NCBI RefSeq assembly: GCF_021608185.1
Contig: NZ_JAKIHN010000007.1
Coordinates: 1 to 64,000 of the forward strand
Length of the DNA: 64,000 nt
Direction: 5' to 3'
Origin: Flavobacterium anseongense
Lineage (GTDB): Bacteria > Bacteroidota > Bacteroidia > Flavobacteriales > Flavobacteriaceae
A program made the translations under genes and the position numbers. Numbering within the stretch: position 1 is the stretch's first letter; each line of letters begins with the position of its first letter. Shown here in pieces: positions 1-64,000 of this stretch. Below the pieces are notes generated by a model, which worked only from the letters and a program-made list of their open reading frames with translations, was not told the origin of the DNA and did no database searches.

Positions 1-1
1 C

Positions 2-163
2 CGTTATGGCAAACTGCTTAAACAAATCAGTCCGACAGGAGCGGGTTGGGACGGTACGTATAACGGACATCTGTTACCATCGGATGATTATTGGTTTACG
101 GTTGACTTTGCAGAAGGCGGTGTGATGAAACAGTTTAAGTCACACTTTGTGATGAAGCGATAG
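2..163 (+). CDS. C-terminal end of a T9SS type B sorted surface protein (5' cut by window edge)
   Basis: The open frame enters from the left edge and codes for the last 53 residues of a protein. The visible pattern (RYGKLLKQ, then GWDGTYNG, LLPSDDYWF and a final KSHFVMKR) is that of the gliding-motility-associated C-terminal domain, the type B signal for secretion through the type IX system. The rest of the protein, and so its function, lies outside the window. A clear hairpin terminator follows about 40 bases downstream, so this is the end of its transcription unit. Confidence 0.85.
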   Translation, partial: RYGKLLKQISPTGAGWDGTYNGHLLPSDDYWFTVDFAEGGVMKQFKSHFVMKR

Positions 164-200
164 TTTGAGTTATCAATTATGAGTTATAAATTATAAGTTA

Positions 201-230
201 AAAAGCCCTGATTAAGTCAGGGCTTTTTTT
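201..230 (+). terminator. Rho-independent terminator after the type B sorted gene
   Basis: AAAAGCCCTGA and its complement TCAGGGCTTTTTTT face each other across a short TTAAG loop. A run of T follows directly on the plus strand. It ends the transcript of the truncated gene at the left edge. Confidence 0.85.
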
Positions 231-260
231 ATGTGATAGAAAAATCAAACGTGATAATAG

Positions 261-336
261 CCCCGATAGCAGCGAGCTACCGTGTAGCGCGGATAGCGGG
301 AGCAGGGTTGTGGAGAAATCTAAAACGTCTGCTCCT
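261..336. repeat. Possible dispersed intergenic repeat, relatively GC-rich
   Basis: This stretch is clearly richer in G and C than the AT-rich spacers around it. It contains a perfect small hairpin (GCTAC, loop CGT, GTAGC at 276-288) nested inside a larger imperfect one (CCCGATAGC near 262 against GATAGCGGG near 292). Elements of this look are scattered between genes in many Flavobacterium genomes. That it is such a repeat here is inferred from appearance, because no second copy is present in this window. Confidence 0.35.
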
Positions 337-341
337 GAAAG

Positions 342-377
342 AAAAATCCCGTCTCGTATCAAACAAGACAGGATTTT
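342..377 (-). terminator. Terminator of lysA
   Basis: AAAATCCCGTCT at 343-354 pairs with AGACAGGATTTT at 366-377 with a single mismatch. Read on the minus strand the hairpin ends in a T run. It lies about 20 bases past the lysA stop codon. Confidence 0.7.
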
Positions 378-398
378 ATTGAATATAATTGAGGTAGA

Positions 399-1604
399 TT
401 AGAGTTCAATCATAATTTGATTCTGTAGCAGGTTTTCAAAAGTATCACGTTCGCGTATCAGATGACCTTTTCCATCTTTCCATAATACTTCAGCGGGTTT
501 GAAGCGCGAATTATAATTGGAAGCCATAGAGAAACAGTAGGCGCCGGCATTTCTGAAGCAAAGCGTGTCGCCTTCGTGGATTTCAGGAATTCTTCGGTTG
601 CTGGCAAAGGTATCTGTTTCACAGATATAGCCCACCACAGTATAAAAGCGCTCTTTCCCTTTTGGATTGGAAATGTTTTCGATGTTGTGTTGTGACCCGT
701 AAAACATTGGACGGATTAAATGGTTAAATCCGCTATCAATTCCGGCAAAAACTGTCGATGTTGTTTGTTTGATTACGTTTACTTTGGCTAAAAAATAGCC
801 TGCTTCGCTTACTAGGAATTTTCCCGGTTCAAAGGCTAAAGTCAATTCACGCCCATATTCTTTTTCGAAAGCCAGGAAACGTTTGGTTAGTTTTCTTCCT
901 AACTCTTCTATGTTGGTTTCGATATCACCTTTTTTATAAGGCACTTTAAAGCCTGAACCAAAATCAAGGAATTCTAAATTTTTAAATTGTTTCGCAGTAT
1001 CAAAAAGGATTTCAGAAGCGTATAGGAATACTTCAATATCCAGTATGTCAGAACCCGTATGCATATGGATTCCGTTGATGTTCATCTTAGTATTTTCAAC
1101 AATTCTTAAAACATGTGGAATCTGATAAATAGAAATTCCGAATTTGCTGTCTATATGTCCAACTGAAATATTTTCATTCCCACCAGCCATCACGTGTGGA
1201 TTAATTCTGATGCAAACCGAAGTTTTAGGATATTTGGCACCAAAATGCTCTAAAACAGAAAGGTTATCAATATTGATTTGAACACCCAATTTAGCCACTT
1301 CTTCAATCTCTTCAAAAGAAACACCGTTGGGTGTAAAAATGATCTTATCGGGAGTAAAACCTGCATGAAGTCCGAGTTGCACTTCCTGAATAGAGACGGT
1401 GTCCAATCCGGAACCCAAATTCTTCAGCAGTTTTAGTATTGAAATATTAGATAAAGCTTTCATCGCATAATTGATGCGAAGCTTTTCTACTTTTGCGAAA
1501 GCATTAGTTAAGCGGTTGTACTGAACTTCAATTTTATCGGCGTCATAAACGTAAAGAGGATTTCCAAATTCATTGGATAGCGAAAGTAGTTCTGCTGGCT
1601 GCAT
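399..1604 (-). CDS. lysA: Diaminopimelate decarboxylase
   Basis: The product removes carbon dioxide from meso-diaminopimelate to give L-lysine, the last step of lysine synthesis, in the cytoplasm with pyridoxal phosphate. The PLP-binding lysine lies in YAMKALSN near residue 49. The alanine-racemase-type barrel contains HIDSKFGI and IRINPHV, and the C-terminal half holds the catalytic cysteine-aspartate stretch GYICETD. At 401 residues it has the usual family length. The frame is open 15 codons further upstream to 1649, but I place the start at 1604 (MQPAELLSL): family members begin at about this point, and a good -7 box (TAGCTTTG) sits at 1619-1626 inside the longer frame. The gene is monocistronic with its own terminator and has no link to the sugar loci. 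Confidence 0.93.
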   Translation of the reverse strand: MQPAELLSLSNEFGNPLYVYDADKIEVQYNRLTNAFAKVEKLRINYAMKALSNISILKLLKNLGSGLDTVSIQEVQLGLHAGFTPDKIIFTPNGVSFEEIEEVAKLGVQINIDNLSVLEHFGAKYPKTSVCIRINPHVMAGGNENISVGHIDSKFGISIYQIPHVLRIVENTKMNINGIHMHTGSDILDIEVFLYASEILFDTAKQFKNLEFLDFGSGFKVPYKKGDIETNIEELGRKLTKRFLAFEKEYGRELTLAFEPGKFLVSEAGYFLAKVNVIKQTTSTVFAGIDSGFNHLIRPMFYGSQHNIENISNPKGKERFYTVVGYICETDTFASNRRIPEIHEGDTLCFRNAGAYCFSMASNYNSRFKPAEVLWKDGKGHLIRERDTFENLLQNQIMIEL

Positions 1605-1618
1605 ATATAATTTTTTAA

Positions 1619-1649
1619 CAAAGCTATAGTTCTTCAAAAAGAATTGCAA
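1619..1649 (-). promoter_or_regulatory. Bacteroidetes-type promoter of lysA
   Basis: On the minus strand TAGCTTTG (1619-1626) matches the TAnnTTTG -7 element exactly, and TTG at 1647-1649 lies 20 bases upstream. It leaves only a very short leader before the 1604 start codon. It would fall inside the gene if the longer frame were used, which supports the shorter start. Confidence 0.5.
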
Positions 1650-1804
1650 TTGTTTAAATATCGAAATTCATCCTTTTTAAAAACATGGAATAGATTAAAG
1701 GATTAAATAAGAACCTTTGTGTTTCTTGGTCAGACTTGTTATTTATAATTTTTAGTGCTCTGAAAATTCTTTTAAAAACAACTAAAATCGCTTTCTAAAT
1801 TCAG

Positions 1805-1812
1805 TAATTTTG
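1805..1812 (+). promoter_or_regulatory. Candidate -7 box for the 1463-residue surface protein gene
   Basis: TAATTTTG matches TAnnTTTG exactly and lies about 75 bases before the start codon at 1889. I see no clear TTTG at the expected -33 distance, so this is a weaker candidate than the promoters in the pectin region. Confidence 0.35.
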
Positions 1813-1888
1813 AAAGTGTCGATCTAAATAAATAGGTTATAAGTAATTACATTGCGGTTAATTATTAACTAACTATATTCCACAGCTT

Positions 1889-4800
1889 ATGTATTTAAAT
1901 TACATTTTAAAACATTCCCCAACTCACAGTGTTTATTCGGTAAATCTTAAAAAGATTTTCTTTGCGATGGTACTACTTTTTAGTGTTGCGTCTATGCAAT
2001 CGCAAGCTACGTTTACTTCCGTACAATCAGGGAATTATACTGACCCGGCAACATGGGGAACAGTTACGGCTCCTACTTCGGCTGACCATGTAGTAATCAG
2101 CACCGGAAATACAGTTACTCTTGATGCTTTGCTAACGGCACAAAATGTTACTATTAGTGGGACATTAGAAAGTACGGCTGCTTCTCCGGAGTTTACAGTT
2201 GAAGGTAATTTGACAGTTAATTTGGGAGGATTGCTTAATGGGATTTATTATTATGATGCGGGTTCATTTGGATATTACATAGGGATAAAGATTTCTGTTG
2301 CAGGTAATATTACAAATAATGGAAGAATTGATTTGTCTGAGGGTTCAAGTTATTACCCTGAAGGTGTATTGAATTTAAATGGAACAACTGTGCAAACAGT
2401 TAGCGGTTTGGGTACGTTTGGAGGTACTGTTTACAGCACTGACAATAGCAATACCGGAGCGGTAATTAATCAATTAATCGTTGATAACTCAAGCATTACA
2501 TCTCCAAATATTATCTGGGGATTTAACAATATAAAAATTAGAAGTGCTTTAGTGCTAACCAATGCCAAAATAGATTTAGGCACGAACAAAATGAGTATAG
2601 GAAATTATGGAAGTGCCAACACTACTTGTTCATCTGGTAGTGGTTTTTTAAACGGAACTATTGGCAGATGGTATGGTGCATATGATACTTTTCCTCAAAT
2701 AACTCCTGGTTCTGATTATAACAGCGACAAAACTTTGTTTCCTTTTATAAGTGCTGATGGTAAAAATAGAGACGCATTTATTTCGAGACCAAATGACACA
2801 ACCAATTCGGCAGTTTCGGGAGAACTTTCGGTAAGTTATTTTGATGCAACGTCTGTTGCTGCAGGTTTTTCAGTTCCTGATGGTGCTTATACAGTAACCG
2901 ACATCTATGAAGGTGCGTGGATTATAGAAAAAGATGCCAATTATGTATTTCCTTTAGGAAATCATGCGATAGCTTTTTCAATTGAAGATGCTTATTTGAT
3001 AAAAAATGGAAATTCCAGAATTATTAAGGTTGATGAAACGACAGTTGGAACACATCAAACAGGAACAACAACTCCATTTGCACAAAGAATTGGACTATCA
3101 GATGCGGATTTAAATAATACTTTCCTTGTCGGATATAATGCAGTTTTAGATACACCTGTAACTTCGGTTCAAACGGGGAATTTTAATGATGCTTCGACAT
3201 GGAGCAGTAATTCGGTGCCAACATGTGCCGATACTGTGACTATTCTTTCAGGTCATACCATAACTGTTAATTCAGTTAGTAGTGTAGCCGGAGTCAATAT
3301 TAATGCCGGTGCTACTTTGATTTGTGATTCTTCAAGCTTAACAGTTGGTTGTACTAATAACAACGCTACTTTTTCTAACAAAGGAACGTTTACTATTAAT
3401 GGTGGTTCTCTTATTGTCAACGGTAATATTTCACATACTAATGGAAGCACATTCAATCAAATTGCGGGTGATATTATAGTTGATGGTAATCATAATGGTG
3501 ATGCTGCAACCAGCATTGATCAAACACTGTTTAAAATAGCAAACACTACATTGAACTTGACTGGCGGGAAAATAACAATTGTTGACCCACCGGTTGTTAG
3601 TGCTAATTTAGTGACTACGCATACAATTACAAGCATAGTTCCATGTACCGGTTTTTTCTGTTGGTTTTCAAGCGATATATTTTTAGATTCAACAACTGAT
3701 TTGGCCATCGGTCAGGTTTTGGTTGGTACAGGTATTCCGGCTGGGACAACAATAGCTAGTATTAATTTTGATGGTTCAATTAACACAAACCCTAGTTTGC
3801 CTGCTACAGGATTAAGCGTGCCTTTAAACGTTTCATTTTATAATGTTGGTAATTCTGTTTCGGCATTTGTTTATGAATCAATTAGCAATTACGCTGTTGG
3901 TTCAGGTCACACATTGCAAATTGGAGATGGAATTTCGACAGAAAAAAGTGTAGTAACAACCAACGGTTTCAATTGTAATTTTAGAGCTGCAGACGGTACG
4001 TTATCATTGAATAACCTAATTGTTGATGCTTTAGATGCTACAGACAGATTTATTAATTTAGATAATAATAACGTCAATTTCAATCCGGTTATAATGAATG
4101 TACAAAATGATTTCACCATTGTACATGGAAAAGTAAAAGGTTCGGGAGTTGATACATATTATGGCGGAAACGTAGTTAATAACGGAGAATTATTTGTGTA
4201 TAATACAACCACTTTAGGAAATTATATAGATGGTTCTTATGTGGCAACAGCAAATCCACAAACAATTTCAGGAACAGGAACGTTTAATGCTCAAACTGAT
4301 TTAGCACTTAATACAGATGATAATACAGGTTCGGTAAATCAATTAAGAGTTAATAACACTAGTTTGGCTGGAGTAACATTTACGATACCTTTTAATGTAG
4401 TTAGCTCGCTAACTATGACAGATGGGATAATTCATACTTCATCTTCAAGTATTCTTAAAATAGGAGCTCCGGCAATGTCATATACCGGAAGTGTTACAGG
4501 TAATTTTGGGGCTAATTGTTATATTGATGGTCCGATGTCAAAAGATATTGGAGGCGGACAGAATGCTGCTAATATAAACAATGGTAGTGGTTTTGACGGT
4601 GCTTTCTTTTTCCCTGTAGGGAAATCAACATATTCTCCAATATGGGTTGGAGCTACAACACCTTCAGGAGGTTTTGGAAGTCCGGGTGCGAATTTTAACG
4701 TAGAAGCCTTCGAAACAAATTCAGGAACACCATCAGCCAATATTGCTCATTTAAATCAAAATAGATGGGAAGTTTCTAAAACAGCCGGTACGGTTATCGA

Positions 4801-6280
4801 TTTTAATATTAAAGTTACTGCAGATGCTTCAGTAGACGACAGTTATATTATTGTACAAGCACCAGCTGCGGCGGGAGTTTATGATAATGATTTTGGAATA
4901 ACAGCAACATTTGCTACAGGTACACCAAATACATTAACTTCAACAAGTGACCCATTACCATTTTCTAATTTTAATGGTTTCTTTTCTACAGCAAGACAAG
5001 CAGAATGTTCTGTTGTGACTCCGGGTAATACTGTGGCTTCTGAAACGGCTATTTGCGGAGGGAAATCGGTAAAGTTAAGTTTGCAAAATGTAATTGTCGG
5101 AGAAGGTATTAGCTACCAATGGCAAAGTTCAACAGATGGAGTTAGCTATACTGATATCAGTGGAGAAACGGCTACAACTTGTTCCGTTACTCCGGTAGAA
5201 AACACTTACTATCTATGTAATGTAACCTGTTCTTTTAGTTCATCAACAGTGGCTTCATCCCCAATTCAGATTACTTTAAATAACACTATAATTACTACTA
5301 CACCGGCAACTATTTGTCAACCAACAGATACAGCCATTTTATCAGCAACTTCATCAGTTGGAGATGTTAAATGGTATCAAACACAAGTTGGTGGAGCTTC
5401 TATCGGAACCGGAAATTCATTTACAACTCCGGTAATTACAACAACAACAACATTCTATGCCGGAACAGAAACAACAACAGCTGGTACAGCAGGTTTAGTT
5501 TACACTAATGATGGATATGGAACAGGCGGAACTAATAAAGGTTTGGCATTTAATTTATCCAATTCGATTATCTTAAATTCGGTTAAAGTTTACCCACAAC
5601 AAAGTCCAAGTGGAACTGGTCCGGCACCAATTACAATAAAAGTATTGCAAAATGGTGTTCAGGTACCGGGAACTGCGGATGTTATTTTTACACCAGATGT
5701 GGCATCAGGTTGGTCACCAACTACAACTGCTCAAACGGTTACTCTAAATTATTCATTACCTGCAGGAGACAATTATTCTCTTGAAGCAACGGATGGTATA
5801 TCATACGACAATGCGTTAGCTTATGTGAGTCCGTTTCCAAGTCCGTTCCCGGTTACTACTGGAGCAGTTTCTATAATCGGAGGTATTGATGGTGGATTTG
5901 TAAGCGATTACAGCTACTACTTTTTCTTTGATTGGGATATTACCGAAGTTTGCTCTTCTGCTAGAGTAGCGGTAACAGCAACAGTACAAACTGCTGAAGA
6001 TTGTGGTTTGGGAGTTAATCCAATTACGGATTTGTTGACAAAAGTGGTTGCTTATCCAAATCCGTATTCAAATACATTTAAATTAGCTATACAAACCAAT
6101 AATACTGCTGATGTTGATGTTAAAGTTTATGATATGCTTGGAAGATTGATAGAGCGCAAAGTGACTAGTTTTGATAGAGCATCACAAATTGAAATGGGTT
6201 CAGGTTATCCTTCAGGAATATACAATGTAGTTGTAACTCAAGAAAATGAAACCAAAACACTTCATGTGATTAAAAAATAA
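1889..6280 (+). CDS. Large T9SS-sorted surface protein, function unknown
   Basis: This 1463-residue protein has a long N-terminal signal peptide (hydrophobic FFAMVLLFSVASM, likely cut after SQA near residue 40). Two stretches begin with a SVQSGNYTDPATW-type motif (near residues 44 and 424), each followed by a beta-rich region with PTSADHVVI or PTCADTVTI. This pattern is common in flavobacterial cell-surface proteins. Around residues 1040-1110 an Ig-like segment contains YQWQSSTDG with paired cysteines, followed by a second Ig-like segment (KWYQTQVGG). The last 83 residues form a type A sorting domain (AYPNPYSNTF, VYDMLGRL, YPSGIYNVVV). It should be exported and attached to the cell surface. 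No catalytic motif is visible, and adhesion is only a guess. It stands alone with its own terminator, and the start is not certain. Confidence 0.85.
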   Translation: MYLNYILKHSPTHSVYSVNLKKIFFAMVLLFSVASMQSQATFTSVQSGNYTDPATWGTVTAPTSADHVVISTGNTVTLDALLTAQNVTISGTLESTAASPEFTVEGNLTVNLGGLLNGIYYYDAGSFGYYIGIKISVAGNITNNGRIDLSEGSSYYPEGVLNLNGTTVQTVSGLGTFGGTVYSTDNSNTGAVINQLIVDNSSITSPNIIWGFNNIKIRSALVLTNAKIDLGTNKMSIGNYGSANTTCSSGSGFLNGTIGRWYGAYDTFPQITPGSDYNSDKTLFPFISADGKNRDAFISRPNDTTNSAVSGELSVSYFDATSVAAGFSVPDGAYTVTDIYEGAWIIEKDANYVFPLGNHAIAFSIEDAYLIKNGNSRIIKVDETTVGTHQTGTTTPFAQRIGLSDADLNNTFLVGYNAVLDTPVTSVQTGNFNDASTWSSNSVPTCADTVTILSGHTITVNSVSSVAGVNINAGATLICDSSSLTVGCTNNNATFSNKGTFTINGGSLIVNGNISHTNGSTFNQIAGDIIVDGNHNGDAATSIDQTLFKIANTTLNLTGGKITIVDPPVVSANLVTTHTITSIVPCTGFFCWFSSDIFLDSTTDLAIGQVLVGTGIPAGTTIASINFDGSINTNPSLPATGLSVPLNVSFYNVGNSVSAFVYESISNYAVGSGHTLQIGDGISTEKSVVTTNGFNCNFRAADGTLSLNNLIVDALDATDRFINLDNNNVNFNPVIMNVQNDFTIVHGKVKGSGVDTYYGGNVVNNGELFVYNTTTLGNYIDGSYVATANPQTISGTGTFNAQTDLALNTDDNTGSVNQLRVNNTSLAGVTFTIPFNVVSSLTMTDGIIHTSSSSILKIGAPAMSYTGSVTGNFGANCYIDGPMSKDIGGGQNAANINNGSGFDGAFFFPVGKSTYSPIWVGATTPSGGFGSPGANFNVEAFETNSGTPSANIAHLNQNRWEVSKTAGTVIDFNIKVTADASVDDSYIIVQAPAAAGVYDNDFGITATFATGTPNTLTSTSDPLPFSNFNGFFSTARQAECSVVTPGNTVASETAICGGKSVKLSLQNVIVGEGISYQWQSSTDGVSYTDISGETATTCSVTPVENTYYLCNVTCSFSSSTVASSPIQITLNNTIITTTPATICQPTDTAILSATSSVGDVKWYQTQVGGASIGTGNSFTTPVITTTTTFYAGTETTTAGTAGLVYTNDGYGTGGTNKGLAFNLSNSIILNSVKVYPQQSPSGTGPAPITIKVLQNGVQVPGTADVIFTPDVASGWSPTTTAQTVTLNYSLPAGDNYSLEATDGISYDNALAYVSPFPSPFPVTTGAVSIIGGIDGGFVSDYSYYFFFDWDITEVCSSARVAVTATVQTAEDCGLGVNPITDLLTKVVAYPNPYSNTFKLAIQTNNTADVDVKVYDMLGRLIERKVTSFDRASQIEMGSGYPSGIYNVVVTQENETKTLHVIKK

Positions 6281-6306
6281 ACGCCAACTAGCCAATTTTT
6301 ATAGTG

Positions 6307-6341
6307 AAAAGACCGATTAGGAAACTAATCGGTCTTTTTTT
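6307..6341. terminator. Bidirectional terminator
   Basis: AAAAGACCGATTAG (6307-6320) and CTAATCGGTCTTTT (6325-6338) form a perfect stem with a GAAA loop and runs of A and T on either side. It ends the surface-protein gene. It could also stop the long minus-strand beta-glucan operon, whose last stop codon lies about 95 bases away. Confidence 0.85.
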
Positions 6342-6434
6342 ATTTATTTCGTCGTGATGTTTTAGTAACTTTTACCAAATATAATCGAAGTAGGGGCAAT
6401 AGATTAAAATTTTAAAAGAGCTTGTCAATTAAGT

Positions 6435-8135
6435 TTATTTTACAATTAATTTCTTAACGCTTTTTTGAGAGCCCGAATAAACAGTCAATAAATAGATTCC
6501 TTTGGACAGGTTTTTAATAGGTATCTCATTAGTATTTTTGTTTGTAGCTAAAACTAATGCACCCAGCATATTGTATATTTCTACTTTATCAATAGTGATT
6601 TTTGAATTGATGTAAACATATTCGTCAGCGGGGTTTTGAAAAGTAAATTCTTCCAAATCAGACGGACTTATCGTACCTAATGAACAATTATTTCCAACGA
6701 CATAAGAAATATATCTGGTAACTGACTGTCCTCCTGAATAAGCAAATTTACAGGCATAATTAATGGTTGAGCCAATAGTTTGCCCGGTTATGGTTTTAGT
6801 AAAGATATTTCCGGAAACATTGGTCATTTGAGTTTCAGTGAAAGGGCTTTGCTTCCAAAGAAAAGCAACTACACCAACTCTGCCAGTATCCAATAATTCA
6901 AAATTGATTTTAACATCTGTACCTATAGTTTCAAATGTATAATTATAACCCGTAGTGAACGATGTAGATATTTGTGCTTGATTATCAGTACCAGAACAGC
7001 CTAATACGCTTGTAGTTGTGGCATTTACAAGTATAGGATTATTGGTATATGCATTTCCGGCCAAATCGGTTGCTGATACTGTAAAAGTATAGTTGGTATT
7101 GGGTAGCAAATTAGGAATGATAACCGATTTTTGTACTCCGGAAGGATTGGCAAAAGAAATAGTATTTGACCCATAAGTTATAGTATAGACTACCGTTCCA
7201 GAATTGTCGTTTGAATTCAATAATAATTCTACTGATGAACTGGTTACGACACCTAGAGTCGCCGTCAAATTAGTTGGGTTTTCTGTATCTGCCAAAGTAT
7301 TTTGATACACTCGAACATAATCAACTGCCATTGAAGTTTGATTGAAAGCTGTTGGGATTGTTCCTGCAATTCCTCCCATGGCAATATTTAACAGAAGATA
7401 TTGTTCAGCATTAAACGGCCAATTGCTTGGCGTTTTAACAGTAGGGTTGTAGGTGTAATAAAGAACACCATCAAGAAGAAATGATATTTGGAAAGGCGAC
7501 CAATTCATTGAATAAACATGATAATCGTTTCCTAGATTGTTGGCAATGATTCCACCAATATTTGTTGTATTCCCAAAAGAAGAAGGTGTGTGAAGTGCGC
7601 TCTGTACGTAATTTGTAGGTTGTGATGGCGTTATGCCATGTTCCATGATATCAATCTCTCCACAAGCAGGCCAATTTGTAGTTCCGAAAGCAGCATCAAA
7701 ATAGGCACCATCTTCATTTACATTCTTACCTAACATCCATATTGCCGGCCATGTTCCTTGGTCCAAAGGTATTCTTGCTCTTACATCTACACGACCATAT
7801 AAAAAGGAAAATTTAGAATTCAATCGGGCAGAAGTAAATTGTTTTGTTATTCCTTGATTTGTATAATTTTCTCTTTTTGCTACAATATTTAATAAGCCTG
7901 CATTTACAAAAGAATTATTGATTCTATTAGTATAATGTTGTACTTCGCCGTTAAACCAACTTCCTCCTGCGGGTAATTGCGTTTGATGAAACCATTTGGT
8001 TGTATTTACGGTTCCATTTGTGTCAAACTCATCTGACCAAACCAAATTATTATAAACGACGTCAACTTGTGAAAAGGTGAATTGTGTGATTAGAAAAAAG
8101 AAAATTAAAGTCAGAAACGATGTAGTTTTTTTCAT
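6435..8135 (-). CDS. Secreted GH16 beta-1,3-glucanase (laminarinase) with FN3 and T9SS domains
   Basis: The enzyme is predicted to cut internal beta-1,3 bonds of laminarin-type glucans outside the cell. Residues 1-22 are a signal peptide. The GH16 jelly-roll spans about 27-280 and holds the catalytic motif GEIDIMEHG, with nucleophile Glu160, Asp162 and acid/base Glu165. A fibronectin type III domain follows (about 288-375), then a beta-rich segment of about 100 residues that starts at CSGTDNQ and may bind glycan. A type A T9SS sorting domain ends the protein (NPADEYVYI, IYNMLGAL, LSKGIYLL). It is the last gene of the minus-strand run, 114 bases after the free GH17 gene. The second GH16 of this locus (18027-18842) is a short lipoprotein, so the two probably act in different places, released or surface-attached versus anchored. 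Confidence 0.9.
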   Translation of the reverse strand: MKKTTSFLTLIFFFLITQFTFSQVDVVYNNLVWSDEFDTNGTVNTTKWFHQTQLPAGGSWFNGEVQHYTNRINNSFVNAGLLNIVAKRENYTNQGITKQFTSARLNSKFSFLYGRVDVRARIPLDQGTWPAIWMLGKNVNEDGAYFDAAFGTTNWPACGEIDIMEHGITPSQPTNYVQSALHTPSSFGNTTNIGGIIANNLGNDYHVYSMNWSPFQISFLLDGVLYYTYNPTVKTPSNWPFNAEQYLLLNIAMGGIAGTIPTAFNQTSMAVDYVRVYQNTLADTENPTNLTATLGVVTSSSVELLLNSNDNSGTVVYTITYGSNTISFANPSGVQKSVIIPNLLPNTNYTFTVSATDLAGNAYTNNPILVNATTTSVLGCSGTDNQAQISTSFTTGYNYTFETIGTDVKINFELLDTGRVGVVAFLWKQSPFTETQMTNVSGNIFTKTITGQTIGSTINYACKFAYSGGQSVTRYISYVVGNNCSLGTISPSDLEEFTFQNPADEYVYINSKITIDKVEIYNMLGALVLATNKNTNEIPIKNLSKGIYLLTVYSGSQKSVKKLIVK

Positions 8136-8249
8136 AGTAATTACTTTAAATGATTTTTTTTGAATTTGAAAAAGCTACACTTTTATATCAGTATTTTTAA
8201 CTTATATAACTTTCATAACAAATTATTTGAATGCTTGAATATTTATGAT

Positions 8250-9188
8250 TTACTCATCAATGAATTTTAATTTTTCGTCCTTATCCCATAATCCCCAATA
8301 AGCGCCAACATCACCTTCGGCACCAACTTTCCATGATTCATCAAATGAGGAAAAATAGAACATATCAATATTGTCATTAGCTGACCAGAGTTGAGCATTA
8401 ATAAAATATTTCATGGCATTTTCTTTAGATGAAAAAGCGCCTCTTAGGCTACCACCTTCGCTTGGCCAACCAGTTTCTGTAATAATTACTTTTTTGCCAT
8501 TGGCGGCATGGGCTGCCTGACCAAACATGGCTTGCATGTGCGCCAAGGAATTGTCAATATCGCAGCCTTCCCAATAAGGATAACAATTAGACAGGATTAC
8601 ATCACACGCTTCAGTGATTCTAGGTCGATGGGAGAACTCATAATAGGCATCTACATAACCAACCGGAATTCCCGGCAAGGCTTCTTTTACCTGATTAATA
8701 TAATCTAATAATTCATCTTCTGTTAAATCACCACGGTACATTACCTCGTTACCAACAGCAGCTATGTCTACACATCCTTCTTTTGCTAAGGCAATAAGAC
8801 CTTCAATTTCTGCATCATTCATTGTCTTATCATTACCTAACCATGCACCAACTAAGGTTTTAAGCCCATTTTGATGTGCGATTCGAGGAATATGTTCATT
8901 CCCTTCCACACAAGAAAAAGAACGAATCCATTTGGTATATGGCTTTATGATTTGAATCCTTCTGTTTACTTGTTCTTCAGAAATAATATCACCTGGTTTT
9001 TGTCCATCTTCATACATACTAAAACACAGTCCATGCATCCCTTTTTCAAGCGTTTTTAGCCATAATTTTTCTAGTTTTTCTGTTGATGTAGCACTAAAAT
9101 CAACACCATCATAATGGTTATAGTTCCCACTATATTGAGTATAATTTGTCTCATTTATGGAAGATTGATGGTCTTTTCTATATGACAT
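8250..9188 (-). CDS. Cytoplasmic GH17 family glycosidase
   Basis: This 312-residue protein is a single GH17 TIM barrel without signal peptide or lipobox, so it should work in the cytoplasm. The acid/base is Glu148 in AAVGNEV and the nucleophile Glu238 lies in the GH17 signature ITETGWPSEGG. GH17 enzymes act on beta-1,3-glucans as hydrolases or transglycosylases; the exact mode cannot be read from sequence. It closely resembles the GH17 domain fused to the MFS transporter just upstream (shared stretches such as KPGD, ISEEQ, GYVDAY, FYFSSFDE). It starts 17 bases after that gene, so the pair looks like a tandem duplication in which one copy stayed fused. Likely substrates are imported laminari-oligosaccharides. 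Confidence 0.88.
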   Translation of the reverse strand: MSYRKDHQSSINETNYTQYSGNYNHYDGVDFSATSTEKLEKLWLKTLEKGMHGLCFSMYEDGQKPGDIISEEQVNRRIQIIKPYTKWIRSFSCVEGNEHIPRIAHQNGLKTLVGAWLGNDKTMNDAEIEGLIALAKEGCVDIAAVGNEVMYRGDLTEDELLDYINQVKEALPGIPVGYVDAYYEFSHRPRITEACDVILSNCYPYWEGCDIDNSLAHMQAMFGQAAHAANGKKVIITETGWPSEGGSLRGAFSSKENAMKYFINAQLWSANDNIDMFYFSSFDESWKVGAEGDVGAYWGLWDKDEKLKFIDE

Positions 9189-9205
9189 ATTGCGTTAAAT
9201 TAAAA

Positions 9206-11620
9206 TTAATAAGTCTCGTCTACTTTTTGTGCTTTGTAATGAGATTTTTTATGTTTAAAATCTCCTTTATCATCCCATAATCCCCATGAAGTTCCTGCTT
9301 TTCCTTCGGATTGCATTTTCCAGAATTCATCAAAAGAGGAAAAATAAAATAAATCAATATTCTCTTTTTGAGCCCACAATTGTGTTTTGATATAATACTT
9401 CATCACATTTTCATTTGAAGCTACTGCTTCTCCAACAGCTTCTCCGCCACTTGGCCAACCTGATTCTGCTATAATCACTTTTTTTCCATGAGCCGCTTCA
9501 AGTGTTTTTCGGTATATTTCCTGAAGATAGAATCCGGCAATTCTTATGTCAGCACCTTCCCAAAATGGGTAGCAATTGGCGAGTATAACATCACAAGCAG
9601 CTGTTAATTTAGGTCTGTTTATAAATTCAAAATAAGCGTCTACATAACCAACAGGCGTATTTTTGGTTACTTTTTTGACTTGTTCGATATAATTAATAAT
9701 TGCTTGTTCGTTTAATTCTTCTCTGTATAATACTTCATTTCCAACGGCAGCAATATCAACAAAATCATTTTGTATTAGCTCAACAAGATTTTTGATTTCT
9801 ATTTCATTCTCTTTGATATCATTACTTATCCAAGCACCTACAATAGTTTTTAGTCCAAGTTCTTTAGCAATTTTAGGTATTTTTTCATGCCCATGTGTAC
9901 AAGAGAAAACACGTATCCATTTTGTATGTGGTTTAAGTATTTCCAGTCGTTTTCTGATTTGCTCTTCTGAAATAGCGTCTCCCGGCTTTTGTTTATTTGC
10001 ATAGGCACTAAAACAAATACCATGCATTCCATTTTGAAATGCAGTAGTAAACTCTGCCTCAATATCTTCTGTTGTTAAATCAGAAAAATCAACTTTAGTT
10101 GTGAAAAAATCAGGATATTTTTCATTTAATTCTTTCTCGGATAAAACATCGATGTTAATTTCTGAAAGCAACTTCAATTTAGCGTAACCAGAAGGTTTAA
10201 TTGCTTTTCTTTTTTCTAATTCTTTTGATATTTCTCTGGCTTTTTCTTCAGTCAAGTCATAATTTCTCATAACCCACATAGCTACTAATGTTCCTAAAAT
10301 TGGAATTCCTGAGAAAAAAAGTCTTAATCCGGTAACGGCACCTTCTGTTTGCGTTGCTGCCCCGGGATGGAAATCTACAAAAGACATAATCATACCCGTT
10401 AACAGACCCGCAATGGCAAAACCAAATTTTACCATCCACCAATAAATAGCTCCAAAAATTCCTTCTCTTCGTTTACCTGAAATCAACTCATCCATATCGC
10501 AGACATCGGCTGTCATTGACATCATCAAAGTAAATAAACTTCCGATACCAAAGGAAAAGAAGGGTAAGGCAAATATAAACATGTAAGGTTTTCCCGGAAT
10601 GAAAAGAAACCAAAGCAAAATATATCCAAAAATTGATATTCCTTGACAAACTAAAAATGCTTTCTTTTTTTCCATTTTTTTAGACATCCAGGAAACAATA
10701 GGAATCACGACAAAAGTGGTGGATAACGCCCCTAAACATCCAAAAAGTGTTGGCCAAATACCGGCATCTGATGAGCTTCCATTAAATAAATGGTAAACAA
10801 CTATAAAAAAAGTAAAGCCGGCAACAGTGTTGAAAGCATTAAAAATAAAGAAAGTGGCAATACAAAGCTTTCTGAAAGGGCTGTTTTTAAAAGCTTCTAC
10901 AAAACTTAAAAAAATCTCTTTTAAACTTCCTCCCATTGTTTTAAAAGTTAGGGGAGAAAAACTCTCTTCATCTTTAGTTGACTTGCTCTTAATGAAAATA
11001 GCTGGAATCATTGCCAATATCATACACGAAATTCCAACCCAAACAGCCAAAGTTCTTGTTGCTGTATCTGCATTTGGAAACCAACTTGGATCATACATAA
11101 CAACCCAAAACCAAGGTGCTATTACCCAAGCCCATTGCCCAATCCATTGTGATATGGCCATGATACTGGTTCTTTCGTGAAAATCATCACTCATCTCATA
11201 ACCCATTGCCACAAAAGGAACACTAAAAATGGAAAGTCCTAAATAAAATACAATAGACCATATTAAAAAATAATAGAAATTATAATCTATTCCGCTTTCT
11301 CTGTACAATTGCCACATTGCAACAAAAGAGATTCCCATAATAATGGCTCCTACAAAAACATATTGTCTTCTTCTTCCCCATTTAGATCGGGTGTTGTCTG
11401 AAATGAAACCCATAATTGGGTCAATAAAAGCATCTAATATTCTGGGTAGAAAAAAAGTAATACCCCACATCCATGTTGGCATACCTAAATTTTCGACCAA
11501 CACGACCATAAAAATGCCCAAGGCAGCAGGAAACATTTGGTTTGCTAACATTCCCAACCCAAAAGCAACTTTCTGTCCGAAGGGTACTTTATTTTGATTA
11601 ACATTTGTATTTGAACCCAT
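9206..11620 (-). CDS. MFS/GPH-type sugar transporter fused to a GH17 glycosidase
   Basis: Residues about 1-470 form a polytopic membrane protein of the glycoside-pentoside-hexuronide:cation symporter type. Visible features are FGLGMLANQMF, the loop DPIMGFISDNTRSKWGRRR and many hydrophobic segments. A charged linker (EKAREISKELEKRK) follows. Residues about 511-804 are a complete GH17 barrel with acid/base Glu629 (AAVGNEV) and nucleophile Glu719 (IAESGWPSGG). Transporters of this fold keep both ends in the cytoplasm, so the fused enzyme should meet the sugar as it enters the cell. The frame is continuous, and both halves retain their key motifs, so I read it as a real fusion. It lies between a GH17 lipoprotein gene and a free GH17 gene. 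The proposed role is uptake of beta-1,3-gluco-oligosaccharides across the inner membrane with immediate cleavage. Confidence 0.88.
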   Translation of the reverse strand: MGSNTNVNQNKVPFGQKVAFGLGMLANQMFPAALGIFMVVLVENLGMPTWMWGITFFLPRILDAFIDPIMGFISDNTRSKWGRRRQYVFVGAIIMGISFVAMWQLYRESGIDYNFYYFLIWSIVFYLGLSIFSVPFVAMGYEMSDDFHERTSIMAISQWIGQWAWVIAPWFWVVMYDPSWFPNADTATRTLAVWVGISCMILAMIPAIFIKSKSTKDEESFSPLTFKTMGGSLKEIFLSFVEAFKNSPFRKLCIATFFIFNAFNTVAGFTFFIVVYHLFNGSSSDAGIWPTLFGCLGALSTTFVVIPIVSWMSKKMEKKKAFLVCQGISIFGYILLWFLFIPGKPYMFIFALPFFSFGIGSLFTLMMSMTADVCDMDELISGKRREGIFGAIYWWMVKFGFAIAGLLTGMIMSFVDFHPGAATQTEGAVTGLRLFFSGIPILGTLVAMWVMRNYDLTEEKAREISKELEKRKAIKPSGYAKLKLLSEINIDVLSEKELNEKYPDFFTTKVDFSDLTTEDIEAEFTTAFQNGMHGICFSAYANKQKPGDAISEEQIRKRLEILKPHTKWIRVFSCTHGHEKIPKIAKELGLKTIVGAWISNDIKENEIEIKNLVELIQNDFVDIAAVGNEVLYREELNEQAIINYIEQVKKVTKNTPVGYVDAYFEFINRPKLTAACDVILANCYPFWEGADIRIAGFYLQEIYRKTLEAAHGKKVIIAESGWPSGGEAVGEAVASNENVMKYYIKTQLWAQKENIDLFYFSSFDEFWKMQSEGKAGTSWGLWDDKGDFKHKKSHYKAQKVDETY

Positions 11621-11686
11621 AATTTCTTTTTTTAGATGATATTATTTAATAACCAATTTTTTGAATCGCTTAGTTACCGATTTATC

Positions 11687-12961
11687 TTAATGCATTGCTT
11701 TTGGAACCAATACATCCTTTATCAACGCTTCTTCATTTCCGTTGTATGTTTTAGTTATTTTATTTCCATTTCTGGTTAGTCCCTTGAATATGCCTTTATC
11801 AACCAAGTTCCACAGCGCATATTTTGCTTGTCCGTTTAAGGTAAATAAACCAAAATGATTTTCAGAACCCGATGGATTCTTGGCATCTTTCCATTGTTCA
11901 TCAAAAGCTTCAAAGTAAAAACAAGACATGCCGACATTATTGGTCCAGTCTCTCATATGGTTATAATAAACGGCCTCTTTATATTCATCTGTAGCTCTAG
12001 AACCTTCGTTACCATAGTGTTCATTTGATAAACTCGCCCAACCGGTTTCCCCAATATGAATGGGTTTGTTTACCCCTAAGCTTTTCATGTACTTAGAAAC
12101 CGCTTCATATTGTGAGATGGCGTATTCTTTGGCGCGAAGCATAGCAGCATTTATCTTTTCTATGTCGGTCAAATGGTTTTCCTTTTCGAGAACTCCCCAA
12201 AATGCCGGATTGTAATGAGTGTCATGCATAGGGTAGGTGTGCATGGAGATATAATCTACGGCTTTTATTAATTTTTCTAAATCGGGAACGTGATATTGAC
12301 TTTCACCTCCACCCCAAGAAGCGAAATTATCGGAACTGGTAATCCATAAGTCAGATGGTAGTTTTCCGGATTTTTTTAACTCTTGTAAATGATTGACCCA
12401 TTTTAGAATCACACCTGGTTGCACAAAATAACTGGTTGCCCATTTTACCATTGCTTCATTTCCAACGGCTATAATCTTTACAATTTCAGGGTATTCATTT
12501 GCTAATTCGACTGCTCTGGCAATTTCTGTGGCATTGGCTTGGCTTTCAATATCATGATTTGGTGCTAGATTTGTCCATGCATTTTGACAATCTATCCAAG
12601 CGCCTAACATTACATACATTTCAAAGTTTTTATCTTCATTTTTGAGCTGACGAATCACTTCAAGAAGATTAGCTGCTTCTTTTAAATGAACATTATATGT
12701 CCTCAATACCTTAATACCCATAGCCGATAGAATTTTCATGTCCTCTTTGAGTTCAGGCATTGTAGGCTCTATATCTCTTGAGGTCTGTCTGAAACCTCCA
12801 TAAGATATTGCTAAATATTTTGAGTTGCCCAATATATCGGCAGCAGTAAGATTTTTATTTGGCATTGGTTTACTTTCTTTTTTTTGAGCTTTCATGCTTC
12901 CACATCCAAACAGTACCAATAGCATTGGAACCAGTAAAAATATATTTTGGATGTTTTTCAT
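11687..12961 (-). CDS. GH17 lipoprotein, beta-1,3-glucan active
   Basis: The N terminus is a lipoprotein signal (LLVLFGC, lipidated Cys20), so the enzyme is anchored in the outer membrane or periplasm. The GH17-type barrel spans about 45-400 with acid/base Glu169 in IIAVGNEA and nucleophile Glu305 in IHIGETGWAS. It is more distant from the two cytoplasmic GH17 sequences than those are from each other: the signature reads GWAS rather than GWPS. It lies four bases after the phosphorylase gene and 66 bases before the transporter-GH17 fusion, so it is co-transcribed with both. The likely role is trimming laminarin oligosaccharides before they cross the inner membrane; transglycosylation is possible too. 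Confidence 0.85.
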   Translation of the reverse strand: MKNIQNIFLLVPMLLVLFGCGSMKAQKKESKPMPNKNLTAADILGNSKYLAISYGGFRQTSRDIEPTMPELKEDMKILSAMGIKVLRTYNVHLKEAANLLEVIRQLKNEDKNFEMYVMLGAWIDCQNAWTNLAPNHDIESQANATEIARAVELANEYPEIVKIIAVGNEAMVKWATSYFVQPGVILKWVNHLQELKKSGKLPSDLWITSSDNFASWGGGESQYHVPDLEKLIKAVDYISMHTYPMHDTHYNPAFWGVLEKENHLTDIEKINAAMLRAKEYAISQYEAVSKYMKSLGVNKPIHIGETGWASLSNEHYGNEGSRATDEYKEAVYYNHMRDWTNNVGMSCFYFEAFDEQWKDAKNPSGSENHFGLFTLNGQAKYALWNLVDKGIFKGLTRNGNKITKTYNGNEEALIKDVLVPKAMH

Positions 12962-12965
12962 TTGG

Positions 12966-15900
12966 TTATTTTATTATTGAAACTATGATTTGACTAATAG
13001 TGTTTTTCCTTCCAAAAACCAGTTTTGAAGTAGTTTCATCTAAGCTCAAATTTTCAAAAAAGCTTGATTGATTATTGTTGTAAACAACTTCTAAACTTTT
13101 ATTATCTGCTAGTTTATATACGATTGGAATTTGGCAATACGTAAAACACAATGAATTTGGCTCTAACTGAATTTGGGCTTCTTTATTTTCTTTTGTGATA
13201 TAATTAAATGTTTTGGGAGATTGCAAAAACTCGTTTTTTCTCAACAATCGAGGATTAAAAATGATTTTCCCGTCTTTAACAAAGACACCAACTTCACCTA
13301 TTCGACTTAATATATCTTCTTTAACCTGACCTGTCATTCCGGGTTGTTGCGCTCCTTTTCCTGCTGGAGTATGAGAATACGGATCGGTTGGGAAAGCACC
13401 GTATAATTCAGGCGATTTGTGCACGCCAATTCCGGCATTTATTTCATAATAGTGGTCTAAAAGTTTTCCAATGGTTACGTCATCTTCTTTTGTATTTATG
13501 GCTAGTAGACAATTTTCCTGAACGGCCAGCAACAATTTAGAAACCATGTGCCAATAAATAGAACCTAAACCTTCATAACCGTAGAATGTTCCTGAACGCC
13601 CTGTAAATGCTTTATGATTAAAAACTTCCTCATACATATCTAATAATAAGGCAGTATCTTTTTCAATTAATGTTTTGTATTTTACTTGATTTAAATTTGA
13701 CAAGGCTCTTTTTAAAACATTGGCATTATTAAAATTTCCATTAAAATGATAGTTACCTAAAACATCTTTTTCTACGATTTGAGTATTTCCGTCTTTAATT
13801 AATTGGATAACCAATTCTGATTTTTTAACTTTTTCAGATGATATATTGTTTTTTTTATCAAATCGAGGTAACTCTTTGTTAGGGTATAAAATATAACTGT
13901 ATTGATCTTCTCTGAATAAAGCGCTGCTTTTTAATCCGTCGAGTACTTTTAATGCTTCTTTTGGTGATAACATTCCGGAACTTAACACAGCAACTTGTCC
14001 TTCTAACATTTCCGGAAGATAGGAGATAGCTATTTCTTTTTCATTTTTAACAGTCATTAGGTTGTAGGCATGATACATGGCATCATCTCTTTTATTTGCT
14101 GTTATGGTGTGCGCTAAAAATTCTTTAAGGACTTCAAAAAACGCTAAAAGGTCGTTTTTAGAGATGGCTTTTTTAGCACCTTTAAATCCGTCTTTGTAAA
14201 TAGATAATCGGTATATACTTCCAGCATTTCCTAGTCCATCAAGTACTGTTTTTCTATCCTTATCGGATATTTTATCAGACAGTAAATGTTTGTTATTAAC
14301 AAGAGTTGTAACAACAGCATTGAAAAAATTAGCCAATTCTTCTGACAAATCAATTTTGTCAACAGTAGATTTTGCAATCATTTTTTCATAAAAAAGTATA
14401 AATCGGTTCAGGTAACACAGAGTCACCATCGAAACACCATTTCCAACTAAAGCGTTGTTGGCGTCATTCCATTCCGGACGCTGGGTGTTCATCCAAATAC
14501 CACCTTCGGGAATAAAGTTGGCTACTTTTGCTAAAAGAGTGGCTAATAATTTTTCAGTTAGGTTTACTTTATAAATAGTGGAATTACCATCCATTATAAG
14601 TGTCCCATCAGAGCCCATTTCGCTTCTCAATTGCCTAATTTTTCCATCTAATTTGTAATCAAAATCGATAGTGTCTTTTGGATTTAAGAGTGTATCCTGA
14701 TAGCTTTTTATTTTGTAAGGCACATTGGCATAAACAAAAATATTTTGTGTAAATCGTTTTTCTAAAAGGTTCGGATAGTGATTTTCTATAAATTCTAAAA
14801 ACTTGAGTAAATAAATAATTTGGTGATCGCCCCAATAACCAATGTAAGACCACGGATCGTGTTCTTCGATAGCTTCCCAATCAAAACCATCTTTGGTAAC
14901 ACGGTATGGATTGTATCCATCAAAGGTTGTAGCGTTCAGAAATTTATGAATCATACTTTCTATAAACTCCGGAAAAGAATGTGCCAATGCTTCCCAATTC
15001 TGGAAAATATCTCTCCAGTTTCCTTCATAATCAAGTATTTTAGAACCATCTATTTCGCTTCGGGTATTAATCGAAAATTTATTCCAAGGTCGGCTTGGGT
15101 CACCATGACGGCGACTGAATTTAAGTGGAAGGTATTCAAAACAAAGACGTTTAAAATTGCTGTCTTCAATAGTATCCGCAGTATTTTTTAACTCTTCTAA
15201 AGTAAAATTGTAGGGCAGAGCGGAAAGTATGTTTTGATTAGTGTTGAAAACATTTTTGTTGGCTTTCTCTAAATATGTTATAAAATCTTGTTTTTCAATA
15301 GTATATCCATCGTCAAATATACCGCCTCGCATGATGTTAAAGAGTGTATTTGAAAAATGTCTGGTATTAGTTAGTTCATCCTGAGTTATTTGCAACCCAT
15401 CAGATGCTGCGGTTAATGCGATTAGTTTTTTGGTGCCTAATTCTACATCTTGCTGAATAACATCTGCCAAATCTTTTTCGGTAGTGATAAAAATAAACTC
15501 TGCTAAGGCTGTTACTTTGGAAATGGTCTGATTTACATCGGCTACAAAAAACCAATTTTTTTCTGATTTTGCTTCTAATGTAATAGTAGAACTAACAAAA
15601 TAAGCACCTCTTTCCGCTTTGATATCTACTTCTTTTTTTACGCGATTTCCTTTTCTAAAATTATCAAGTTGTAGAGATGAGATTAAATGCGTTGGAGATT
15701 CTAATCCGAATGACCAGACAATATTGGTTTTTAAGCATTCACTTGGTTCTGCTTTATCAACAATGATGGCACTTAATGAGTAAATTCCCATTCCCGAATT
15801 AGTTAATAATTCACTCTTTTTATACGCATCGACAAGATTACTTTTACTGCTTTGTAAATCTTCGTTTACACCATTTGGCAAAATGTTTTGCATCCCGTCG

Positions 15901-16391
15901 AGCAGTGTAATGTCAAGATCATTTTGAGAGTTATTTATTAAGGTTGCCTTTTTTATAAACCCAAATTTATCACTGGAATTCCATTGATATCGGTAGGTTA
16001 AATTTAAATCCTCATTAATTTCTTCAAAAATTATTTTATTGCCATAATTGTTTTTATACAGATTTTGGGTCGTTTTGTAAACACCCATTTGTCTGATTGA
16101 GAAAGGTTCCCAGATTAGAGTTTTTGAATCTGAATGAATTTGAAAAATGCTCTTGCTGCCTGTAACTTCAGCATTTTCAGTTAGTTTATCGTCTGTGTAA
16201 TAAGGGAACAATGCATTGTTACTGTCTTTTCTACCGGCTGTTAAACCACCGTTACTGGAAATAAACATCCAATGATTGGAATCGCTAACGATGCTCATAA
16301 AAAAAGGTCGCATCACATCACTGTTTGCGATTTTATAGAACTTTTCGTTTTCGAGAGTTACCCATTCCACTTTACTATTCTTTACTTCCAT
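12966..16391 (-). CDS. Probable beta-1,3-oligoglucan phosphorylase (GH149-like)
   Basis: The 1141-residue product has no signal peptide and should be cytoplasmic. Its length, a beta-sandwich-like N terminus (NGGLTAGRKDSNNALFPYYT) and an (alpha/alpha)6-type core with GNWRDIFQNWEAL, DPWSYIGYWGDHQ and MNTQRPEWNDANNAL resemble the GH94/GH149 phosphorylases. The large size and the beta-glucan neighbours favour GH149, whose characterised members split beta-1,3-gluco-oligosaccharides with phosphate to give glucose 1-phosphate. I cannot verify the family without a profile search, and GH94 or GH161 remain possible. The gene is followed four bases later by the GH17 lipoprotein and preceded 39 bases earlier by GH30. 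Phosphorolysis would save ATP, because part of the glucose arrives already phosphorylated. Confidence 0.75.
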   Translation of the reverse strand: MEVKNSKVEWVTLENEKFYKIANSDVMRPFFMSIVSDSNHWMFISSNGGLTAGRKDSNNALFPYYTDDKLTENAEVTGSKSIFQIHSDSKTLIWEPFSIRQMGVYKTTQNLYKNNYGNKIIFEEINEDLNLTYRYQWNSSDKFGFIKKATLINNSQNDLDITLLDGMQNILPNGVNEDLQSSKSNLVDAYKKSELLTNSGMGIYSLSAIIVDKAEPSECLKTNIVWSFGLESPTHLISSLQLDNFRKGNRVKKEVDIKAERGAYFVSSTITLEAKSEKNWFFVADVNQTISKVTALAEFIFITTEKDLADVIQQDVELGTKKLIALTAASDGLQITQDELTNTRHFSNTLFNIMRGGIFDDGYTIEKQDFITYLEKANKNVFNTNQNILSALPYNFTLEELKNTADTIEDSNFKRLCFEYLPLKFSRRHGDPSRPWNKFSINTRSEIDGSKILDYEGNWRDIFQNWEALAHSFPEFIESMIHKFLNATTFDGYNPYRVTKDGFDWEAIEEHDPWSYIGYWGDHQIIYLLKFLEFIENHYPNLLEKRFTQNIFVYANVPYKIKSYQDTLLNPKDTIDFDYKLDGKIRQLRSEMGSDGTLIMDGNSTIYKVNLTEKLLATLLAKVANFIPEGGIWMNTQRPEWNDANNALVGNGVSMVTLCYLNRFILFYEKMIAKSTVDKIDLSEELANFFNAVVTTLVNNKHLLSDKISDKDRKTVLDGLGNAGSIYRLSIYKDGFKGAKKAISKNDLLAFFEVLKEFLAHTITANKRDDAMYHAYNLMTVKNEKEIAISYLPEMLEGQVAVLSSGMLSPKEALKVLDGLKSSALFREDQYSYILYPNKELPRFDKKNNISSEKVKKSELVIQLIKDGNTQIVEKDVLGNYHFNGNFNNANVLKRALSNLNQVKYKTLIEKDTALLLDMYEEVFNHKAFTGRSGTFYGYEGLGSIYWHMVSKLLLAVQENCLLAINTKEDDVTIGKLLDHYYEINAGIGVHKSPELYGAFPTDPYSHTPAGKGAQQPGMTGQVKEDILSRIGEVGVFVKDGKIIFNPRLLRKNEFLQSPKTFNYITKENKEAQIQLEPNSLCFTYCQIPIVYKLADNKSLEVVYNNNQSSFFENLSLDETTSKLVFGRKNTISQIIVSIIK

Positions 16392-16430
16392 TGAAACCTG
16401 TTTACTTAAATTATTTAATGAATTTATTTT

Positions 16431-17945
16431 CTATTTGTTACTTATTAAAATAGTTTGAATTGAATGAGGTAGCGCTTTTAAATAAGCTGAATTTGATTGA
16501 AGAGTCAGGCTGTAATCCAGATTTTTATCACTTGAATTCATGACAACAATGGCCAGGCTTCCATCTGTATTTTTAAAAGCTGTTGTCAATAAGGCATTGC
16601 TACTGGAAACACTGGCAATTTTTTTGGCTCCGGGACGAATAAATTTTGAAAAATGTCCTATGTAATAATACGAGTTGGTAAACGTAATTTCATCGGTTTT
16701 GGTATTGCCATGAACAGGTGAAAAACAAAGATTTGCCACGTGATTTGGGCCGCCGGTTTCATCAAGAAGGATATTCCAGTCTGTCCAAGCCACGACACCA
16801 TTATTAAAATCGTTTATCATTGATTTTCCGTAGCGCTCGGCTAATTTTGGATCTTCATTTTTTATTCTTTCCAGATTATAACTTTCATTACAACCTTCAG
16901 TAAAAATTAAATTTTTATCGGGGTAAGTTTCTTTAACATACTTAACAGCCTCATACATTGGCACACCGTCTTTCCAATCTTCATACCAATGAAAGCCAAC
17001 ACCCCAGGCATATTTTGCTGCTTCAGGATCGTTTAAAATCACATTGGCCCGCTGAAATAATAAGTCTCTGTTATGATCCCAAACAATATTTTTTATACGG
17101 CCCAAACCTTCTTTTTGCAATGTTGGTCCCAAATAGTTTTTTAAAAAGTCGCGCTCTTCTTCAGCAGTATAAATACAAGATTCCCATCGTTGTACTGCTA
17201 ATGGTTCATTTTGGATGGTTAAACCCCAAACAGGAATGCCTTCGGCTTCATAGGATTTGATAAATTTCACATAATAATTTGCCCAGGATTGATAAAATTC
17301 AGGAAGCAACTTTCCTCCATTGAGCATATTCTTGTTTGATTTCATAAAGGCGGGTGGACTCCACGGACTGGCGTACAACGTTAGTTTTCCTCCGGCTGCT
17401 TCAATAGCTTTTTTAATGAACGGGATGCGGTATTTTTTATCGTGTTCGATAGAAAAGGTAGTAAGTGCGTTATCACCTTCATCAATATAGGTGTAACTTG
17501 ATGTTGAAAAATCACAGCTATGTATAGAAGTCCTGGCTAATGAATATCCTATTCCTTTTTCTTGATTATAGTATGCTTCTAAAAATATTTTTTGATTTTT
17601 TTTTGATAGTTTATGGAACGTTTCAGCTGCGGCATCGGTTAATGCTCCTCCAATACCTAAAAAGGTTTGAAATTCCTTACCTGAATCAACAATTATAGAA
17701 GCATCCGTTTCAAGAGGTTGTTTGAGCTCGTAAAACTTTAATGAATCGGTAACGGTTAATTTTAAATTAGAATGATGTGCGGTTGTATAAACAGCTGTTT
17801 TTATTGATTTCAAGTTTAAGACTTTACTAACATTGTACTCTTGTTTGGTATGACAGTTCCCTTTTATTGGCTTGCAACAAATGAACAATAACAACCCAAT
17901 GAACTGAATTGTTTTTAAATTAAAATATTGGTTCATTAATTGCAT
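16431..17945 (-). CDS. GH30 glucosidase/glucanase, exported
   Basis: The protein is a GH30 clan-A barrel. It shows YASPWSPPAFMKSN, acid/base Glu247 in LTIQNEP, nucleophile Glu350 in LIFTEGCNES, and a C-terminal beta-sandwich ending in VMNSSDKNLDYS. GH30 enzymes in laminarin loci commonly act on beta-1,6-linked glucose, that is, side branches of laminarin; this substrate is inferred from context. The N terminus is hydrophobic (IQFIGLLLFICC) and could be a lipoprotein signal at Cys23 or Cys24, though it lacks a strong positive n-region. A second start codon lies three codons in and gives nearly the same protein. A strong inverted repeat (17975-18012) sits just upstream, between this gene and the GH16 lipoprotein gene. 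Confidence 0.88.
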   Translation of the reverse strand: MQLMNQYFNLKTIQFIGLLLFICCKPIKGNCHTKQEYNVSKVLNLKSIKTAVYTTAHHSNLKLTVTDSLKFYELKQPLETDASIIVDSGKEFQTFLGIGGALTDAAAETFHKLSKKNQKIFLEAYYNQEKGIGYSLARTSIHSCDFSTSSYTYIDEGDNALTTFSIEHDKKYRIPFIKKAIEAAGGKLTLYASPWSPPAFMKSNKNMLNGGKLLPEFYQSWANYYVKFIKSYEAEGIPVWGLTIQNEPLAVQRWESCIYTAEEERDFLKNYLGPTLQKEGLGRIKNIVWDHNRDLLFQRANVILNDPEAAKYAWGVGFHWYEDWKDGVPMYEAVKYVKETYPDKNLIFTEGCNESYNLERIKNEDPKLAERYGKSMINDFNNGVVAWTDWNILLDETGGPNHVANLCFSPVHGNTKTDEITFTNSYYYIGHFSKFIRPGAKKIASVSSSNALLTTAFKNTDGSLAIVVMNSSDKNLDYSLTLQSNSAYLKALPHSIQTILISNK

Positions 17946-17974
17946 GTTGTGCTATAATCTTTAGGATATTTTAA

Positions 17975-18012
17975 AAATAAGGTTAATCATATACATATGA
18001 TTAACCTTATTT
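17975..18012 (-). terminator. Intercistronic hairpin, possible partial terminator inside the operon
   Basis: An 18-base arm starting AAATAAGGTTAATC (17975-17992) and its exact complement (17995-18012) are separated by two bases. On the minus strand the hairpin is followed by TTTTAAAA, a weak U tract. It falls between GH16 and GH30, two genes otherwise arranged like one operon. It could lower downstream expression, end the upstream unit, or protect the upstream message. Confidence 0.6.
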
Positions 18013-18026
18013 CTTGACTCTAATTG

Positions 18027-18842
18027 TTATTGATAAACTCTTACGTAATCAACATACATGGTTTGAGGAAAACTTGTTTCGCCATTAGGAGAGCCTACAT
18101 AATCTCCTCCCACAGCAAGATTAAGGATGATATAAAAAGGTTTGTCAAATACCCACTCGCCAGTAACTTTATCAGGAGTAATTTGATTGTATAAAACATC
18201 ATCTACATAGTAGTTTATGTAATTTTTTCCCCACTCAATACCAAAAATGTGAAAATCAGTATCAAAACGGTCGTTTATCAAATCATAACTTTTTGAAATT
18301 GAAGTTGCACCTGAATACCCTGGGCCATGAACTGCACCACCAATTTTAGTTGGCTGTTGTCCTCTGTACTCCATGATGTCAATTTCACCACATTGAGGCC
18401 AACCAACCGTATCGGAGTCGGCACCTAGTAGCCAAAATGCTGGCCAAAGACCTTGTCCCCATGGCATTTTAATTCTGGCTTCAAATCGACCATATTTTTG
18501 TTCAAATCGACCTTTAGATAATATTCTGGCAGAAGTATATGGTGAACCTAAATACAATTCGCTCTTGGCGGTTATTTGAAGCATCCCGTCCAATACTTTA
18601 ATATTTTCAGGTCTATCAGTATAGTATTCTAATTCGTTGTTGCCCCATCCATTATTTCCAGTTCCGATGTTATATCCCCAAATAGTACTATTCGGTGCTC
18701 CGTTGACATCAAACTCATCCTGCATAACGAGCTTAGTCATGGTAATAACAGTTTGTTTTTCATCAGTAGAGCAACTAAGTAACATAAGTAATGCTGCCAG
18801 AGTGAAAACACTTTTCTTTATTATACTATTTCTTTTAATCAT
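18027..18842 (-). CDS. GH16 lipoprotein, endo-beta-1,3-glucanase
   Basis: This 271-residue enzyme is a minimal GH16 laminarinase. A lipoprotein signal ends in LMLLSC (Cys24), so it should be membrane-anchored, probably on the cell surface as is usual in polysaccharide loci. The catalytic motif CGEIDIMEYRG gives nucleophile Glu153, Asp155 and acid/base Glu158. The aromatic stretches GQGLWPAFWLLG and the end YVDYVRVYQ are typical of bacterial laminarinases. It lies 36 bases after the surface lipoprotein gene and 81 bases before GH30. It should make the first endo-cuts in laminarin-type glucan. Confidence 0.92.
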   Translation of the reverse strand: MIKRNSIIKKSVFTLAALLMLLSCSTDEKQTVITMTKLVMQDEFDVNGAPNSTIWGYNIGTGNNGWGNNELEYYTDRPENIKVLDGMLQITAKSELYLGSPYTSARILSKGRFEQKYGRFEARIKMPWGQGLWPAFWLLGADSDTVGWPQCGEIDIMEYRGQQPTKIGGAVHGPGYSGATSISKSYDLINDRFDTDFHIFGIEWGKNYINYYVDDVLYNQITPDKVTGEWVFDKPFYIILNLAVGGDYVGSPNGETSFPQTMYVDYVRVYQ

Positions 18843-18878
18843 TTTTAATTATTTAAATTAGGTGTAAATATTTGATTG

Positions 18879-20285
18879 TTAATTGTTAAGATAGATGTTG
18901 TCTACATAGATTACAGAATTATCTCCACCCTCTAAAATTAATTGCGCAAGATGTGATCTGCTGGTTAAACCTGGCATTGCTGAGAAAGGAATGTTGATAG
19001 GTATCCAACTTTGTGAAACCAATGTTGGAGCAGTAAATGTTGTAGAGTGTCTTGTATCATCGCCTCCACCAAAAGCTCCATTTGCTCCAAAATCTACTAA
19101 AATGACTCTAAGCTGTCTTCCCGGAGCAATAGGACCCGGAATAAAAACATCTAAATGAACATTAGTCATTGCGGTTGCATTGATTGTTGGACTGCTAAAT
19201 TCGATACCTACAAAATTAAAAATGGTATAGTTTAAAATATTATCCCCAAGAACCGAAAAATCATTTGAAACAGTTGTTTGCCATGGTTGCCAATAACCAT
19301 TATAATAATTTACCGGGACATTTGTATAAGCATCTGAAAAAATTGAAATTACGTTTGCCGGATTTAATGTTGGTGTTGGTGCGTGAACAAAAGTACCTAC
19401 ACAATTAATTGTTAAACTACCAGTGGTTGGTAAGCCGTTAAATGTTGCTGTGATTACAGCAGTACCAGCGCTCAGCGAAGTCACTTCACCTAAAGCATCT
19501 ACAGTTGCAACGCTTGGATTTGAAGATGTAAATTGCAAATAAGCAGGGCTAATAGATACTGATTGATTTATTCCATTTGATAAATTAAATGTTGCAATTA
19601 CTCCATCAACTTTAGATTTAACACCTACAAAAGTTGTTTCAGATTTATCGATACCATTTAAAATCGATGCTTGTCCATGAGCGATTGTGCCTAATTTTTC
19701 ATACTTTACTTCATCAATCCAAAAGGTATATCCTTGTCCGTTTTCCGGTCCTTCGGCATACCAAAACATCCCTTTTTCACTTTTTAATTTTGAAGCATCC
19801 GGAATCGGAATAACATATTTTTTCCAATACGTAGCCAAAGGAACATTTGACATCGTAACCACGTATTTATTTTCATTAAAATCATTTCCGAAACCAAGCT
19901 CATTGATAGTAGCTGATTGAGAACCTTTTGCCCAAAAAGTTAGTGCATCATAGCCGGACAAATCTCGTCCACCGCCATCTATAAATACACCACCTACATA
20001 TGCGCCTTCAGGATCTCCAACATTTGGAACATCAAAACGCATAGAAGCCGTACCTTTATATTTAACCTCTGTATCAACATTAAAACCGGTAAGTAATGTA
20101 TTGCCAAAGGCACCATAGTCTAGACCGGCACTGAATGCATCTATGAATACCTCTGCAGTTTTTGGATATGTTGCTAACACCGAATCATCAGAAGGTTCTC
20201 TGTCACAACCTACAACCAAGCTGAAAATCAACCCTATAAGAAGTGTGATTTTTGAATAAATAAATTTTCTTGTTTTCATATTCAT
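18879..20285 (-). CDS. Surface lipoprotein, probable beta-glucan-binding protein
   Basis: A lipoprotein signal ends in LVVGC (Cys27). After it comes a jelly-roll-like segment of about 150 residues (FIDAFSAGLDYGAFG, DALTFWAKGSQ, YTFWIDEVKYE) that resembles carbohydrate-binding folds. A bacterial Ig-like (BIG2-type) stretch follows with SSNPSVATVDALGEV. The C-terminal 160 residues start ANVISIFSDAY and end IYVDNIYLNN. This last module recurs in the two T9SS proteins at 26653-28083 and 28226-29563. No catalytic residues are evident. Its place between the glycosidase-barrel gene and the GH16 lipoprotein gene suggests a surface glycan-binding protein, taking the position that SusD/SusE-type proteins hold in other loci. 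Function is inferred from architecture and context. Confidence 0.75.
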   Translation of the reverse strand: MNMKTRKFIYSKITLLIGLIFSLVVGCDREPSDDSVLATYPKTAEVFIDAFSAGLDYGAFGNTLLTGFNVDTEVKYKGTASMRFDVPNVGDPEGAYVGGVFIDGGGRDLSGYDALTFWAKGSQSATINELGFGNDFNENKYVVTMSNVPLATYWKKYVIPIPDASKLKSEKGMFWYAEGPENGQGYTFWIDEVKYEKLGTIAHGQASILNGIDKSETTFVGVKSKVDGVIATFNLSNGINQSVSISPAYLQFTSSNPSVATVDALGEVTSLSAGTAVITATFNGLPTTGSLTINCVGTFVHAPTPTLNPANVISIFSDAYTNVPVNYYNGYWQPWQTTVSNDFSVLGDNILNYTIFNFVGIEFSSPTINATAMTNVHLDVFIPGPIAPGRQLRVILVDFGANGAFGGGDDTRHSTTFTAPTLVSQSWIPINIPFSAMPGLTSRSHLAQLILEGGDNSVIYVDNIYLNN

Positions 20286-20303
20286 TTTATTTTTATTACT
20301 ATT

Positions 20304-23300
20304 TTATTTTCCTATGTTAATATGCACATATGTTCTAATTTCCCATTCACTACCGTTAGGGAATCCAACCGGACTCACGATAGGTTCTGTTATAAATTCT
20401 CCGGAGGTTTGATTTGGACTGTAACGAGGAGAATATTGGTCTAAAGATCTCCATGTTCCCATTATTCCAATTTTTGTGTTTGGTAAAACGAACCAATTTG
20501 GTTTTCCTACAGATGTTGATAAATCTAACATTAGTTGGAGTGGGTATGTTAAATTAAAGTCACGATGGTAGTCAAATGGTCCCCAATCGTTAAACTTGAT
20601 TGAACTTGTTAGTTTAATTTTTCTGTAAATTAATCTGATATCACCACCAGCTCTATTTATTGTTCTTTCAGAATCCCCATTAGCTTGTCCATTTCCAAAA
20701 TAAAAATTTCCGATAATGCCAAGATCCGGAGTTAGTTTTGAAACTATTCTGGTATTTGATTCCCATAAATTTTGAGCAGGCGCAGATTTAGCAAATGCAA
20801 AAGCAGTACGATTGCTGAGGAATCCAATTGCAGCATCTTGCGTTGTAGGTAAATTTCTGTATACAAAACCTGTGCTTACCGCAAATTTTGCATCTTCAAC
20901 CATATCGTTATTCCATTCATACATCCATGTTGCAGGAGTAGGGTCGTAGGTTAATAATAATTCTCCTCCAACAGTTTCTCTATTCGCTCTAACCACAAAT
21001 GGGTCATCTTGAACGTTACGCAATCTTCCGGGTGCATTTACATCATTTGGCATAGCTTCAACTAGTGGTTTTTGCCATAAAAAATTTGGTGCGATTTGAA
21101 AGTTTGAATTAACATTATAAGTAAATCCGGTTAAGAAGTTCATTTGATTTCCGCTTCCGGTATCTTTCAATCTCCAACCTGTGAAAGTTTGAACATTATC
21201 GGCACCACCATTTGCAACCAATCCCATAATTGCACCTTGTGTGTAAACATTAAACCTTCCTTTTGAGAATGTTAATTTAGCCTTCCCTCCCCAATTGTCG
21301 CCATTATTAATTTTGTCGTTATAAACTGTGTAGTTTCCTGGTGTAGTTTCTTCAGCATATTGAAAAACTCTGCCGTTTAATGGTTGTCCACCCCAAATAC
21401 CTCCGAACTCTATACCTAATGAACCAACTTTAGTTTTAAGATGTAAAGTCGCTCTTCTGGTTTTTGGTAACGGAATAGCTATAGATGTTAGCGCTGCACC
21501 AGCATTTGCAACATCTTCATGATAAACTGCAGTGGCATCAAAGGCACCAATTTTTTTACTGTACTTTAACAATAATGCAGGGTTTGCTCCCCACCAAAGT
21601 TGCGGTCCGAAAGCTGCTTTAAGTCCATTTAAACTTCTTTTACCATCTATCTCTAACCCGAGAGTTTCTCCGTTGTATATGTCTAAATTTGGACCGTAAT
21701 TAGCTTCAGGATATAAGGCAAAAAAATCACCTTCATATCCCCAATGATAATGACCGGTTCTGTAAAATCCTCTTAAATCAAAATCTTTGTCATTCCAAGA
21801 GTAAGAAGCATTGTAAATTTGTACTCTGTTGTTATCATTAATTTCAACAGGTCCATCTGGGGTGTTTACTGTTTGTGTGCGCCCTCTATTTTCATAAAAT
21901 ATTTCATTTATTGGATTTTCTGCAACACGACCCAAAATATTCACATTCACATTAGCTTTCATATTTGGAGCAGGATTTCCTTCGACACCAATAAAATAAG
22001 ATTGCATATGATCGAAGCCTAGCTTATTTGGATAGTTATTTGTTTCTGGATCATCATTTTTTGGAGTTGTAATTAAACTTCCTCCGGTATTAAAAGTGGT
22101 GAATTCAGCTCTTAAATTACTGATTTTCAATATTTCATTATCATTACCTCCTAAAGCAGCTTTATCGCCTCTTGCTCTTAAAACAGCATCCATTAAATTT
22201 ACATTATTGAAAGCTCTGTTTATAGTTTCATTTGTTGTTCCTTGTTCATAAGGATTAACTCTATGAACTTCTTTTAGGGCATAATATGCTGCGCGAGGAT
22301 ATAAATCATATAAGCCTCTTGAATTTGTTGGACCTTTTGCACAAATCCCAAACCATTCCTCGTTCATATTATTTTGGCCTTTAATAAAATCATTTAAATA
22401 GCCACCATTAGACCATGAAGCATTATCATCATGTATTTCTAAATTTTTTGTTTGACCATATTTCCACCACCCATCGCTAAATTGAAAAGTAAAACCTCCA
22501 ATTGAATTGCCAACTTTACCCATACCTGCTGCATTTTCATATATCTCTTTCCAATTACCAACCATGTAGTAAGCTTGTGATTTTTGATCTTCAGCATTTT
22601 CTAATACATTAAAAGCATCAGCTCCGAATTCAGTAAATAATATTGGTTTATCTATTTTTTCTTTAACTTTTTGGAAGGCATCTCCGAAAGACACTCCGCG
22701 ATACATATTAACCCCCAAAATATCAATGTCTTTACATTCTTCAGCGATAATATCTAAGAATAGTAAATCTCCGTTACAAATTGCAATAGGATGCGATTTG
22801 TCGATTTTTTTCATTTCAACTACTGCATCATTAAACAGCTTGTACATATCTTTAGATCTTATAGTAGATTTTCTATCTTCCATAGGAATGTCTTCTGTTT
22901 CAGCGCCATCCCAAAATAAACCATAGTTATTTTCATTCCCTAAAAGAAATAATAAAACACCGGGAGTATTTTTATACTCTTCAACCATTTGTTTAGTTTC
23001 TTTTAGTAGTAATTCTCGAGTTAACGGGTTTGAATATTCTGTATTAGGAACCCAGGTTCCGTTTAAGGTTAAACCATATCTACCAAAAGAGTGATTTAAC
23101 ATAGTGCGAATTCCGTATTTTTCATATATATATTGAATCCATTTTGGCTGAATCCCTGTATATTGTCTCACAGCATTTACCCCCATGTTTTTTAATAATG
23201 ACATCTCGGTATCGAGAGCAGCTTTAATGACATCATCAGATTGTTTCCACAAACTGTAATTGTAGTTGGTACCAATCGGAAAATAATCCCAGTTCATACC

Positions 23301-23435
23301 GTTGATTATAAAATCTTTACCGTTGACAACTAGTTTTGTTCCTTGAGCATTTTTTTCAAGTGAAACCTTATCAGCTTGAGCATGAATAGTTGATGAATAA
23401 CTCCAAAGAATTAGAAGTAAAATAATTTTTCTCAT
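20304..23435 (-). CDS. Glycosidase-like TIM barrel fused to an outer-membrane beta-barrel-like region
   Basis: Residues 1-20 are a signal peptide (HAQ end). Residues about 25-400 look like a clan GH-A barrel related to the GH2/GH5 group: VVNGKDFIINGMNWD, Glu168 in LFLLGNENNYG as candidate acid/base, and Glu269 in ILFTEFGAD as candidate nucleophile. The remaining 600 or so residues hold no enzyme motif. They are made of alternating polar and aromatic strands (FNVYTQGAIMGL, NFQIAPNFLW, LGIIGNFYFGNG, IKLTSSIKFNDW) ending in YVHINIGK, as expected of an outer-membrane barrel. No SusC/SusD is encoded in this locus, so the barrel may serve as glucan channel or anchor. Family assignment below the clan level is not possible by eye. 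It is the first gene downstream of the regulator, with a 280-base upstream region. Confidence 0.75.
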   Translation of the reverse strand: MRKIILLLILWSYSSTIHAQADKVSLEKNAQGTKLVVNGKDFIINGMNWDYFPIGTNYNYSLWKQSDDVIKAALDTEMSLLKNMGVNAVRQYTGIQPKWIQYIYEKYGIRTMLNHSFGRYGLTLNGTWVPNTEYSNPLTRELLLKETKQMVEEYKNTPGVLLFLLGNENNYGLFWDGAETEDIPMEDRKSTIRSKDMYKLFNDAVVEMKKIDKSHPIAICNGDLLFLDIIAEECKDIDILGVNMYRGVSFGDAFQKVKEKIDKPILFTEFGADAFNVLENAEDQKSQAYYMVGNWKEIYENAAGMGKVGNSIGGFTFQFSDGWWKYGQTKNLEIHDDNASWSNGGYLNDFIKGQNNMNEEWFGICAKGPTNSRGLYDLYPRAAYYALKEVHRVNPYEQGTTNETINRAFNNVNLMDAVLRARGDKAALGGNDNEILKISNLRAEFTTFNTGGSLITTPKNDDPETNNYPNKLGFDHMQSYFIGVEGNPAPNMKANVNVNILGRVAENPINEIFYENRGRTQTVNTPDGPVEINDNNRVQIYNASYSWNDKDFDLRGFYRTGHYHWGYEGDFFALYPEANYGPNLDIYNGETLGLEIDGKRSLNGLKAAFGPQLWWGANPALLLKYSKKIGAFDATAVYHEDVANAGAALTSIAIPLPKTRRATLHLKTKVGSLGIEFGGIWGGQPLNGRVFQYAEETTPGNYTVYNDKINNGDNWGGKAKLTFSKGRFNVYTQGAIMGLVANGGADNVQTFTGWRLKDTGSGNQMNFLTGFTYNVNSNFQIAPNFLWQKPLVEAMPNDVNAPGRLRNVQDDPFVVRANRETVGGELLLTYDPTPATWMYEWNNDMVEDAKFAVSTGFVYRNLPTTQDAAIGFLSNRTAFAFAKSAPAQNLWESNTRIVSKLTPDLGIIGNFYFGNGQANGDSERTINRAGGDIRLIYRKIKLTSSIKFNDWGPFDYHRDFNLTYPLQLMLDLSTSVGKPNWFVLPNTKIGIMGTWRSLDQYSPRYSPNQTSGEFITEPIVSPVGFPNGSEWEIRTYVHINIGK

Positions 23436-23682
23436 ATGTTAATATTGATTATTGGTTTTGAAAAATTTTAAAATTTGATTTAGTATTAATTTTCCATTAT
23501 AAAAATAGATTTATAAATTATAATAAAATCAAAAACAACCACAACAAAAAACATACATCGCAATATTTTTGCATGTTATTTGTCATTTTTATAGAAAAAT
23601 AGATTAATTATGAATAAATTAAATCGCATTAATTTAGTTATTATTACTATTGAAAATCAAACTACAAGCTTATTGTTGTGCT

Positions 23683-23715
23683 TTTGTATAGGTAAATAGC
23701 CAAAATTTGTATAGG
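23683..23715. repeat. Ten-base direct repeat upstream of the glycosidase-barrel gene
   Basis: TTTGTATAGG occurs at 23683-23692 and again at 23706-23715. The spacing of 23 bases is about two helix turns. The second copy ends one base short of the stop codon of the regulator gene. The position, 250-280 bases before the start of the downstream operon, would allow a regulator site, but this is only a suggestion. Confidence 0.3.
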
Positions 23716-26544
23716 CTATATATTTAAAATGTATTCAACTAAGCCTTGTTCGTGTGGTAAATCCATTTTTTTACGTAAACGATATCGTTTTATTTCTACA
23801 CTTCGAACAGAAATATTAAGTAATGGAGCAATTTCTTTGGAAGACAAATTCAATCGTAAATAAGCACAAAGTCTCAAATCATTGGGTGTAAGCAACGAAT
23901 GTGCCTGCTTAACTTTTTTCAAAAAGTCTTTATCTGCACTATCGAAAGCATCTCTAAATAAATTCCATGAATCCTCTTCGTTAATGTTTTGAGTAATCGT
24001 AGAAATTACTGATTTTAAGCTACGATTACCTTCTTCGGAAGTTTTATTTAAATCCTCTTTAATTAAAGCTAATAGTTTGTTTTTTTCTATCAAATTCATA
24101 GTAGAGACTGCTAACTCTTTATTCTTACTATCAACATCTTTAGTCAATTGTTCATTTTTCAGCATCATTAATTGTCTAGAGTTTTCGAGCTCATTTAATT
24201 CCAGTAAAAGATTATTTTCTTCTATTAATTTTTCTCTTTGTCTTTGATAATAAATTTTATACTTTTTGTTTATAAAATAAGCCAAATAGAGAATCAATAA
24301 AAAATAAACAAATAAAGCTAAATTAGTTGCGTACCAAGGTTTTAATATAGTAAATGAATAAACTGCAACATTTTCAGGTAAAGAATTAGCTATTTTAGCT
24401 TTTACCTTAAAAGTGTATGTGCCTGGAGATAAATTTTTAAAATTCACAGATGATTTTGAATCCCATTCGCTCCATTCATATTGAAGCCCCTCTAATAAAT
24501 ATTGGTATTCTGTATTGATATATTTATTATATTCCGGAACAGTATAACTAATAGTTATGTTATTTTCATCGTGCTTAAATTCTCCCTGATCAGTGGTAGA
24601 AGCATTTCTGACATTTTCGTTAATTTTATTACTGCTTACAGCAGTTATGGAAACGCTGTAGTTTTTAAAACTTAAATCATCAATATTTAATATATAATAA
24701 CCATCAGTTGTACCAATTAAATATTCCGAATCCGATATTTGGTTAATGTTTTCGTATCCTAACATTGAATTGTTAAGAGATGTTGGGATTGGAATTACGT
24801 TCTTTTTAAGTTGCTTACTTAATTTACTTGAAGAAAAATAAATGATGTAATTTTTAGTGAATACCCATATTTTATTTGACTTATCAAGAATCAATTTTCC
24901 GGATGTATATTCGTCTTTGTCAAAAATGGCTGATAAAACTTTATCTTTTGTAAAAGTCTTATTTTTATTTAACTTATAAATTCCATCCTTGTTAGCATAC
25001 AAAATGGAATTATTAAAATTGATTAAACTTGCATTTTTCCCTTTTTTTGGATTAGTATAAGTAAATACTTTCTCAGCTTTTTCAAACATATTGTTTGTTT
25101 GAAATCTGAAAACCCCTTTATATTCGTGACTTATATAGAATTCTAAATCTGTTGTCACACCAAAATTTTTAGCCGAATAATCAAATCCTTTAATCTTATT
25201 TTTATAGACCCATTGATTATTCTCTTTTTTCAAAACAGAAATCCCAAAATAATTTCCCTGAAACAATATATCTTTTCTACCTGGCATGGGTTCGAATTTC
25301 CATGTTCCGGATTGGTAGAAAATATTATTCGAACTATCTTCATTAATTATAAAAGTACCTGAGTCATGTCCACAAAAAAGTGTTCCGTCATGTTGAAATA
25401 ATGACCAGACTTGACCTTTAGTACCTGATACAAATTTGAATTGCCCTTCTCTTTGAAATGGTTTGTAAAACAATCCTTGATTTGTCCCTATGTATAATTT
25501 GTCTTTGTAAACAATAGATGCATAGATAGTTCCCAGAATTCCGGTATTGTCAGAAAAACTTTTTATTGGTGTTTGAAGATTGACACAATTTATTCCATTG
25601 TCGGAACCAATCCATAAATTTTTATCAATATCTTCAAATAGAGAAAGCGCTGTATTATTGCTTAATCCTATATTTTGGGTTATATGAAATCTTAAATTCA
25701 TTTCTCTTGAAAGTATAAAAATCCCATTAGAAATAGTTCCTAATACGAATCCACCATCTGAAAGTTTTTGGCTGCTATATACACTACTCGATTGTAAATC
25801 AGAATCAATAGGAGTATTCTTTTTTGTAATTAAATTATTAGACAACTCGTAGAAACCATTACTCTGTGTTAAAATGAGTATGCCGTTATTTGATTTAAAA
25901 ATACCTTTAACTTTATTTTGTAGTATAATCTGATTATTTGAAAGTAGTTTACTTGACCCATTTTCAATCTCAAACAATCCTTCTGAAAAGGTTTGATAAT
26001 ACAATCCGTTTTCGGTTTTGAATGCTTTTAGAATATTACTTTTTGGAGTAATTATTGAAAATTTATTCAGTTTGGTATCATAAACATATATTCTGTTTAA
26101 TGATTGAAATAGAACCCATTGATCAAATTGAAGTATGCCCCAAAAATGTTCATCATCAAGAATTTTATTTTTAATACTATTGCTCAACGAATAATATTTT
26201 AACAGCCCATTCTTTTGACGTTTCCAATAGCCAAATTCCATGTAACAACCGGTATAAATTTTATCATCTATTACCTTAACTGACCTAATTATTGTTTCAT
26301 TAGGAGACTGATAAAGTGTCCAATTGGAACCATTAAATTCTAACAATCCTTCATTATTCGCAAAAAACATATAATGATTAGCATCTTGAGCTATCATCCA
26401 GTTTTGATTACCGGCAGCATAATTTGATGGTGAATACTTAACAATTGGCGGAAGCTCTTGCGCAAGAAGAGGAATGCTTAAAAATAGAGTTATCGCTATT
26501 CTAGAAAAATATCTTTTGATGTATGTTGATTTTTGAGTTGTCAT
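23716..26544 (-). CDS. Membrane-tethered one-component regulator (propeller, Y_Y_Y, LuxR-type HTH)
   Basis: The 942-residue protein begins with a signal peptide (ITLFLSIPLLAQ). A long repeat region with propeller-type motifs follows (LSLFEDIDKNLWIGSDNGINCV, in part), then a Y_Y_Y-type domain (YQYLLEGLQYEWSEWD, LSPGTYTFKVKA). A single membrane helix lies near residues 737-757 (ALFVYFLLILYLAYF), followed by a coiled coil. A C-terminal LuxR-like helix-turn-helix (about 883-940: LTPNDLRLCAYL, SSKEIAPLLNIS, SVEIKRYRLRKK) ends the protein. It has no histidine kinase or receiver domain. The periplasmic part would sense a glucan fragment and the cytoplasmic end would bind DNA. It sits inside the beta-glucan locus on the same strand, so it is the likely local activator. 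It lacks a strong recognisable promoter. Confidence 0.88.
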   Translation of the reverse strand: MTTQKSTYIKRYFSRIAITLFLSIPLLAQELPPIVKYSPSNYAAGNQNWMIAQDANHYMFFANNEGLLEFNGSNWTLYQSPNETIIRSVKVIDDKIYTGCYMEFGYWKRQKNGLLKYYSLSNSIKNKILDDEHFWGILQFDQWVLFQSLNRIYVYDTKLNKFSIITPKSNILKAFKTENGLYYQTFSEGLFEIENGSSKLLSNNQIILQNKVKGIFKSNNGILILTQSNGFYELSNNLITKKNTPIDSDLQSSSVYSSQKLSDGGFVLGTISNGIFILSREMNLRFHITQNIGLSNNTALSLFEDIDKNLWIGSDNGINCVNLQTPIKSFSDNTGILGTIYASIVYKDKLYIGTNQGLFYKPFQREGQFKFVSGTKGQVWSLFQHDGTLFCGHDSGTFIINEDSSNNIFYQSGTWKFEPMPGRKDILFQGNYFGISVLKKENNQWVYKNKIKGFDYSAKNFGVTTDLEFYISHEYKGVFRFQTNNMFEKAEKVFTYTNPKKGKNASLINFNNSILYANKDGIYKLNKNKTFTKDKVLSAIFDKDEYTSGKLILDKSNKIWVFTKNYIIYFSSSKLSKQLKKNVIPIPTSLNNSMLGYENINQISDSEYLIGTTDGYYILNIDDLSFKNYSVSITAVSSNKINENVRNASTTDQGEFKHDENNITISYTVPEYNKYINTEYQYLLEGLQYEWSEWDSKSSVNFKNLSPGTYTFKVKAKIANSLPENVAVYSFTILKPWYATNLALFVYFLLILYLAYFINKKYKIYYQRQREKLIEENNLLLELNELENSRQLMMLKNEQLTKDVDSKNKELAVSTMNLIEKNKLLALIKEDLNKTSEEGNRSLKSVISTITQNINEEDSWNLFRDAFDSADKDFLKKVKQAHSLLTPNDLRLCAYLRLNLSSKEIAPLLNISVRSVEIKRYRLRKKMDLPHEQGLVEYILNI

Positions 26545-26594
26545 AGTATTACAATATACGAAAACAAAGAATAAATTTATGGATTGTTATGTAA

Positions 26595-26634
26595 AAATAA
26601 AAAAGAAGAGCACAAAATCTCTTTTGTGCTCTTC
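26595..26634 (-). terminator. Terminator after the 26653-28083 gene
   Basis: GAAGAGCACAAAA (26605-26617) pairs perfectly with TTTTGTGCTCTTC (26622-26634) across a four-base loop. On the minus strand a T-rich tail follows. It separates the secreted-protein gene from the regulator gene. Confidence 0.88.
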
Positions 26635-26652
26635 AAAACTAATTAACTTAAT

Positions 26653-28083
26653 TTATTCCTTGATAAATCTTGTTGAAGAAACGTTTCCATTAATAGAAGT
26701 TTTTACAACATAAACCCCAACTTGCAAACTAGCAATATCAAGAGTTACTAACCCGCTTTTAGGGGTTTGTGATATCACTTCTTGTCCCAAAAGGTTGAAA
26801 ACTGAGACTTTTTCAATAGTCATTGCTGATTCGATGTTTAAAACATTGGTAGCAGGATTTGGATATAATCTAACATTTGAAGCTTCAAAATCTTCAGTAC
26901 CTAAAGTAGTGTTTTTGTGTAAATACAGGTTGTCATAATATACTGTTCCTAAATCAGAAGTTATAACGAATTGAGCAAAATCAGAAACGCTAGGACAAGC
27001 ATTTCCTGGTGGTGTATTAATACATTGGAAAGCAGTAAGAGGTAAATCTATTGAAATCCAAGTTCCTTCTGAACCACTTGTTAAAATGTTGGAATTATTT
27101 GCAGAGTATTGTAAAGCATTAGTTTCTCCTCCAGTACCATTCCAGTTAGAGAATTTGAAATTAAAACTTTTATCTTGAGTTGGTGTAGCTGTCCAAATAT
27201 CCATATGAAAGCGAGTAAACCCAGTGGCATCGAATCTTCCTGCTAAAAAGGCTACTCCTTCACATCCTAAACCAGTAATTTTATTGGTATTATTTCCTTC
27301 AATTTGAACTAAAGTTGTATTAGCACCACACCAAGAAGTGTTGAAGGTGTTATCGTTGCCCGTGTAACCAATAGTTGTTACAGGTGTATAGCCAACAAGA
27401 GCATCACAAAATAATGATTTTACATCAGCAGCAGGTCTGTTTGGAGGAGTTGGTGCTGCAGTAGTAGGAGCTGGTACTACAGGAGGAGTTCCAAGCGGAC
27501 CTTTAATATTATCAACGTAAAAAGTTCTTGCAGGTGTCGGACAAACTGTTGGAGTAAAGAATGCAGTTCTTCCTGTTTCCCAATAGGTATGAATTACAAA
27601 ACCAGCGTAAACCCCATTTGCCGGCGCTGCTTGTCCGTCTAATGAAGTGTCAAATGTAAATGAAATTGTTTGCCAAGTGCTGCCACCAGTATGCGTTGCA
27701 GAAGCTGCGGATATAGCTGGACCACCGGTTCCGCCAGTAACTTTTACTAAGAAAGTGATAGGAGTGTCAGAAAAAACATCCATTGTCATTGTTTTGGTAG
27801 TTGTTAAATTGACAAGAGATGTTAGCGTTAAATTTACTCCTTGCCAAGGTTCGCATGCAGGGTTTCCAACGATTTTAAGAACTTTTGTTGTATTTGTACC
27901 AGTTCCATCTTCAACAACAGGTGTAGGCACGACGTTAGCGCCTATATCGCCAAAAGTAGATCCTACACTTCCAGTTTCTCCTGGTTCAAACCCTAATAAT
28001 TGGTCTTGTGAATATCCAAATGATGTCAAAAATAATGTTAGTGCTACTAAAATTATTTTCGTATTTAAAATAGTTTTATTCAT
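26653..28083 (-). CDS. T9SS-secreted multi-domain protein, probable glycan binding
   Basis: The signal peptide ends near GYSQ (residue 25). Residues about 28-195 form a jelly-roll-like domain (LLGFEPGETG, KTMTMDVFSDTP, WQTISFTFD, RTFYVDNIKG). A proline-rich linker leads to the module shared with two neighbours (about 218-390: ADVKSLFCDALV, TRFHMDIWTATP, TVYYDNLYLHKN). The final 80 residues are a type A T9SS sorting domain (LYPNPATNVL, FNLLGQEV, LQVGVYVV). No catalytic motif is visible. Its C-terminal sorting domain is nearly identical to that of the next protein (28226-29563), so the two are recent paralogues. Two proteins of this shape beside laminarinases suggest secreted beta-glucan binding proteins. 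It has its own terminator. Confidence 0.75.
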   Translation of the reverse strand: MNKTILNTKIILVALTLFLTSFGYSQDQLLGFEPGETGSVGSTFGDIGANVVPTPVVEDGTGTNTTKVLKIVGNPACEPWQGVNLTLTSLVNLTTTKTMTMDVFSDTPITFLVKVTGGTGGPAISAASATHTGGSTWQTISFTFDTSLDGQAAPANGVYAGFVIHTYWETGRTAFFTPTVCPTPARTFYVDNIKGPLGTPPVVPAPTTAAPTPPNRPAADVKSLFCDALVGYTPVTTIGYTGNDNTFNTSWCGANTTLVQIEGNNTNKITGLGCEGVAFLAGRFDATGFTRFHMDIWTATPTQDKSFNFKFSNWNGTGGETNALQYSANNSNILTSGSEGTWISIDLPLTAFQCINTPPGNACPSVSDFAQFVITSDLGTVYYDNLYLHKNTTLGTEDFEASNVRLYPNPATNVLNIESAMTIEKVSVFNLLGQEVISQTPKSGLVTLDIASLQVGVYVVKTSINGNVSSTRFIKE

Positions 28084-28162
28084 GATTATTTTTTTTAATG
28101 ATTATTATTTGATTTTTATGCTTGTTTAATCCCAATATTTTATTTTAAATACAACGGATATT

Positions 28163-28204
28163 TAAAAAAAGAGGAATTTTCGAAAGTTTTGAAAATTCCT
28201 CTTT
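28163..28204 (-). terminator. Terminator after the 28226-29563 gene
   Basis: AAAGAGGAATTTTC (28168-28181) and GAAAATTCCTCTTT (28191-28204) form a perfect stem with a nine-base loop. The minus-strand tail is a T run. Confidence 0.85.
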
Positions 28205-28225
28205 CGTAACCTAATTAACTTAAAC

Positions 28226-29563
28226 TTATTCTTTTATAAATCTTGTTGAAGATACATTTCCGTTGATAGAGGTTTTTACAACATAAAGTCCAACTTGTAA
28301 ACTAGCAACATCAAGAGTTATTAGCTCAGCGTTTGGAGATTGTGAAATAACTTCTTGCCCCAAAAGATTATATACTGATACTTTTTCAATAACTGAAACT
28401 GATTCAATGGTCACAACATTGCTAGCTGGATTTGGATATAATTTAATAGCGTTTGCAGCAAATTCATTAGTACTCAAAGGAGCTCTCCAAATGTAGAGAT
28501 TATCATACCATATGACATTATTTAAGTTACTTGTAACTCCAAATTCATGCATAATTGGATTACTTACTAAATTTGAAAGTTGGGAAGGAGAAAAAGCTCT
28601 ATCGAAAGAATACCATGTACCAGGCACTGGAACAGGAGAAAGACCATTAATGTCAATAGGAATTTCTACTTCAGCCGGACCGCCACCTGTATTAGGAACT
28701 ATTTTTAAGTTAAACACCTTTCCAATTAAATTTGTTCCAGTTGCAATAAAGAAATCAACATGTATATTAGTAAAACCACTAACATTCTGCGTAGCTGAAG
28801 GAAAAGTAATTCCTTGACAAGCATTACCTTTGTATGCTAAGACATTGTTGGCAGGACCACCTGCTGTAGTAGCTTGTACTGCATTGGCGCCACACCATCC
28901 CGCATCTAAATTTATAGGCGAAATACTAGTGTAAGCATCACTATAAATAGAAACTACATCAGAAGCCGCTCTAGCTGGTGGTACAGGAGAATTAACAGTT
29001 GGAGGCGAAATACATGGAGCGCAAGAACCACCACAATCAATTCCAGTTTCAGTACCATCCTGAATACCGTTTGCACAAGTATTTACAATTTGAGTAACAG
29101 ATACATTATCAATAAATACAAAACCTAAAGCTGCACCCATGTCAAAAATGACTCTGTCATTAACAGCGTCTCCGTAGTTAATGGTGAATTGATATGTAAA
29201 TGTTTGGGCGGTTGCAGTTAAAACTGGTGTTGCAGTTAAAGCTGCATACGGAGCATTATCTTGACCAAGGCCAACGACCATTGTACGTGTACCAGTAGTA
29301 GCATCAGTGAATGCATCAAATTTTAATTCATACGTTAGACCACTTGTTAAAGTAACTACTTGGCTCAAGTTAACGTCATATGGATTACCTACAGATGTTA
29401 CTTGAGCTTGGTTGACCCAATTCAATCCGCCTAAGTCAACAACATTTGCTGCATTTCCGTACCAAGGTGCGGCCGTACCGGTTTGAAAATCTCCATTAGT
29501 TACAATTTGTGAATGAGCAAGTGTACAGAAAATTAATAATAGAAATAAAGTAATTTTTTTCAT
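28226..29563 (-). CDS. T9SS-secreted protein with CBM4/9-like domain, probable glycan binding
   Basis: After the signal peptide (LAHSQ) residues about 20-158 resemble a CBM4/9-type domain (IVTNGDFQTGTAAPWYG, LTYELKFDAF, LGFVFIDNVSV). A short cysteine-rich spacer follows (CANGIQDGTETGIDCGG, then CAPC), a motif seen between modules of flavobacterial surface proteins. Residues about 200-360 are the shared module (SDVVSIYSDAY, FTNIHVDFFIA, VIWYDNLYIWR). A type A T9SS sorting domain ends the protein. It is the most upstream gene of the beta-glucan region. Binding of laminarin is inferred from the binding-type fold and the neighbours; no enzyme residues are seen. Confidence 0.75.
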   Translation of the reverse strand: MKKITLFLLLIFCTLAHSQIVTNGDFQTGTAAPWYGNAANVVDLGGLNWVNQAQVTSVGNPYDVNLSQVVTLTSGLTYELKFDAFTDATTGTRTMVVGLGQDNAPYAALTATPVLTATAQTFTYQFTINYGDAVNDRVIFDMGAALGFVFIDNVSVTQIVNTCANGIQDGTETGIDCGGSCAPCISPPTVNSPVPPARAASDVVSIYSDAYTSISPINLDAGWCGANAVQATTAGGPANNVLAYKGNACQGITFPSATQNVSGFTNIHVDFFIATGTNLIGKVFNLKIVPNTGGGPAEVEIPIDINGLSPVPVPGTWYSFDRAFSPSQLSNLVSNPIMHEFGVTSNLNNVIWYDNLYIWRAPLSTNEFAANAIKLYPNPASNVVTIESVSVIEKVSVYNLLGQEVISQSPNAELITLDVASLQVGLYVVKTSINGNVSSTRFIKE

Positions 29564-29590
29564 CTTTCATTTTTTTTTGAGTTATAGTAA

Positions 29591-29598
29591 CAAATGTA
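29591..29598 (-). promoter_or_regulatory. Candidate -7 box for the 28226-29563 gene
   Basis: On the minus strand TACATTTG matches TAnnTTTG and lies about 28 bases before the start codon. The nearest TTTG upstream (29627-29630) is 28 bases away, longer than usual, so the -33 part is unconvincing. Confidence 0.4.
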
Positions 29599-29731
29599 AA
29601 GAGTAATTGATTAAAATGATTTTTATCAAACTATATAAAAACTATACAAGTTAAAAATAAAATAAAATCTTTTTAAATAGTTTCAAAGTAGCATATTATA
29701 TGGCTTTAAAAGGTGATTGCATAAAAGTTAT

Positions 29732-29760
29732 CAACATTTAATGTTGTGCTAATGTTGTGG
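29732..29760. repeat. Inverted and direct repeats upstream of the 28226-29563 gene
   Basis: CAACATT and AATGTTG (29732-29746) face each other around one base. AATGTTGTG occurs twice in a row (29740-29748 and 29751-29759). A related ATTGTTGTGCTTT is found at 23672-23684, upstream of the glycosidase-barrel gene. These could be sites for the local regulator, which is a guess from position. Confidence 0.35.
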
Positions 29761-29954
29761 TAAAATATAAAAAAAAGCCATGAAACAGCAATTTAGCCAT
29801 TGTTGTTATTATATATTATTAACATGTTTTTTTTACTTAATAAAAAAAAAAGAGTTTTTTTTTACAAATTATCTAACATAAAAATATTTCAATTAGCTCT
29901 TTTGAAACTTTTGACTTATGTTAAAAATTATAAATTTTGCAGAATAAAAAGCCA

Positions 29955-29995
29955 AAAAGTTGAAGTCACAGCACCACCAAATTGTGATACTTTTT
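29955..29995 (-). terminator. Weak terminator-like hairpin after the acetylesterase-like gene
   Basis: TCACA and TGTGA, flanked by AAAAAGT and ACTTTTT, can pair across an asymmetric loop about 40 bases past the stop codon at 30034. Read on the minus strand it runs into T-rich DNA. The stem is imperfect. Confidence 0.3.
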
Positions 29996-30033
29996 AATCG
30001 GGATAACTGTGGTACTTTGCCAAAAATGTAAAA

Positions 30034-30972
30034 TTACAAATAGTGGCAACTCTTCAGCCAACGAATGCAATCGTCAGTCCAATGAGAGCTCGTTCCTTGA
30101 ACACCCAAACCAAATCCGTGACCGCCATTTTCATAAACATGCATTTCTGCCGGAGCATTATTCTTTTTTAATGCTAAAAAATAAACGATGCTGTTTTCAA
30201 CCGGTACCGATTTGTCATTAGCAGCATGAACAAGAAAAGTAGGAGGCGTATCTTTATTCACAGAAAGTTCACATGAGAATTTTTGGATAGCTTCATCAGT
30301 TGGATTTTCTCCCAATAAATAATTGCGGGAGCTTTTGTGTCCAATCTCATTTTTCATACTAATTACGGGATAAATCAGCAATGAAAAATCTGGTCGGGCA
30401 CTTATAGTATCACTTTTAGGATATGTGTTTTCGTTATAATGAGTTGAAAGTAAAGCCGCTAAATGTCCGCCAGCAGAAAACCCAATTACTCCGATTTTAT
30501 TTGGGTTAATATTCCAAGTGTTTGCATTTCGTCTGATAAGTCTCATTGCTCCCTGAGCATCTTGCAGAGGTCCAATGCTTTTGTCATTCATAATTTTATC
30601 ACTTGGTAAACGATACTTTAAAACAAAAGCGGTTATCTCTAAAGAATTTAGCCATTGAGCAATTTTCTTACCTTCTTTTAAAATTGATAAATGATCATAA
30701 CCGCCACCTGGAAAAATTAGTATGGCTGTTCCATTTGCTTTTTTTGGTTTGTAAACGGTCAATGTTGGTACAGAAACATTAGTGACACTTTGAAGAATTG
30801 TATCTTTATAAACTTTGTTTTCCTGATATTCGGTATTCTTTATTTCGTTCGGAATGGGAGTTGTCCATAGTGGGATAATTTCAACCTGCGCTATACAATT
30901 TGAATTTAAACTTAAGATAAAAAATATAATCGAAAAATGTAACAAATTCTTGTTTATCAGCTTGCTATTCAT
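30034..30972 (-). CDS. Exported alpha/beta hydrolase, probable carbohydrate (pectin) acetylesterase
   Basis: The 312-residue protein has a signal peptide (IIFFILSLNSN, likely cut before AQ near residue 28) and an alpha/beta-hydrolase fold. Visible residues are an oxyanion motif FPGGGY (about 87-92), nucleophile Ser166 in GFSAGGH, an aspartate in HAANDKSVP, and the histidine in GGHGFG. This set is typical of the acetyl-xylan/pectin esterase-like lipases found in Bacteroidetes glycan loci. It is transcribed away from exuT, with the uronate operator at 31096 between them. Removing acetyl groups from pectin would fit the neighbours, but the substrate is inferred only from context. Confidence 0.8.
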   Translation of the reverse strand: MNSKLINKNLLHFSIIFFILSLNSNCIAQVEIIPLWTTPIPNEIKNTEYQENKVYKDTILQSVTNVSVPTLTVYKPKKANGTAILIFPGGGYDHLSILKEGKKIAQWLNSLEITAFVLKYRLPSDKIMNDKSIGPLQDAQGAMRLIRRNANTWNINPNKIGVIGFSAGGHLAALLSTHYNENTYPKSDTISARPDFSLLIYPVISMKNEIGHKSSRNYLLGENPTDEAIQKFSCELSVNKDTPPTFLVHAANDKSVPVENSIVYFLALKKNNAPAEMHVYENGGHGFGLGVQGTSSHWTDDCIRWLKSCHYL

Positions 30973-31062
30973 GTTTAAATTTTTCTAAATCCTTAATATT
31001 GGTGTTATTTTTTTAAGATATGTGTTTTTTTTAATAATAAATTTAAAATTATTTTTAAATTA

Positions 31063-31109
31063 TTTGCGTTATAATTATAATAAAATTTATATTTGTGCAA
31101 TCGATTACA
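31063..31109 (+). promoter_or_regulatory. exuT operon promoter with LacI-type operator
   Basis: TTTG at 31063-31066 and TATATTTG at 31088-31095 are 21 bases apart and match the Bacteroidetes -33/-7 pattern. The palindrome TGCAATCGATTACA (31096-31109) begins at the very next base and so covers the expected transcription start. Four related palindromes occur in the window. A repressor bound here would block the exuT-kdu-uxa operon and possibly the divergent esterase gene. Confidence 0.85.
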
Positions 31110-31158
31110 TTAATTCAGGTGTAAATATAAAAGTACTTTTCAATAAAATATTATTCTA

Positions 31159-32604
31159 ATGGAAGAAAGAAATAAAGTTAACGGTAATTATCGATGGGCA
31201 ATTTGCTCGTTATTATTTTTTGCAACTACAATTAATTACTTAGACAGACAGGTATTGTCATTGACGTGGAAAGATTTTATTGCTCCTGAATTTCATTGGA
31301 CTAATAACGATTATGGAAACATCACAGCTTTATTTTCAATTTTTTATGCGATATCTTTATTGTTTGCCGGAAGGTTTGTAGATGTATTAGATACAAAAAA
31401 AGGATTTCTTTGGGCTATTGGAGTTTGGTCAGTAGGAGCTTGCTTACACGCTTTTTGTGGTATAGCAACGGCTGGATATATTTCAGGGGATTGGTTTGTG
31501 AGCTTTGAAGGAGCTAAAGATATCATTAGTACCGTCAATGATACAGGAATGGTAATTTCTGTCAGTGTGACCTTGTTTATCTTTGCCCGTTTTATTTTGG
31601 CGGTTGGTGAAGCAGGAAATTTTCCAGCAGCAATTAAAACAACAGCAGAATATTTTCCAAAAAAAGACAGAGCTTTTTCTACCAGTATCTTTAATGCCGG
31701 TGCTACTGTTGGCGCATTGTTAGCGCCATTGTCTATTCCGTTTATTGCCGAAGCATATGGCTGGGAAATGTCGTTTATTATTATAGGTGCTTTAGGTTTT
31801 GTTTGGATGGGATTTTGGGTTTTTATGTACGATAAACCGGAAAGGCATCCTAAAGTGAGTCCGGAAGAATTGGCTTATATCCAACAAGATATTTTAGCAG
31901 ATAGTAAAATAGAAGGATATGTTCCTGAAACTGCTGATAAAGTGTCTTTCGCGGCTTGTTTTAAATACAAGCAAACCTGGGCTTTCGCTTTTGGAAAGTT
32001 CATGACAGATGGTGTATGGTGGTTTTTCTTATTCTGGACGCCGGCTTATTTAAGCTCTGTTTACAATATGGATTCTACACAAGCTGCTTTACCATTGTTT
32101 GTTTTATATGCAATTACATTGCTTTCTATTATAGGGGGTTGGCTTCCGACTTATTTTGTTGAGAAAAAGGGTATGAATCCCTATGAAGGCAGAATGAAAG
32201 CCATGTTGATTTTTGCATTTTTTCCATTATTAGCATTAATAGCTCAGCCATTAGGGCACTATACCTATTGGATACCGGTAATAATAATTGGTATTGCTGG
32301 TGCTGCACATCAATCATGGTCAGCTAATATCTTCACAACAGTTGGTGACATGTTTCCCAAAAAAGCCATCGCTACAATTACTGGTATTGGAGGATTAGCC
32401 GGAGGTCTTGGGTCAACACTTATCAATAAAGGATCAGGTGTATTATTTGATTATAGTAAAGATACTGATATGAGTTTTATGGGCTTTCATGGTATTGAAG
32501 CCGGATACTTTATCATCTTTTCTATTTGTGCGGTTTGTTATTTAATCGGTTGGTCTGTAATGAAAACTTTAGTTCCAAAATATAGCCCTATAACTGATTT
32601 ATAG
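31159..32604 (+). CDS. exuT: Hexuronate transporter, MFS family
   Basis: This inner-membrane MFS protein of 481 residues has about twelve hydrophobic segments and belongs to the anion:cation symporter branch that imports galacturonate and glucuronate. Supporting stretches are ATTINYLDRQVLSL at the first helix, AVGEAGNFPAAIKTTAEYFP in the fourth to fifth helix region, FNAGATVGALLAP, and TDGVWWFFLFWTPAYL. It is the first gene of an operon that goes on with all the genes for uronate breakdown, so its substrates are most likely galacturonate and perhaps unsaturated uronates. The start codon follows the promoter and operator at 31063-31109 by 50 bases. Confidence 0.9.
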   Translation: MEERNKVNGNYRWAICSLLFFATTINYLDRQVLSLTWKDFIAPEFHWTNNDYGNITALFSIFYAISLLFAGRFVDVLDTKKGFLWAIGVWSVGACLHAFCGIATAGYISGDWFVSFEGAKDIISTVNDTGMVISVSVTLFIFARFILAVGEAGNFPAAIKTTAEYFPKKDRAFSTSIFNAGATVGALLAPLSIPFIAEAYGWEMSFIIIGALGFVWMGFWVFMYDKPERHPKVSPEELAYIQQDILADSKIEGYVPETADKVSFAACFKYKQTWAFAFGKFMTDGVWWFFLFWTPAYLSSVYNMDSTQAALPLFVLYAITLLSIIGGWLPTYFVEKKGMNPYEGRMKAMLIFAFFPLLALIAQPLGHYTYWIPVIIIGIAGAAHQSWSANIFTTVGDMFPKKAIATITGIGGLAGGLGSTLINKGSGVLFDYSKDTDMSFMGFHGIEAGYFIIFSICAVCYLIGWSVMKTLVPKYSPITDL

Positions 32605-32636
32605 AAGATTAAAAATAAAAAGAATAAATATTACAA

Positions 32637-33476
32637 ATGACAAATTTTGAATTCAGATATGCATCCAATCCAAAAGATGCAGCTAAATATAATACTGAAG
32701 AACTAAGAGAACAGTTCTTAATTGACAAACTGTTTGTTGAGAATCAAATCCAACTGACGTATTCTATGTACGACAGATATATAGTAGGAGGAGCCATGCC
32801 TGTGGGCAAAAGTTTACCATTGGAAACTATTCCCTATCTAAAATCAGAAAACTTTCTGGACAGAAGAGAACTTGGAGTAATTAATGTAGGCGGTAAAGGA
32901 ACAGTTAGTGTTGACGGAGAAGTATATGTATTGGATAAAAAAGAAGCACTATATGTTGGTCGAGGCGCGAAAGAAGTTTTGTTCTCAAGCACTGATGTTG
33001 CAAATCCGGCTTTGTTTTATATCAATTCAGCGCCAGCGCATAAACATTTTCCAAACAAAAGAGTAACCAAAGAAAATGCAGAAATTGTTCACTTGGGCGA
33101 AGAGAAATTTGCCAATAAAAGAATTATCAATAAATTAATAGTAAACAGTGTTGTTGAAACCTGTCAACTGCAAATGGGATTAACGGAGCTTTTAGAAGGC
33201 AATATTTGGAATACTATGCCGTCTCACACTCACAACAGACGCATGGAGGCTTATTTCTATTTTGACTTGGAAGCTCCGCAAACCATCTGCCATTTTATGG
33301 GTGAACCACAAAATACGAGACACATTTTCATGCAAAACAATCAGGCAGTTTTATCTCCGGAATGGTCAATACATTCAGGTGCCGGAACAGCAAACTATTC
33401 CTTTATTTGGGGAATGGCAGGAGAAAATTTAGATTATGGTGATATGGATATTGTAGCACCAAATGAATTAAGATAA
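32637..33476 (+). CDS. kduI: 5-dehydro-4-deoxy-D-glucuronate isomerase
   Basis: KduI converts 5-keto-4-deoxyuronate, which comes from unsaturated pectin fragments, into 3-deoxy-D-glycero-2,5-hexodiulosonate. The cytoplasmic protein has the usual length (279 residues). It shows the family stretches RYASNPKDAAKY, GGAMPVGKSLPLE, the metal-binding MPSHTHNRRMEAYFYFD and HSGAGTANYSFIWGMAGEN. It lies 32 bases after exuT and 4 bases before kduD, so the two pathway steps are translated in order. Confidence 0.97.
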   Translation: MTNFEFRYASNPKDAAKYNTEELREQFLIDKLFVENQIQLTYSMYDRYIVGGAMPVGKSLPLETIPYLKSENFLDRRELGVINVGGKGTVSVDGEVYVLDKKEALYVGRGAKEVLFSSTDVANPALFYINSAPAHKHFPNKRVTKENAEIVHLGEEKFANKRIINKLIVNSVVETCQLQMGLTELLEGNIWNTMPSHTHNRRMEAYFYFDLEAPQTICHFMGEPQNTRHIFMQNNQAVLSPEWSIHSGAGTANYSFIWGMAGENLDYGDMDIVAPNELR

Positions 33477-33480
33477 GAAC

Positions 33481-34266
33481 ATGAATTTATTCGATTTAAA
33501 AGGTAGAAGAGCATTAATAACAGGAGGAACACACGGTCTCGGAATGGCTATGGCTGAAGGTCTAGCCAGTGCAGGAGCAGAACTTGTAATTACAGGAACG
33601 ACACCTTCAAAAATGAAAGAAGCATTGGATTATTACGCAAGTAAAGGATTCAAAGCTTCAGGATATTTGTTTGATGTTACCAATGAAACAGCTGCCGCTG
33701 AAAATGTTGCTTTAATTACCAAAGAACTCGGAGATATTCATATTCTGGTAAATAATGCCGGAATTATCAAAAGAGAACCTGCTATATCAATGGCTGTTGC
33801 CGATTTCAGACAAGTCATAGAGGTAGATTTAGTTGGACCTTTTATCATGTCTCAATTGATAGCAAAACAGATGATTAAAAGAAAAGAAGGAAAGATTATC
33901 AACATCTGTTCTATGATGAGTGAGTTAGGCAGAAATACGGTTTCTGCTTATGCGGCAGCAAAAGGCGGATTGAAAATGCTGACCAAAAACTTAGCGACTG
34001 AATGGGCTAAACACAACATTCAGGTTAACGGAATCGGCCCGGGCTATTTTGCCACATCTCAAACAGAACCAATCCGTGTTGATGGTCATCCCTTCAATGA
34101 GTTCATCATTAGCAGAACACCGGCAGCACGATGGGGAAATCCTGAAGATTTAGCCGGAGCAACCATTTTCTTAGCTTCAAAAGCAAGTGATTTTGTTAAC
34201 GGACAGATTGTATATGTTGATGGTGGAATTTTAGCTACCATTGGTAAACCTTCAAACGAAGATTAA
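33481..34266 (+). CDS. kduD: 2-dehydro-3-deoxy-D-gluconate 5-dehydrogenase
   Basis: KduD is a short-chain dehydrogenase that reduces 2,5-diketo-3-deoxygluconate to 2-keto-3-deoxygluconate (KDG). The NAD-binding motif TGGTHGLG (14-21), NNAG (91-94), Ser144 and the catalytic pair Tyr157 and Lys161 (YAAAK) are all present. The end of the protein (ASDFVNGQIVYVDGG) is typical for the family. It follows kduI by four bases. With kduI it brings lyase-made unsaturated uronates to KDG, where they join the galacturonate branch. Confidence 0.95.
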   Translation: MNLFDLKGRRALITGGTHGLGMAMAEGLASAGAELVITGTTPSKMKEALDYYASKGFKASGYLFDVTNETAAAENVALITKELGDIHILVNNAGIIKREPAISMAVADFRQVIEVDLVGPFIMSQLIAKQMIKRKEGKIINICSMMSELGRNTVSAYAAAKGGLKMLTKNLATEWAKHNIQVNGIGPGYFATSQTEPIRVDGHPFNEFIISRTPAARWGNPEDLAGATIFLASKASDFVNGQIVYVDGGILATIGKPSNED

Positions 34267-34283
34267 TATTTTATAGATTTATA

Positions 34284-35684
34284 ATGAGCGCAAATTTCAT
34301 AAACGATAACTTTTTATTAGAAAATAAATACGCAGAAGAATTATACCATAATTATTCTAAAAATCAACCTATTATTGATTATCACAATCACTTATCGCCT
34401 CAGCACATTGCAGAGAATACGATTTTTGATAACATTACAAAGGTTTGGATTAATGGAGACCATTACAAATGGCGAGCCATGCGAACGTTAGGAGTAAATG
34501 AGCAGTTTATTACCGGCAATGCAACCGATAAAGATAAATTTTTGCAATGGGGAAAAACGGTTCCGTATACCATGCGTAATCCTTTGTATCACTGGACTCA
34601 TTTAGAGTTAGCCCGTTATTTTGACATCTATGATTTATTAAACGAAAAATCTGCGGAATCAATTTATGAACAGGCATCTGCCAAAATAAACTCTGCGGAA
34701 TACAGTACACAAAATTTACTTAAAAAAGTAAAAGCCGAATTAGTTTGTACTACCGAAGATCCAATTGATGACTTAGCGTATCACAAGCAATTAGCGTCAA
34801 GTAATTTTGGAGTAAAAGTTAGCACCGCTTTCCGACCAGATAAAGCAATCCTGATTTCAAATGATGGCTACAACGCATACATTGATACTTTGGGCGATGT
34901 TGCCGGAGTTTCAATCAACACGTATTCAGATTTACAGTCAGCTTTAAAAAACAGAATCGAATATTTCCATGCCAATGGCAGCAGACTTTCTGATCACGGT
35001 TTGGAACATATTTATTTTGAAAACTTTACCGAAAGCGAAATCAATACCATCTTCAAAAAGAAGAGAGAGAATAAGGAATTGAGTTCTGAAGAAGCCTTGA
35101 AATTCCAAAGTGCGGTTTTATTATTTTTATCTGAAACCTATCATGAATACGGTTGGGTGCAACAATTTCACTTAGGCGCTTTAAGAAATAATAATGCCCG
35201 TATGCACAGAGTTTTAGGTCCGGATACAGGTTGGGATTCTATTGGAGATTTTTCACAGGCACAAAAATTATCATCCTTTTTAAATGCTTTGGACAGCAAA
35301 GATAAATTGACAAAAACAATTATTTATAATCTGAATCCGGCAGACAACGAAGTGATGGCAACCATGATTGGGAATTTCAATGATGGAAGCGTAAAAGGAA
35401 AAGTGCAGTTTGGCTCGGGTTGGTGGTTTTTAGATCAAAAAGACGGAATGACTAAGCAATTGAATGCCTTATCTAATATGGGATTAATAAGCTGTTTTGT
35501 CGGAATGTTAACAGACTCACGAAGCTTTTTATCGTTCCCGAGACATGAATATTTCAGACGTATTCTTTGCAACCTTTTGGGAGATGAAATCCAAAGAGGT
35601 GAATTACCAAATGATATGGAATGGATTGGAAAAATGGTAGCGGATATCAGTTATAATAATGCAAAAGAATATTTTAATTTTTAA
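34284..35684 (+). CDS. uxaC: Uronate isomerase
   Basis: UxaC interconverts D-galacturonate and D-tagaturonate (and glucuronate and fructuronate), the first step for saturated uronates. The 466-residue amidohydrolase-fold protein shows the metal-binding YHNHLSPQHIA near the N terminus, WHLD-like WTHLELARYF, TTEDPIDDL, AFRPDKA and SFLSFPRHEYFRR. Its length is normal for the family. It sits 17 bases after kduD and 3 bases before kdgF in the operon. Confidence 0.96.
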   Translation: MSANFINDNFLLENKYAEELYHNYSKNQPIIDYHNHLSPQHIAENTIFDNITKVWINGDHYKWRAMRTLGVNEQFITGNATDKDKFLQWGKTVPYTMRNPLYHWTHLELARYFDIYDLLNEKSAESIYEQASAKINSAEYSTQNLLKKVKAELVCTTEDPIDDLAYHKQLASSNFGVKVSTAFRPDKAILISNDGYNAYIDTLGDVAGVSINTYSDLQSALKNRIEYFHANGSRLSDHGLEHIYFENFTESEINTIFKKKRENKELSSEEALKFQSAVLLFLSETYHEYGWVQQFHLGALRNNNARMHRVLGPDTGWDSIGDFSQAQKLSSFLNALDSKDKLTKTIIYNLNPADNEVMATMIGNFNDGSVKGKVQFGSGWWFLDQKDGMTKQLNALSNMGLISCFVGMLTDSRSFLSFPRHEYFRRILCNLLGDEIQRGELPNDMEWIGKMVADISYNNAKEYFNF

Positions 35685-35687
35685 GTT

Positions 35688-36026
35688 ATGTTGGCAAGCG
35701 ATGTTTTTTTTAAGTATTTAAAAACCGAATGGGAATCTGTTGATGATAAGATTCAGAGACAGATTGTAGGTTTTGATGATAAAGTGATGATGGTGAATGT
35801 ACGTTTTGAAAAAGGTGGAGTTGGTGCTTTACACAATCATCCTCATTCGCAAGTAACACATATAGCAGAAGGTAAATTTGAAGTAACCATCGGTGAAGAA
35901 ACAAACGTATTGGAAAAAGGAGATTCTTTTCATGTTCCGTCTGAAGTATATCACGGAGTAGTTTGTCTGGAAGCCGGAATGTTGGTAGATGTTTTCAGTC
36001 CAATGAGAGAAGATTTTGTACAATAA
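35688..36026 (+). CDS. kdgF: Cupin protein KdgF, unsaturated uronate to linear ketouronate
   Basis: This 112-residue single cupin matches KdgF, which speeds the ring opening of 4,5-unsaturated monouronates to 5-keto-4-deoxyuronate, the substrate of KduI. The metal ligands are visible as His49, His51 and Gln55 (HNHPHSQ) with His89 (VYHGV). It starts 3 bases after the uxaC stop and precedes the sugar kinase by 9 bases. The presence of kdgF, kduI and kduD together shows that lyase products as well as galacturonate are used. Confidence 0.92.
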   Translation: MLASDVFFKYLKTEWESVDDKIQRQIVGFDDKVMMVNVRFEKGGVGALHNHPHSQVTHIAEGKFEVTIGEETNVLEKGDSFHVPSEVYHGVVCLEAGMLVDVFSPMREDFVQ

Positions 36027-36035
36027 GAAAAAGCG

Positions 36036-37040
36036 ATGAGTAAAGTCGTCACATTCGGAGAAATATTATTAAGGTTGTCACCGCCTAGTTATTTAAGATT
36101 AACACAGGCAACATCCTTCGATTTATATTATGGATGTGCCGAAGCTAATGTGGCAGCTTCTTTAGCCAAATTTGGAATTCCGGTAACATTTATTACATCA
36201 GTTCCGCCAAATGAATTAGGAGAAGCGTCAATAAGTATGTTGCGCTCTTTTGGAGTAAATCCAATTGTAACTACTCAAGGAAAAAGATTAGGGATTTATT
36301 ATTTTGAACAAGGTGCTTCCGAAAGACCGGGAAAAGTAGTTTATGACAGAGAAGATTCTTCGTTTTCAATGTTAAGAAAAGGAATGATCGATTGGGAATC
36401 GATATTTAAAGATGCAGAGTGGTTTCATTGGTCTGGAATTACACCTTCGCTTTCGCTGGATTTAGCAGAGTTATGTGAAGAAGCTTTACTGGTAGCAGAT
36501 AAAATGGGATTGACAATTTCAGCTGATCTCAATTATCGACCTACACTATGGAAATACGGAAAAAACGCCAATGAAGTGATGCCAAATTTGGTGAAATACT
36601 GTGATTTATTATTAGGAGGAGCAGATGAAACTGAAAAGGTTTTAGGAATTGAATATAATGAAAATGATACTCAGGAAGCCATTTTTGCGAGTTGGATGAA
36701 AACTTTTCCAAAGCTAAAAAATATTGTTACAACCCAAAGGATTCAGGCAAATGCCTCTTCCAATGGTATAAGCGCTTCGTTTTGGGATGGAAAAAATATG
36801 TTGCAATCACAAAAATACAATGTATCTCATATTATTGACAGAATTGGAGCAGGAGATGCATTTATGGCAGGAATTATATACGGATTATTGACATACGAAG
36901 AAGATTATCAAACTGCCTTAGAGTTTGCTGTTGCCGCTGCCTGTTTAAAACATTCCATTTCGGGAGATATTAATTTGGCAACCGTAAAAGAAGTTGAAGC
37001 CTTAATGCACGGTTTTGGTGGAGGCAGAGTTTCAAGATAA
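36036..37040 (+). CDS. kdgK: PfkB-family sugar kinase, KDG kinase-like (copy 1)
   Basis: The product is a ribokinase-type kinase of 334 residues that should phosphorylate 2-keto-3-deoxygluconate with ATP. It shows TFGEILLRLSPP at the N terminus, GCAEANVAASLA, ADLNYRPTLWK and the signature RIGAGDAFMAG with catalytic Asp274. A second kinase of the same type follows directly (37079). The two share start, substrate-loop and end motifs (SGDINLAT and KGDANLVT; GGRVSR and SGRVAR) but differ throughout, so they are old paralogues. Copy 1 lacks the canonical GG of the substrate loop (YGCAEAN instead of YGGGESN), so it may prefer another sugar acid. Confidence 0.85.
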   Translation: MSKVVTFGEILLRLSPPSYLRLTQATSFDLYYGCAEANVAASLAKFGIPVTFITSVPPNELGEASISMLRSFGVNPIVTTQGKRLGIYYFEQGASERPGKVVYDREDSSFSMLRKGMIDWESIFKDAEWFHWSGITPSLSLDLAELCEEALLVADKMGLTISADLNYRPTLWKYGKNANEVMPNLVKYCDLLLGGADETEKVLGIEYNENDTQEAIFASWMKTFPKLKNIVTTQRIQANASSNGISASFWDGKNMLQSQKYNVSHIIDRIGAGDAFMAGIIYGLLTYEEDYQTALEFAVAAACLKHSISGDINLATVKEVEALMHGFGGGRVSR

Positions 37041-37078
37041 AATGAATTAAAATTAAAATAGTAACACAATAAAATTAA

Positions 37079-38134
37079 ATGACAATGTCGAAAAAAGTAG
37101 TAACATTTGGTGAGATAATGTTAAGATTAGCACCACAAGGATTTTTAAGATTTTCACAAGCTGATAACTTTGAAGTAGTTTATGGAGGAGGAGAATCGAA
37201 TGTAGCTGTTTCATTAGCCAATTATGGAATTCCGGTTGATTTTGTAACCCGTTTACCTAAAAATGATATCGGAGAATGTGCGATGATGGAGATGCGTAAA
37301 AGAGGCGTTGGTGTAGACAAAATTGTTTGGGGTGGTGAGCGTCTTGGAATTTATTTTTTGGAAACTGGAGCCGTATCAAGAGGAAGTAAAGTAGTTTACG
37401 ATAGAGCCTATTCTTCTATGTCTACTATACAATCGGGTATGATTAACTGGGAAGAAGTTTTTAAAGATGTACAATGGTTTCACTGGACGGGTATTACTCC
37501 CGCTATCTCTCAAAGTTCTGCTGATGTTTGTCTGGAAGCTGTAAAAGTAGCAAGTAAATTAGGTGTAACGATTTCAACCGATTTGAATTACCGTGCTAAA
37601 CTTTGGAAATACTGTGACGCTAAAAAAAGAGAAGAAATCATGACCGAATTGACTTCGTATTGTGATGTAGTTCTAGGAAATGAAGAAGATGCTGAAATGC
37701 ACTTCGGAATCAAGCCAGAAGGAGCTGCAGTTCAAACACACGGACACGATGTTAAAGCGGAAGCATTCTTATCAGTTTGCCAACAAATGATGGAAAGATT
37801 CCCAAGAGCTAAAAAAGTGATTACAACCTTACGTGGTTCTATCTCTGCCTCACACAACACTTGGGCAGGAGTTTTATATGATGGAAAACAAATGCTTCAA
37901 ACACGTCAATACCAAATTACTGATATCGTTGACAGAGTTGGTGGTGGTGATAGTTTTATGGGTGGATTAATCTACGGATTATTAACCTATCCTGATGATG
38001 ATCAAAACGCATTGGATTTTGCAGTAGCAGCATCTTGTCTGAAACACACTATCAAAGGTGATGCTAACTTGGTAACTGTTGATGAGGTTAATAAATTAAT
38101 GGGAGGCGATGCTTCCGGTAGAGTTGCAAGATAA
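37079..38134 (+). CDS. kdgK: 2-keto-3-deoxygluconate kinase (copy 2)
   Basis: This 351-residue PfkB kinase is the better match to KDG kinase: VTFGEIMLRLAPQGFLRF, VYGGGESNVAVSLA, STDLNYRAKLWK and DRVGGGDSFMGG with catalytic Asp291. The signature has GGGD where most relatives have GAGD. It makes 2-keto-3-deoxy-6-phosphogluconate for Eda. A 38-base gap with AT-rich DNA separates it from copy 1; another start codon (MSKK) two codons in is equally possible. It has an insertion relative to copy 1 around residues 215-235. Confidence 0.9.
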   Translation: MTMSKKVVTFGEIMLRLAPQGFLRFSQADNFEVVYGGGESNVAVSLANYGIPVDFVTRLPKNDIGECAMMEMRKRGVGVDKIVWGGERLGIYFLETGAVSRGSKVVYDRAYSSMSTIQSGMINWEEVFKDVQWFHWTGITPAISQSSADVCLEAVKVASKLGVTISTDLNYRAKLWKYCDAKKREEIMTELTSYCDVVLGNEEDAEMHFGIKPEGAAVQTHGHDVKAEAFLSVCQQMMERFPRAKKVITTLRGSISASHNTWAGVLYDGKQMLQTRQYQITDIVDRVGGGDSFMGGLIYGLLTYPDDDQNALDFAVAASCLKHTIKGDANLVTVDEVNKLMGGDASGRVAR

Positions 38135-38140
38135 TTTATC

Positions 38141-38590
38141 ATGGTAGTAGATACACTTAATAATGCTTCAAAATACAATGGTTTACACCCTTTGTTTGCA
38201 ACAGCATTTGACTATTTGAAAGGAAAAGATTTAACAAGCCTGGAAGATGGAAAATTCGATATTGCCGAAGGATTAAAGCTTATTGTTAGCAACGGAAACG
38301 GAAAAACAGCAACTACAAGCTTGGAAAAATTTGAGTGCCACGATAAAAACATCGACATTCAAATCTGCGCCAACGGTGTGGAAACAATCGGATGGAAGCC
38401 AAGAGAAAAATGCAATATTCCTAACGGTGATTATAATGATGAGAAAGATGTTCGTTTTTTCAATGATGAACCGGATATGTTCTTTCAGTTGACAAACAAT
38501 CAGTTTGTTATTTTTTATCCTGAAGATGTTCATGCGCCGATGATTGGAGAAGGAGCGATTAAAAAATTAGTATTTAAAGTTAAAATTTAA
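38141..38590 (+). CDS. YhcH/YjgK/YiaL family protein
   Basis: The 149-residue cytoplasmic protein belongs to the YhcH/YjgK/YiaL (DUF386, cupin-like) family. It shows ENIDIQ-like KNIDIQICANGVE, FFNDEPDMFFQL and FVIFYPEDVHAPMIGEG. Members occur in sialate and uronate loci and are thought to act as sugar anomerases or isomerases, but the substrate is mostly unknown. It starts six bases after kdgK and ends five bases before eda, so it is firmly part of this operon. A role on a ketouronate or on KDG is a reasonable guess. Confidence 0.85.
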   Translation: MVVDTLNNASKYNGLHPLFATAFDYLKGKDLTSLEDGKFDIAEGLKLIVSNGNGKTATTSLEKFECHDKNIDIQICANGVETIGWKPREKCNIPNGDYNDEKDVRFFNDEPDMFFQLTNNQFVIFYPEDVHAPMIGEGAIKKLVFKVKI

Positions 38591-38595
38591 AAAAA

Positions 38596-39255
38596 ATGAG
38601 CAACATACAAAAAGTAACCGATGCTATTGTTCAACAGGGAATGCTTCCATTGTATTTCAATGCCGATGAAGAGGTAACTATTGAAGTACTTAGAGCTATC
38701 TACAAAGCCGGAGTAAAAGCGGTTGAATATACAAGCAGAGGAGATGCAGCATTAAGCAACTTCAAAAAAATGATTGAAGTGAGAAATGCTGAAATGCCCG
38801 GATTATTACTGGGAATCGGAACCATCAAAAACTTACAACAGGCAGAAGAGTATTTTGCTGTAGGTGCTGATTTTTTCATCAGCCCGGGATTTGTTCCTGA
38901 AGTTGCAGCTTTTTTAAGAAGCAAAGAAGTATTGTACAGCCCAGGTTGTATGACGCCTTCAGAAATTATAGCAGCTGAAAATGCTGGAGTGAAATTCATT
39001 AAGTTATTCCCCGGGAATATGTTAGGTCCGGAATTTTTAAGCGGAATCAAAGATATTTTTCCAAAGTTATTATTCATGCCTACTGGTGGAGTGGATACCA
39101 CAAGAGAAAATATAGAAGGATGGTACAAAGCCGGAGTTTCTGCAGTTGGAATGGGAAGCAAACTCATTAGCAAACCATTAATGGCGGCTAAAGATTATGC
39201 AACAATCGAAACAGAAACAAGAAAAGTTTTGGAATTAATCCAAACAATAAAATAA
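38596..39255 (+). CDS. eda: KDPG aldolase
   Basis: Eda splits 2-keto-3-deoxy-6-phosphogluconate into pyruvate and glyceraldehyde 3-phosphate, where the pathway enters central metabolism. The Schiff-base Lys136 lies in VKFIKLFPGN and the conserved Glu44 in VEYTSRG. LGIGTI, FFISPGFVPE, YSPGCMTPSE and FMPTGGVD complete the barrel signature. The length (219 residues) is typical. It is the natural partner of the kinase genes just upstream. Confidence 0.96.
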   Translation: MSNIQKVTDAIVQQGMLPLYFNADEEVTIEVLRAIYKAGVKAVEYTSRGDAALSNFKKMIEVRNAEMPGLLLGIGTIKNLQQAEEYFAVGADFFISPGFVPEVAAFLRSKEVLYSPGCMTPSEIIAAENAGVKFIKLFPGNMLGPEFLSGIKDIFPKLLFMPTGGVDTTRENIEGWYKAGVSAVGMGSKLISKPLMAAKDYATIETETRKVLELIQTIK

Positions 39256-39283
39256 GTAAGAACATTAAGTAATTAGCAATAAA

Positions 39284-40732
39284 ATGGAAAAATTAAACAG
39301 AAAAAACCAGGGATTAGAAAAGAAGTTTCCAATAAAAGTGGTACAATTTGGTGAGGGTAATTTCTTAAGGGCTTTCGTTGATTATGCTTTTCAAAGACTA
39401 AATAAAGAAGTCGATTTCAATGCCGGTATTGCTATGGTGCAACCGCTTGAGAATGGAATGATTAATATGATTAATGATCAGGACGGACTTTATACGCTCT
39501 TTTTAAACGGAATCAAGAAAGGTGAAAAAATCCAGGAAATTGAACTAATTACGAATGTTGTAAAAGGTATAAATCCTTTTAAAGAGTATTCAGATTATTT
39601 AGATTTAGCCAAAGAAGAAGAACTTCAGTTCATAATTTCAAATACCACAGAAGCCGGTATAGAATATATTGATTCAGATACGCTAGATATGAAGCCACCA
39701 GTGGCTTTTCCAGCAAGATTAACTGTTTTGTTACATGAAAGATTTAAGTATTTTAATGGCGATGTTTCTAAAGGGCTGACTATTATTCCATGTGAATTAA
39801 TCAATTATAATGCAGACACCCTAAAAGAAATTATATTAAAGTATTGTGACTTGTGGAGTTTAGATAATTCATTTAAAACATGGTTGTTAGAAAGCTGCAC
39901 TTTCCATAATACATTAGTAGACAGAATTGTTCCGGGTTATCCAAGAAATGAAATTGAAGAGTACAACAGCAAGTTAGACTATCAGGATAATTTGATTGTT
40001 ACTGCGGAGCGTTTTTTCCTTTGGGTAATTGAAGGAGGAGAAGATTTAAAGAAAAAATTGCCATTCCACAAAACAGATTTAAATGTGAAAATTGTCGATG
40101 ATATGCAACCGTTCCGAACGCTAAAAGTTCGCATTCTGAATGGAGCGCATACGGCTATGGTTCCGTTTTCATTGTTGTATGGAAACGATACGGTCAAACA
40201 AACCGTTGATGGTGATTTTACTGGTAAATTTGTAAACAGTATTATTTCTGAAATTAATGGGACATTACCATTTGATAAAGAAGAAGTTTTAGCCTATTCG
40301 GATGAAGTAATGGATCGTTTCAGAAATCCATTTATTAAACATTTATTGTCTGACATTGCCTTAAATTCTATTTCGAAGTTCAAAGTACGAGTTTTACCAA
40401 GCTTGCTTCAGTATTATAATGACAATCAGCAGCTGCCGACCAGTTTAACTTTTTCATTCGCCTGTTTGATTCGATTCTATAAAGGAAAATGGAACGGAAA
40501 AGAGTTGCCTGTAAAAGATTCTCAGGAAATTATTGATCAATTTAATGCGGTTTGGAAATTGTCAGATTTAGAATTGATTGTAAATGCGGTATTGGCTAAT
40601 GAAGAGTTTTGGGGAGAAGATTTAACAAAAATAAATGGCTTGAGTCAGGATATCGTTTTTGCTTTATCGGAAATCGAAACTAATGGCTTGGAAAAAGGAT
40701 ATTTAAATTTTAACAAGCAATATCAATCGTAA
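39284..40732 (+). CDS. uxaB: Tagaturonate reductase (altronate oxidoreductase)
   Basis: UxaB reduces D-tagaturonate to D-altronate with NADH. The 482-residue protein is of the mannitol dehydrogenase/UxaB family: VQFGEGNFLRAFVDY binds the nucleotide, and TTEAGI, IPCELINYNAD, VDRIVPG, and LRVRILNGAHTAM-like LKVRILNGAHTAM line the active site. It lies between eda and uxaA, matching the order of steps after UxaC. UxuB-type fructuronate activity is less likely because uxaA, not uxuA, follows. Confidence 0.93.
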   Translation: MEKLNRKNQGLEKKFPIKVVQFGEGNFLRAFVDYAFQRLNKEVDFNAGIAMVQPLENGMINMINDQDGLYTLFLNGIKKGEKIQEIELITNVVKGINPFKEYSDYLDLAKEEELQFIISNTTEAGIEYIDSDTLDMKPPVAFPARLTVLLHERFKYFNGDVSKGLTIIPCELINYNADTLKEIILKYCDLWSLDNSFKTWLLESCTFHNTLVDRIVPGYPRNEIEEYNSKLDYQDNLIVTAERFFLWVIEGGEDLKKKLPFHKTDLNVKIVDDMQPFRTLKVRILNGAHTAMVPFSLLYGNDTVKQTVDGDFTGKFVNSIISEINGTLPFDKEEVLAYSDEVMDRFRNPFIKHLLSDIALNSISKFKVRVLPSLLQYYNDNQQLPTSLTFSFACLIRFYKGKWNGKELPVKDSQEIIDQFNAVWKLSDLELIVNAVLANEEFWGEDLTKINGLSQDIVFALSEIETNGLEKGYLNFNKQYQS

Positions 40733-40742
40733 AGAATTTATC

Positions 40743-42356
40743 ATGCAAAAGAAATTAATAAAAGTAAACCCAGCCGATAATGTAATTGTGGCCTTGACCG
40801 ATTTGGTAGGAGGTGAACAAATTGCTTTTGAGGGAACTACAGTTGTACCAACGACTGATGTCAAAGCCAAACATAAAATAGCAGAGACTGATTTTGCAAT
40901 TGGCGATGACATTATAATGTATGGTGTTTTGGTGGGGAAAGCTTCACAGGCTATAAAAAAAGGAGAAGTAATTACTACCGAAAATGTAAAACATAAAAGT
41001 GAAGAAGTTTTTGGTAAAAAAAGTAATTTAGGCTGGACTCCTCCAAATGTAGATCGATGGAAAGACAAAACGTTCAACGGATATCATCGTTCGGACGGAC
41101 AAGTGGGAACTAAAAATGTTTGGTTGTTTTTTCCATTGGTTTTTTGTGAAAATAAAAATATTGAGAAGCTAAAAGAGATTTTCGAAAACGAATTGATGCC
41201 CAAAAAAGATGTTTCGTATAAAAATTTATTACGCTCTTTAATTGAAGAAAAAAGCGTCGAAGAAGTAGCAGAGAAAAACCCAAATGAAAATCTTTTAGAT
41301 AATATCGAAGTAAAATTTATAAATCATCAAGGTGGTTGTGGTGGAATCCGACAGGATTCAGAACTGTTGGCGAAACTGCTTGCAGGCTATGTGAACAATC
41401 CGAATGTTGCAGGTGCTACAGTTTTAAGTTTGGGATGCCAAAATTTACAAATAGATATATTTAAAAAGGCGTTAAAGGAAATAAATCCTAATAGTGATAA
41501 AGAAATTTTGATTTATGAGCAACAACAAATCGGTACTACCGATCAAATGTTCCAAATGGTGATTAAAGATTCTTATGAGGCAATTAAAAGAGCCAACCAA
41601 ATTAAACGTCAACCTGCACCGCTTTCAAAACTAAACATTGGTTTAGAGTGTGGTGGATCTGACGGATTTTCAGGGATATCAGCAAACCCTGCTTTAGGCG
41701 TGGTTTCAGATATTTTTGCCGCTTTGGGTGGGAAAACCATTTTGGCTGAGTTTCCGGAACTTTGTGGTGTTGAGCAAGAATTGATGGACAGATGTGTTGA
41801 TGAAGAAAAAGCCAATAAGTTTTTAACTTTAATGAAAGCTTTTGAGAAATCGGTTGTCGATGCAGGTTCAGGATTTGATATGAATCCGTCACCGGGAAAT
41901 ATTAAAGACGGATTAATTACCGATGCGATGAAATCGGCTGGTGCAGCTAAAAAAGGCGGAACTTCTCCTGTTGTAGATGTTTTAGATTACGGAGAATATA
42001 TTTCAAAACCAGGTTTAAATCTTTTGAATACACCAGGTAATGATGCCGAATGTACCACTGGATTGGTAGGAGCAGGGTCAACGGTTGTTTTATTTACTAC
42101 AGGTTTAGGAAATCCAATGGGGAATCCGATTGCACCTGTGGTTAAAATTTCGTCTAATTCGGCACTAATTAATAGAATGTCAGATATTATCGATGTAAAT
42201 GCCGGAACCGTGATTACGGGGGAGAAAACCATTGCTGAAGTAGGAGCTGAAATAGTAGATTATATTATAGAATTAGCAAGCGGAAATGTAGAAACAAAAG
42301 CAGATCAACTGAAACAAGATGTATTTATTCCTTGGAAAAGAGGAGTATCATTATAA
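40743..42356 (+). CDS. uxaA: Altronate dehydratase
   Basis: UxaA removes water from D-altronate to give KDG. The protein has 537 residues. An N-terminal SAF domain (about 1-100: VNPADNVIVALTDL, YGVLVGKASQAIKKGE) precedes the altronate/galactarate dehydratase core with NHQGGCGG, LSLGCQNLQ, GLECGGSDGFSGISANPALG and a cysteine in GNDAECTTG; the cysteines suit the iron cofactor. It is the last gene of the 11-gene uronate operon and ends right at a strong terminator shared with the convergent lacI gene. Confidence 0.96.
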   Translation: MQKKLIKVNPADNVIVALTDLVGGEQIAFEGTTVVPTTDVKAKHKIAETDFAIGDDIIMYGVLVGKASQAIKKGEVITTENVKHKSEEVFGKKSNLGWTPPNVDRWKDKTFNGYHRSDGQVGTKNVWLFFPLVFCENKNIEKLKEIFENELMPKKDVSYKNLLRSLIEEKSVEEVAEKNPNENLLDNIEVKFINHQGGCGGIRQDSELLAKLLAGYVNNPNVAGATVLSLGCQNLQIDIFKKALKEINPNSDKEILIYEQQQIGTTDQMFQMVIKDSYEAIKRANQIKRQPAPLSKLNIGLECGGSDGFSGISANPALGVVSDIFAALGGKTILAEFPELCGVEQELMDRCVDEEKANKFLTLMKAFEKSVVDAGSGFDMNPSPGNIKDGLITDAMKSAGAAKKGGTSPVVDVLDYGEYISKPGLNLLNTPGNDAECTTGLVGAGSTVVLFTTGLGNPMGNPIAPVVKISSNSALINRMSDIIDVNAGTVITGEKTIAEVGAEIVDYIIELASGNVETKADQLKQDVFIPWKRGVSL

Positions 42357-42390
42357 AAAAAAAGAGTGAATTTAATTCACTCTTTTTTTT
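42355..42390. terminator. Bidirectional terminator between uxaA and the LacI gene
   Basis: AAAGAGTGAATT (42361-42372) and AATTCACTCTTT (42374-42385) form a perfect stem with a one-base axis. Runs of A and T flank both sides, so it can stop transcription from both strands. It overlaps the ends of the two convergent genes. Confidence 0.93.
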
Positions 42391-43415
42391 TATGATTTTA
42401 TTTTTGAAGATGAATTTCGAATTAATAATTCACCATTTAAAACTACCTTTTTTTCAATTTTACTGTCTTTGTTTTTCACTTGTTCTAAAAAGACTTGTGC
42501 GGCTACTTTGCCCATTTCCACACTGCATTGATCTACAGATGAAATGGATAATTCCATAAATTCGGTAAAGGGCTCGTTTCCAAAACCAACAACACAAAAA
42601 TCTTCAGGAATTTTATAACCTTGTTGTTTAAGCTCTTTTATGGCTCCTAATGCAGCAAAATCTGAAGCCGAAAATATTGCGTCAGGTTTAACCTTTAGCT
42701 TTAATAATTTCTTTGCAGCTGAATGTCCGGCTTCAACACTACTTTTAATTTTTATCACATATTCATCAGTAAATTCAATGCCATTATCTAAAAGTGCTTG
42801 TTTATAGCCATTAAAACGATTTTCATAAATTTCTAAAGAACGATCACCGGTTAGATAGGCAATTTTAGAACATCCTTGCTCTATAATATGTTTTGTTGTT
42901 GTATAAGCAGCTCCAAAATCGTTAATTGTAACAGTACTTACTCCTTCAATATTTTTTTTACGGTCAAAAAACACTACAGGGACTTTCTTCTCAAGTGCTT
43001 TTTCAATCACACGGTCATTTTCAGAAGCCATATTAGAAACAGACATTAAAATACCATCAACTTGAGCGTTTAACAGCATATTAATGTTCTCTATTTCTCT
43101 TTTCTCATCTTCATGTGTTTGACAAATGATTACATTATATTTATGAGAATACAACTCTTCTTCAATTCCACGAATGACAGAAGCAAAGAAATTAGTGTTA
43201 ATACGTGGAACAATAACACCAATATTATGGCTTTTTCCGCTTTTTAGTGCTTGAGCCAATTTATTCTGTTTGTAATTCATCTTGGTGGCAGTGGCCATAA
43301 CAAGATCACAAGTGCTTTTACTGATTTTTGGATTGTTGTTTAATGCTCTTGAAACAGTAGCGGCAGATATGTTTAATTCTTTGGCTATGTCGTAAATTGT
43401 TGCTTTCGGACTCAT
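42390..43415 (-). CDS. LacI-family transcriptional repressor of the pectin/uronate genes
   Basis: The 341-residue protein has an N-terminal LacI helix-turn-helix (residues about 5-50: TIYDIAKELNISAATVSRAL, NPKISKST) with the hinge YKQNKLAQALKSG. A periplasmic-binding-type sensor domain follows (GVIVPRINTNFFASVIRG, VDGILMSVSN, VVGFGNEPFTEF). Such repressors leave DNA when they bind a sugar; here KDG or a uronate is the likely inducer. It lies between the uronate operon and the pectin operon. One palindromic operator (43473-43486) lies before its own start codon and four similar ones lie before pectin genes, so it probably controls them and itself. No gene symbol is given because the ligand is not known. 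Confidence 0.93.
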   Translation of the reverse strand: MSPKATIYDIAKELNISAATVSRALNNNPKISKSTCDLVMATATKMNYKQNKLAQALKSGKSHNIGVIVPRINTNFFASVIRGIEEELYSHKYNVIICQTHEDEKREIENINMLLNAQVDGILMSVSNMASENDRVIEKALEKKVPVVFFDRKKNIEGVSTVTINDFGAAYTTTKHIIEQGCSKIAYLTGDRSLEIYENRFNGYKQALLDNGIEFTDEYVIKIKSSVEAGHSAAKKLLKLKVKPDAIFSASDFAALGAIKELKQQGYKIPEDFCVVGFGNEPFTEFMELSISSVDQCSVEMGKVAAQVFLEQVKNKDSKIEKKVVLNGELLIRNSSSKIKS

Positions 43416-43472
43416 TATAAAGTGCTTTTATGAAGGTAAAAGTAGCAAAATTTATTTATAAACATAATTTTG

Positions 43473-43493
43473 TGCTATCGATTGCACAAATTA
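43473..43493 (-). promoter_or_regulatory. Autoregulatory operator and -7-like box of the LacI gene
   Basis: On the minus strand TAATTTG (43487-43493), one base short of TAnnTTTG, is followed at once by TGCAATCGATAGCA (43473-43486). This differs from the main palindrome in one half-site base and extends to TGTGC...GCACA on both sides. It lies about 60 bases before the repressor start codon. Confidence 0.75.
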
Positions 43494-43625
43494 TTATTAG
43501 TTAATGGTTTTTGAATTTGATTTTGTACGGTTAATATTTAATTTTTTCTTAAATTAGCTGGAATATTAGGATATATATAAAAATTTCACGGATTTTTTAT
43601 ATTTATTGTTTTTTAACTATATTTT

Positions 43626-43671
43626 TTTGGTAAACTGAAAATTAATATTTACGTTTGTGTAATCGATTGCA
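43626..43671 (+). promoter_or_regulatory. GH28-susCD operon promoter with LacI-type operator
   Basis: TTTG at 43626-43629 and TACGTTTG at 43650-43657 are 20 bases apart, a fine Bacteroidetes promoter. TGTAATCGATTGCA (43658-43671), the exact reverse complement of the exuT operator, begins at the next base. The GH28 start codon lies 62 bases downstream. Confidence 0.88.
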
Positions 43672-43733
43672 CTAGTTGCATTTTGTAGTTAAAAAAGAAC
43701 AGGTATCGATGCAAATTAGTTAACATAAATCAA

Positions 43734-45155
43734 ATGTCAAGACAGAATATTCTTAAGATTACCATCGCTTTTTCTTTACTTTCAGTATTGTTTTTTTCGT
43801 GTGCTACAAAACAGGATAAATCAACGACTAATGTAGTTAACTGGAATAAAATGCAGGACATTGTGAATAGTGTTAAGGAGCCTGTTTTTCAAAATAAAAC
43901 TTATTTGATCTCTGATTTTGGTGCTGTAGCAGATGGTGTTTTTGATAATACACAAGTTTTTAAGAAAGCTATTGAAAATTGTTCTGCTAATGGAGGCGGA
44001 ATTGTTAAGGTTAGTCCCGGAAAATATTTTACCGGTCCAATTCATTTACAGAGTAACGTAAATCTTCATTTGGAAGAAGGAGCTGAACTTTTGTTTAGTA
44101 CAAATACAAAAGATTATCCAATAGTGCATACCTCTTTTGAAGGTATAGAGTTAATGAATTATTCTCCTTTGATTTATGCATACCAAAAAAGCAATGTAGC
44201 AGTTACGGGGAAAGGAACTATAAACGGTCAGGCCGCAAATGGAAATTGGTGGTCATGGTGTGGGAAAGCTGATTACGGATGGAAAAAAGGTGACCCGATT
44301 CAAAACGTTAAACGATTAATGGATATGGGGGAAAGTGGTGTTCCGGTTGCTGATCGTCTGTTCGGAGATGGATATTATTTGAGACCAAATTTTATTGAAT
44401 TTTTTGACTGTAAAAATGTGATGCTGAAAGATATTAAAATTGTTAATGCTCCATTTTGGATTATTCATCCTATAAAATCAGTGAATGTTATAGTTGATGG
44501 TGTCAATATTATCAGTCATGGTCCAAATAATGACGGTTGTGATCCTGAATATTCTAAAAACGTTATCATTCGTAATTGCAGTTTTAATACAGGTGATGAT
44601 TGTATAGCCATAAAATCAGGCAGGGATACAGATGGAAGAAGAGTCGGTATTCCAAGTGAAAATATAGTTGTACAAAATTGTAAAATGTTTGATGGTCACG
44701 GCGGTGTAACAATGGGTAGTGAAATTTCGGCAGGCGTAAGAAATGTATATGTAGAGAATTGTGATATGGACAGCCCTGAACTAGACCGGGCTATCAGAAT
44801 CAAATCAAATACACGCAGAGGCGGATTTGTTGAAAATGTGTGCGTCAGAAACTTAAGAATCGGACAGGTAAAAGAGTCTGTACTGGGAATAGATTTATTT
44901 TATTCTATTCACGGAAATCAAACAGGAAATTATATGCCAAAAGTTCAGAATATATTTTTAGAAAATATTACTGTAAAGAATGGTGGTAAATATGGGATTT
45001 TGGCAAAAGGGCATGCTGAATCACCAATAAAAAATATTATATTAAAGAACGTTACAATTGATAAAATAGGCTCCAAATACACAGTTGAAAATGTTGAAAA
45101 TTTGCAATTTATAAACACTAAAATAAACGGAATTCTGATTGAACAACCAAAATAA
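43734..45155 (+). CDS. GH28 polygalacturonase, lipoprotein
   Basis: GH28 enzymes hydrolyse alpha-1,4-galacturonan. All the hallmarks are visible: Asp267 in NNDGCD, Asp288-Asp289 in TGDDC, His322 in GHGGV, and Arg355 with Lys357 in RIKSN. A lipoprotein signal (SVLFFSC, Cys23) places it on a membrane, so it is probably exposed at the surface or in the periplasm. It carries an N-terminal SDFGAVADG motif, typical of bacterial exo-acting members, though the mode is not certain. It is the first gene of the operon and lies 24 bases before susC. Confidence 0.94.
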   Translation: MSRQNILKITIAFSLLSVLFFSCATKQDKSTTNVVNWNKMQDIVNSVKEPVFQNKTYLISDFGAVADGVFDNTQVFKKAIENCSANGGGIVKVSPGKYFTGPIHLQSNVNLHLEEGAELLFSTNTKDYPIVHTSFEGIELMNYSPLIYAYQKSNVAVTGKGTINGQAANGNWWSWCGKADYGWKKGDPIQNVKRLMDMGESGVPVADRLFGDGYYLRPNFIEFFDCKNVMLKDIKIVNAPFWIIHPIKSVNVIVDGVNIISHGPNNDGCDPEYSKNVIIRNCSFNTGDDCIAIKSGRDTDGRRVGIPSENIVVQNCKMFDGHGGVTMGSEISAGVRNVYVENCDMDSPELDRAIRIKSNTRRGGFVENVCVRNLRIGQVKESVLGIDLFYSIHGNQTGNYMPKVQNIFLENITVKNGGKYGILAKGHAESPIKNIILKNVTIDKIGSKYTVENVENLQFINTKINGILIEQPK

Positions 45156-45179
45156 AATTTAAATAAACCAATAATTATT

Positions 45180-48100
45180 ATGAGTATAAAATGTTTTTAT
45201 AACAAAGCCGCAAAATATCGTTTTGCAATGACTATTATCCTAATGCTATTCATGAGTTCTCAGGTTATGGCTCAAGGTGATATTACAGTTACAGGGGTAA
45301 TTATAGATGCGGGAGGTTTAACTTTACCTGGAGTAACCATTAGTGAACAGGGAACAAAAAATGCCGTTAGCAGTGATTTTGATGGAAAGTTCACAATAAA
45401 AGTTGCCGGAGCAAAAAGCGAATTGGTTTTTACTTATATCGGATATGAAACACAAACAGTGAAAGTAGGTACAAAAAAACAAGTAAATGTTGTTTTAAAT
45501 AGTGCAACTAACAAACTGGATGAAGTTGTTGTAATCGGATATGGTACTTCCAAGAAATCGGATTTGACAGGTTCTGTAGTTTCTGTTTCTGGAGAGGATC
45601 TTAAAAAAATGGCAACAGCGAGTGTAGCAGAAACTTTAACAGGTCGTGTTGCAGGTTTGCAGGTTGCTTCTACAGAAGGATCGCCGGATGCAAATATAAG
45701 CTTAAAAGTTAGAGGTGGTGGTTCTATATCACAGGATAGTTCACCATTGCTAATTGTTGATGGATTTCCGGTTAATAGTATTAATGATATTTCACCATCT
45801 GATATTGAAAATATTTCTGTTTTAAAAGATGCGTCATCTACTGCTATTTATGGAGCTAGAGGTGCATATGGTGTAATTATCATAACCACCAAAAAAGGTG
45901 GTAAAGACGGGGGTAAAGTTACAGTGAGTTATAATTCATTTTTTGCAACTAAAAAAATAGCTAACACTATTTCAGTGCTGAATCCTCAGGACTTTGCCAA
46001 TTGGCAATATGAGTATGCTCAACTCACAAATGATATCCCATCTTATGAAGACCCATTCGGTGGAGCATGGTCACCAACTCAATATGAAGGTGTAAAGGCT
46101 ACAAATTGGCAAAAAGAAATTTATGGACAAACAGGTGTTGTGCAAAACAATGATTTAGGTATTAGAGGAGGTTCAGATAAATTAAATTACAATTTTAATT
46201 ATACAAAGTATAATGAAAAAACCATTATGCTGGGTTCAACTTTTGATAGAGATAACTTATCCTTAAATTTAAGAAGTAAGGCTAATGATAAAATTGATTT
46301 ATCATTCACTATGCGGTACTCAAACACAGAAATAACAGGTGGAGGAGCAAATGAGCAAAATGAAGTTTCTTCTCAAGATTCTCGTTTGAGACATGCAGTT
46401 GGATATGCTCCATTTCCACTAGCAGGTGTAACTACAGACAATACCGATGAGGCTATTTCTACCTATCTTATCAATCCACTTGTGGCTGTAGCAGATAATG
46501 ATCGTTTACAAACCAGAAAAAATTATAACACTTTGGGTAGTTTCTCATGGAAAATTACTGATAATATTCAGTTTAAAACGGAATTAGGTCTTGATAATTA
46601 TTTTTATAATGATAATCGTTTTTATGGTAGGTCTACTTATTATGTTAGAAACATTCCTCTACCTGAGAACCAAGGATTAGCAGCACTTATTATGCGCGGA
46701 CGTAAAGAAGTGAGGTTTAGAAATGCAAATACAATAAATTATGATTTTAAAAAGACATTAGGCAAAGGTCATAAATTAAAAATACTTTTAGGTGAGGAGT
46801 CTATAAATTATAATGTTACTAACTTAACAAATACCATTCATGCTTTTCCACAGGCCTTTACTTTTGATGATGCTATGAATCTTTCTTCTCAAGGAAAACC
46901 GTTTAGTGTAGATAATTTTGTTAGTCAGGAAGATAAGTTACTATCCTTTTTTGGACGTGTAAATTATGATTTTAAAGATCGATACATATTTACAGCAACT
47001 ATGCGTGCAGACGGTTCCAGTAAATTTTTAGGAGATAACCGTTGGGGCTATTTCCCGTCAGCAGCAGGAGCATGGAAACTGACCGAAGAGAAATTTTTGA
47101 AAAACGTAAAATGGTTAGACTTATTAAAACTTAGAGTAAGTTATGGTCAGGCAGGTAATAATAATATTCCAACAGGTCAAACGATACAAACATACCAATC
47201 GTCAACATCTGCTTGGATAGATGGAGTAACTAACTTTTGGGCAGCATCCCAATATTTAGCAAACCCGGATTTGAAATGGGAAACTGTAATAACACAAAAT
47301 GTTGGACTTGATTATGAATTGTTTAAAGGTCGTGTTAGTGGTTCTTTTGAATTATATAAAAACATTACTAAAGATTTACTTCTTTCTTTTCCTATTTCAG
47401 GAGCTGGTTACAATTTTCAGTATAGAAATATGGGAGAAAATCAAAATACCGGTGTAGAAACTTCTTTAAATGTAACTGCAATACAAAAGAAAAATTACGG
47501 ATTAAGTTTTGGTTTCAATATTAGTTTCAATAAAAACAGAATTAATTCCCTTGGAGAATTAGATGATTTTGAATGGTCAAGTGGTTGGGCTTCAACAGCT
47601 ATAGGAACCGACTATGTGGTTAAAGTTGGTAATCCATTAGGGTTGATGAAAGGATATAGAAGCGATGGTCGTTACGAAGTGTCAGATTTTGATTATACGA
47701 GCGGTTCGCCTGTTTTGAAACCTGGTGTTGCTAATGCTGATGGAATTTTTGGAACTGTTGTTCCCGGAACTATGAAATTAAAAGACCTTAATGGAGATGG
47801 GGTAATAAATGCAGATGATCAAACTGTTATTGGAGATGCTAATCCGGTTCACACTGGAGGTTTTGTAATCAATGCCAATGCCTATGGATTTGATTTGTCA
47901 GCAGCGTTCAACTGGAGCTACGGAAACGATGTGTATAATGCAAGTAAGATTGAATACACTACAGCGATTTCAAATAATGATACTGGACAATATAGAAACC
48001 TGTCTGCAGAAATGGCTGGAGGAAACAGATGGACAAATACAGATCCAACTTCTGGACTAGTAGTAACTGATCCGACAGCACTCGCTGCACTTAATGCTAA

Positions 48101-48407
48101 TACATCAATGTGGTCACCATATCAGAGCCGTTACGTGTTTTCTGATTGGGCTGTTGAAGATGCTTCTTTCTTAAGATTAAACACGTTAACACTTGGATAC
48201 TCACTTCCTAAAGATCTTATATCTAAAATATCAATCTCTAAATTGAGATTTTATGTGACGGCTAATAATGTTTTTGTTCTTACCAACTATTCAGGTCTTG
48301 ACCCAGAGGTATCTACAAGAAGAAATACACCTTTCACTCCTGGAGTGGATTCATCTCCATATCCTCGTAGTAGACAATATGTTTTTGGTTTAAACCTTAA
48401 TTTTTAA
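45180..48407 (+). CDS. SusC-like TonB-dependent outer-membrane transporter
   Basis: The 1075-residue protein has a signal peptide ending near residue 31 (VMAQ). A carboxypeptidase-regulatory-like domain follows (about 35-115: GVIIDAGGLTLPGVTI, SSDFDGKFTIKV), then the plug (LDEVVVIGYGT, IENISVLKDASSTAIYGARGAYGVIIITTK). The long C-terminal barrel ends in QYVFGLNLNF. This is the SusC architecture: with its SusD partner it imports glycan fragments across the outer membrane, using energy from TonB. Neighbouring GH28, PL10 and CE8 genes point to homogalacturonan oligosaccharides. It precedes susD by 19 bases. Confidence 0.96.
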   Translation: MSIKCFYNKAAKYRFAMTIILMLFMSSQVMAQGDITVTGVIIDAGGLTLPGVTISEQGTKNAVSSDFDGKFTIKVAGAKSELVFTYIGYETQTVKVGTKKQVNVVLNSATNKLDEVVVIGYGTSKKSDLTGSVVSVSGEDLKKMATASVAETLTGRVAGLQVASTEGSPDANISLKVRGGGSISQDSSPLLIVDGFPVNSINDISPSDIENISVLKDASSTAIYGARGAYGVIIITTKKGGKDGGKVTVSYNSFFATKKIANTISVLNPQDFANWQYEYAQLTNDIPSYEDPFGGAWSPTQYEGVKATNWQKEIYGQTGVVQNNDLGIRGGSDKLNYNFNYTKYNEKTIMLGSTFDRDNLSLNLRSKANDKIDLSFTMRYSNTEITGGGANEQNEVSSQDSRLRHAVGYAPFPLAGVTTDNTDEAISTYLINPLVAVADNDRLQTRKNYNTLGSFSWKITDNIQFKTELGLDNYFYNDNRFYGRSTYYVRNIPLPENQGLAALIMRGRKEVRFRNANTINYDFKKTLGKGHKLKILLGEESINYNVTNLTNTIHAFPQAFTFDDAMNLSSQGKPFSVDNFVSQEDKLLSFFGRVNYDFKDRYIFTATMRADGSSKFLGDNRWGYFPSAAGAWKLTEEKFLKNVKWLDLLKLRVSYGQAGNNNIPTGQTIQTYQSSTSAWIDGVTNFWAASQYLANPDLKWETVITQNVGLDYELFKGRVSGSFELYKNITKDLLLSFPISGAGYNFQYRNMGENQNTGVETSLNVTAIQKKNYGLSFGFNISFNKNRINSLGELDDFEWSSGWASTAIGTDYVVKVGNPLGLMKGYRSDGRYEVSDFDYTSGSPVLKPGVANADGIFGTVVPGTMKLKDLNGDGVINADDQTVIGDANPVHTGGFVINANAYGFDLSAAFNWSYGNDVYNASKIEYTTAISNNDTGQYRNLSAEMAGGNRWTNTDPTSGLVVTDPTALAALNANTSMWSPYQSRYVFSDWAVEDASFLRLNTLTLGYSLPKDLISKISISKLRFYVTANNVFVLTNYSGLDPEVSTRRNTPFTPGVDSSPYPRSRQYVFGLNLNF

Positions 48408-48426
48408 TTAAATAATTTATTTTAAA

Positions 48427-50235
48427 ATGAAAAAAATAGTAATAATAACAGGGATATTTATAACAGGGCTGTTTTCTTCTTGTAATAATTTTGATGATGC
48501 CCTAGAATCTCAAGCAGTATCAAGTTTGGAGGAGTCTGTTATTTTTTCAAACTTGGATTTGACTAAAGGTGCTATAGACGGAATTAAAATACCATTTGGA
48601 GAAACCAATTCATACAGAGGACGTTTCCTCCCTTGGTATGGTTTTAATACCGATTCAGAATGGTACAATTCATCCGAAACAGCAGGTGATAAGGCCGATC
48701 TTTGTGTTTACGATGCTAAGCCTAATAATGTTGAGATGAATACCGCTAACAATGCCTGGTCAATGATGTATCAGGGAATTGAGCGTGCCAATCTTTGTAT
48801 TCGAGGTATTCGTAATTATGGTAACCCAGCTCCAGGAAATGAAATGGGATATTTACTTGGAGAAGCTTTAACTTTAAGAGCTATTTATTATGCTGATTTA
48901 GTAAAAGCCTGGGGTGACGTACCAGCTCGTTTTGAACCTACCAACTCACAAACTATATTTTTAGGAAAATCAAGTAGAGATATAATTTATAAACAATTAA
49001 TTCAAGATCTTGGTGAAGCCTCAACTTTAGTACCATGGCCTAATGGAAATGCTGCTACTACAAATGTACAAAGAATTAATAAAGCATTTGTAAAAGGACT
49101 ACGCGCAAGACTGGCAATGGTTGCCAGCGGATACCAACAATATCCAGATGGAATAAGAAGAAGTACTGACACTGATCTTTCTGTTGCTAACATGTATGCT
49201 TTAGCATTAAGTGAATGTAATGATGTTATTCAAAGCGGTACAGCACATTTAGAGCCATCTTTTGAAACATTCTGGAGAAAATACAATCAGGAAAATACCG
49301 CTGCCGGTGGTGAGTCACTTTGGGAATTGCCTTTTGGAGCCGGTAGAGGAAGAATGCTTTTCACTTTTGCTGTAAACCACACTAGTATTGATCAGTTCCA
49401 GGCTAATGGTTCTAATAGAGGTGGGGTTGCAGGTCCGCTTCCTCATATCTTTTATGATTATGACGTAGCGGATAGCCGCAGAGATGTTACCTGTGTTCCT
49501 TACAGATATGGCACAGCAAGTAATACGGTATTAACAAATGGCTTTCCTACAGCAAAACAAACATTAGTTGGTATTAATAGATGGTATTTTGGTAAATACC
49601 GTTACGAATGGATGACTCGTAGAGTAATTTCAACTAATGATGATGGAGTTAATAAAATATACATGCGTTATGCTGAAGTGCTTTTAATGGCGGCAGAAGC
49701 TGCTAATGAGTTAAATGGTCCTGCAGCTGCAGCACCATATTTAAAAGAAATTCGCAGAAGAGCTTTTGCACCTGCAAATCATGCTGTGAAAGTTGATGCT
49801 TATGTAGATGCATTAGGCAGCAAAGAAGCTATGTTTAATGCCATTGTTGAAGAGCATAAGTTTGAATTTACAGGTGAAATGGAACGTAAACAAGCGCTTA
49901 TACGTTGGAATTTATTAGGAGCAAAATTAACAGATGCCAAAGCAAAAATGTTCAGATTACAACAACGAACCGGAGAATATGCAGATGTGGCAACAACCTT
50001 ATATTTTAAATATAATACAGATAATGTATCATTAATTATTTATGGTTTAAATCACGGTGAAACTACTGATCCGGGAGCAGGATACACCTCTTTTAGTTGG
50101 AATAATTTGTCAGACACCAAGATAAATGGTCTTGTAAAAGCAGGAGCAGATCCTGATAACAGACAGTTCTGGCCAATATGGCAGGTATTCCTTGATGGTA
50201 GCAATGGTCTTTTAGTAAATGATTACGGCTACTAG
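48427..50235 (+). CDS. SusD-like surface glycan-binding lipoprotein
   Basis: This RagB/SusD-family protein of 602 residues has a lipoprotein signal (ITGLFSSC, Cys19). It forms the lid over the SusC barrel and binds oligosaccharide. Family stretches are WSMMYQGIERANLCI, EALTLRAIYYADLVKAWGDVP, YMRYAEVLLMAAEAANEL and EHKFEFTGEMERKQALIRW. It pairs with the SusC just upstream, and a strong terminator follows it, which may separate these binding and import genes from the enzyme genes downstream. Confidence 0.96.
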   Translation: MKKIVIITGIFITGLFSSCNNFDDALESQAVSSLEESVIFSNLDLTKGAIDGIKIPFGETNSYRGRFLPWYGFNTDSEWYNSSETAGDKADLCVYDAKPNNVEMNTANNAWSMMYQGIERANLCIRGIRNYGNPAPGNEMGYLLGEALTLRAIYYADLVKAWGDVPARFEPTNSQTIFLGKSSRDIIYKQLIQDLGEASTLVPWPNGNAATTNVQRINKAFVKGLRARLAMVASGYQQYPDGIRRSTDTDLSVANMYALALSECNDVIQSGTAHLEPSFETFWRKYNQENTAAGGESLWELPFGAGRGRMLFTFAVNHTSIDQFQANGSNRGGVAGPLPHIFYDYDVADSRRDVTCVPYRYGTASNTVLTNGFPTAKQTLVGINRWYFGKYRYEWMTRRVISTNDDGVNKIYMRYAEVLLMAAEAANELNGPAAAAPYLKEIRRRAFAPANHAVKVDAYVDALGSKEAMFNAIVEEHKFEFTGEMERKQALIRWNLLGAKLTDAKAKMFRLQQRTGEYADVATTLYFKYNTDNVSLIIYGLNHGETTDPGAGYTSFSWNNLSDTKINGLVKAGADPDNRQFWPIWQVFLDGSNGLLVNDYGY

Positions 50236-50252
50236 AAAATAAGTAAGTTTTT

Positions 50253-50287
50253 AGTAAGGCTCATTTATAGATGAGCCTTACTTTTTT
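50253..50287 (+). terminator. Terminator after susD
   Basis: AGTAAGGCTCAT and ATGAGCCTTACT form a perfect stem with a short loop and a T run. It lies 17 bases past the susD stop codon. The downstream genes have no clear promoter of their own before 50332, so partial read-through is likely. Confidence 0.9.
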
Positions 50288-50331
50288 AATGATTTTTTTT
50301 GAGATTTCTTATATGGTATTGATTTTAAATT

Positions 50332-51543
50332 ATGAAAAATAAAATGTCTTTTTTTAAAATAAGAATAGCTTTAAATGTTGTAATGGTTTTTATTGGACTC
50401 AATGTTGTAGCCCAAAATAAAACGGTTTCAAATATTCCGACTAATTTAAAATGGTCAGAAAGAATGGCTTTGTCCGAAATGAAACGCTATCCTGAAGCTT
50501 ACCAAATAGATGAAAAAAAAGAACCTAAATGGGATTATGTTCACGGTCTAGTTTTGACTTCGATAGAGAAATTGTACAAAAAGACTAACGATAAAAAGTA
50601 TTACGACTATATAAAAGGGTATGCAGATGCTACCATCGATAATGATGGCGTAATCAAATCATATAAATTCGACACTTATAATATTGACATGGTTACTGCA
50701 GGAAGAATCCTTTTTAACCTATACGATACGACTAAAGATTCAAGATATTTAAACGTATTACAGCTCCTAAGAAAACAACTGCAGGAACAACCAAGAACAC
50801 CAAGTGGTGGATTTTGGCATAAAAAAGTGTACCCAAACCAAATGTGGCTCGATGGATTATATATGGGAGAACCATTTTATGCACAATATACTGTGACATA
50901 CGAAAATGGAGCAAACCTTGATGATATTGCCAAACAGTTTGAATTAATTCAGCTGCATGCCACCGATAAAAAGACAGGTTTGTTATATCATGGCTGGGAT
51001 GAAAGCAAGGAAATGCCATGGGCAGATAAAGAAACGGGCTGTTCTCCAAATTTTTGGTCACGCTCAATCGGATGGTATATGATGGCATTGGTTGATGTGT
51101 TAGATTATTTTCCAAAAGAGCACCCAAAGCGAAATGAATTAATTAGCTATTTAAATAATATTGCCAATGCCATAGCAAAAGTTCAGGACAAATCCGGACT
51201 CTGGTATCAGGTAACTGATAAAGGAGGAAGCGAAGGGAATTATCTGGAATCTTCAGGTTCATCAATGTTTGCTTATGCTCTAGCAAAAGGAGCCAACAAG
51301 GGATATCTACCAAAAAAATTTAAAAAAATTGCGTGCAAAGCTTTCAAAGGATTAACAAAACAATTAATAAAAACAGATGCCGATGGTGAGATTACAATCA
51401 CTCAGGCATGCGCTGTAGCAGGACTTGGTGGAAAACCTTATAGAGATGGTTCTTATTCCTATTATGTGAATGAACGAAAAAAAGATAACGATCCTAAAGC
51501 AACCGGTTCTTTTATTCTGGCCGCTTTAGAATTGAATAAATAG
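50332..51543 (+). CDS. GH105 unsaturated (rhamno)galacturonyl hydrolase
   Basis: GH105 enzymes remove the unsaturated uronic acid that pectate or rhamnogalacturonan lyases leave at the end of an oligosaccharide. The 403-residue protein has a signal peptide (LNVVAQ, cut after Ala27) and an (alpha/alpha)6 fold. Supporting stretches are KWDYVHGLVLTSIEKLY, FWHKKVYPNQMWLDGLYMGEPF, ARSIGWY-like WSRSIGWYMMALVD and SGLWYQV. The aspartate in MWLDGL and the histidine in GGFWHK sit where the family has its catalytic residues. It probably acts in the periplasm on fragments brought in by SusCD. It precedes GH43 by 12 bases. Confidence 0.92.
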   Translation: MKNKMSFFKIRIALNVVMVFIGLNVVAQNKTVSNIPTNLKWSERMALSEMKRYPEAYQIDEKKEPKWDYVHGLVLTSIEKLYKKTNDKKYYDYIKGYADATIDNDGVIKSYKFDTYNIDMVTAGRILFNLYDTTKDSRYLNVLQLLRKQLQEQPRTPSGGFWHKKVYPNQMWLDGLYMGEPFYAQYTVTYENGANLDDIAKQFELIQLHATDKKTGLLYHGWDESKEMPWADKETGCSPNFWSRSIGWYMMALVDVLDYFPKEHPKRNELISYLNNIANAIAKVQDKSGLWYQVTDKGGSEGNYLESSGSSMFAYALAKGANKGYLPKKFKKIACKAFKGLTKQLIKTDADGEITITQACAVAGLGGKPYRDGSYSYYVNERKKDNDPKATGSFILAALELNK

Positions 51544-51555
51544 ATTTTGTAGCTG

Positions 51556-53178
51556 ATGAAAATGAATAGTATATATTTTTTATGCTTCTTTTTTACCTCT
51601 TTCCTTTTTGGACAAGAGCGTGGAGATTCATTTTCTAAATCAATATGGGTTTCGGATAAAGGAGACGGAACATATACCAATCCAATTTTAAATACTGATT
51701 ATTCCGATCCTGATGTGATTCGAGTTGGAGATAAATTTTATATGACAGCTTCGTCTTTCAATTGTATTCCGGGTTTGCCAATTCTTGAATCTAATGATTT
51801 GGTGAACTGGAAACTGATTAATTACGGATTAAAAAAGCAAAAGCCAGTATCCTTTTATAATAAAGCACAGCACGGAAAAGGAGTTTGGGCACCATGCATC
51901 CGATACCATAACAAAGAATTCTATATCTATTATCCTGACCCTGATTATGGAATTTATATGATTAAATCCAAAAAAGCAGAAGGACAATGGTCGGAACCAA
52001 TTTTGGTAAAAAAAGGAAAAGGGTTGATTGATCCAACACCACTCTGGGATGATGACGGAAACACGTATTTAGTTTATGCTTTTGCAGGAAGCCGAGCCGG
52101 AATCAAAAGCATATTGGTTGGATGCACCATGAATGCTGAAGGAACTATGACCAATAATGATGAAGTGCTTCTATTTGATGGTCATCAGGATGAACCTACA
52201 TTAGAAGGCCCAAAGATTTACAAAAGAAATGGTTACTATTATATTTTTGCTCCGGCTGGCGGTGTAGCTACAGGTTGGCAAACGGTTTTCAGAGCCAAAA
52301 ATATTTATGGTCCGTATGAAAATAAAAAAGTTTTAGAGCAGGGAACATCAAATGTAAATGGACCGCATCAAGGTGCGTGGATTCAAACTAAATCGGGCGA
52401 AGATTGGTTTATTCATTTTCAGGACAAAGGTATAATAGGAAGAGTTGTGCATCTGCAGCCAATGAAATGGGTAAACGATTGGCCTGTTATCGGAATAGAT
52501 ACTAATGGTGATGGAATCGGTGAGCCTGTTTTAAATCATAAGAAACCAAATGTTGGCAAATCGTATCCGGTTGTTTATCAAAAAGAATCTGATGAATTTA
52601 ACAAGCCTATTTTAGACTTACAATGGCAATGGCATGCGAATCCTCAAATAAACTGGGGTTTTCCAAGCAGCTACGGGTATTATATGCTAAATTGTATTCC
52701 GAAACCAAAAAAAGCAGTTAATCTTTTTGATGTGCCGAATTTACTTTTGCAAAAATTTCCATCCGAAGAGTTCACAGCTACAACAAAATTGATTGTGAAT
52801 TTTAATTTTGATGAAGAAGAGGCAGGGTTATTGGTAATGGGGTTGGATTACTGCATGTTAAGGATAAAACAAACAGAGAATAAGTTGTATTTGTCTCAGA
52901 TGATATGCTTAAATGCAGATAAAAATCAAGCAGAAAGTGAAGCTGCTTCGGTTTTGTTAAAAAGTAACATTGTCTACCTGCAGATTAAATCTCTTGGTGA
53001 CGGAATGTGTACTTTTTTTTATAGTGAAGATGGAACCGATTTTAAATCAATCGGAATTCCTTTTAAAGCTAGAGAAGGCAAATGGATTGGAGCTAAATTA
53101 GGATTTGTAGCGTTGCGTAACGGATTCATTAATAACGCAGGAAATTGTAAGCTGGATTGGATAAGATTTAATAGCTAA
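51556..53178 (+). CDS. GH43 glycosidase with C-terminal beta-sandwich
   Basis: The protein has a signal peptide (FLFGQ) and a five-bladed GH43 propeller with the catalytic triad Asp51 (YSDPDVIRVG), Asp159 (GLIDPTPLW) and Glu217 (LEGPKIYK). A C-terminal beta-sandwich (about 345-540: WQWHANPQINW, ATTKLIVNF, CKLDWIRF) is typical of one GH43 group. Such enzymes remove arabinose or xylose, and some galactose, from plant polysaccharides. In a pectin locus arabinan or galactan side chains or xylogalacturonan are likely, but the sugar cannot be told from sequence. It lies between GH105 and PL10 with short gaps. Confidence 0.9.
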   Translation: MKMNSIYFLCFFFTSFLFGQERGDSFSKSIWVSDKGDGTYTNPILNTDYSDPDVIRVGDKFYMTASSFNCIPGLPILESNDLVNWKLINYGLKKQKPVSFYNKAQHGKGVWAPCIRYHNKEFYIYYPDPDYGIYMIKSKKAEGQWSEPILVKKGKGLIDPTPLWDDDGNTYLVYAFAGSRAGIKSILVGCTMNAEGTMTNNDEVLLFDGHQDEPTLEGPKIYKRNGYYYIFAPAGGVATGWQTVFRAKNIYGPYENKKVLEQGTSNVNGPHQGAWIQTKSGEDWFIHFQDKGIIGRVVHLQPMKWVNDWPVIGIDTNGDGIGEPVLNHKKPNVGKSYPVVYQKESDEFNKPILDLQWQWHANPQINWGFPSSYGYYMLNCIPKPKKAVNLFDVPNLLLQKFPSEEFTATTKLIVNFNFDEEEAGLLVMGLDYCMLRIKQTENKLYLSQMICLNADKNQAESEAASVLLKSNIVYLQIKSLGDGMCTFFYSEDGTDFKSIGIPFKAREGKWIGAKLGFVALRNGFINNAGNCKLDWIRFNS

Positions 53179-53196
53179 ATCAGTAAGATATAAAAG

Positions 53197-54303
53197 ATGA
53201 AAAAAATAGCGACTATTTTGATACTAATGTTTTTTACTGTTTCCTGTAAATCGGCAGCACAGTATAAAAAAACGGAAGATCAAGAACATTCTAAGATAAC
53301 AGATTGGAACAAATTCATAGTATCCAAAGATGATAATTGGTACGCAACTGAAGAAGCACAAAAGGTAGCCGAAAACGTCCTATTGTACCAACGCGATTTT
53401 GGAGGTTGGCCAAAAAATACCCAAATGCAAAACCAATTATCACAAGCTGAAAAGAAGCAGCTTTTAGAATTGAAATCCGATCCTAATGGATGTACTATTG
53501 ATAACGGAGCTACGGTTCAGGAAATGCTTTTTTTATCTAAAATAAACAAACAGCAACCGAATGAAAAATACAAAAATGCCTTTTTTAGAGGATTGATGTA
53601 TTTGATTTCTGCTCAATATGCTAATGGAGGTTTTCCTCAATTCTTCCCATTGAAAAAAGGCTATGCCAAGCACATCACTTATAATGATGATGCAATGGTC
53701 AATGTGCTGAAATTATTTAAAGAAATTAAAGATAACTCAAACTATTATTCAATTGTACCCCCTGCAGAAATAGTATCCATGGCACAAACCGCTTTTGATA
53801 AAGGAATTGATTGCATTTTAAAAACACAATACAAACAAAAAGGAGTACTTACCAGTTGGTGCGCACAACATGATGAGGTTACATTACTTCCTGCTGATGC
53901 CAGAGCGTTTGAATTAGCATCTTTAAGTGGAAAGGAATCTGCAAAAATCACCTTGCTTTTAATGTCAATAGAAAATCCGTCTAAAGAAATTGTAGATGCT
54001 GTAGAAGCTGCTGTTCTCTGGTTTGAAAAAACGAAAATAACAGGAATTAAAATCGAAAATGTACCAACCGGAGATGGAGATAAAACGGATAGAACAGTTG
54101 TAGAAAGTCCAGATGCTGAACCACTTTGGGCCAGATTTATGGAATTGGATAATAATAAACCATTTTTTTGTGATCGTGATGGTGTGAAAAAGGCAACATT
54201 GGCAGAAATTGGATACGAGCGAAGAAATGGTTACGGGTGGTATGCCAGTGAACCAAGAGAAGTTTTAAAGAAATATCAAGATTGGAAAAGCAAGATTAAA
54301 TAG
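53197..54303 (+). CDS. PL10 pectate lyase, lipoprotein
   Basis: PL10 lyases cut homogalacturonan by beta-elimination with calcium. The 368-residue protein has a lipoprotein signal (MFFTVSC, Cys17). Family stretches are YQRDFGGWPKN, GATVQEMLFL, ANGGFPQFFPL, HITYNDDAMVNVL, SWCAQHDEVTLLP and RDGVKKATLAEIGYERRNGY near the end. The anchored location suggests that it works at the surface or in the periplasm, supplying unsaturated ends for GH105. The 87-base gap after it contains the operator before CE8. Confidence 0.93.
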   Translation: MKKIATILILMFFTVSCKSAAQYKKTEDQEHSKITDWNKFIVSKDDNWYATEEAQKVAENVLLYQRDFGGWPKNTQMQNQLSQAEKKQLLELKSDPNGCTIDNGATVQEMLFLSKINKQQPNEKYKNAFFRGLMYLISAQYANGGFPQFFPLKKGYAKHITYNDDAMVNVLKLFKEIKDNSNYYSIVPPAEIVSMAQTAFDKGIDCILKTQYKQKGVLTSWCAQHDEVTLLPADARAFELASLSGKESAKITLLLMSIENPSKEIVDAVEAAVLWFEKTKITGIKIENVPTGDGDKTDRTVVESPDAEPLWARFMELDNNKPFFCDRDGVKKATLAEIGYERRNGYGWYASEPREVLKKYQDWKSKIK

Positions 54304-54339
54304 AATTGAAACAAAACTTTTGATAAAATCTTGCTACAA

Positions 54340-54353
54340 TGCAATCGATTACA
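54340..54353 (+). promoter_or_regulatory. LacI-type operator before the CE8 gene
   Basis: TGCAATCGATTACA is identical to the exuT operator and lies 38 bases before the CE8 start codon. Unlike the other sites it does not directly follow a clear -7 box; TTTTG at 54317-54321 is the best -33 candidate. It may drive a second transcript for CE8 and PL1, or act as a roadblock to read-through from upstream. Confidence 0.8.
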
Positions 54354-54390
54354 AAAAAAATATGTATCATTATAAATTAAAAAAAATATT

Positions 54391-57300
54391 ATGAAATTGA
54401 AAATCAAGTTACTCTTTTTTACGTTGTTACTTTCAATGTCATCTCTTCATGCTCAAACTACAGATGTTTGGGATTTTGGAGCGGTACAGTTAAATTCCGG
54501 AACATATAATAATATGTTGAACGAAACGGTGATTAACTCATGGTATGGTGCTGTAACACCCGGTAGCACTGCTATCAATTTCCCCGTTAGTTTTACTTCC
54601 GGAGCCTTGTCTTGGGTTGGAAACTCGGGAGACAGGTTGCGAACAAGTAATACCAATTTAACCCGTTTTGATGCAAATATTGCCAGTGTAACTACACATA
54701 CAGGTAGAGTTTATTGTAACGGTACACCAAATCTTTCAGCCGGAGTACCAACAAACAGGTTTATGAGAATGGTTCTTAATGAAGATGACGAAGTTACTGT
54801 TGTATCAAGAACAGACGCCGCAGCCTCATTAAGCTTTGTAAATGAAGCAAACCCAAGTTTACAAACTGATCTTGTTGCACCTACTTTTGCCAGTGGTGCT
54901 GTAACCGAAGTTAAGTATGTTGCCAAAAATGCGGGTACATTTAAAATTTACTCCGCAGATGGTAAAGCCAGTTTTTACAGAATATTGAGAAGACCAGCAG
55001 TCTATACGACCGTGTCGGGAAATATAGATGTTTCACAAGCTACAGGAATTCCTGGAAATTATGCTGTAGTGTTTACAAATCTAGCCGGAAAATCATGGAC
55101 ATCAACCATGAATATGGATGGTACTTATAATGTTAATTTGCCTATTGGATATACTTATGAAATTAGTTTAGTGAATGCAAATGGTTATATAATTTCCAAC
55201 GGCACCACTTTAAATTTAATACCTGTAACCACACCGACTTTCACACATGATATTACGATTTTACAGGTTTCGTTATATCAAGTCAGCGGTTCAATAGCGG
55301 GTCTTGGAACAGCAATATCAAACTTAGGTTTAACCTATACAGCTATTCCTTCAAGTGGTGCGATTTACATTCCGGTGCCAATTATTAATACAGTAAATTC
55401 AACATACACGGTTTTATTGGAGGCTAACATTCAATATACTATTACAGCAAATGGGGTTAATGATTATCTGTTAGATTCGAATACCATCACTATTCCGGCA
55501 GCTAATACAGTTTCGGATATTAGTTTTACTCCAAAACCAGTTTACAATATTACAATTACTACTACTGGTTTGACCACGACTCAGGAGAATAATTTGCAAT
55601 TAACATTCACCAATTTAAACGAAAGTGGCTATGTCTATAATTTCACCGGCCTAACTGGAATTGCTTTACGTAATGGTACTTATGCCGTTACCTATGGTGG
55701 CTTAAATGCTTATCCGGTTGATATGTCGTTAACATCTAATTTAGTAGTTAACGGTTCTCCGGTTTCAAAAACATTGGCATTTGTTCCGGTAACAGTTTGG
55801 TCGTTTAATGATCGGGTTATTACAACGGCAAATTCTTCTTATAAAGGAATGCTTTTTACAGGGAATATTTCTAATTCAATCAGTCAAGGTCATTTAATTG
55901 CCCAAGCAGGTTCAACTATTCAGGTTCCGGTGAACGTTGGCGAGAAAATTAGAATTGACTATTATTACTCAGCCAATTTTTCAATTGAAGGAGGAGCAAC
56001 TTTAAGTACCATAAATTCAACCGGATCAACTTCAATTATTGATAGTGTTGAGTATACTTATACAGGTTCTTCTCCGGGATTTGTCAATATTGCTATAGCA
56101 GGGACAACTTATTTTACCGAAATAAAAATAGGAGGAATTGTTCCTTACAGTCCAATAATAACTGTTGGAGTTGGCAAAGATTATCAAACCATTAACGCTG
56201 CTTTAGATGCTGTTTCAAATATGATAAGAACTAGCACAGATAGAGTTACTATAGTGATTGATCCGGGTAATTATGAAGAAATGTTAGTAATTAATCAACC
56301 TTTAATTAAATTAAAAAATGCTTCCGCTACACCTAGTACTGCTCTTTTAAATGGAGGCGTTAATATTGATGCCAATGCGGTTAGAATTACTTCGTATTAC
56401 GGACATGGATATACCTATTTTAGTATGTCTTCAGACCAAAAATGGCACCAAGATGTATTGAATGTGAATACAGCAAATGGATATGCATCTTATCAAAATG
56501 TTGGAGCGGGAACTACTAATGGTTCTTATTGGAATGCTACTGTAGTAGTTGGTGCAGATGGTTTTGAAGCTGAGGGAATTATTTTTGAAAATTCGTTTAA
56601 CCAATATATTTCTAATAAAGAATCTCAAGACACCGTTTTGGCATGGACAGTTGGTAGCCCGGGAGTGAGACCTACAAATGTAGGTAATACTAATGTACAA
56701 AACAGAACAATGGTAGAAAGAGCAGCTGCGATAGCAATAAAAAATAATATTCAAAAAGTAATTTTGAATAAGTGTAGAGTTGTTGGACGCCAAGATTCAT
56801 TTTTTGGAGGAACAGGTTCAAGAGTTGCGGTTTATAAAGGTGACTACATGGGTGCAGTAGATTATATTTTTGGAGGAATGGATGTAGTCTTTTATCAGTC
56901 TAAATTGAGTATGAATGTAAGCGATCAATCCAATGACCAAGCTTATATTACAGCAGCACAGCAAACTACCGGAAGAGGGTTTTTAATGTATGAATGTACC
57001 ATTACTTCGGCTGAGCCTTTGGTAGAAACAGCTTCTGTTTACCGCGCAAAACCAGGTTATTTTGGACGTCCATGGCAAGCTAATACTAGTGAAGTTGTTT
57101 TCTACAATACTACAATTGAAACTTCAAATTACCCAGGATTCATTGGTAATTCATTGATTGTTCCGCTAGGGTGGCAAAATACTTTAGGAGGTACTTCAAG
57201 TGGAATGTATGAATATGGCACAACAGAAATTTCGGGAGTAAATAATGGACCAAGCCGTGCTACATGGGCAACCTATTTAACATCGCCGGTGTTGAACGAT

Positions 57301-57618
57301 GCAACTCCAATCACTACATTTAATTTCACCAAAGGATTAGACAATTGGGATCCGTTTCCGCAATTGATTTTGGACGATGCATTAGGAAATAATGATTTTC
57401 AACCAACTTCTAAAGTTAATGTATATGCTTATAAAAATACGGTTGTAATTTCAAATGTGAAATCGAATACAAGTATAGCAGTTTATGCTATGAATGGTTC
57501 ATTAGTTAAGTCATTCAAAACCGATACCGATACTGAATTTAATTTAAGTAAAGGTTTGTGGATAGTGCATGTAAATGCAGAAGATGGACAAAAATCAGTA
57601 AAATTATTAACGTTTTAA
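54391..57618 (+). CDS. Modular CE8 pectin methylesterase with T9SS sorting domain
   Basis: The 1075-residue protein starts with a signal peptide (SMSSLHAQ). A WDFG-type module (about 25-200) comes first. Two or more carboxypeptidase-regulatory-like beta-sandwich segments follow (about 205-465: VSGNIDVSQATGIPG, VSGSIAGLG), then a second WSFND module (about 467-590). The CE8 beta-helix (about 595-960) contains VVGRQDSFFGG near 795, GAVDYIFGG near 820 and GRPW near 890, which carry the catalytic aspartates and arginine. A type A T9SS domain ends the protein. It should remove methyl esters from pectin outside the cell so that the lyases can act. Its first and last modules recur alone in the 59340 gene. 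Confidence 0.92.
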   Translation: MKLKIKLLFFTLLLSMSSLHAQTTDVWDFGAVQLNSGTYNNMLNETVINSWYGAVTPGSTAINFPVSFTSGALSWVGNSGDRLRTSNTNLTRFDANIASVTTHTGRVYCNGTPNLSAGVPTNRFMRMVLNEDDEVTVVSRTDAAASLSFVNEANPSLQTDLVAPTFASGAVTEVKYVAKNAGTFKIYSADGKASFYRILRRPAVYTTVSGNIDVSQATGIPGNYAVVFTNLAGKSWTSTMNMDGTYNVNLPIGYTYEISLVNANGYIISNGTTLNLIPVTTPTFTHDITILQVSLYQVSGSIAGLGTAISNLGLTYTAIPSSGAIYIPVPIINTVNSTYTVLLEANIQYTITANGVNDYLLDSNTITIPAANTVSDISFTPKPVYNITITTTGLTTTQENNLQLTFTNLNESGYVYNFTGLTGIALRNGTYAVTYGGLNAYPVDMSLTSNLVVNGSPVSKTLAFVPVTVWSFNDRVITTANSSYKGMLFTGNISNSISQGHLIAQAGSTIQVPVNVGEKIRIDYYYSANFSIEGGATLSTINSTGSTSIIDSVEYTYTGSSPGFVNIAIAGTTYFTEIKIGGIVPYSPIITVGVGKDYQTINAALDAVSNMIRTSTDRVTIVIDPGNYEEMLVINQPLIKLKNASATPSTALLNGGVNIDANAVRITSYYGHGYTYFSMSSDQKWHQDVLNVNTANGYASYQNVGAGTTNGSYWNATVVVGADGFEAEGIIFENSFNQYISNKESQDTVLAWTVGSPGVRPTNVGNTNVQNRTMVERAAAIAIKNNIQKVILNKCRVVGRQDSFFGGTGSRVAVYKGDYMGAVDYIFGGMDVVFYQSKLSMNVSDQSNDQAYITAAQQTTGRGFLMYECTITSAEPLVETASVYRAKPGYFGRPWQANTSEVVFYNTTIETSNYPGFIGNSLIVPLGWQNTLGGTSSGMYEYGTTEISGVNNGPSRATWATYLTSPVLNDATPITTFNFTKGLDNWDPFPQLILDDALGNNDFQPTSKVNVYAYKNTVVISNVKSNTSIAVYAMNGSLVKSFKTDTDTEFNLSKGLWIVHVNAEDGQKSVKLLTF

Positions 57619-57676
57619 TAGTATACAATTCTGTATAAATAGACTATTTAAGTTACACAAAATAAAGCACAATAAA

Positions 57677-59023
57677 ATGAATAGAATGAGTAAAAAATTA
57701 ATTATTGCCTTTTTCTTTTTGACAATGATAAAGGCGTTTGGACAAAATTATTATATGGCAACTCCGGAAGGATTTGGAGCCGCAGTAACAGGTGGCACTA
57801 GTACAACGCCGGTAACGGTTAGCACCTACACTACTTTTAAAAATGCACTTCAATCAACATCGGCGGCCAATTCAGTGATTTTGGTTTCAGGAACGATTGA
57901 CTGTGTTTACACTAGTGTAACATTGAACAACAAAACCATTATAGGATTGCCTGGAGCCAGACTTAGAAATACTCAGATAACTGTTGGTAATTCAACTACT
58001 TCTGCTGCTAATTCGGGAATACTTAATATAAAACCGGGTTCCAATAACGTAATTATAAGAAATCTTATTTTTGAAGGTCCGGGGGCATATGATGTTGATG
58101 GGAGAGATAATCTTACCAATGAAGGTACAAATGTTTGGGTAGACCATTGTGAGTTTCAGGACGGAATTGATGGTAATTTTGATAATAAAGGAATGGCTGA
58201 CAATGTAACAATTTCCTGGTGTAAATTTACCTATTTAAAGCCTGCTATATCAGGAGGTTCCGGAGGTTCAAATGATCATCGTTTTTCAAATCTTATTGGT
58301 TCAGATTCTAACGATGCTCCGGCAGACGGACATTACAGCATTACGTTTAAAAATTGTTATTGGGCAAACGGATGTAAAGAAAGAATGCCTAGAGCCAGAA
58401 ATGCTGAGCTTCATATTCTCAACTGCTATTATAGTACAAACGTATCTGGTTCAAGAGCAATTGGTTTAGGCGGTGGAATAAACAATTCTACCTGTTATGT
58501 AGAAAAAACACACTTTGCGAATATAGGATCTGTATATACCAGCTATGTTAGCTCAGATGGTGGAACAGTTGGAATTAAATATATGAATTGTCTTAGTGGT
58601 GGAAGTAATGTTGGAACAGTTGCTACTCCAACTTACACAACAACGCAAATGCCTGTTAATGAAGTTTCAGCCTTTTTAACGGATGCAACATGTGGAGCAG
58701 GAGCTACGTTACAAGTAACTGCCGGTGGAGTAGTTTCACCAAGTAATTGTACCTTGGGGATTAATGAAATTAGCTCTGATACATCTATTACTATTTCTTC
58801 TAATTTGGTTGATGATACTTTAAAAATACACTTCTTAAACAATATTGCAGGTAATGGGAAAATAGTTATTTATTCTATGAGCGGTCAAAAAGTTTTTAGT
58901 TCTTCAAAATACATCTCATCTGATGAGACAGTTGAGTTTAATTTGGAAAGCTTACCAAAAGGGCTCTATATATGTAAAATTGAAATAGATAACAAAGCAA
59001 CCAATTTGAAGTTTATTAAATAA
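57677..59023 (+). CDS. PL1 pectate lyase with T9SS sorting domain
   Basis: The 448-residue protein has a signal peptide (MIKAFGQ) and a right-handed beta-helix of PL1 type: MATPEGFGAAVTGG, NVWVDHCEFQDGIDGNFDNK (calcium-binding aspartates), VTISWCKF, and the arginine stretch CKERMPRARNAELHI. A type A T9SS sorting domain forms the end (IYSMSGQKV, LPKGLYIC). It cuts de-esterified homogalacturonan outside the cell. A second start at MSKK three codons later is possible. The 58-base gap to CE8 has no clear promoter or operator, so the two are probably co-transcribed. Confidence 0.92.
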   Translation: MNRMSKKLIIAFFFLTMIKAFGQNYYMATPEGFGAAVTGGTSTTPVTVSTYTTFKNALQSTSAANSVILVSGTIDCVYTSVTLNNKTIIGLPGARLRNTQITVGNSTTSAANSGILNIKPGSNNVIIRNLIFEGPGAYDVDGRDNLTNEGTNVWVDHCEFQDGIDGNFDNKGMADNVTISWCKFTYLKPAISGGSGGSNDHRFSNLIGSDSNDAPADGHYSITFKNCYWANGCKERMPRARNAELHILNCYYSTNVSGSRAIGLGGGINNSTCYVEKTHFANIGSVYTSYVSSDGGTVGIKYMNCLSGGSNVGTVATPTYTTTQMPVNEVSAFLTDATCGAGATLQVTAGGVVSPSNCTLGINEISSDTSITISSNLVDDTLKIHFLNNIAGNGKIVIYSMSGQKVFSSSKYISSDETVEFNLESLPKGLYICKIEIDNKATNLKFIK

Positions 59024-59074
59024 TATATAATTGAATAACAAAATCAGCATTGTCAAACATTAAAAATAAATAAC

Positions 59075-59230
59075 ATGAGTAAATTATTTTCACATAGTGT
59101 TTATTTATTAATTAAATTTGTTAGGAAAATATATAAAACCTGTAAAACCTTCTTTAAAAATAAATTTTTGAAGCCGAAAACTGGTTATTATAATCAATTA
59201 TTGACAAAGTATCTGGATAAATTACAATAA
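59075..59230 (+). CDS. Possible 51-residue basic small protein
   Basis: An ATG follows the AT-rich TAAATAAC and opens a frame of 51 codons that starts MSKLFSHSVYLLIKFVRKIY and is very rich in lysine, with a TAA stop 25 bases before the -33 box of the next promoter. It has no homologue that I recognise. Its AT-rich codons are compatible with a gene but also with chance. I list it because it lies entirely within an otherwise unexplained spacer. Confidence 0.25.
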   Translation: MSKLFSHSVYLLIKFVRKIYKTCKTFFKNKFLKPKTGYYNQLLTKYLDKLQ

Positions 59231-59254
59231 AGCTAAAAAAAAAAGGATATTTTT

Positions 59255-59297
59255 TTTGAAATCAAAAAATTATATTACTTTTATGCAATCGATTACA
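59255..59297 (+). promoter_or_regulatory. Promoter with LacI-type operator for the 59340 gene
   Basis: TTTG at 59255-59258 and TACTTTTA at 59276-59283 (one base off TAnnTTTG) are 17 bases apart. TGCAATCGATTACA (59284-59297) begins at the next base and is identical to the sites before exuT and CE8. The start codon at 59340 lies 42 bases downstream. Confidence 0.82.
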
Positions 59298-59339
59298 ATT
59301 AACTTAAAAATAAATAATAATAACAAAAAACTCTTTAAA

Positions 59340-60170
59340 ATGAAAACAAAATTACTTTCAATTACTTTAATGATGGTGCTTTTTACTAGTATCACAAATG
59401 CACAGACTAAAATATGGGATTTTGGAAATGATACAGCAACATGGCCTGTAACTGGTTCCGGAGTTGGAACTATTGGTGCAGACACTCAGGCCGTAATAGA
59501 TAATTTAGGATTATTTTCTAATGACCCAAGTGCATCTTCAGATATTGTAAACTTCGGTTCAATCAATGCAAGTGCCGCATCATTTTCAGATGGATTTACA
59601 GCTGTAAATAGATTTCAATTGAATGGTGCAGGATATCCATCTGCCGGAGGTTTCATACCTATGCCAACACAACGTTATATCTTTTTTGATGTAAATGGTG
59701 CATGTACTGTAAAAGTATGGTTTAAAACAGGAAGTAACGGTACTGTAAGAACAGTATATGTTACTGATGGAACTGCTACTGTTGGTTCTGCTGCTTCAAA
59801 TTCAGGAGGTAATGCAGATTTAGTTATCTTAACAGCTAATGCTACTGCTGCCGGTAGATATTATATTTATGCAGATGCCGCATGTAACCTTTATAAAGTT
59901 AGTGTTGTTGGAGCAACTGTAAATACAGTTTTATCTAATGATGATTTTCAAGCAGAATCACCGGTAAAAGCATTTACAAGAGGTCGTGAAATTTATTTGT
60001 CTAATATAGCATCAAAAACTCAAGTGGAAGTATATTCAGTAACCGGAGCTTTAGTTAAATCTATGACTACTGAATCAGATACTAATTTTGATGTTTTAAC
60101 TGCCGGTGTTTACATTGTAAAAGTTAAATCGGAAGAAGGTCAAAAATCGATTAAAGTAGTAGTTCAATAA
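59340..60170 (+). CDS. Small T9SS-secreted protein made of the modules flanking CE8, probable pectin binding
   Basis: The 276-residue protein has a signal peptide (MKTKLLSITLMM to NAQ), one WDFG module (about 24-195: TKIWDFGND, RYIFFDVNGACTVKVWF, GRYYIYADAACNLYKVSV) and a type A T9SS domain (SNDDFQ, VYSVTGALVKSM, AGVYIVKVKSEEGQKS). It is built like the CE8 protein without its catalytic helix; the sorting domains match closely (EDGQKSVKLL and EEGQKSIKVV). No catalytic residue is visible, so a secreted pectin-binding role is inferred. The open frame runs back to 59256, but that would put the operator at 59284 inside the gene and no signal peptide would begin there, so I use 59340. Its own regulated promoter suggests it is needed in large amounts. 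Confidence 0.85.
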   Translation: MKTKLLSITLMMVLFTSITNAQTKIWDFGNDTATWPVTGSGVGTIGADTQAVIDNLGLFSNDPSASSDIVNFGSINASAASFSDGFTAVNRFQLNGAGYPSAGGFIPMPTQRYIFFDVNGACTVKVWFKTGSNGTVRTVYVTDGTATVGSAASNSGGNADLVILTANATAAGRYYIYADAACNLYKVSVVGATVNTVLSNDDFQAESPVKAFTRGREIYLSNIASKTQVEVYSVTGALVKSMTTESDTNFDVLTAGVYIVKVKSEEGQKSIKVVVQ

Positions 60171-60194
60171 TTAGGAACTTATACAAATGCAAAT

Positions 60195-60230
60195 AAAAAG
60201 CGGTCTCGTTAACAAACGAGACCGCTTTTT
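60195..60230. terminator. Bidirectional terminator between convergent genes
   Basis: AAAAAGCGGTCTCGTT (60195-60210) pairs perfectly with AACGAGACCGCTTTTT (60215-60230) around a four-base loop. It ends the pectin operon on the plus strand and the PL9 gene on the minus strand. Confidence 0.95.
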
Positions 60231-60250
60231 ATTTGTATACTAGTATACTT

Positions 60251-61786
60251 TTATTTAACTATAACTTTTAAAGTTTTACTAAAGGTATCAGATTGAATGG
60301 ATAGAAAATATAAACCTTCAGAAAATAGTGTATTATTGATTTCAATTTCATTTTCTCCTATAGCTATTTCTTTTTTCAATGTTTCTAAAATCTGTCCGTT
60401 AATAGAGGATAATGTAATGGTAGTTTCTATTGCTGCCGGAGAAATTACATTCAAATGAATAGCACTATTAGTTGTCGGATTCGGGTATATCCTGGCTTCA
60501 AAATTTTGACTTTCATGAAATGCAGTTCCAAGAGAAGTGCCTGTTTCTCTGGCTCCTAAATCGGGTGCACTTCCATTAAATGTAATTCCAGTGGTTGTAA
60601 CTCCCGCATTTATAAAATCACTACTTAAGTTTAAAGCAAGGAAATTACCTAAATTTGGACTTCCGTCAGCGTTCTTCATTACCGCTGGAGGGGTTAAAGT
60701 GATGAAGTCAGCAGCACTGGAAACTATAGCAGGTGTTCGTCCGTTAGTACTAAGATTATTTACAAACCAAACATTAGAAAGGCCAACATTAGTCCCGGTG
60801 GTTACATCACTGCTTCCTGAATTATAAGAAACATTATTCCTGAATTGGTGGGTTCCTCCTGCACGAAAATTATAATTAGAATTGGTATTGTTGAAAGAAG
60901 TATTATTTGACACTTCAATAGACCCTAAATTATTGTTATCGGTAAATCCATGCTGTCCATTACCAAAAGCAATACAGCGTCTTACAATGTGATTAACAGG
61001 GATACCACTTCCACCAAGTTTAAATCCGTTTTTATCTCCATTAACAGATGTAGTTCCGTCTGTCAGTGTTCCATTATTGTATGCGATGCAGTTTTCAAAC
61101 GATACTACTCCAATTGCTCCGGTAGTAGTATTGGTGAATAAATCCCAACCGTCATCAATGTTATTGTGAGCTATACAACCACGAAAAACATTGCCTGATC
61201 CGCAGGTAAGTTTAGCAGCAAAGCCATCAGCATTTTCAGCTAAAACATCTTTGTTGTCAAACGCTTCACAATTCAAAATCAAGTTATTAGATGGCCATTG
61301 ACTAATGGTGGTGTAAGCACTGTTGTATCTGCTTATTTGAAGTCCGGTATCTCTGTTTTTTTCAAAAACACAATTATCTATTGTATTGTAATTTCCGGAA
61401 AGCAACATGCCGTTATCTCCGGCTCTTTTAATAGTAATCCCTTTGATGTACCAATATAAACCATCTAGTACAATACCTCGGTTCCCACTTGCTTCTGCTT
61501 GAGCTGAAAAATTAAGAATTGGAATTTCATCAGTATATGCTTCTATTCGTTTAAGGTTTCCGGCTGTCCCACTGTTTGTTCTGGCAATCACAATAGTACT
61601 GTTGAAATTATAGGTACCACCTCGCATATAAATAGTTTGTCCCGGACTAATTATACTCAATGCATTTTGTAAAGTGGTTGGACTACCAATGGTACCACTA
61701 TTAGTCGATAGACCGGTTGGAGAAACATACAGTTGTGAAAACGTATAAAAGGGGAATAGTACTATAGTTACGAAAAGATATTTCAT
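60251..61786 (-). CDS. PL9 pectate lyase with T9SS sorting domain
   Basis: The 511-residue protein has a signal peptide (PFYTFSQ) and a PL9-type right-handed beta-helix. The family's acidic calcium cluster is visible as Asp187 (ENADGFA) with Asp211, Asp212 and Asp215 (NIDDGWDLF). Lys256 in NGFKLGG fits the catalytic lysine. A type A T9SS domain follows (IYPNPTTNSA, LFSEGLYFL). It cuts homogalacturonan endo-wise outside the cell. It is on the minus strand, convergent with the main pectin operon and downstream of another PL1 gene. No LacI-type operator is visible before it, so it may be read from a promoter beyond the window. Confidence 0.9.
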   Translation of the reverse strand: MKYLFVTIVLFPFYTFSQLYVSPTGLSTNSGTIGSPTTLQNALSIISPGQTIYMRGGTYNFNSTIVIARTNSGTAGNLKRIEAYTDEIPILNFSAQAEASGNRGIVLDGLYWYIKGITIKRAGDNGMLLSGNYNTIDNCVFEKNRDTGLQISRYNSAYTTISQWPSNNLILNCEAFDNKDVLAENADGFAAKLTCGSGNVFRGCIAHNNIDDGWDLFTNTTTGAIGVVSFENCIAYNNGTLTDGTTSVNGDKNGFKLGGSGIPVNHIVRRCIAFGNGQHGFTDNNNLGSIEVSNNTSFNNTNSNYNFRAGGTHQFRNNVSYNSGSSDVTTGTNVGLSNVWFVNNLSTNGRTPAIVSSAADFITLTPPAVMKNADGSPNLGNFLALNLSSDFINAGVTTTGITFNGSAPDLGARETGTSLGTAFHESQNFEARIYPNPTTNSAIHLNVISPAAIETTITLSSINGQILETLKKEIAIGENEIEINNTLFSEGLYFLSIQSDTFSKTLKVIVK

Positions 61787-61805
61787 GTTTATACTAATTG
61801 TAAAT

Positions 61806-61838
61806 AAAAAAACCTTCTTAATGACTAAAAAGGTTTTT
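61806..61838 (-). terminator. Terminator-like hairpin between the two minus-strand lyase genes
   Basis: On the minus strand AAAAACCTTTTTA and TAAGAAGGTTTTT pair with one wobble, followed by a T run. It lies 8 to 40 bases past the PL1 stop codon, so PL9 may be partly independent of PL1. Confidence 0.7.
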
Positions 61839-61845
61839 AATTATA

Positions 61846-64000
61846 TTAATTTTTAATAATTTTTCCATTGAATATACCATGATCTGTTTGCACTTTTACA
61901 AAATAGGTGCCTTTTCCTAAACCACCCATATCAATCGATCTGATATCTCCAATACTATTTTTTACTTGTTGGCCTAAAAGGTTATATACCGCTACATTTT
62001 GTATTATTTCAGAATCTGAAGTAGTAATGTTCAATGTGTTTGTCACCGGATTTGGATACAATACTAATTTTTGTTGATTAGGATTTTCTCCTAAACCAAG
62101 CGTGTATTCTGTTTTTATATAATAAAGGTTTGTAGTATTGCCTTTTGTTATAGTATGAGCACCGGCAGCAACTGAAGGGATAACAACGATACCACCTGAT
62201 GTTGTATAAGATACTCCGTCGAGTTTAATAGGACCGTTAAATGTTGTATCACAAACTAGAGTTAAAGTCGAAGTAGTTAGTGTTGTATATGAAATATTAG
62301 TAGCTGTTTCCATTTTTAAACGTGCCGTCAATGTCAAGTCATCATAGGTTGCAGAACCGGGCGTGCTATTCATATTGCAAGATGTAAATGTATAGAACGT
62401 ACTATTCAAAGTTTGTAATGTGAAGTTGTGGATTTCGGTTCCGGTTGGAGTCCCCGTTATTGTTATATTTCCTGTTCCTGTTACCGGTGAGCCTGTAGGT
62501 CCACTGGTAGTAACATTGAATGTTACATTTGCTGTCGGAGTTCCTGATACAGTAACTGTTTTGGCAACAGTATCTTTTACATAATCAATTCCATTTGCAG
62601 GCAATCCGTTTACTGTAGCATCAGAGGCAGTTCCGCCCCATGTAAAAACCATATCAGTTATTGGACCACTTATAATGGTTTGATCGTTGTTGTCAGGAAC
62701 AGTCAAAGTTTGAGGATTTGGAACTACAACAGCTTCACCCTGAATATATACTAAACCGGAAGTATAACCAGCCAAAGCAGCGGCTAATCCTGTATTTACT
62801 GTAGATGAAGTGTCATCAGCGGCATTGTTAAATGTCCATGTTAAATCACCACCTCCAACACGACCGGAATAAGCAATTACATTATCTCTTGCTGTAGTCG
62901 GATCTTCAACCACCAAAGAGTTAATATACAAAGCTGGGTTAGTATCAAAGTTATTGTAAGTGTTGGCACCATGTAATGAAGTAATGCTGCTTGGTATAGT
63001 TTCATTTCTTGTAGTAGCTACATAAGCATCAAATTGAACCGGAAAAGTAACCGGGTCATAAGCAACAAATCTTGTTTGACCACTCATAATGTTGTTGAAA
63101 GCTTTAATAGTTCCTCCGTCTTCTCCCGAAAAAGTTCCTTCCGATCCATTATAAACATCAGTACCTTGTAGTGAAGTAAGCATTGGATATTTACAGTTAC
63201 GGAAGTAATTTCCCTCCACAAATAAGGAAGAACCTAGAGTTGACCCTGAACCATATTTTGAATTTCCATCGAAATAATTATTGTAAATATGAGCAGAGTA
63301 ATAGCGAACACGAGGATGACGTGAATCGGAATGGTCATACCAGTTGTGGTGATAAGTAACATATAAGTCAGTCGTTGTAGCTTCACTCAATCCTAAAAGA
63401 TTGCATTTCCCACTATCCCAAAAGTGATTGTATGACATGGTTACATAGGTTGATCTTTTACAGTCCAATGCACCATCGCCTTTAGCCTGATCAGCGTCAC
63501 CACCCGCAGCACCATAAAACATATCATTATTGTGAATCCAGATATGGTCGTTATCTTGTTGTAAGCCAATATTATCACCTTCAGCTGCATTGGTAAGCAT
63601 AAAACCAAGATTGCGAATTTCAATATTTGAAGCACTTTTTACACGAATACCCCATCCATTGCAATACGCATCAGAACCAACGCCCTCAAAAGTTATCGAA
63701 CTACCGGCTGTATTTTTATTTTCAATAACGATATCTCCGTTTAACATATTACTTAAATCAGTAATATTTCCAATTAACCTAACAGCTAATGGACGAAGAT
63801 CGTTTCCTTTTTTAAATCCGTCAAGAATAGTCTGTAAACCCACACACGGATTTGCAGTAGCACCTGTTACAGTCATAGAACAGGTGTTTTTTGTATTTTG
63901 TGTTATATATAAAACAACAGCATTAGCCTTTAAAGTACCATCAAGATTGTATGCACCGGGAACTCTTCCGCCTTCGTGTGCAAAACCATTTCTGTCATGA
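61846..64000 (-). CDS. PL1 pectate lyase with putative binding region and T9SS domain (5' end beyond window)
   Basis: The reading frame stays open from the methionine at 63876 to the window edge (encoding HDRNGFAHEGGRVPGAYNLDG and on), so the true start lies outside. The visible part is a PL1 beta-helix with ITDLSNMLNGDIVIENK, IWIHNNDMFYG, the calcium-site stretch DGALDCKRSTYVTMSYNHFWDSGK and the arginine stretch SDSRHPRVRYYSAHIYNNYFDG. Next is an Ig-like repeat region (PNPQTLTVPDNNDQTI, NVTFNVTTSGPTGS), a beta-rich segment and a type A T9SS sorting domain (LYPNPVTNTL, YNLLGQQV, GKGTYFVKV). It would be a secreted endo-pectate lyase. It is the third lyase family member beside PL1, PL9 and PL10 in this region and has no visible operator in the window. 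Confidence 0.9.
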   Translation of the reverse strand, partial: HDRNGFAHEGGRVPGAYNLDGTLKANAVVLYITQNTKNTCSMTVTGATANPCVGLQTILDGFKKGNDLRPLAVRLIGNITDLSNMLNGDIVIENKNTAGSSITFEGVGSDAYCNGWGIRVKSASNIEIRNLGFMLTNAAEGDNIGLQQDNDHIWIHNNDMFYGAAGGDADQAKGDGALDCKRSTYVTMSYNHFWDSGKCNLLGLSEATTTDLYVTYHHNWYDHSDSRHPRVRYYSAHIYNNYFDGNSKYGSGSTLGSSLFVEGNYFRNCKYPMLTSLQGTDVYNGSEGTFSGEDGGTIKAFNNIMSGQTRFVAYDPVTFPVQFDAYVATTRNETIPSSITSLHGANTYNNFDTNPALYINSLVVEDPTTARDNVIAYSGRVGGGDLTWTFNNAADDTSSTVNTGLAAALAGYTSGLVYIQGEAVVVPNPQTLTVPDNNDQTIISGPITDMVFTWGGTASDATVNGLPANGIDYVKDTVAKTVTVSGTPTANVTFNVTTSGPTGSPVTGTGNITITGTPTGTEIHNFTLQTLNSTFYTFTSCNMNSTPGSATYDDLTLTARLKMETATNISYTTLTTSTLTLVCDTTFNGPIKLDGVSYTTSGGIVVIPSVAAGAHTITKGNTTNLYYIKTEYTLGLGENPNQQKLVLYPNPVTNTLNITTSDSEIIQNVAVYNLLGQQVKNSIGDIRSIDMGGLGKGTYFVKVQTDHGIFNGKIIKN

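Follow-up and report, generated by a model that had tools for sequence, protein, structure and literature searches.

Why would one protein chain hold both a sugar-cutting enzyme and an outer-membrane barrel? The question is raised by a 1043-residue protein of Flavobacterium anseongense, encoded at positions 20304–23435 (reverse strand) of the 64,000-nucleotide stretch of DNA analysed here, hereafter the window; its reading frame is open from the ATG, and all features located below lie on the same strand. An earlier note had seen in this protein a clan GH-A glycosidase followed by about 600 residues of outer-membrane barrel, and had named full-chain structure prediction as a check. The AlphaFold2 model of the full chain (pLDDT 74.7, pTM 0.53) has a TIM barrel and then long strands, and the two-part architecture is confirmed at the level of predicted models. 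A signal-peptide-like start (residues 1 to ~22, 23370–23435), assigned by eye and with a helix at residues 2–16 of the full-chain model, leads into the glycosidase domain (residues ~21–435, 22131–23375, including a helical segment at 402–429) and on to a predicted outer-membrane barrel of ~26 strands (residues 436–1043, 20307–22130). The models are of moderate confidence and built on shallow alignments, and a full-chain pTM of this size does not fix how enzyme and barrel sit relative to each other. Fusions of this kind form a family with many relatives, one of them a human gut species, and the barrel part is matched in 35 of 395 sampled Bacteroidota genomes. The public database record of one member carries only the name ‘glycoside hydrolase family 2 TIM barrel-domain containing protein’. 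We found no description of a glycosidase/outer-membrane-barrel fusion in the open-access literature, which is weak evidence of absence, and no match to the protein in phage records.

The enzyme domain matches Pfam Glyco_hydro_2_C (PF02836) over residues 33–283 (39.9 bits, cut-off 21), as do 37 of 48 fused and unfused GH domains at E ≤ 1e-3. Two glutamates, Glu168 in GNEN (codon 22932–22934) and Glu269 in TEFG (22629–22631), are invariant in 68 aligned full-length fusion proteins (alignments A1 and A2: the window and 67 of 80 contig-search loci, with 13 near copies, uncertain starts and cut genes omitted) and across the 48 GH domains (alignment A4: the window with 28 of 56 fused and 19 of 22 unfused tree rows). 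From general knowledge of clan GH-A, we take them to be the putative acid/base and nucleophile, respectively. Such a catalytic pair in a clan GH-A TIM barrel is what GH158-type enzymes have, and GH158 beta-1,3-glucanases (BuGH158, PDB 6pal, and the 9oro series) are the top PDB matches by profile comparison (6pal, E 1.4e-7 without any one stretch passing alone; 9oro, 2.5e-4) and among the listed Foldseek matches. The catalytic Glu regions align, but identity is low (13–20%), residues 321–360 of the fused domain are highly conserved yet modelled poorly, and the solved GH158 enzymes have no barrel. VIA places 9oro (Z 27.9, 2.8 Å over 282 residues) level with the GH2 structure 3hn3 (Z 27.1, 2.8 Å over 284 residues). 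The sugar-binding and immunoglobulin-like domains that precede the TIM barrel in GH2 are absent in Pfam searches and in the model, the TIM barrel coming straight after the signal-peptide-like start. The N-terminal domain is GH158/GH2-like and probably a glucan-cutting enzyme.

Modelled alone, the C-terminus (pLDDT 76.0, pTM 0.72) contains 26 long strands by our count, which omits four short ones (residues 521–525, 528–532, 870–872 and 878–880), so that 24–28 strands are possible; it is not the soluble beta-sandwich or propeller that the earlier note had named as its refutation. Foldseek gives 338 PDB matches at E ≤ 0.001; the 50 listed are outer-membrane barrels without exception, with TonB-dependent transporters at their top, but because the TM-scores to the query are low (0.27–0.36) and the rmsd high (12–20 Å), the match is to the class only. 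Long joins between strands (median 19 residues) alternate with short ones (median 2; p = 1.7e-4). On average the strands are more amphipathic than in any of 2000 shuffles, although only 18 of the 26, taken singly, lie above their own shuffled mean, and the first two are not among them. The predicted models thereby show the marks of an outer-membrane barrel: amphipathic antiparallel strands, even in number, with short turns and long loops. The sequence alignment adds a conserved last strand (consensus EWEIRTYxHINIGK), which is the aromatic-rich end picked out in the earlier note. The even count puts both chain ends in the periplasm, and our assignment of outside loops, those after odd strands, presumes a periplasmic N-terminus. 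The barrel region has no match in Pfam or NCBIfam; the best Pfam E-value among 68 family barrels is only 0.034. Neither a plug domain nor a SusC-family (TIGR04056) match is found in the fusion protein with Pfam and NCBIfam, and it is not among the 25 TIGR04056 matches of its genome (window gene 54391–57618 was kept out of SusC counts). The fusion protein has no T9SS C-terminal sorting domain; two neighbours of its gene have one.

In VIA comparisons of the barrel, AlgE (Z 14.2, 4.6 Å over 254 residues) is one of the best-scoring structures, tied with Occ porins. AlgE-type exporters act together with periplasmic enzymes, and by analogy the protein might trim or release self-made beta-glucan leaving the cell. 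We regard such an export role as very improbable: Pfam and NCBIfam scans of neighbours in the window turn up degradative and regulatory genes and no glycan synthase.

Within the barrel, conservation is highest on the polar strand faces and in some outer loops. The polar face is better conserved than the hydrophobic one in 22 of 26 strands (0.776 versus 0.647, p = 7e-4). Over 40 divergent barrels, outer loops L3, L4, L6 and L12 keep 87–94% identity to the window protein, against a mean of 52% for the turns; loops L1, L5, L7 and L13 are variable (0.40–0.47). Conserved polar faces and loops fit a pore, and we infer that the barrel may be one that couples cutting to uptake.

What would such a pore admit? 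The gene directly downstream encodes a lipoprotein (18879–20285) with Big_2 and a C-terminal domain, and with a CBM30/CBM11-like domain that is seen in some relatives (alignment A3: the window and 26 of 77 listed CBM proteins). It is followed by a GH16 lipoprotein (18027–18842, Pfam), a GH30 endo-1,6-beta-glucanase-like gene that scores under that model's cut-off (16431–17945), a GH149 beta-1,3-glucan phosphorylase (12966–16391; 1785.7 bits, cut-off 1150), a GH17 with a lipoprotein-like start (11687–12961), an MFS transporter fused to GH17 (9206–11620), a further GH17 (8250–9188) and a second GH16 (6435–8135); both GH16 genes of the genome fall within the window. Upstream lies a Reg_prop/Y_Y_Y/LuxR-type regulator (23716–26544). 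Read from sequence, this operon (GH16, GH30, GH149, GH17 and MFS–GH17) points to beta-1,3/1,6-glucan as the substrate; the laminarin-type context suggested earlier is thus backed by gene neighbourhood as well as by structure prediction.

A polar-acid-acid pattern after the lipid Cys is a lipoprotein export motif (PMC5080379). It is present in both the CBM-type and the GH16 lipoprotein of the window, and in 66 of 119 CBM-type and 56 of 108 GH16 lipoproteins, against 2 of 74 GH17, 2 of 47 GH30 and 0 of 10 unfused-GH lipoproteins; in these last, acidity downstream of the Cys is intermediate (mean net 1.1). These values bear on whether the barrel brings the GH domain to the cell surface, in the manner of an autotransporter, to act on polymer. 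The polymer is located outside the cell and the enzyme-then-barrel order is that of type V systems, but the reading is improbable, since ~26 strands are predicted in place of a translocator of about 12, no type V autotransporter domain is found with Pfam, the even strand count places the N-terminus in the periplasm, and the unfused relatives look periplasmic, with signal peptides or with lipoprotein starts that lack the export-type motif.

We hold, with slightly better than even confidence, that the fusion is an outer-membrane glycan import protein whose barrel admits beta-1,3/1,6-glucan fragments and whose periplasmic GH domain trims them. The surface CBM30/11-like/Big_2 lipoprotein and surface GH16 would capture and cut glucan; fragments would pass the outer membrane through the ~26-strand barrel and be trimmed by the clan GH-A domain at the periplasmic pore exit; the GH17 and GH30 lipoproteins would carry on degradation in the periplasm, the MFS–GH17 fusion would take short sugars across the inner membrane, and GH149 would phosphorolyse them in the cytoplasm. 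What the analysis itself shows is sequence, conservation, predicted folds, gene order and the shared absence of barrel and lipoprotein; that the barrel inserts into the membrane, which compartments the parts occupy, the transport, the substrate, the catalysis and the link between uptake and cutting are what we infer. The fusion may let its hosts import sugar chains and cut them on arrival.

Polysaccharide uptake in Bacteroidota is commonly framed around SusC/SusD. The window operon has neither by Pfam, NCBIfam and TIGR04056, and an operon without SusC/D fits the pore reading. It resembles a SusC/SusD utilisome in joining an outer-membrane barrel, a surface glycan-binding lipoprotein, a surface GH and a regulator in one operon, but differs in a barrel of ~26 predicted strands without plug or SusC-family match, in an enzyme covalently joined to that barrel, and in an adjacent lipoprotein that is CBM30/11-like with Big_2 where a SusD would stand. 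The CBM lipoprotein gene directly follows the fused gene in 119 of 120 loci, and no SusD-type partner lies beside the fusion. A Bacteroides finegoldii row likewise runs fusion, CBM-like lipoprotein (by eye), GH16, fimbrillin, hypothetical protein and GH3, with no SusC/D names among the 18 annotated features of its 27-kb stretch. These counts combine 62 loci from sampled genomes with 80 from a contig search, the latter biased to close relatives because they are the best of at least 589 stretches, of which one place can give several; cut or broken genes of G204, G235, G305 and G332 and hits of G408, G412, G419 and G425 were left out.

The tie between fusion and SusC/D absence is weak: 15 of 120 fused loci have SusC or SusD somewhere in the region retrieved (an HMM adds one further receptor-like ORF, L183, and a weak one in L064), and both are absent from 15 of 22 unfused loci (Fisher p 0.048, over relatives that are not independent). 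Simple replacement of SusC/D by the fusion is not supported, as those 15 unfused loci also lack both. The genome has other SusC/D pairs outside the fusion operon, and one SusC/D locus, adjoining a PF10091 gene and GH3, could serve a beta-glucan; as a possible alternative route, it lowers the odds of an importer and raises those of an anchor. As an anchor or scaffold only, the barrel would keep the glycosidase, possibly along with the CBM and GH16 lipoproteins, at the outer membrane, with fragments entering elsewhere through SusC/D or general porins, an alternative to which we give a distinctly minor, though real, share of belief. The SusC/D pairs elsewhere in the genome and in some fused loci suit an anchor; the concentration of conservation on polar faces and some outer loops does not, and tethering by a lipid would cost less than 600 residues of barrel.

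More tentatively, and at less than even confidence, the import reading could extend to a third Bacteroidota import route: a plug-less, TonB-independent, enzyme-tethered outer-membrane glycan channel that stands in for SusC/SusD and has a dedicated CBM lipoprotein serving as lid or feeder. If so, it would concern beta-glucan loci in species from marine, freshwater and gut habitats and, given the MFS–GH17 pairing in some genomes, enzyme–transporter chimeras in both membranes. Locus finders can demand a SusC/SusD pair (PMC11573768), and selfish laminarin uptake in Formosa is attributed to SusCD (PMC6246565). A close precedent is the MFS–GH17 fusion of Formosa sp. Hel1_33_131 (FORMB_24740, PMC6246565), which also makes a single chain of a transporter and a glucanase, lies in a locus of the same kind, and has its counterpart in the window's own MFS–GH17; it is helical and of the inner membrane, whereas the present protein has a predicted outer-membrane barrel and another enzyme family. 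For Muricauda laminarin PULs, a ‘GH2’ gene is given, together with GH16 and GH149, as standing upstream of GH17, GH30 and MFS; it very probably belongs to the fusion family. The paper handles it as a GH2 beta-glycosidase, and ‘outer membrane’ and ‘porin’ each have 0 occurrences in its main text (PMC13188888). If the barrel imports glucan, a route for laminarin-type glucan has been overlooked, filed as ‘GH2’.

The GH domain is also found unfused, at 22 loci where both the barrel and the CBM lipoprotein gene are absent (the latter follows unfused GH in 0 of 22). That the barrel is missing together with a probable surface binder of glucan fits a pore and speaks against an anchor. Homology to the fusion stops at residue 414–431 in 18 of the 22 loci, just ahead of strand 1, and most unfused relatives terminate within the helical segment 402–429. 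A barrel match is missing from 20 of the 23 genomes with unfused GH. Remnants occur at three unfused loci: in two genomes a short stretch next to the GH is all that matches, and G418 combines a remnant with a complete fusion at another place. Among these genomes, G418 is also the only one where the N-terminal part of the CBM lipoprotein is matched. The tree (16 of the 80 contig-search loci, every fifth; 40 fused and 22 unfused genome-sample loci; 4 outgroup) has at least 7 changes of state, gains or losses, between fused and unfused, and its starred branches rule out a single origin of the unfused form. Its root depends on very long outgroup branches, so a fused ancestor leans on the remnants and on fused rows near the base. 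Since the unfused form arises in these changes and 21 of its 22 loci retain GH149, some lineages can do without the barrel. Its loss in several lineages favours an anchor, as does the lipoprotein start of 10 of the 22 unfused GH proteins by our lipobox rule, tethering alone being potentially useful. Lipobox hits in 22 of 120 fused genes were dismissed as Cys inside ordinary signal peptides under a loose rule. One unfused gene (G415) carries an internal TAG. Should the barrel import glucan, the benefit of joining pore and enzyme for uptake would be directly testable, as nature offers both fused and unfused forms, once inside a single genome (G418).

The fusion gene (20304–23435, minus strand) is a single open frame of 1043 residues with a signal-peptide-like start, present as a single copy in the window's genome (3.07 Mb, 47 contigs). 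A GH2 TIM-barrel model matches residues 33–283 (39.9 bits, against a cut-off of 21, Pfam). The remainder matches no family in Pfam or NCBIfam, and 68 C-terminal parts, each scanned alone in Pfam, reach at best E 0.034. The GH domain is closest to GH158 in Foldseek (E 1.4e-13) and also by profile (6pal, E 1.4e-7, with no single stretch passing alone); in VIA, GH158 and GH2 are tied (27.9 and 27.1). Glu168 and Glu269, the putative acid/base and nucleophile, are invariant in alignments of both the full-length proteins and the GH domains.

Judged by sequence, the fusion is a real family. At least 589 related stretches were found in one scan of genome contigs, and the best 80 of these, kept as loci, have 66–80% identity and all cover residues 29–1040; the nearest named relatives among the matches listed are Flavobacterium. 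Among 395 Bacteroidota genomes drawn, the C-terminal part is present in 35, with 33 of 36 matches in frames of 1028–1084 amino acids and the other 3 in cut or broken genes. The GH part occurs at E ≤ 1e-3 in 81 genomes: 43 of them reach E ≤ 1e-146, and the remaining 38 are no stronger than E 4e-23. A plasmid collection holds two members, one of them in Bacteroides finegoldii and annotated ‘glycoside hydrolase family 2 TIM barrel-domain containing protein’; its PLSDB ‘plasmid’ record (L188, NZ_OY725931.1) is probably a chromosome piece, because it also carries rpsA and valine–tRNA ligase. A record titled Bifidobacterium breve MAG (L030) has a copy with 76% identity to that of the window; this copy clusters with Flavobacterium in the tree, and the record is probably a mislabelled bin.

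The earlier note had proposed a clan GH-A glycosidase and an outer-membrane barrel in one chain, coupling cutting with uptake, and the predicted models and structure matches bear out the architecture. The full-chain prediction, built with 67 relatives, shows a TIM barrel and then long strands (pLDDT 74.7, pTM 0.53); residues 400–1043 modelled alone (pLDDT 76.0, pTM 0.72) form 26 long strands by our own count. The strand joins have a median length of 19 residues after odd strands versus 2 after even ones (p 1.7e-4). Average strand amphipathicity exceeds that of every one of 2000 shuffles, with 8 of the 26 strands not above their own shuffled mean. All 50 Foldseek matches listed for the C-terminal part are outer-membrane barrels, with BtuB-type receptors, Cir, PirA, ZnuD and OprC at the top and MOMP, AlgE and LptD lower, at TM-scores to the query of 0.27–0.36 and rmsd of 12–20 Å. 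VIA ranks AlgE (Z 14.2, 4.6 Å over 254 residues) and the Occ porins highest, then ushers and a SusC (5t3r_D, Z 12.9, 4.8 Å over 353), and also finds the Mtr barrel 6r2q_B (Z 11.8, 5.6 Å over 397). The structure matches to this model say outer-membrane barrel and do not specify its kind.

Over 40 divergent barrels, mean identity to the window protein is 0.63 for outer loops (joins after odd strands), 0.59 for strands and 0.52 for turns; overall, the three differ little. The best kept outer loops, at 0.87–0.94, are L3 (561–589), L4 (611–619), L6 (685–689) and L12 (951–963); L1, L5, L7 and L13 are variable (0.40–0.47). In 22 of 26 strands, conservation is higher on the polar side than on the hydrophobic one (0.776 versus 0.647, p 7e-4). 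This pattern fits a predicted binding channel and is less expected of a pure anchor, but it is support rather than proof, because hydrophobic residues are easily exchanged in any barrel and the comparison is within this one family.

The window's minus strand reads regulator, fusion, CBM/Big_2 lipoprotein, GH16, GH30, GH149, GH17, MFS-GH17, GH17 and GH16, with the lipoprotein gene (18879–20285) starting 18 bases past the fusion. With neighbours assigned by best BLAST match, the CBM lipoprotein gene comes next in 80/80 genome-contig loci and 39/40 genome-search loci, L166 being the sole exception among the 120. GH16 lies within the region in 72/80 and 36/40 fused loci and GH149 in 58/80 and 32/40, many regions ending at contig ends. 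Among 27 CBM lipoproteins at E ≤ 0.1, CBM30 is found in 7, CBM_11 in 4 and Big_2 in 22; the window's own matches Big_2-type models only. The MFS_2 transporter fused to GH17 (9206–11620, minus strand) resembles the MFS-GH17 chimera of Formosa; several other loci encode the MFS as a separate protein of 476 amino acids.

A related GH domain without the barrel occurs at 22 loci (frames of 433–507 amino acids, 51–64% identical), with GH149 directly next in 19 and the CBM gene next in none (Fisher p 6e-25 against fused loci, relatives not being independent). Homology to the fusion stops at residue 414–431 in 18 of the 22 and reaches 441–485 in 4. The match extends 30–50 residues into the barrel, beyond a stop, in genomes G119 and G415 and at the second locus of G418; these apparent remnants suggest that the barrel was lost. 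The tree requires at least seven changes of the unfused label. Twenty of the 23 genomes that carry an unfused GH show no barrel match; G119 and G415 retain just the remnant, and G418 combines a remnant with a full fusion. The CBM protein is matched somewhere in six of the 23: only G418 matches its N-terminal part (residues 18–351), and in the other five the match lies within residues 176–467 at most, mainly the C-terminal domain. More than one gene is involved: the barrel on the GH and the CBM lipoprotein, often with GH16, form a predicted outer-membrane module that is present or absent jointly within a beta-glucan operon. G418, with its full fusion and its unfused copy (L129, L185), offers a natural before-and-after pair. 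Far more distant unfused relatives (23–26% by blastp) lie in glucan-type loci, near GH17, GH149 and MFS (L124, L126) or GH16 (L125, L127).

Passages of one study describe a Bacteroidota lipoprotein export signal, SDDFE in F. johnsoniae (PMC5080379). A motif of this kind, polar-acid-acid, lies between +2 and +8 past the lipid Cys in 66/119 CBM-type and 56/108 GH16 lipoproteins, 2/74 GH17, 2/47 GH30 and 0/10 unfused-GH lipoproteins, the last of intermediate net acidity. From the motif frequencies and that reported signal, the CBM and GH16 lipoproteins probably sit at the cell surface. The periplasm is the probable location of GH17, GH30 and the GH domain.

Uptake through the barrel, the other half of the earlier proposal, is slightly favoured. 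The window's operon contains no SusC or SusD; the genome has five SusC-type genes over cut-off and four SusD. One pair lies in a second window cluster (45–50 kb), and the others beside an alpha-amylase-type gene and GH65, beside a PF10091 gene and GH3, and beside Porin_10 and a subtilase; the fifth SusC sits, by eye, among apparent housekeeping genes. PF10091 we take to be a beta-1,2-glucanase, and the pair beside it could serve another beta-glucan. Both GH16 genes of the genome are inside the window. SusC or SusD occurs in 15/120 fused versus 7/22 unfused regions of about 10 kb each way (p 0.048), a weak contrast; an HMM picked up one further receptor-like ORF, in L183, and a weak candidate in L064.

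The fusion is also present, next to CBM, GH16, GH149 and GH17, in a MAG titled Formosa sp. Hel1_33_131 (L059). For this organism, parts of PMC6246565 report laminarin-induced PULs, a GH16 (FORMB_m24690) seen on laminarin only, an MFS-GH17 fusion proposed to couple hydrolysis and transport, and laminarin genes near TonB-dependent receptors and SusD-like proteins, with selfish uptake linked to SusCD. From gene order, we infer that the fusion gene belongs to the laminarin-induced PUL described there. For Muricauda, PMC13188888 lists a ‘GH2’ with GH16 and GH149.

Elsewhere in the window, two T9SS-tailed proteins on the minus strand (26653–28083, and 28226–29563 with a CBM_4_9 match over cut-off) are probably secreted glycan binders. 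The second cluster (~43700–63900), with its SusC/SusD pair (45180–50235) and, by eye, GH28-, GH105- and pectate-lyase-type genes, is probably for pectin.
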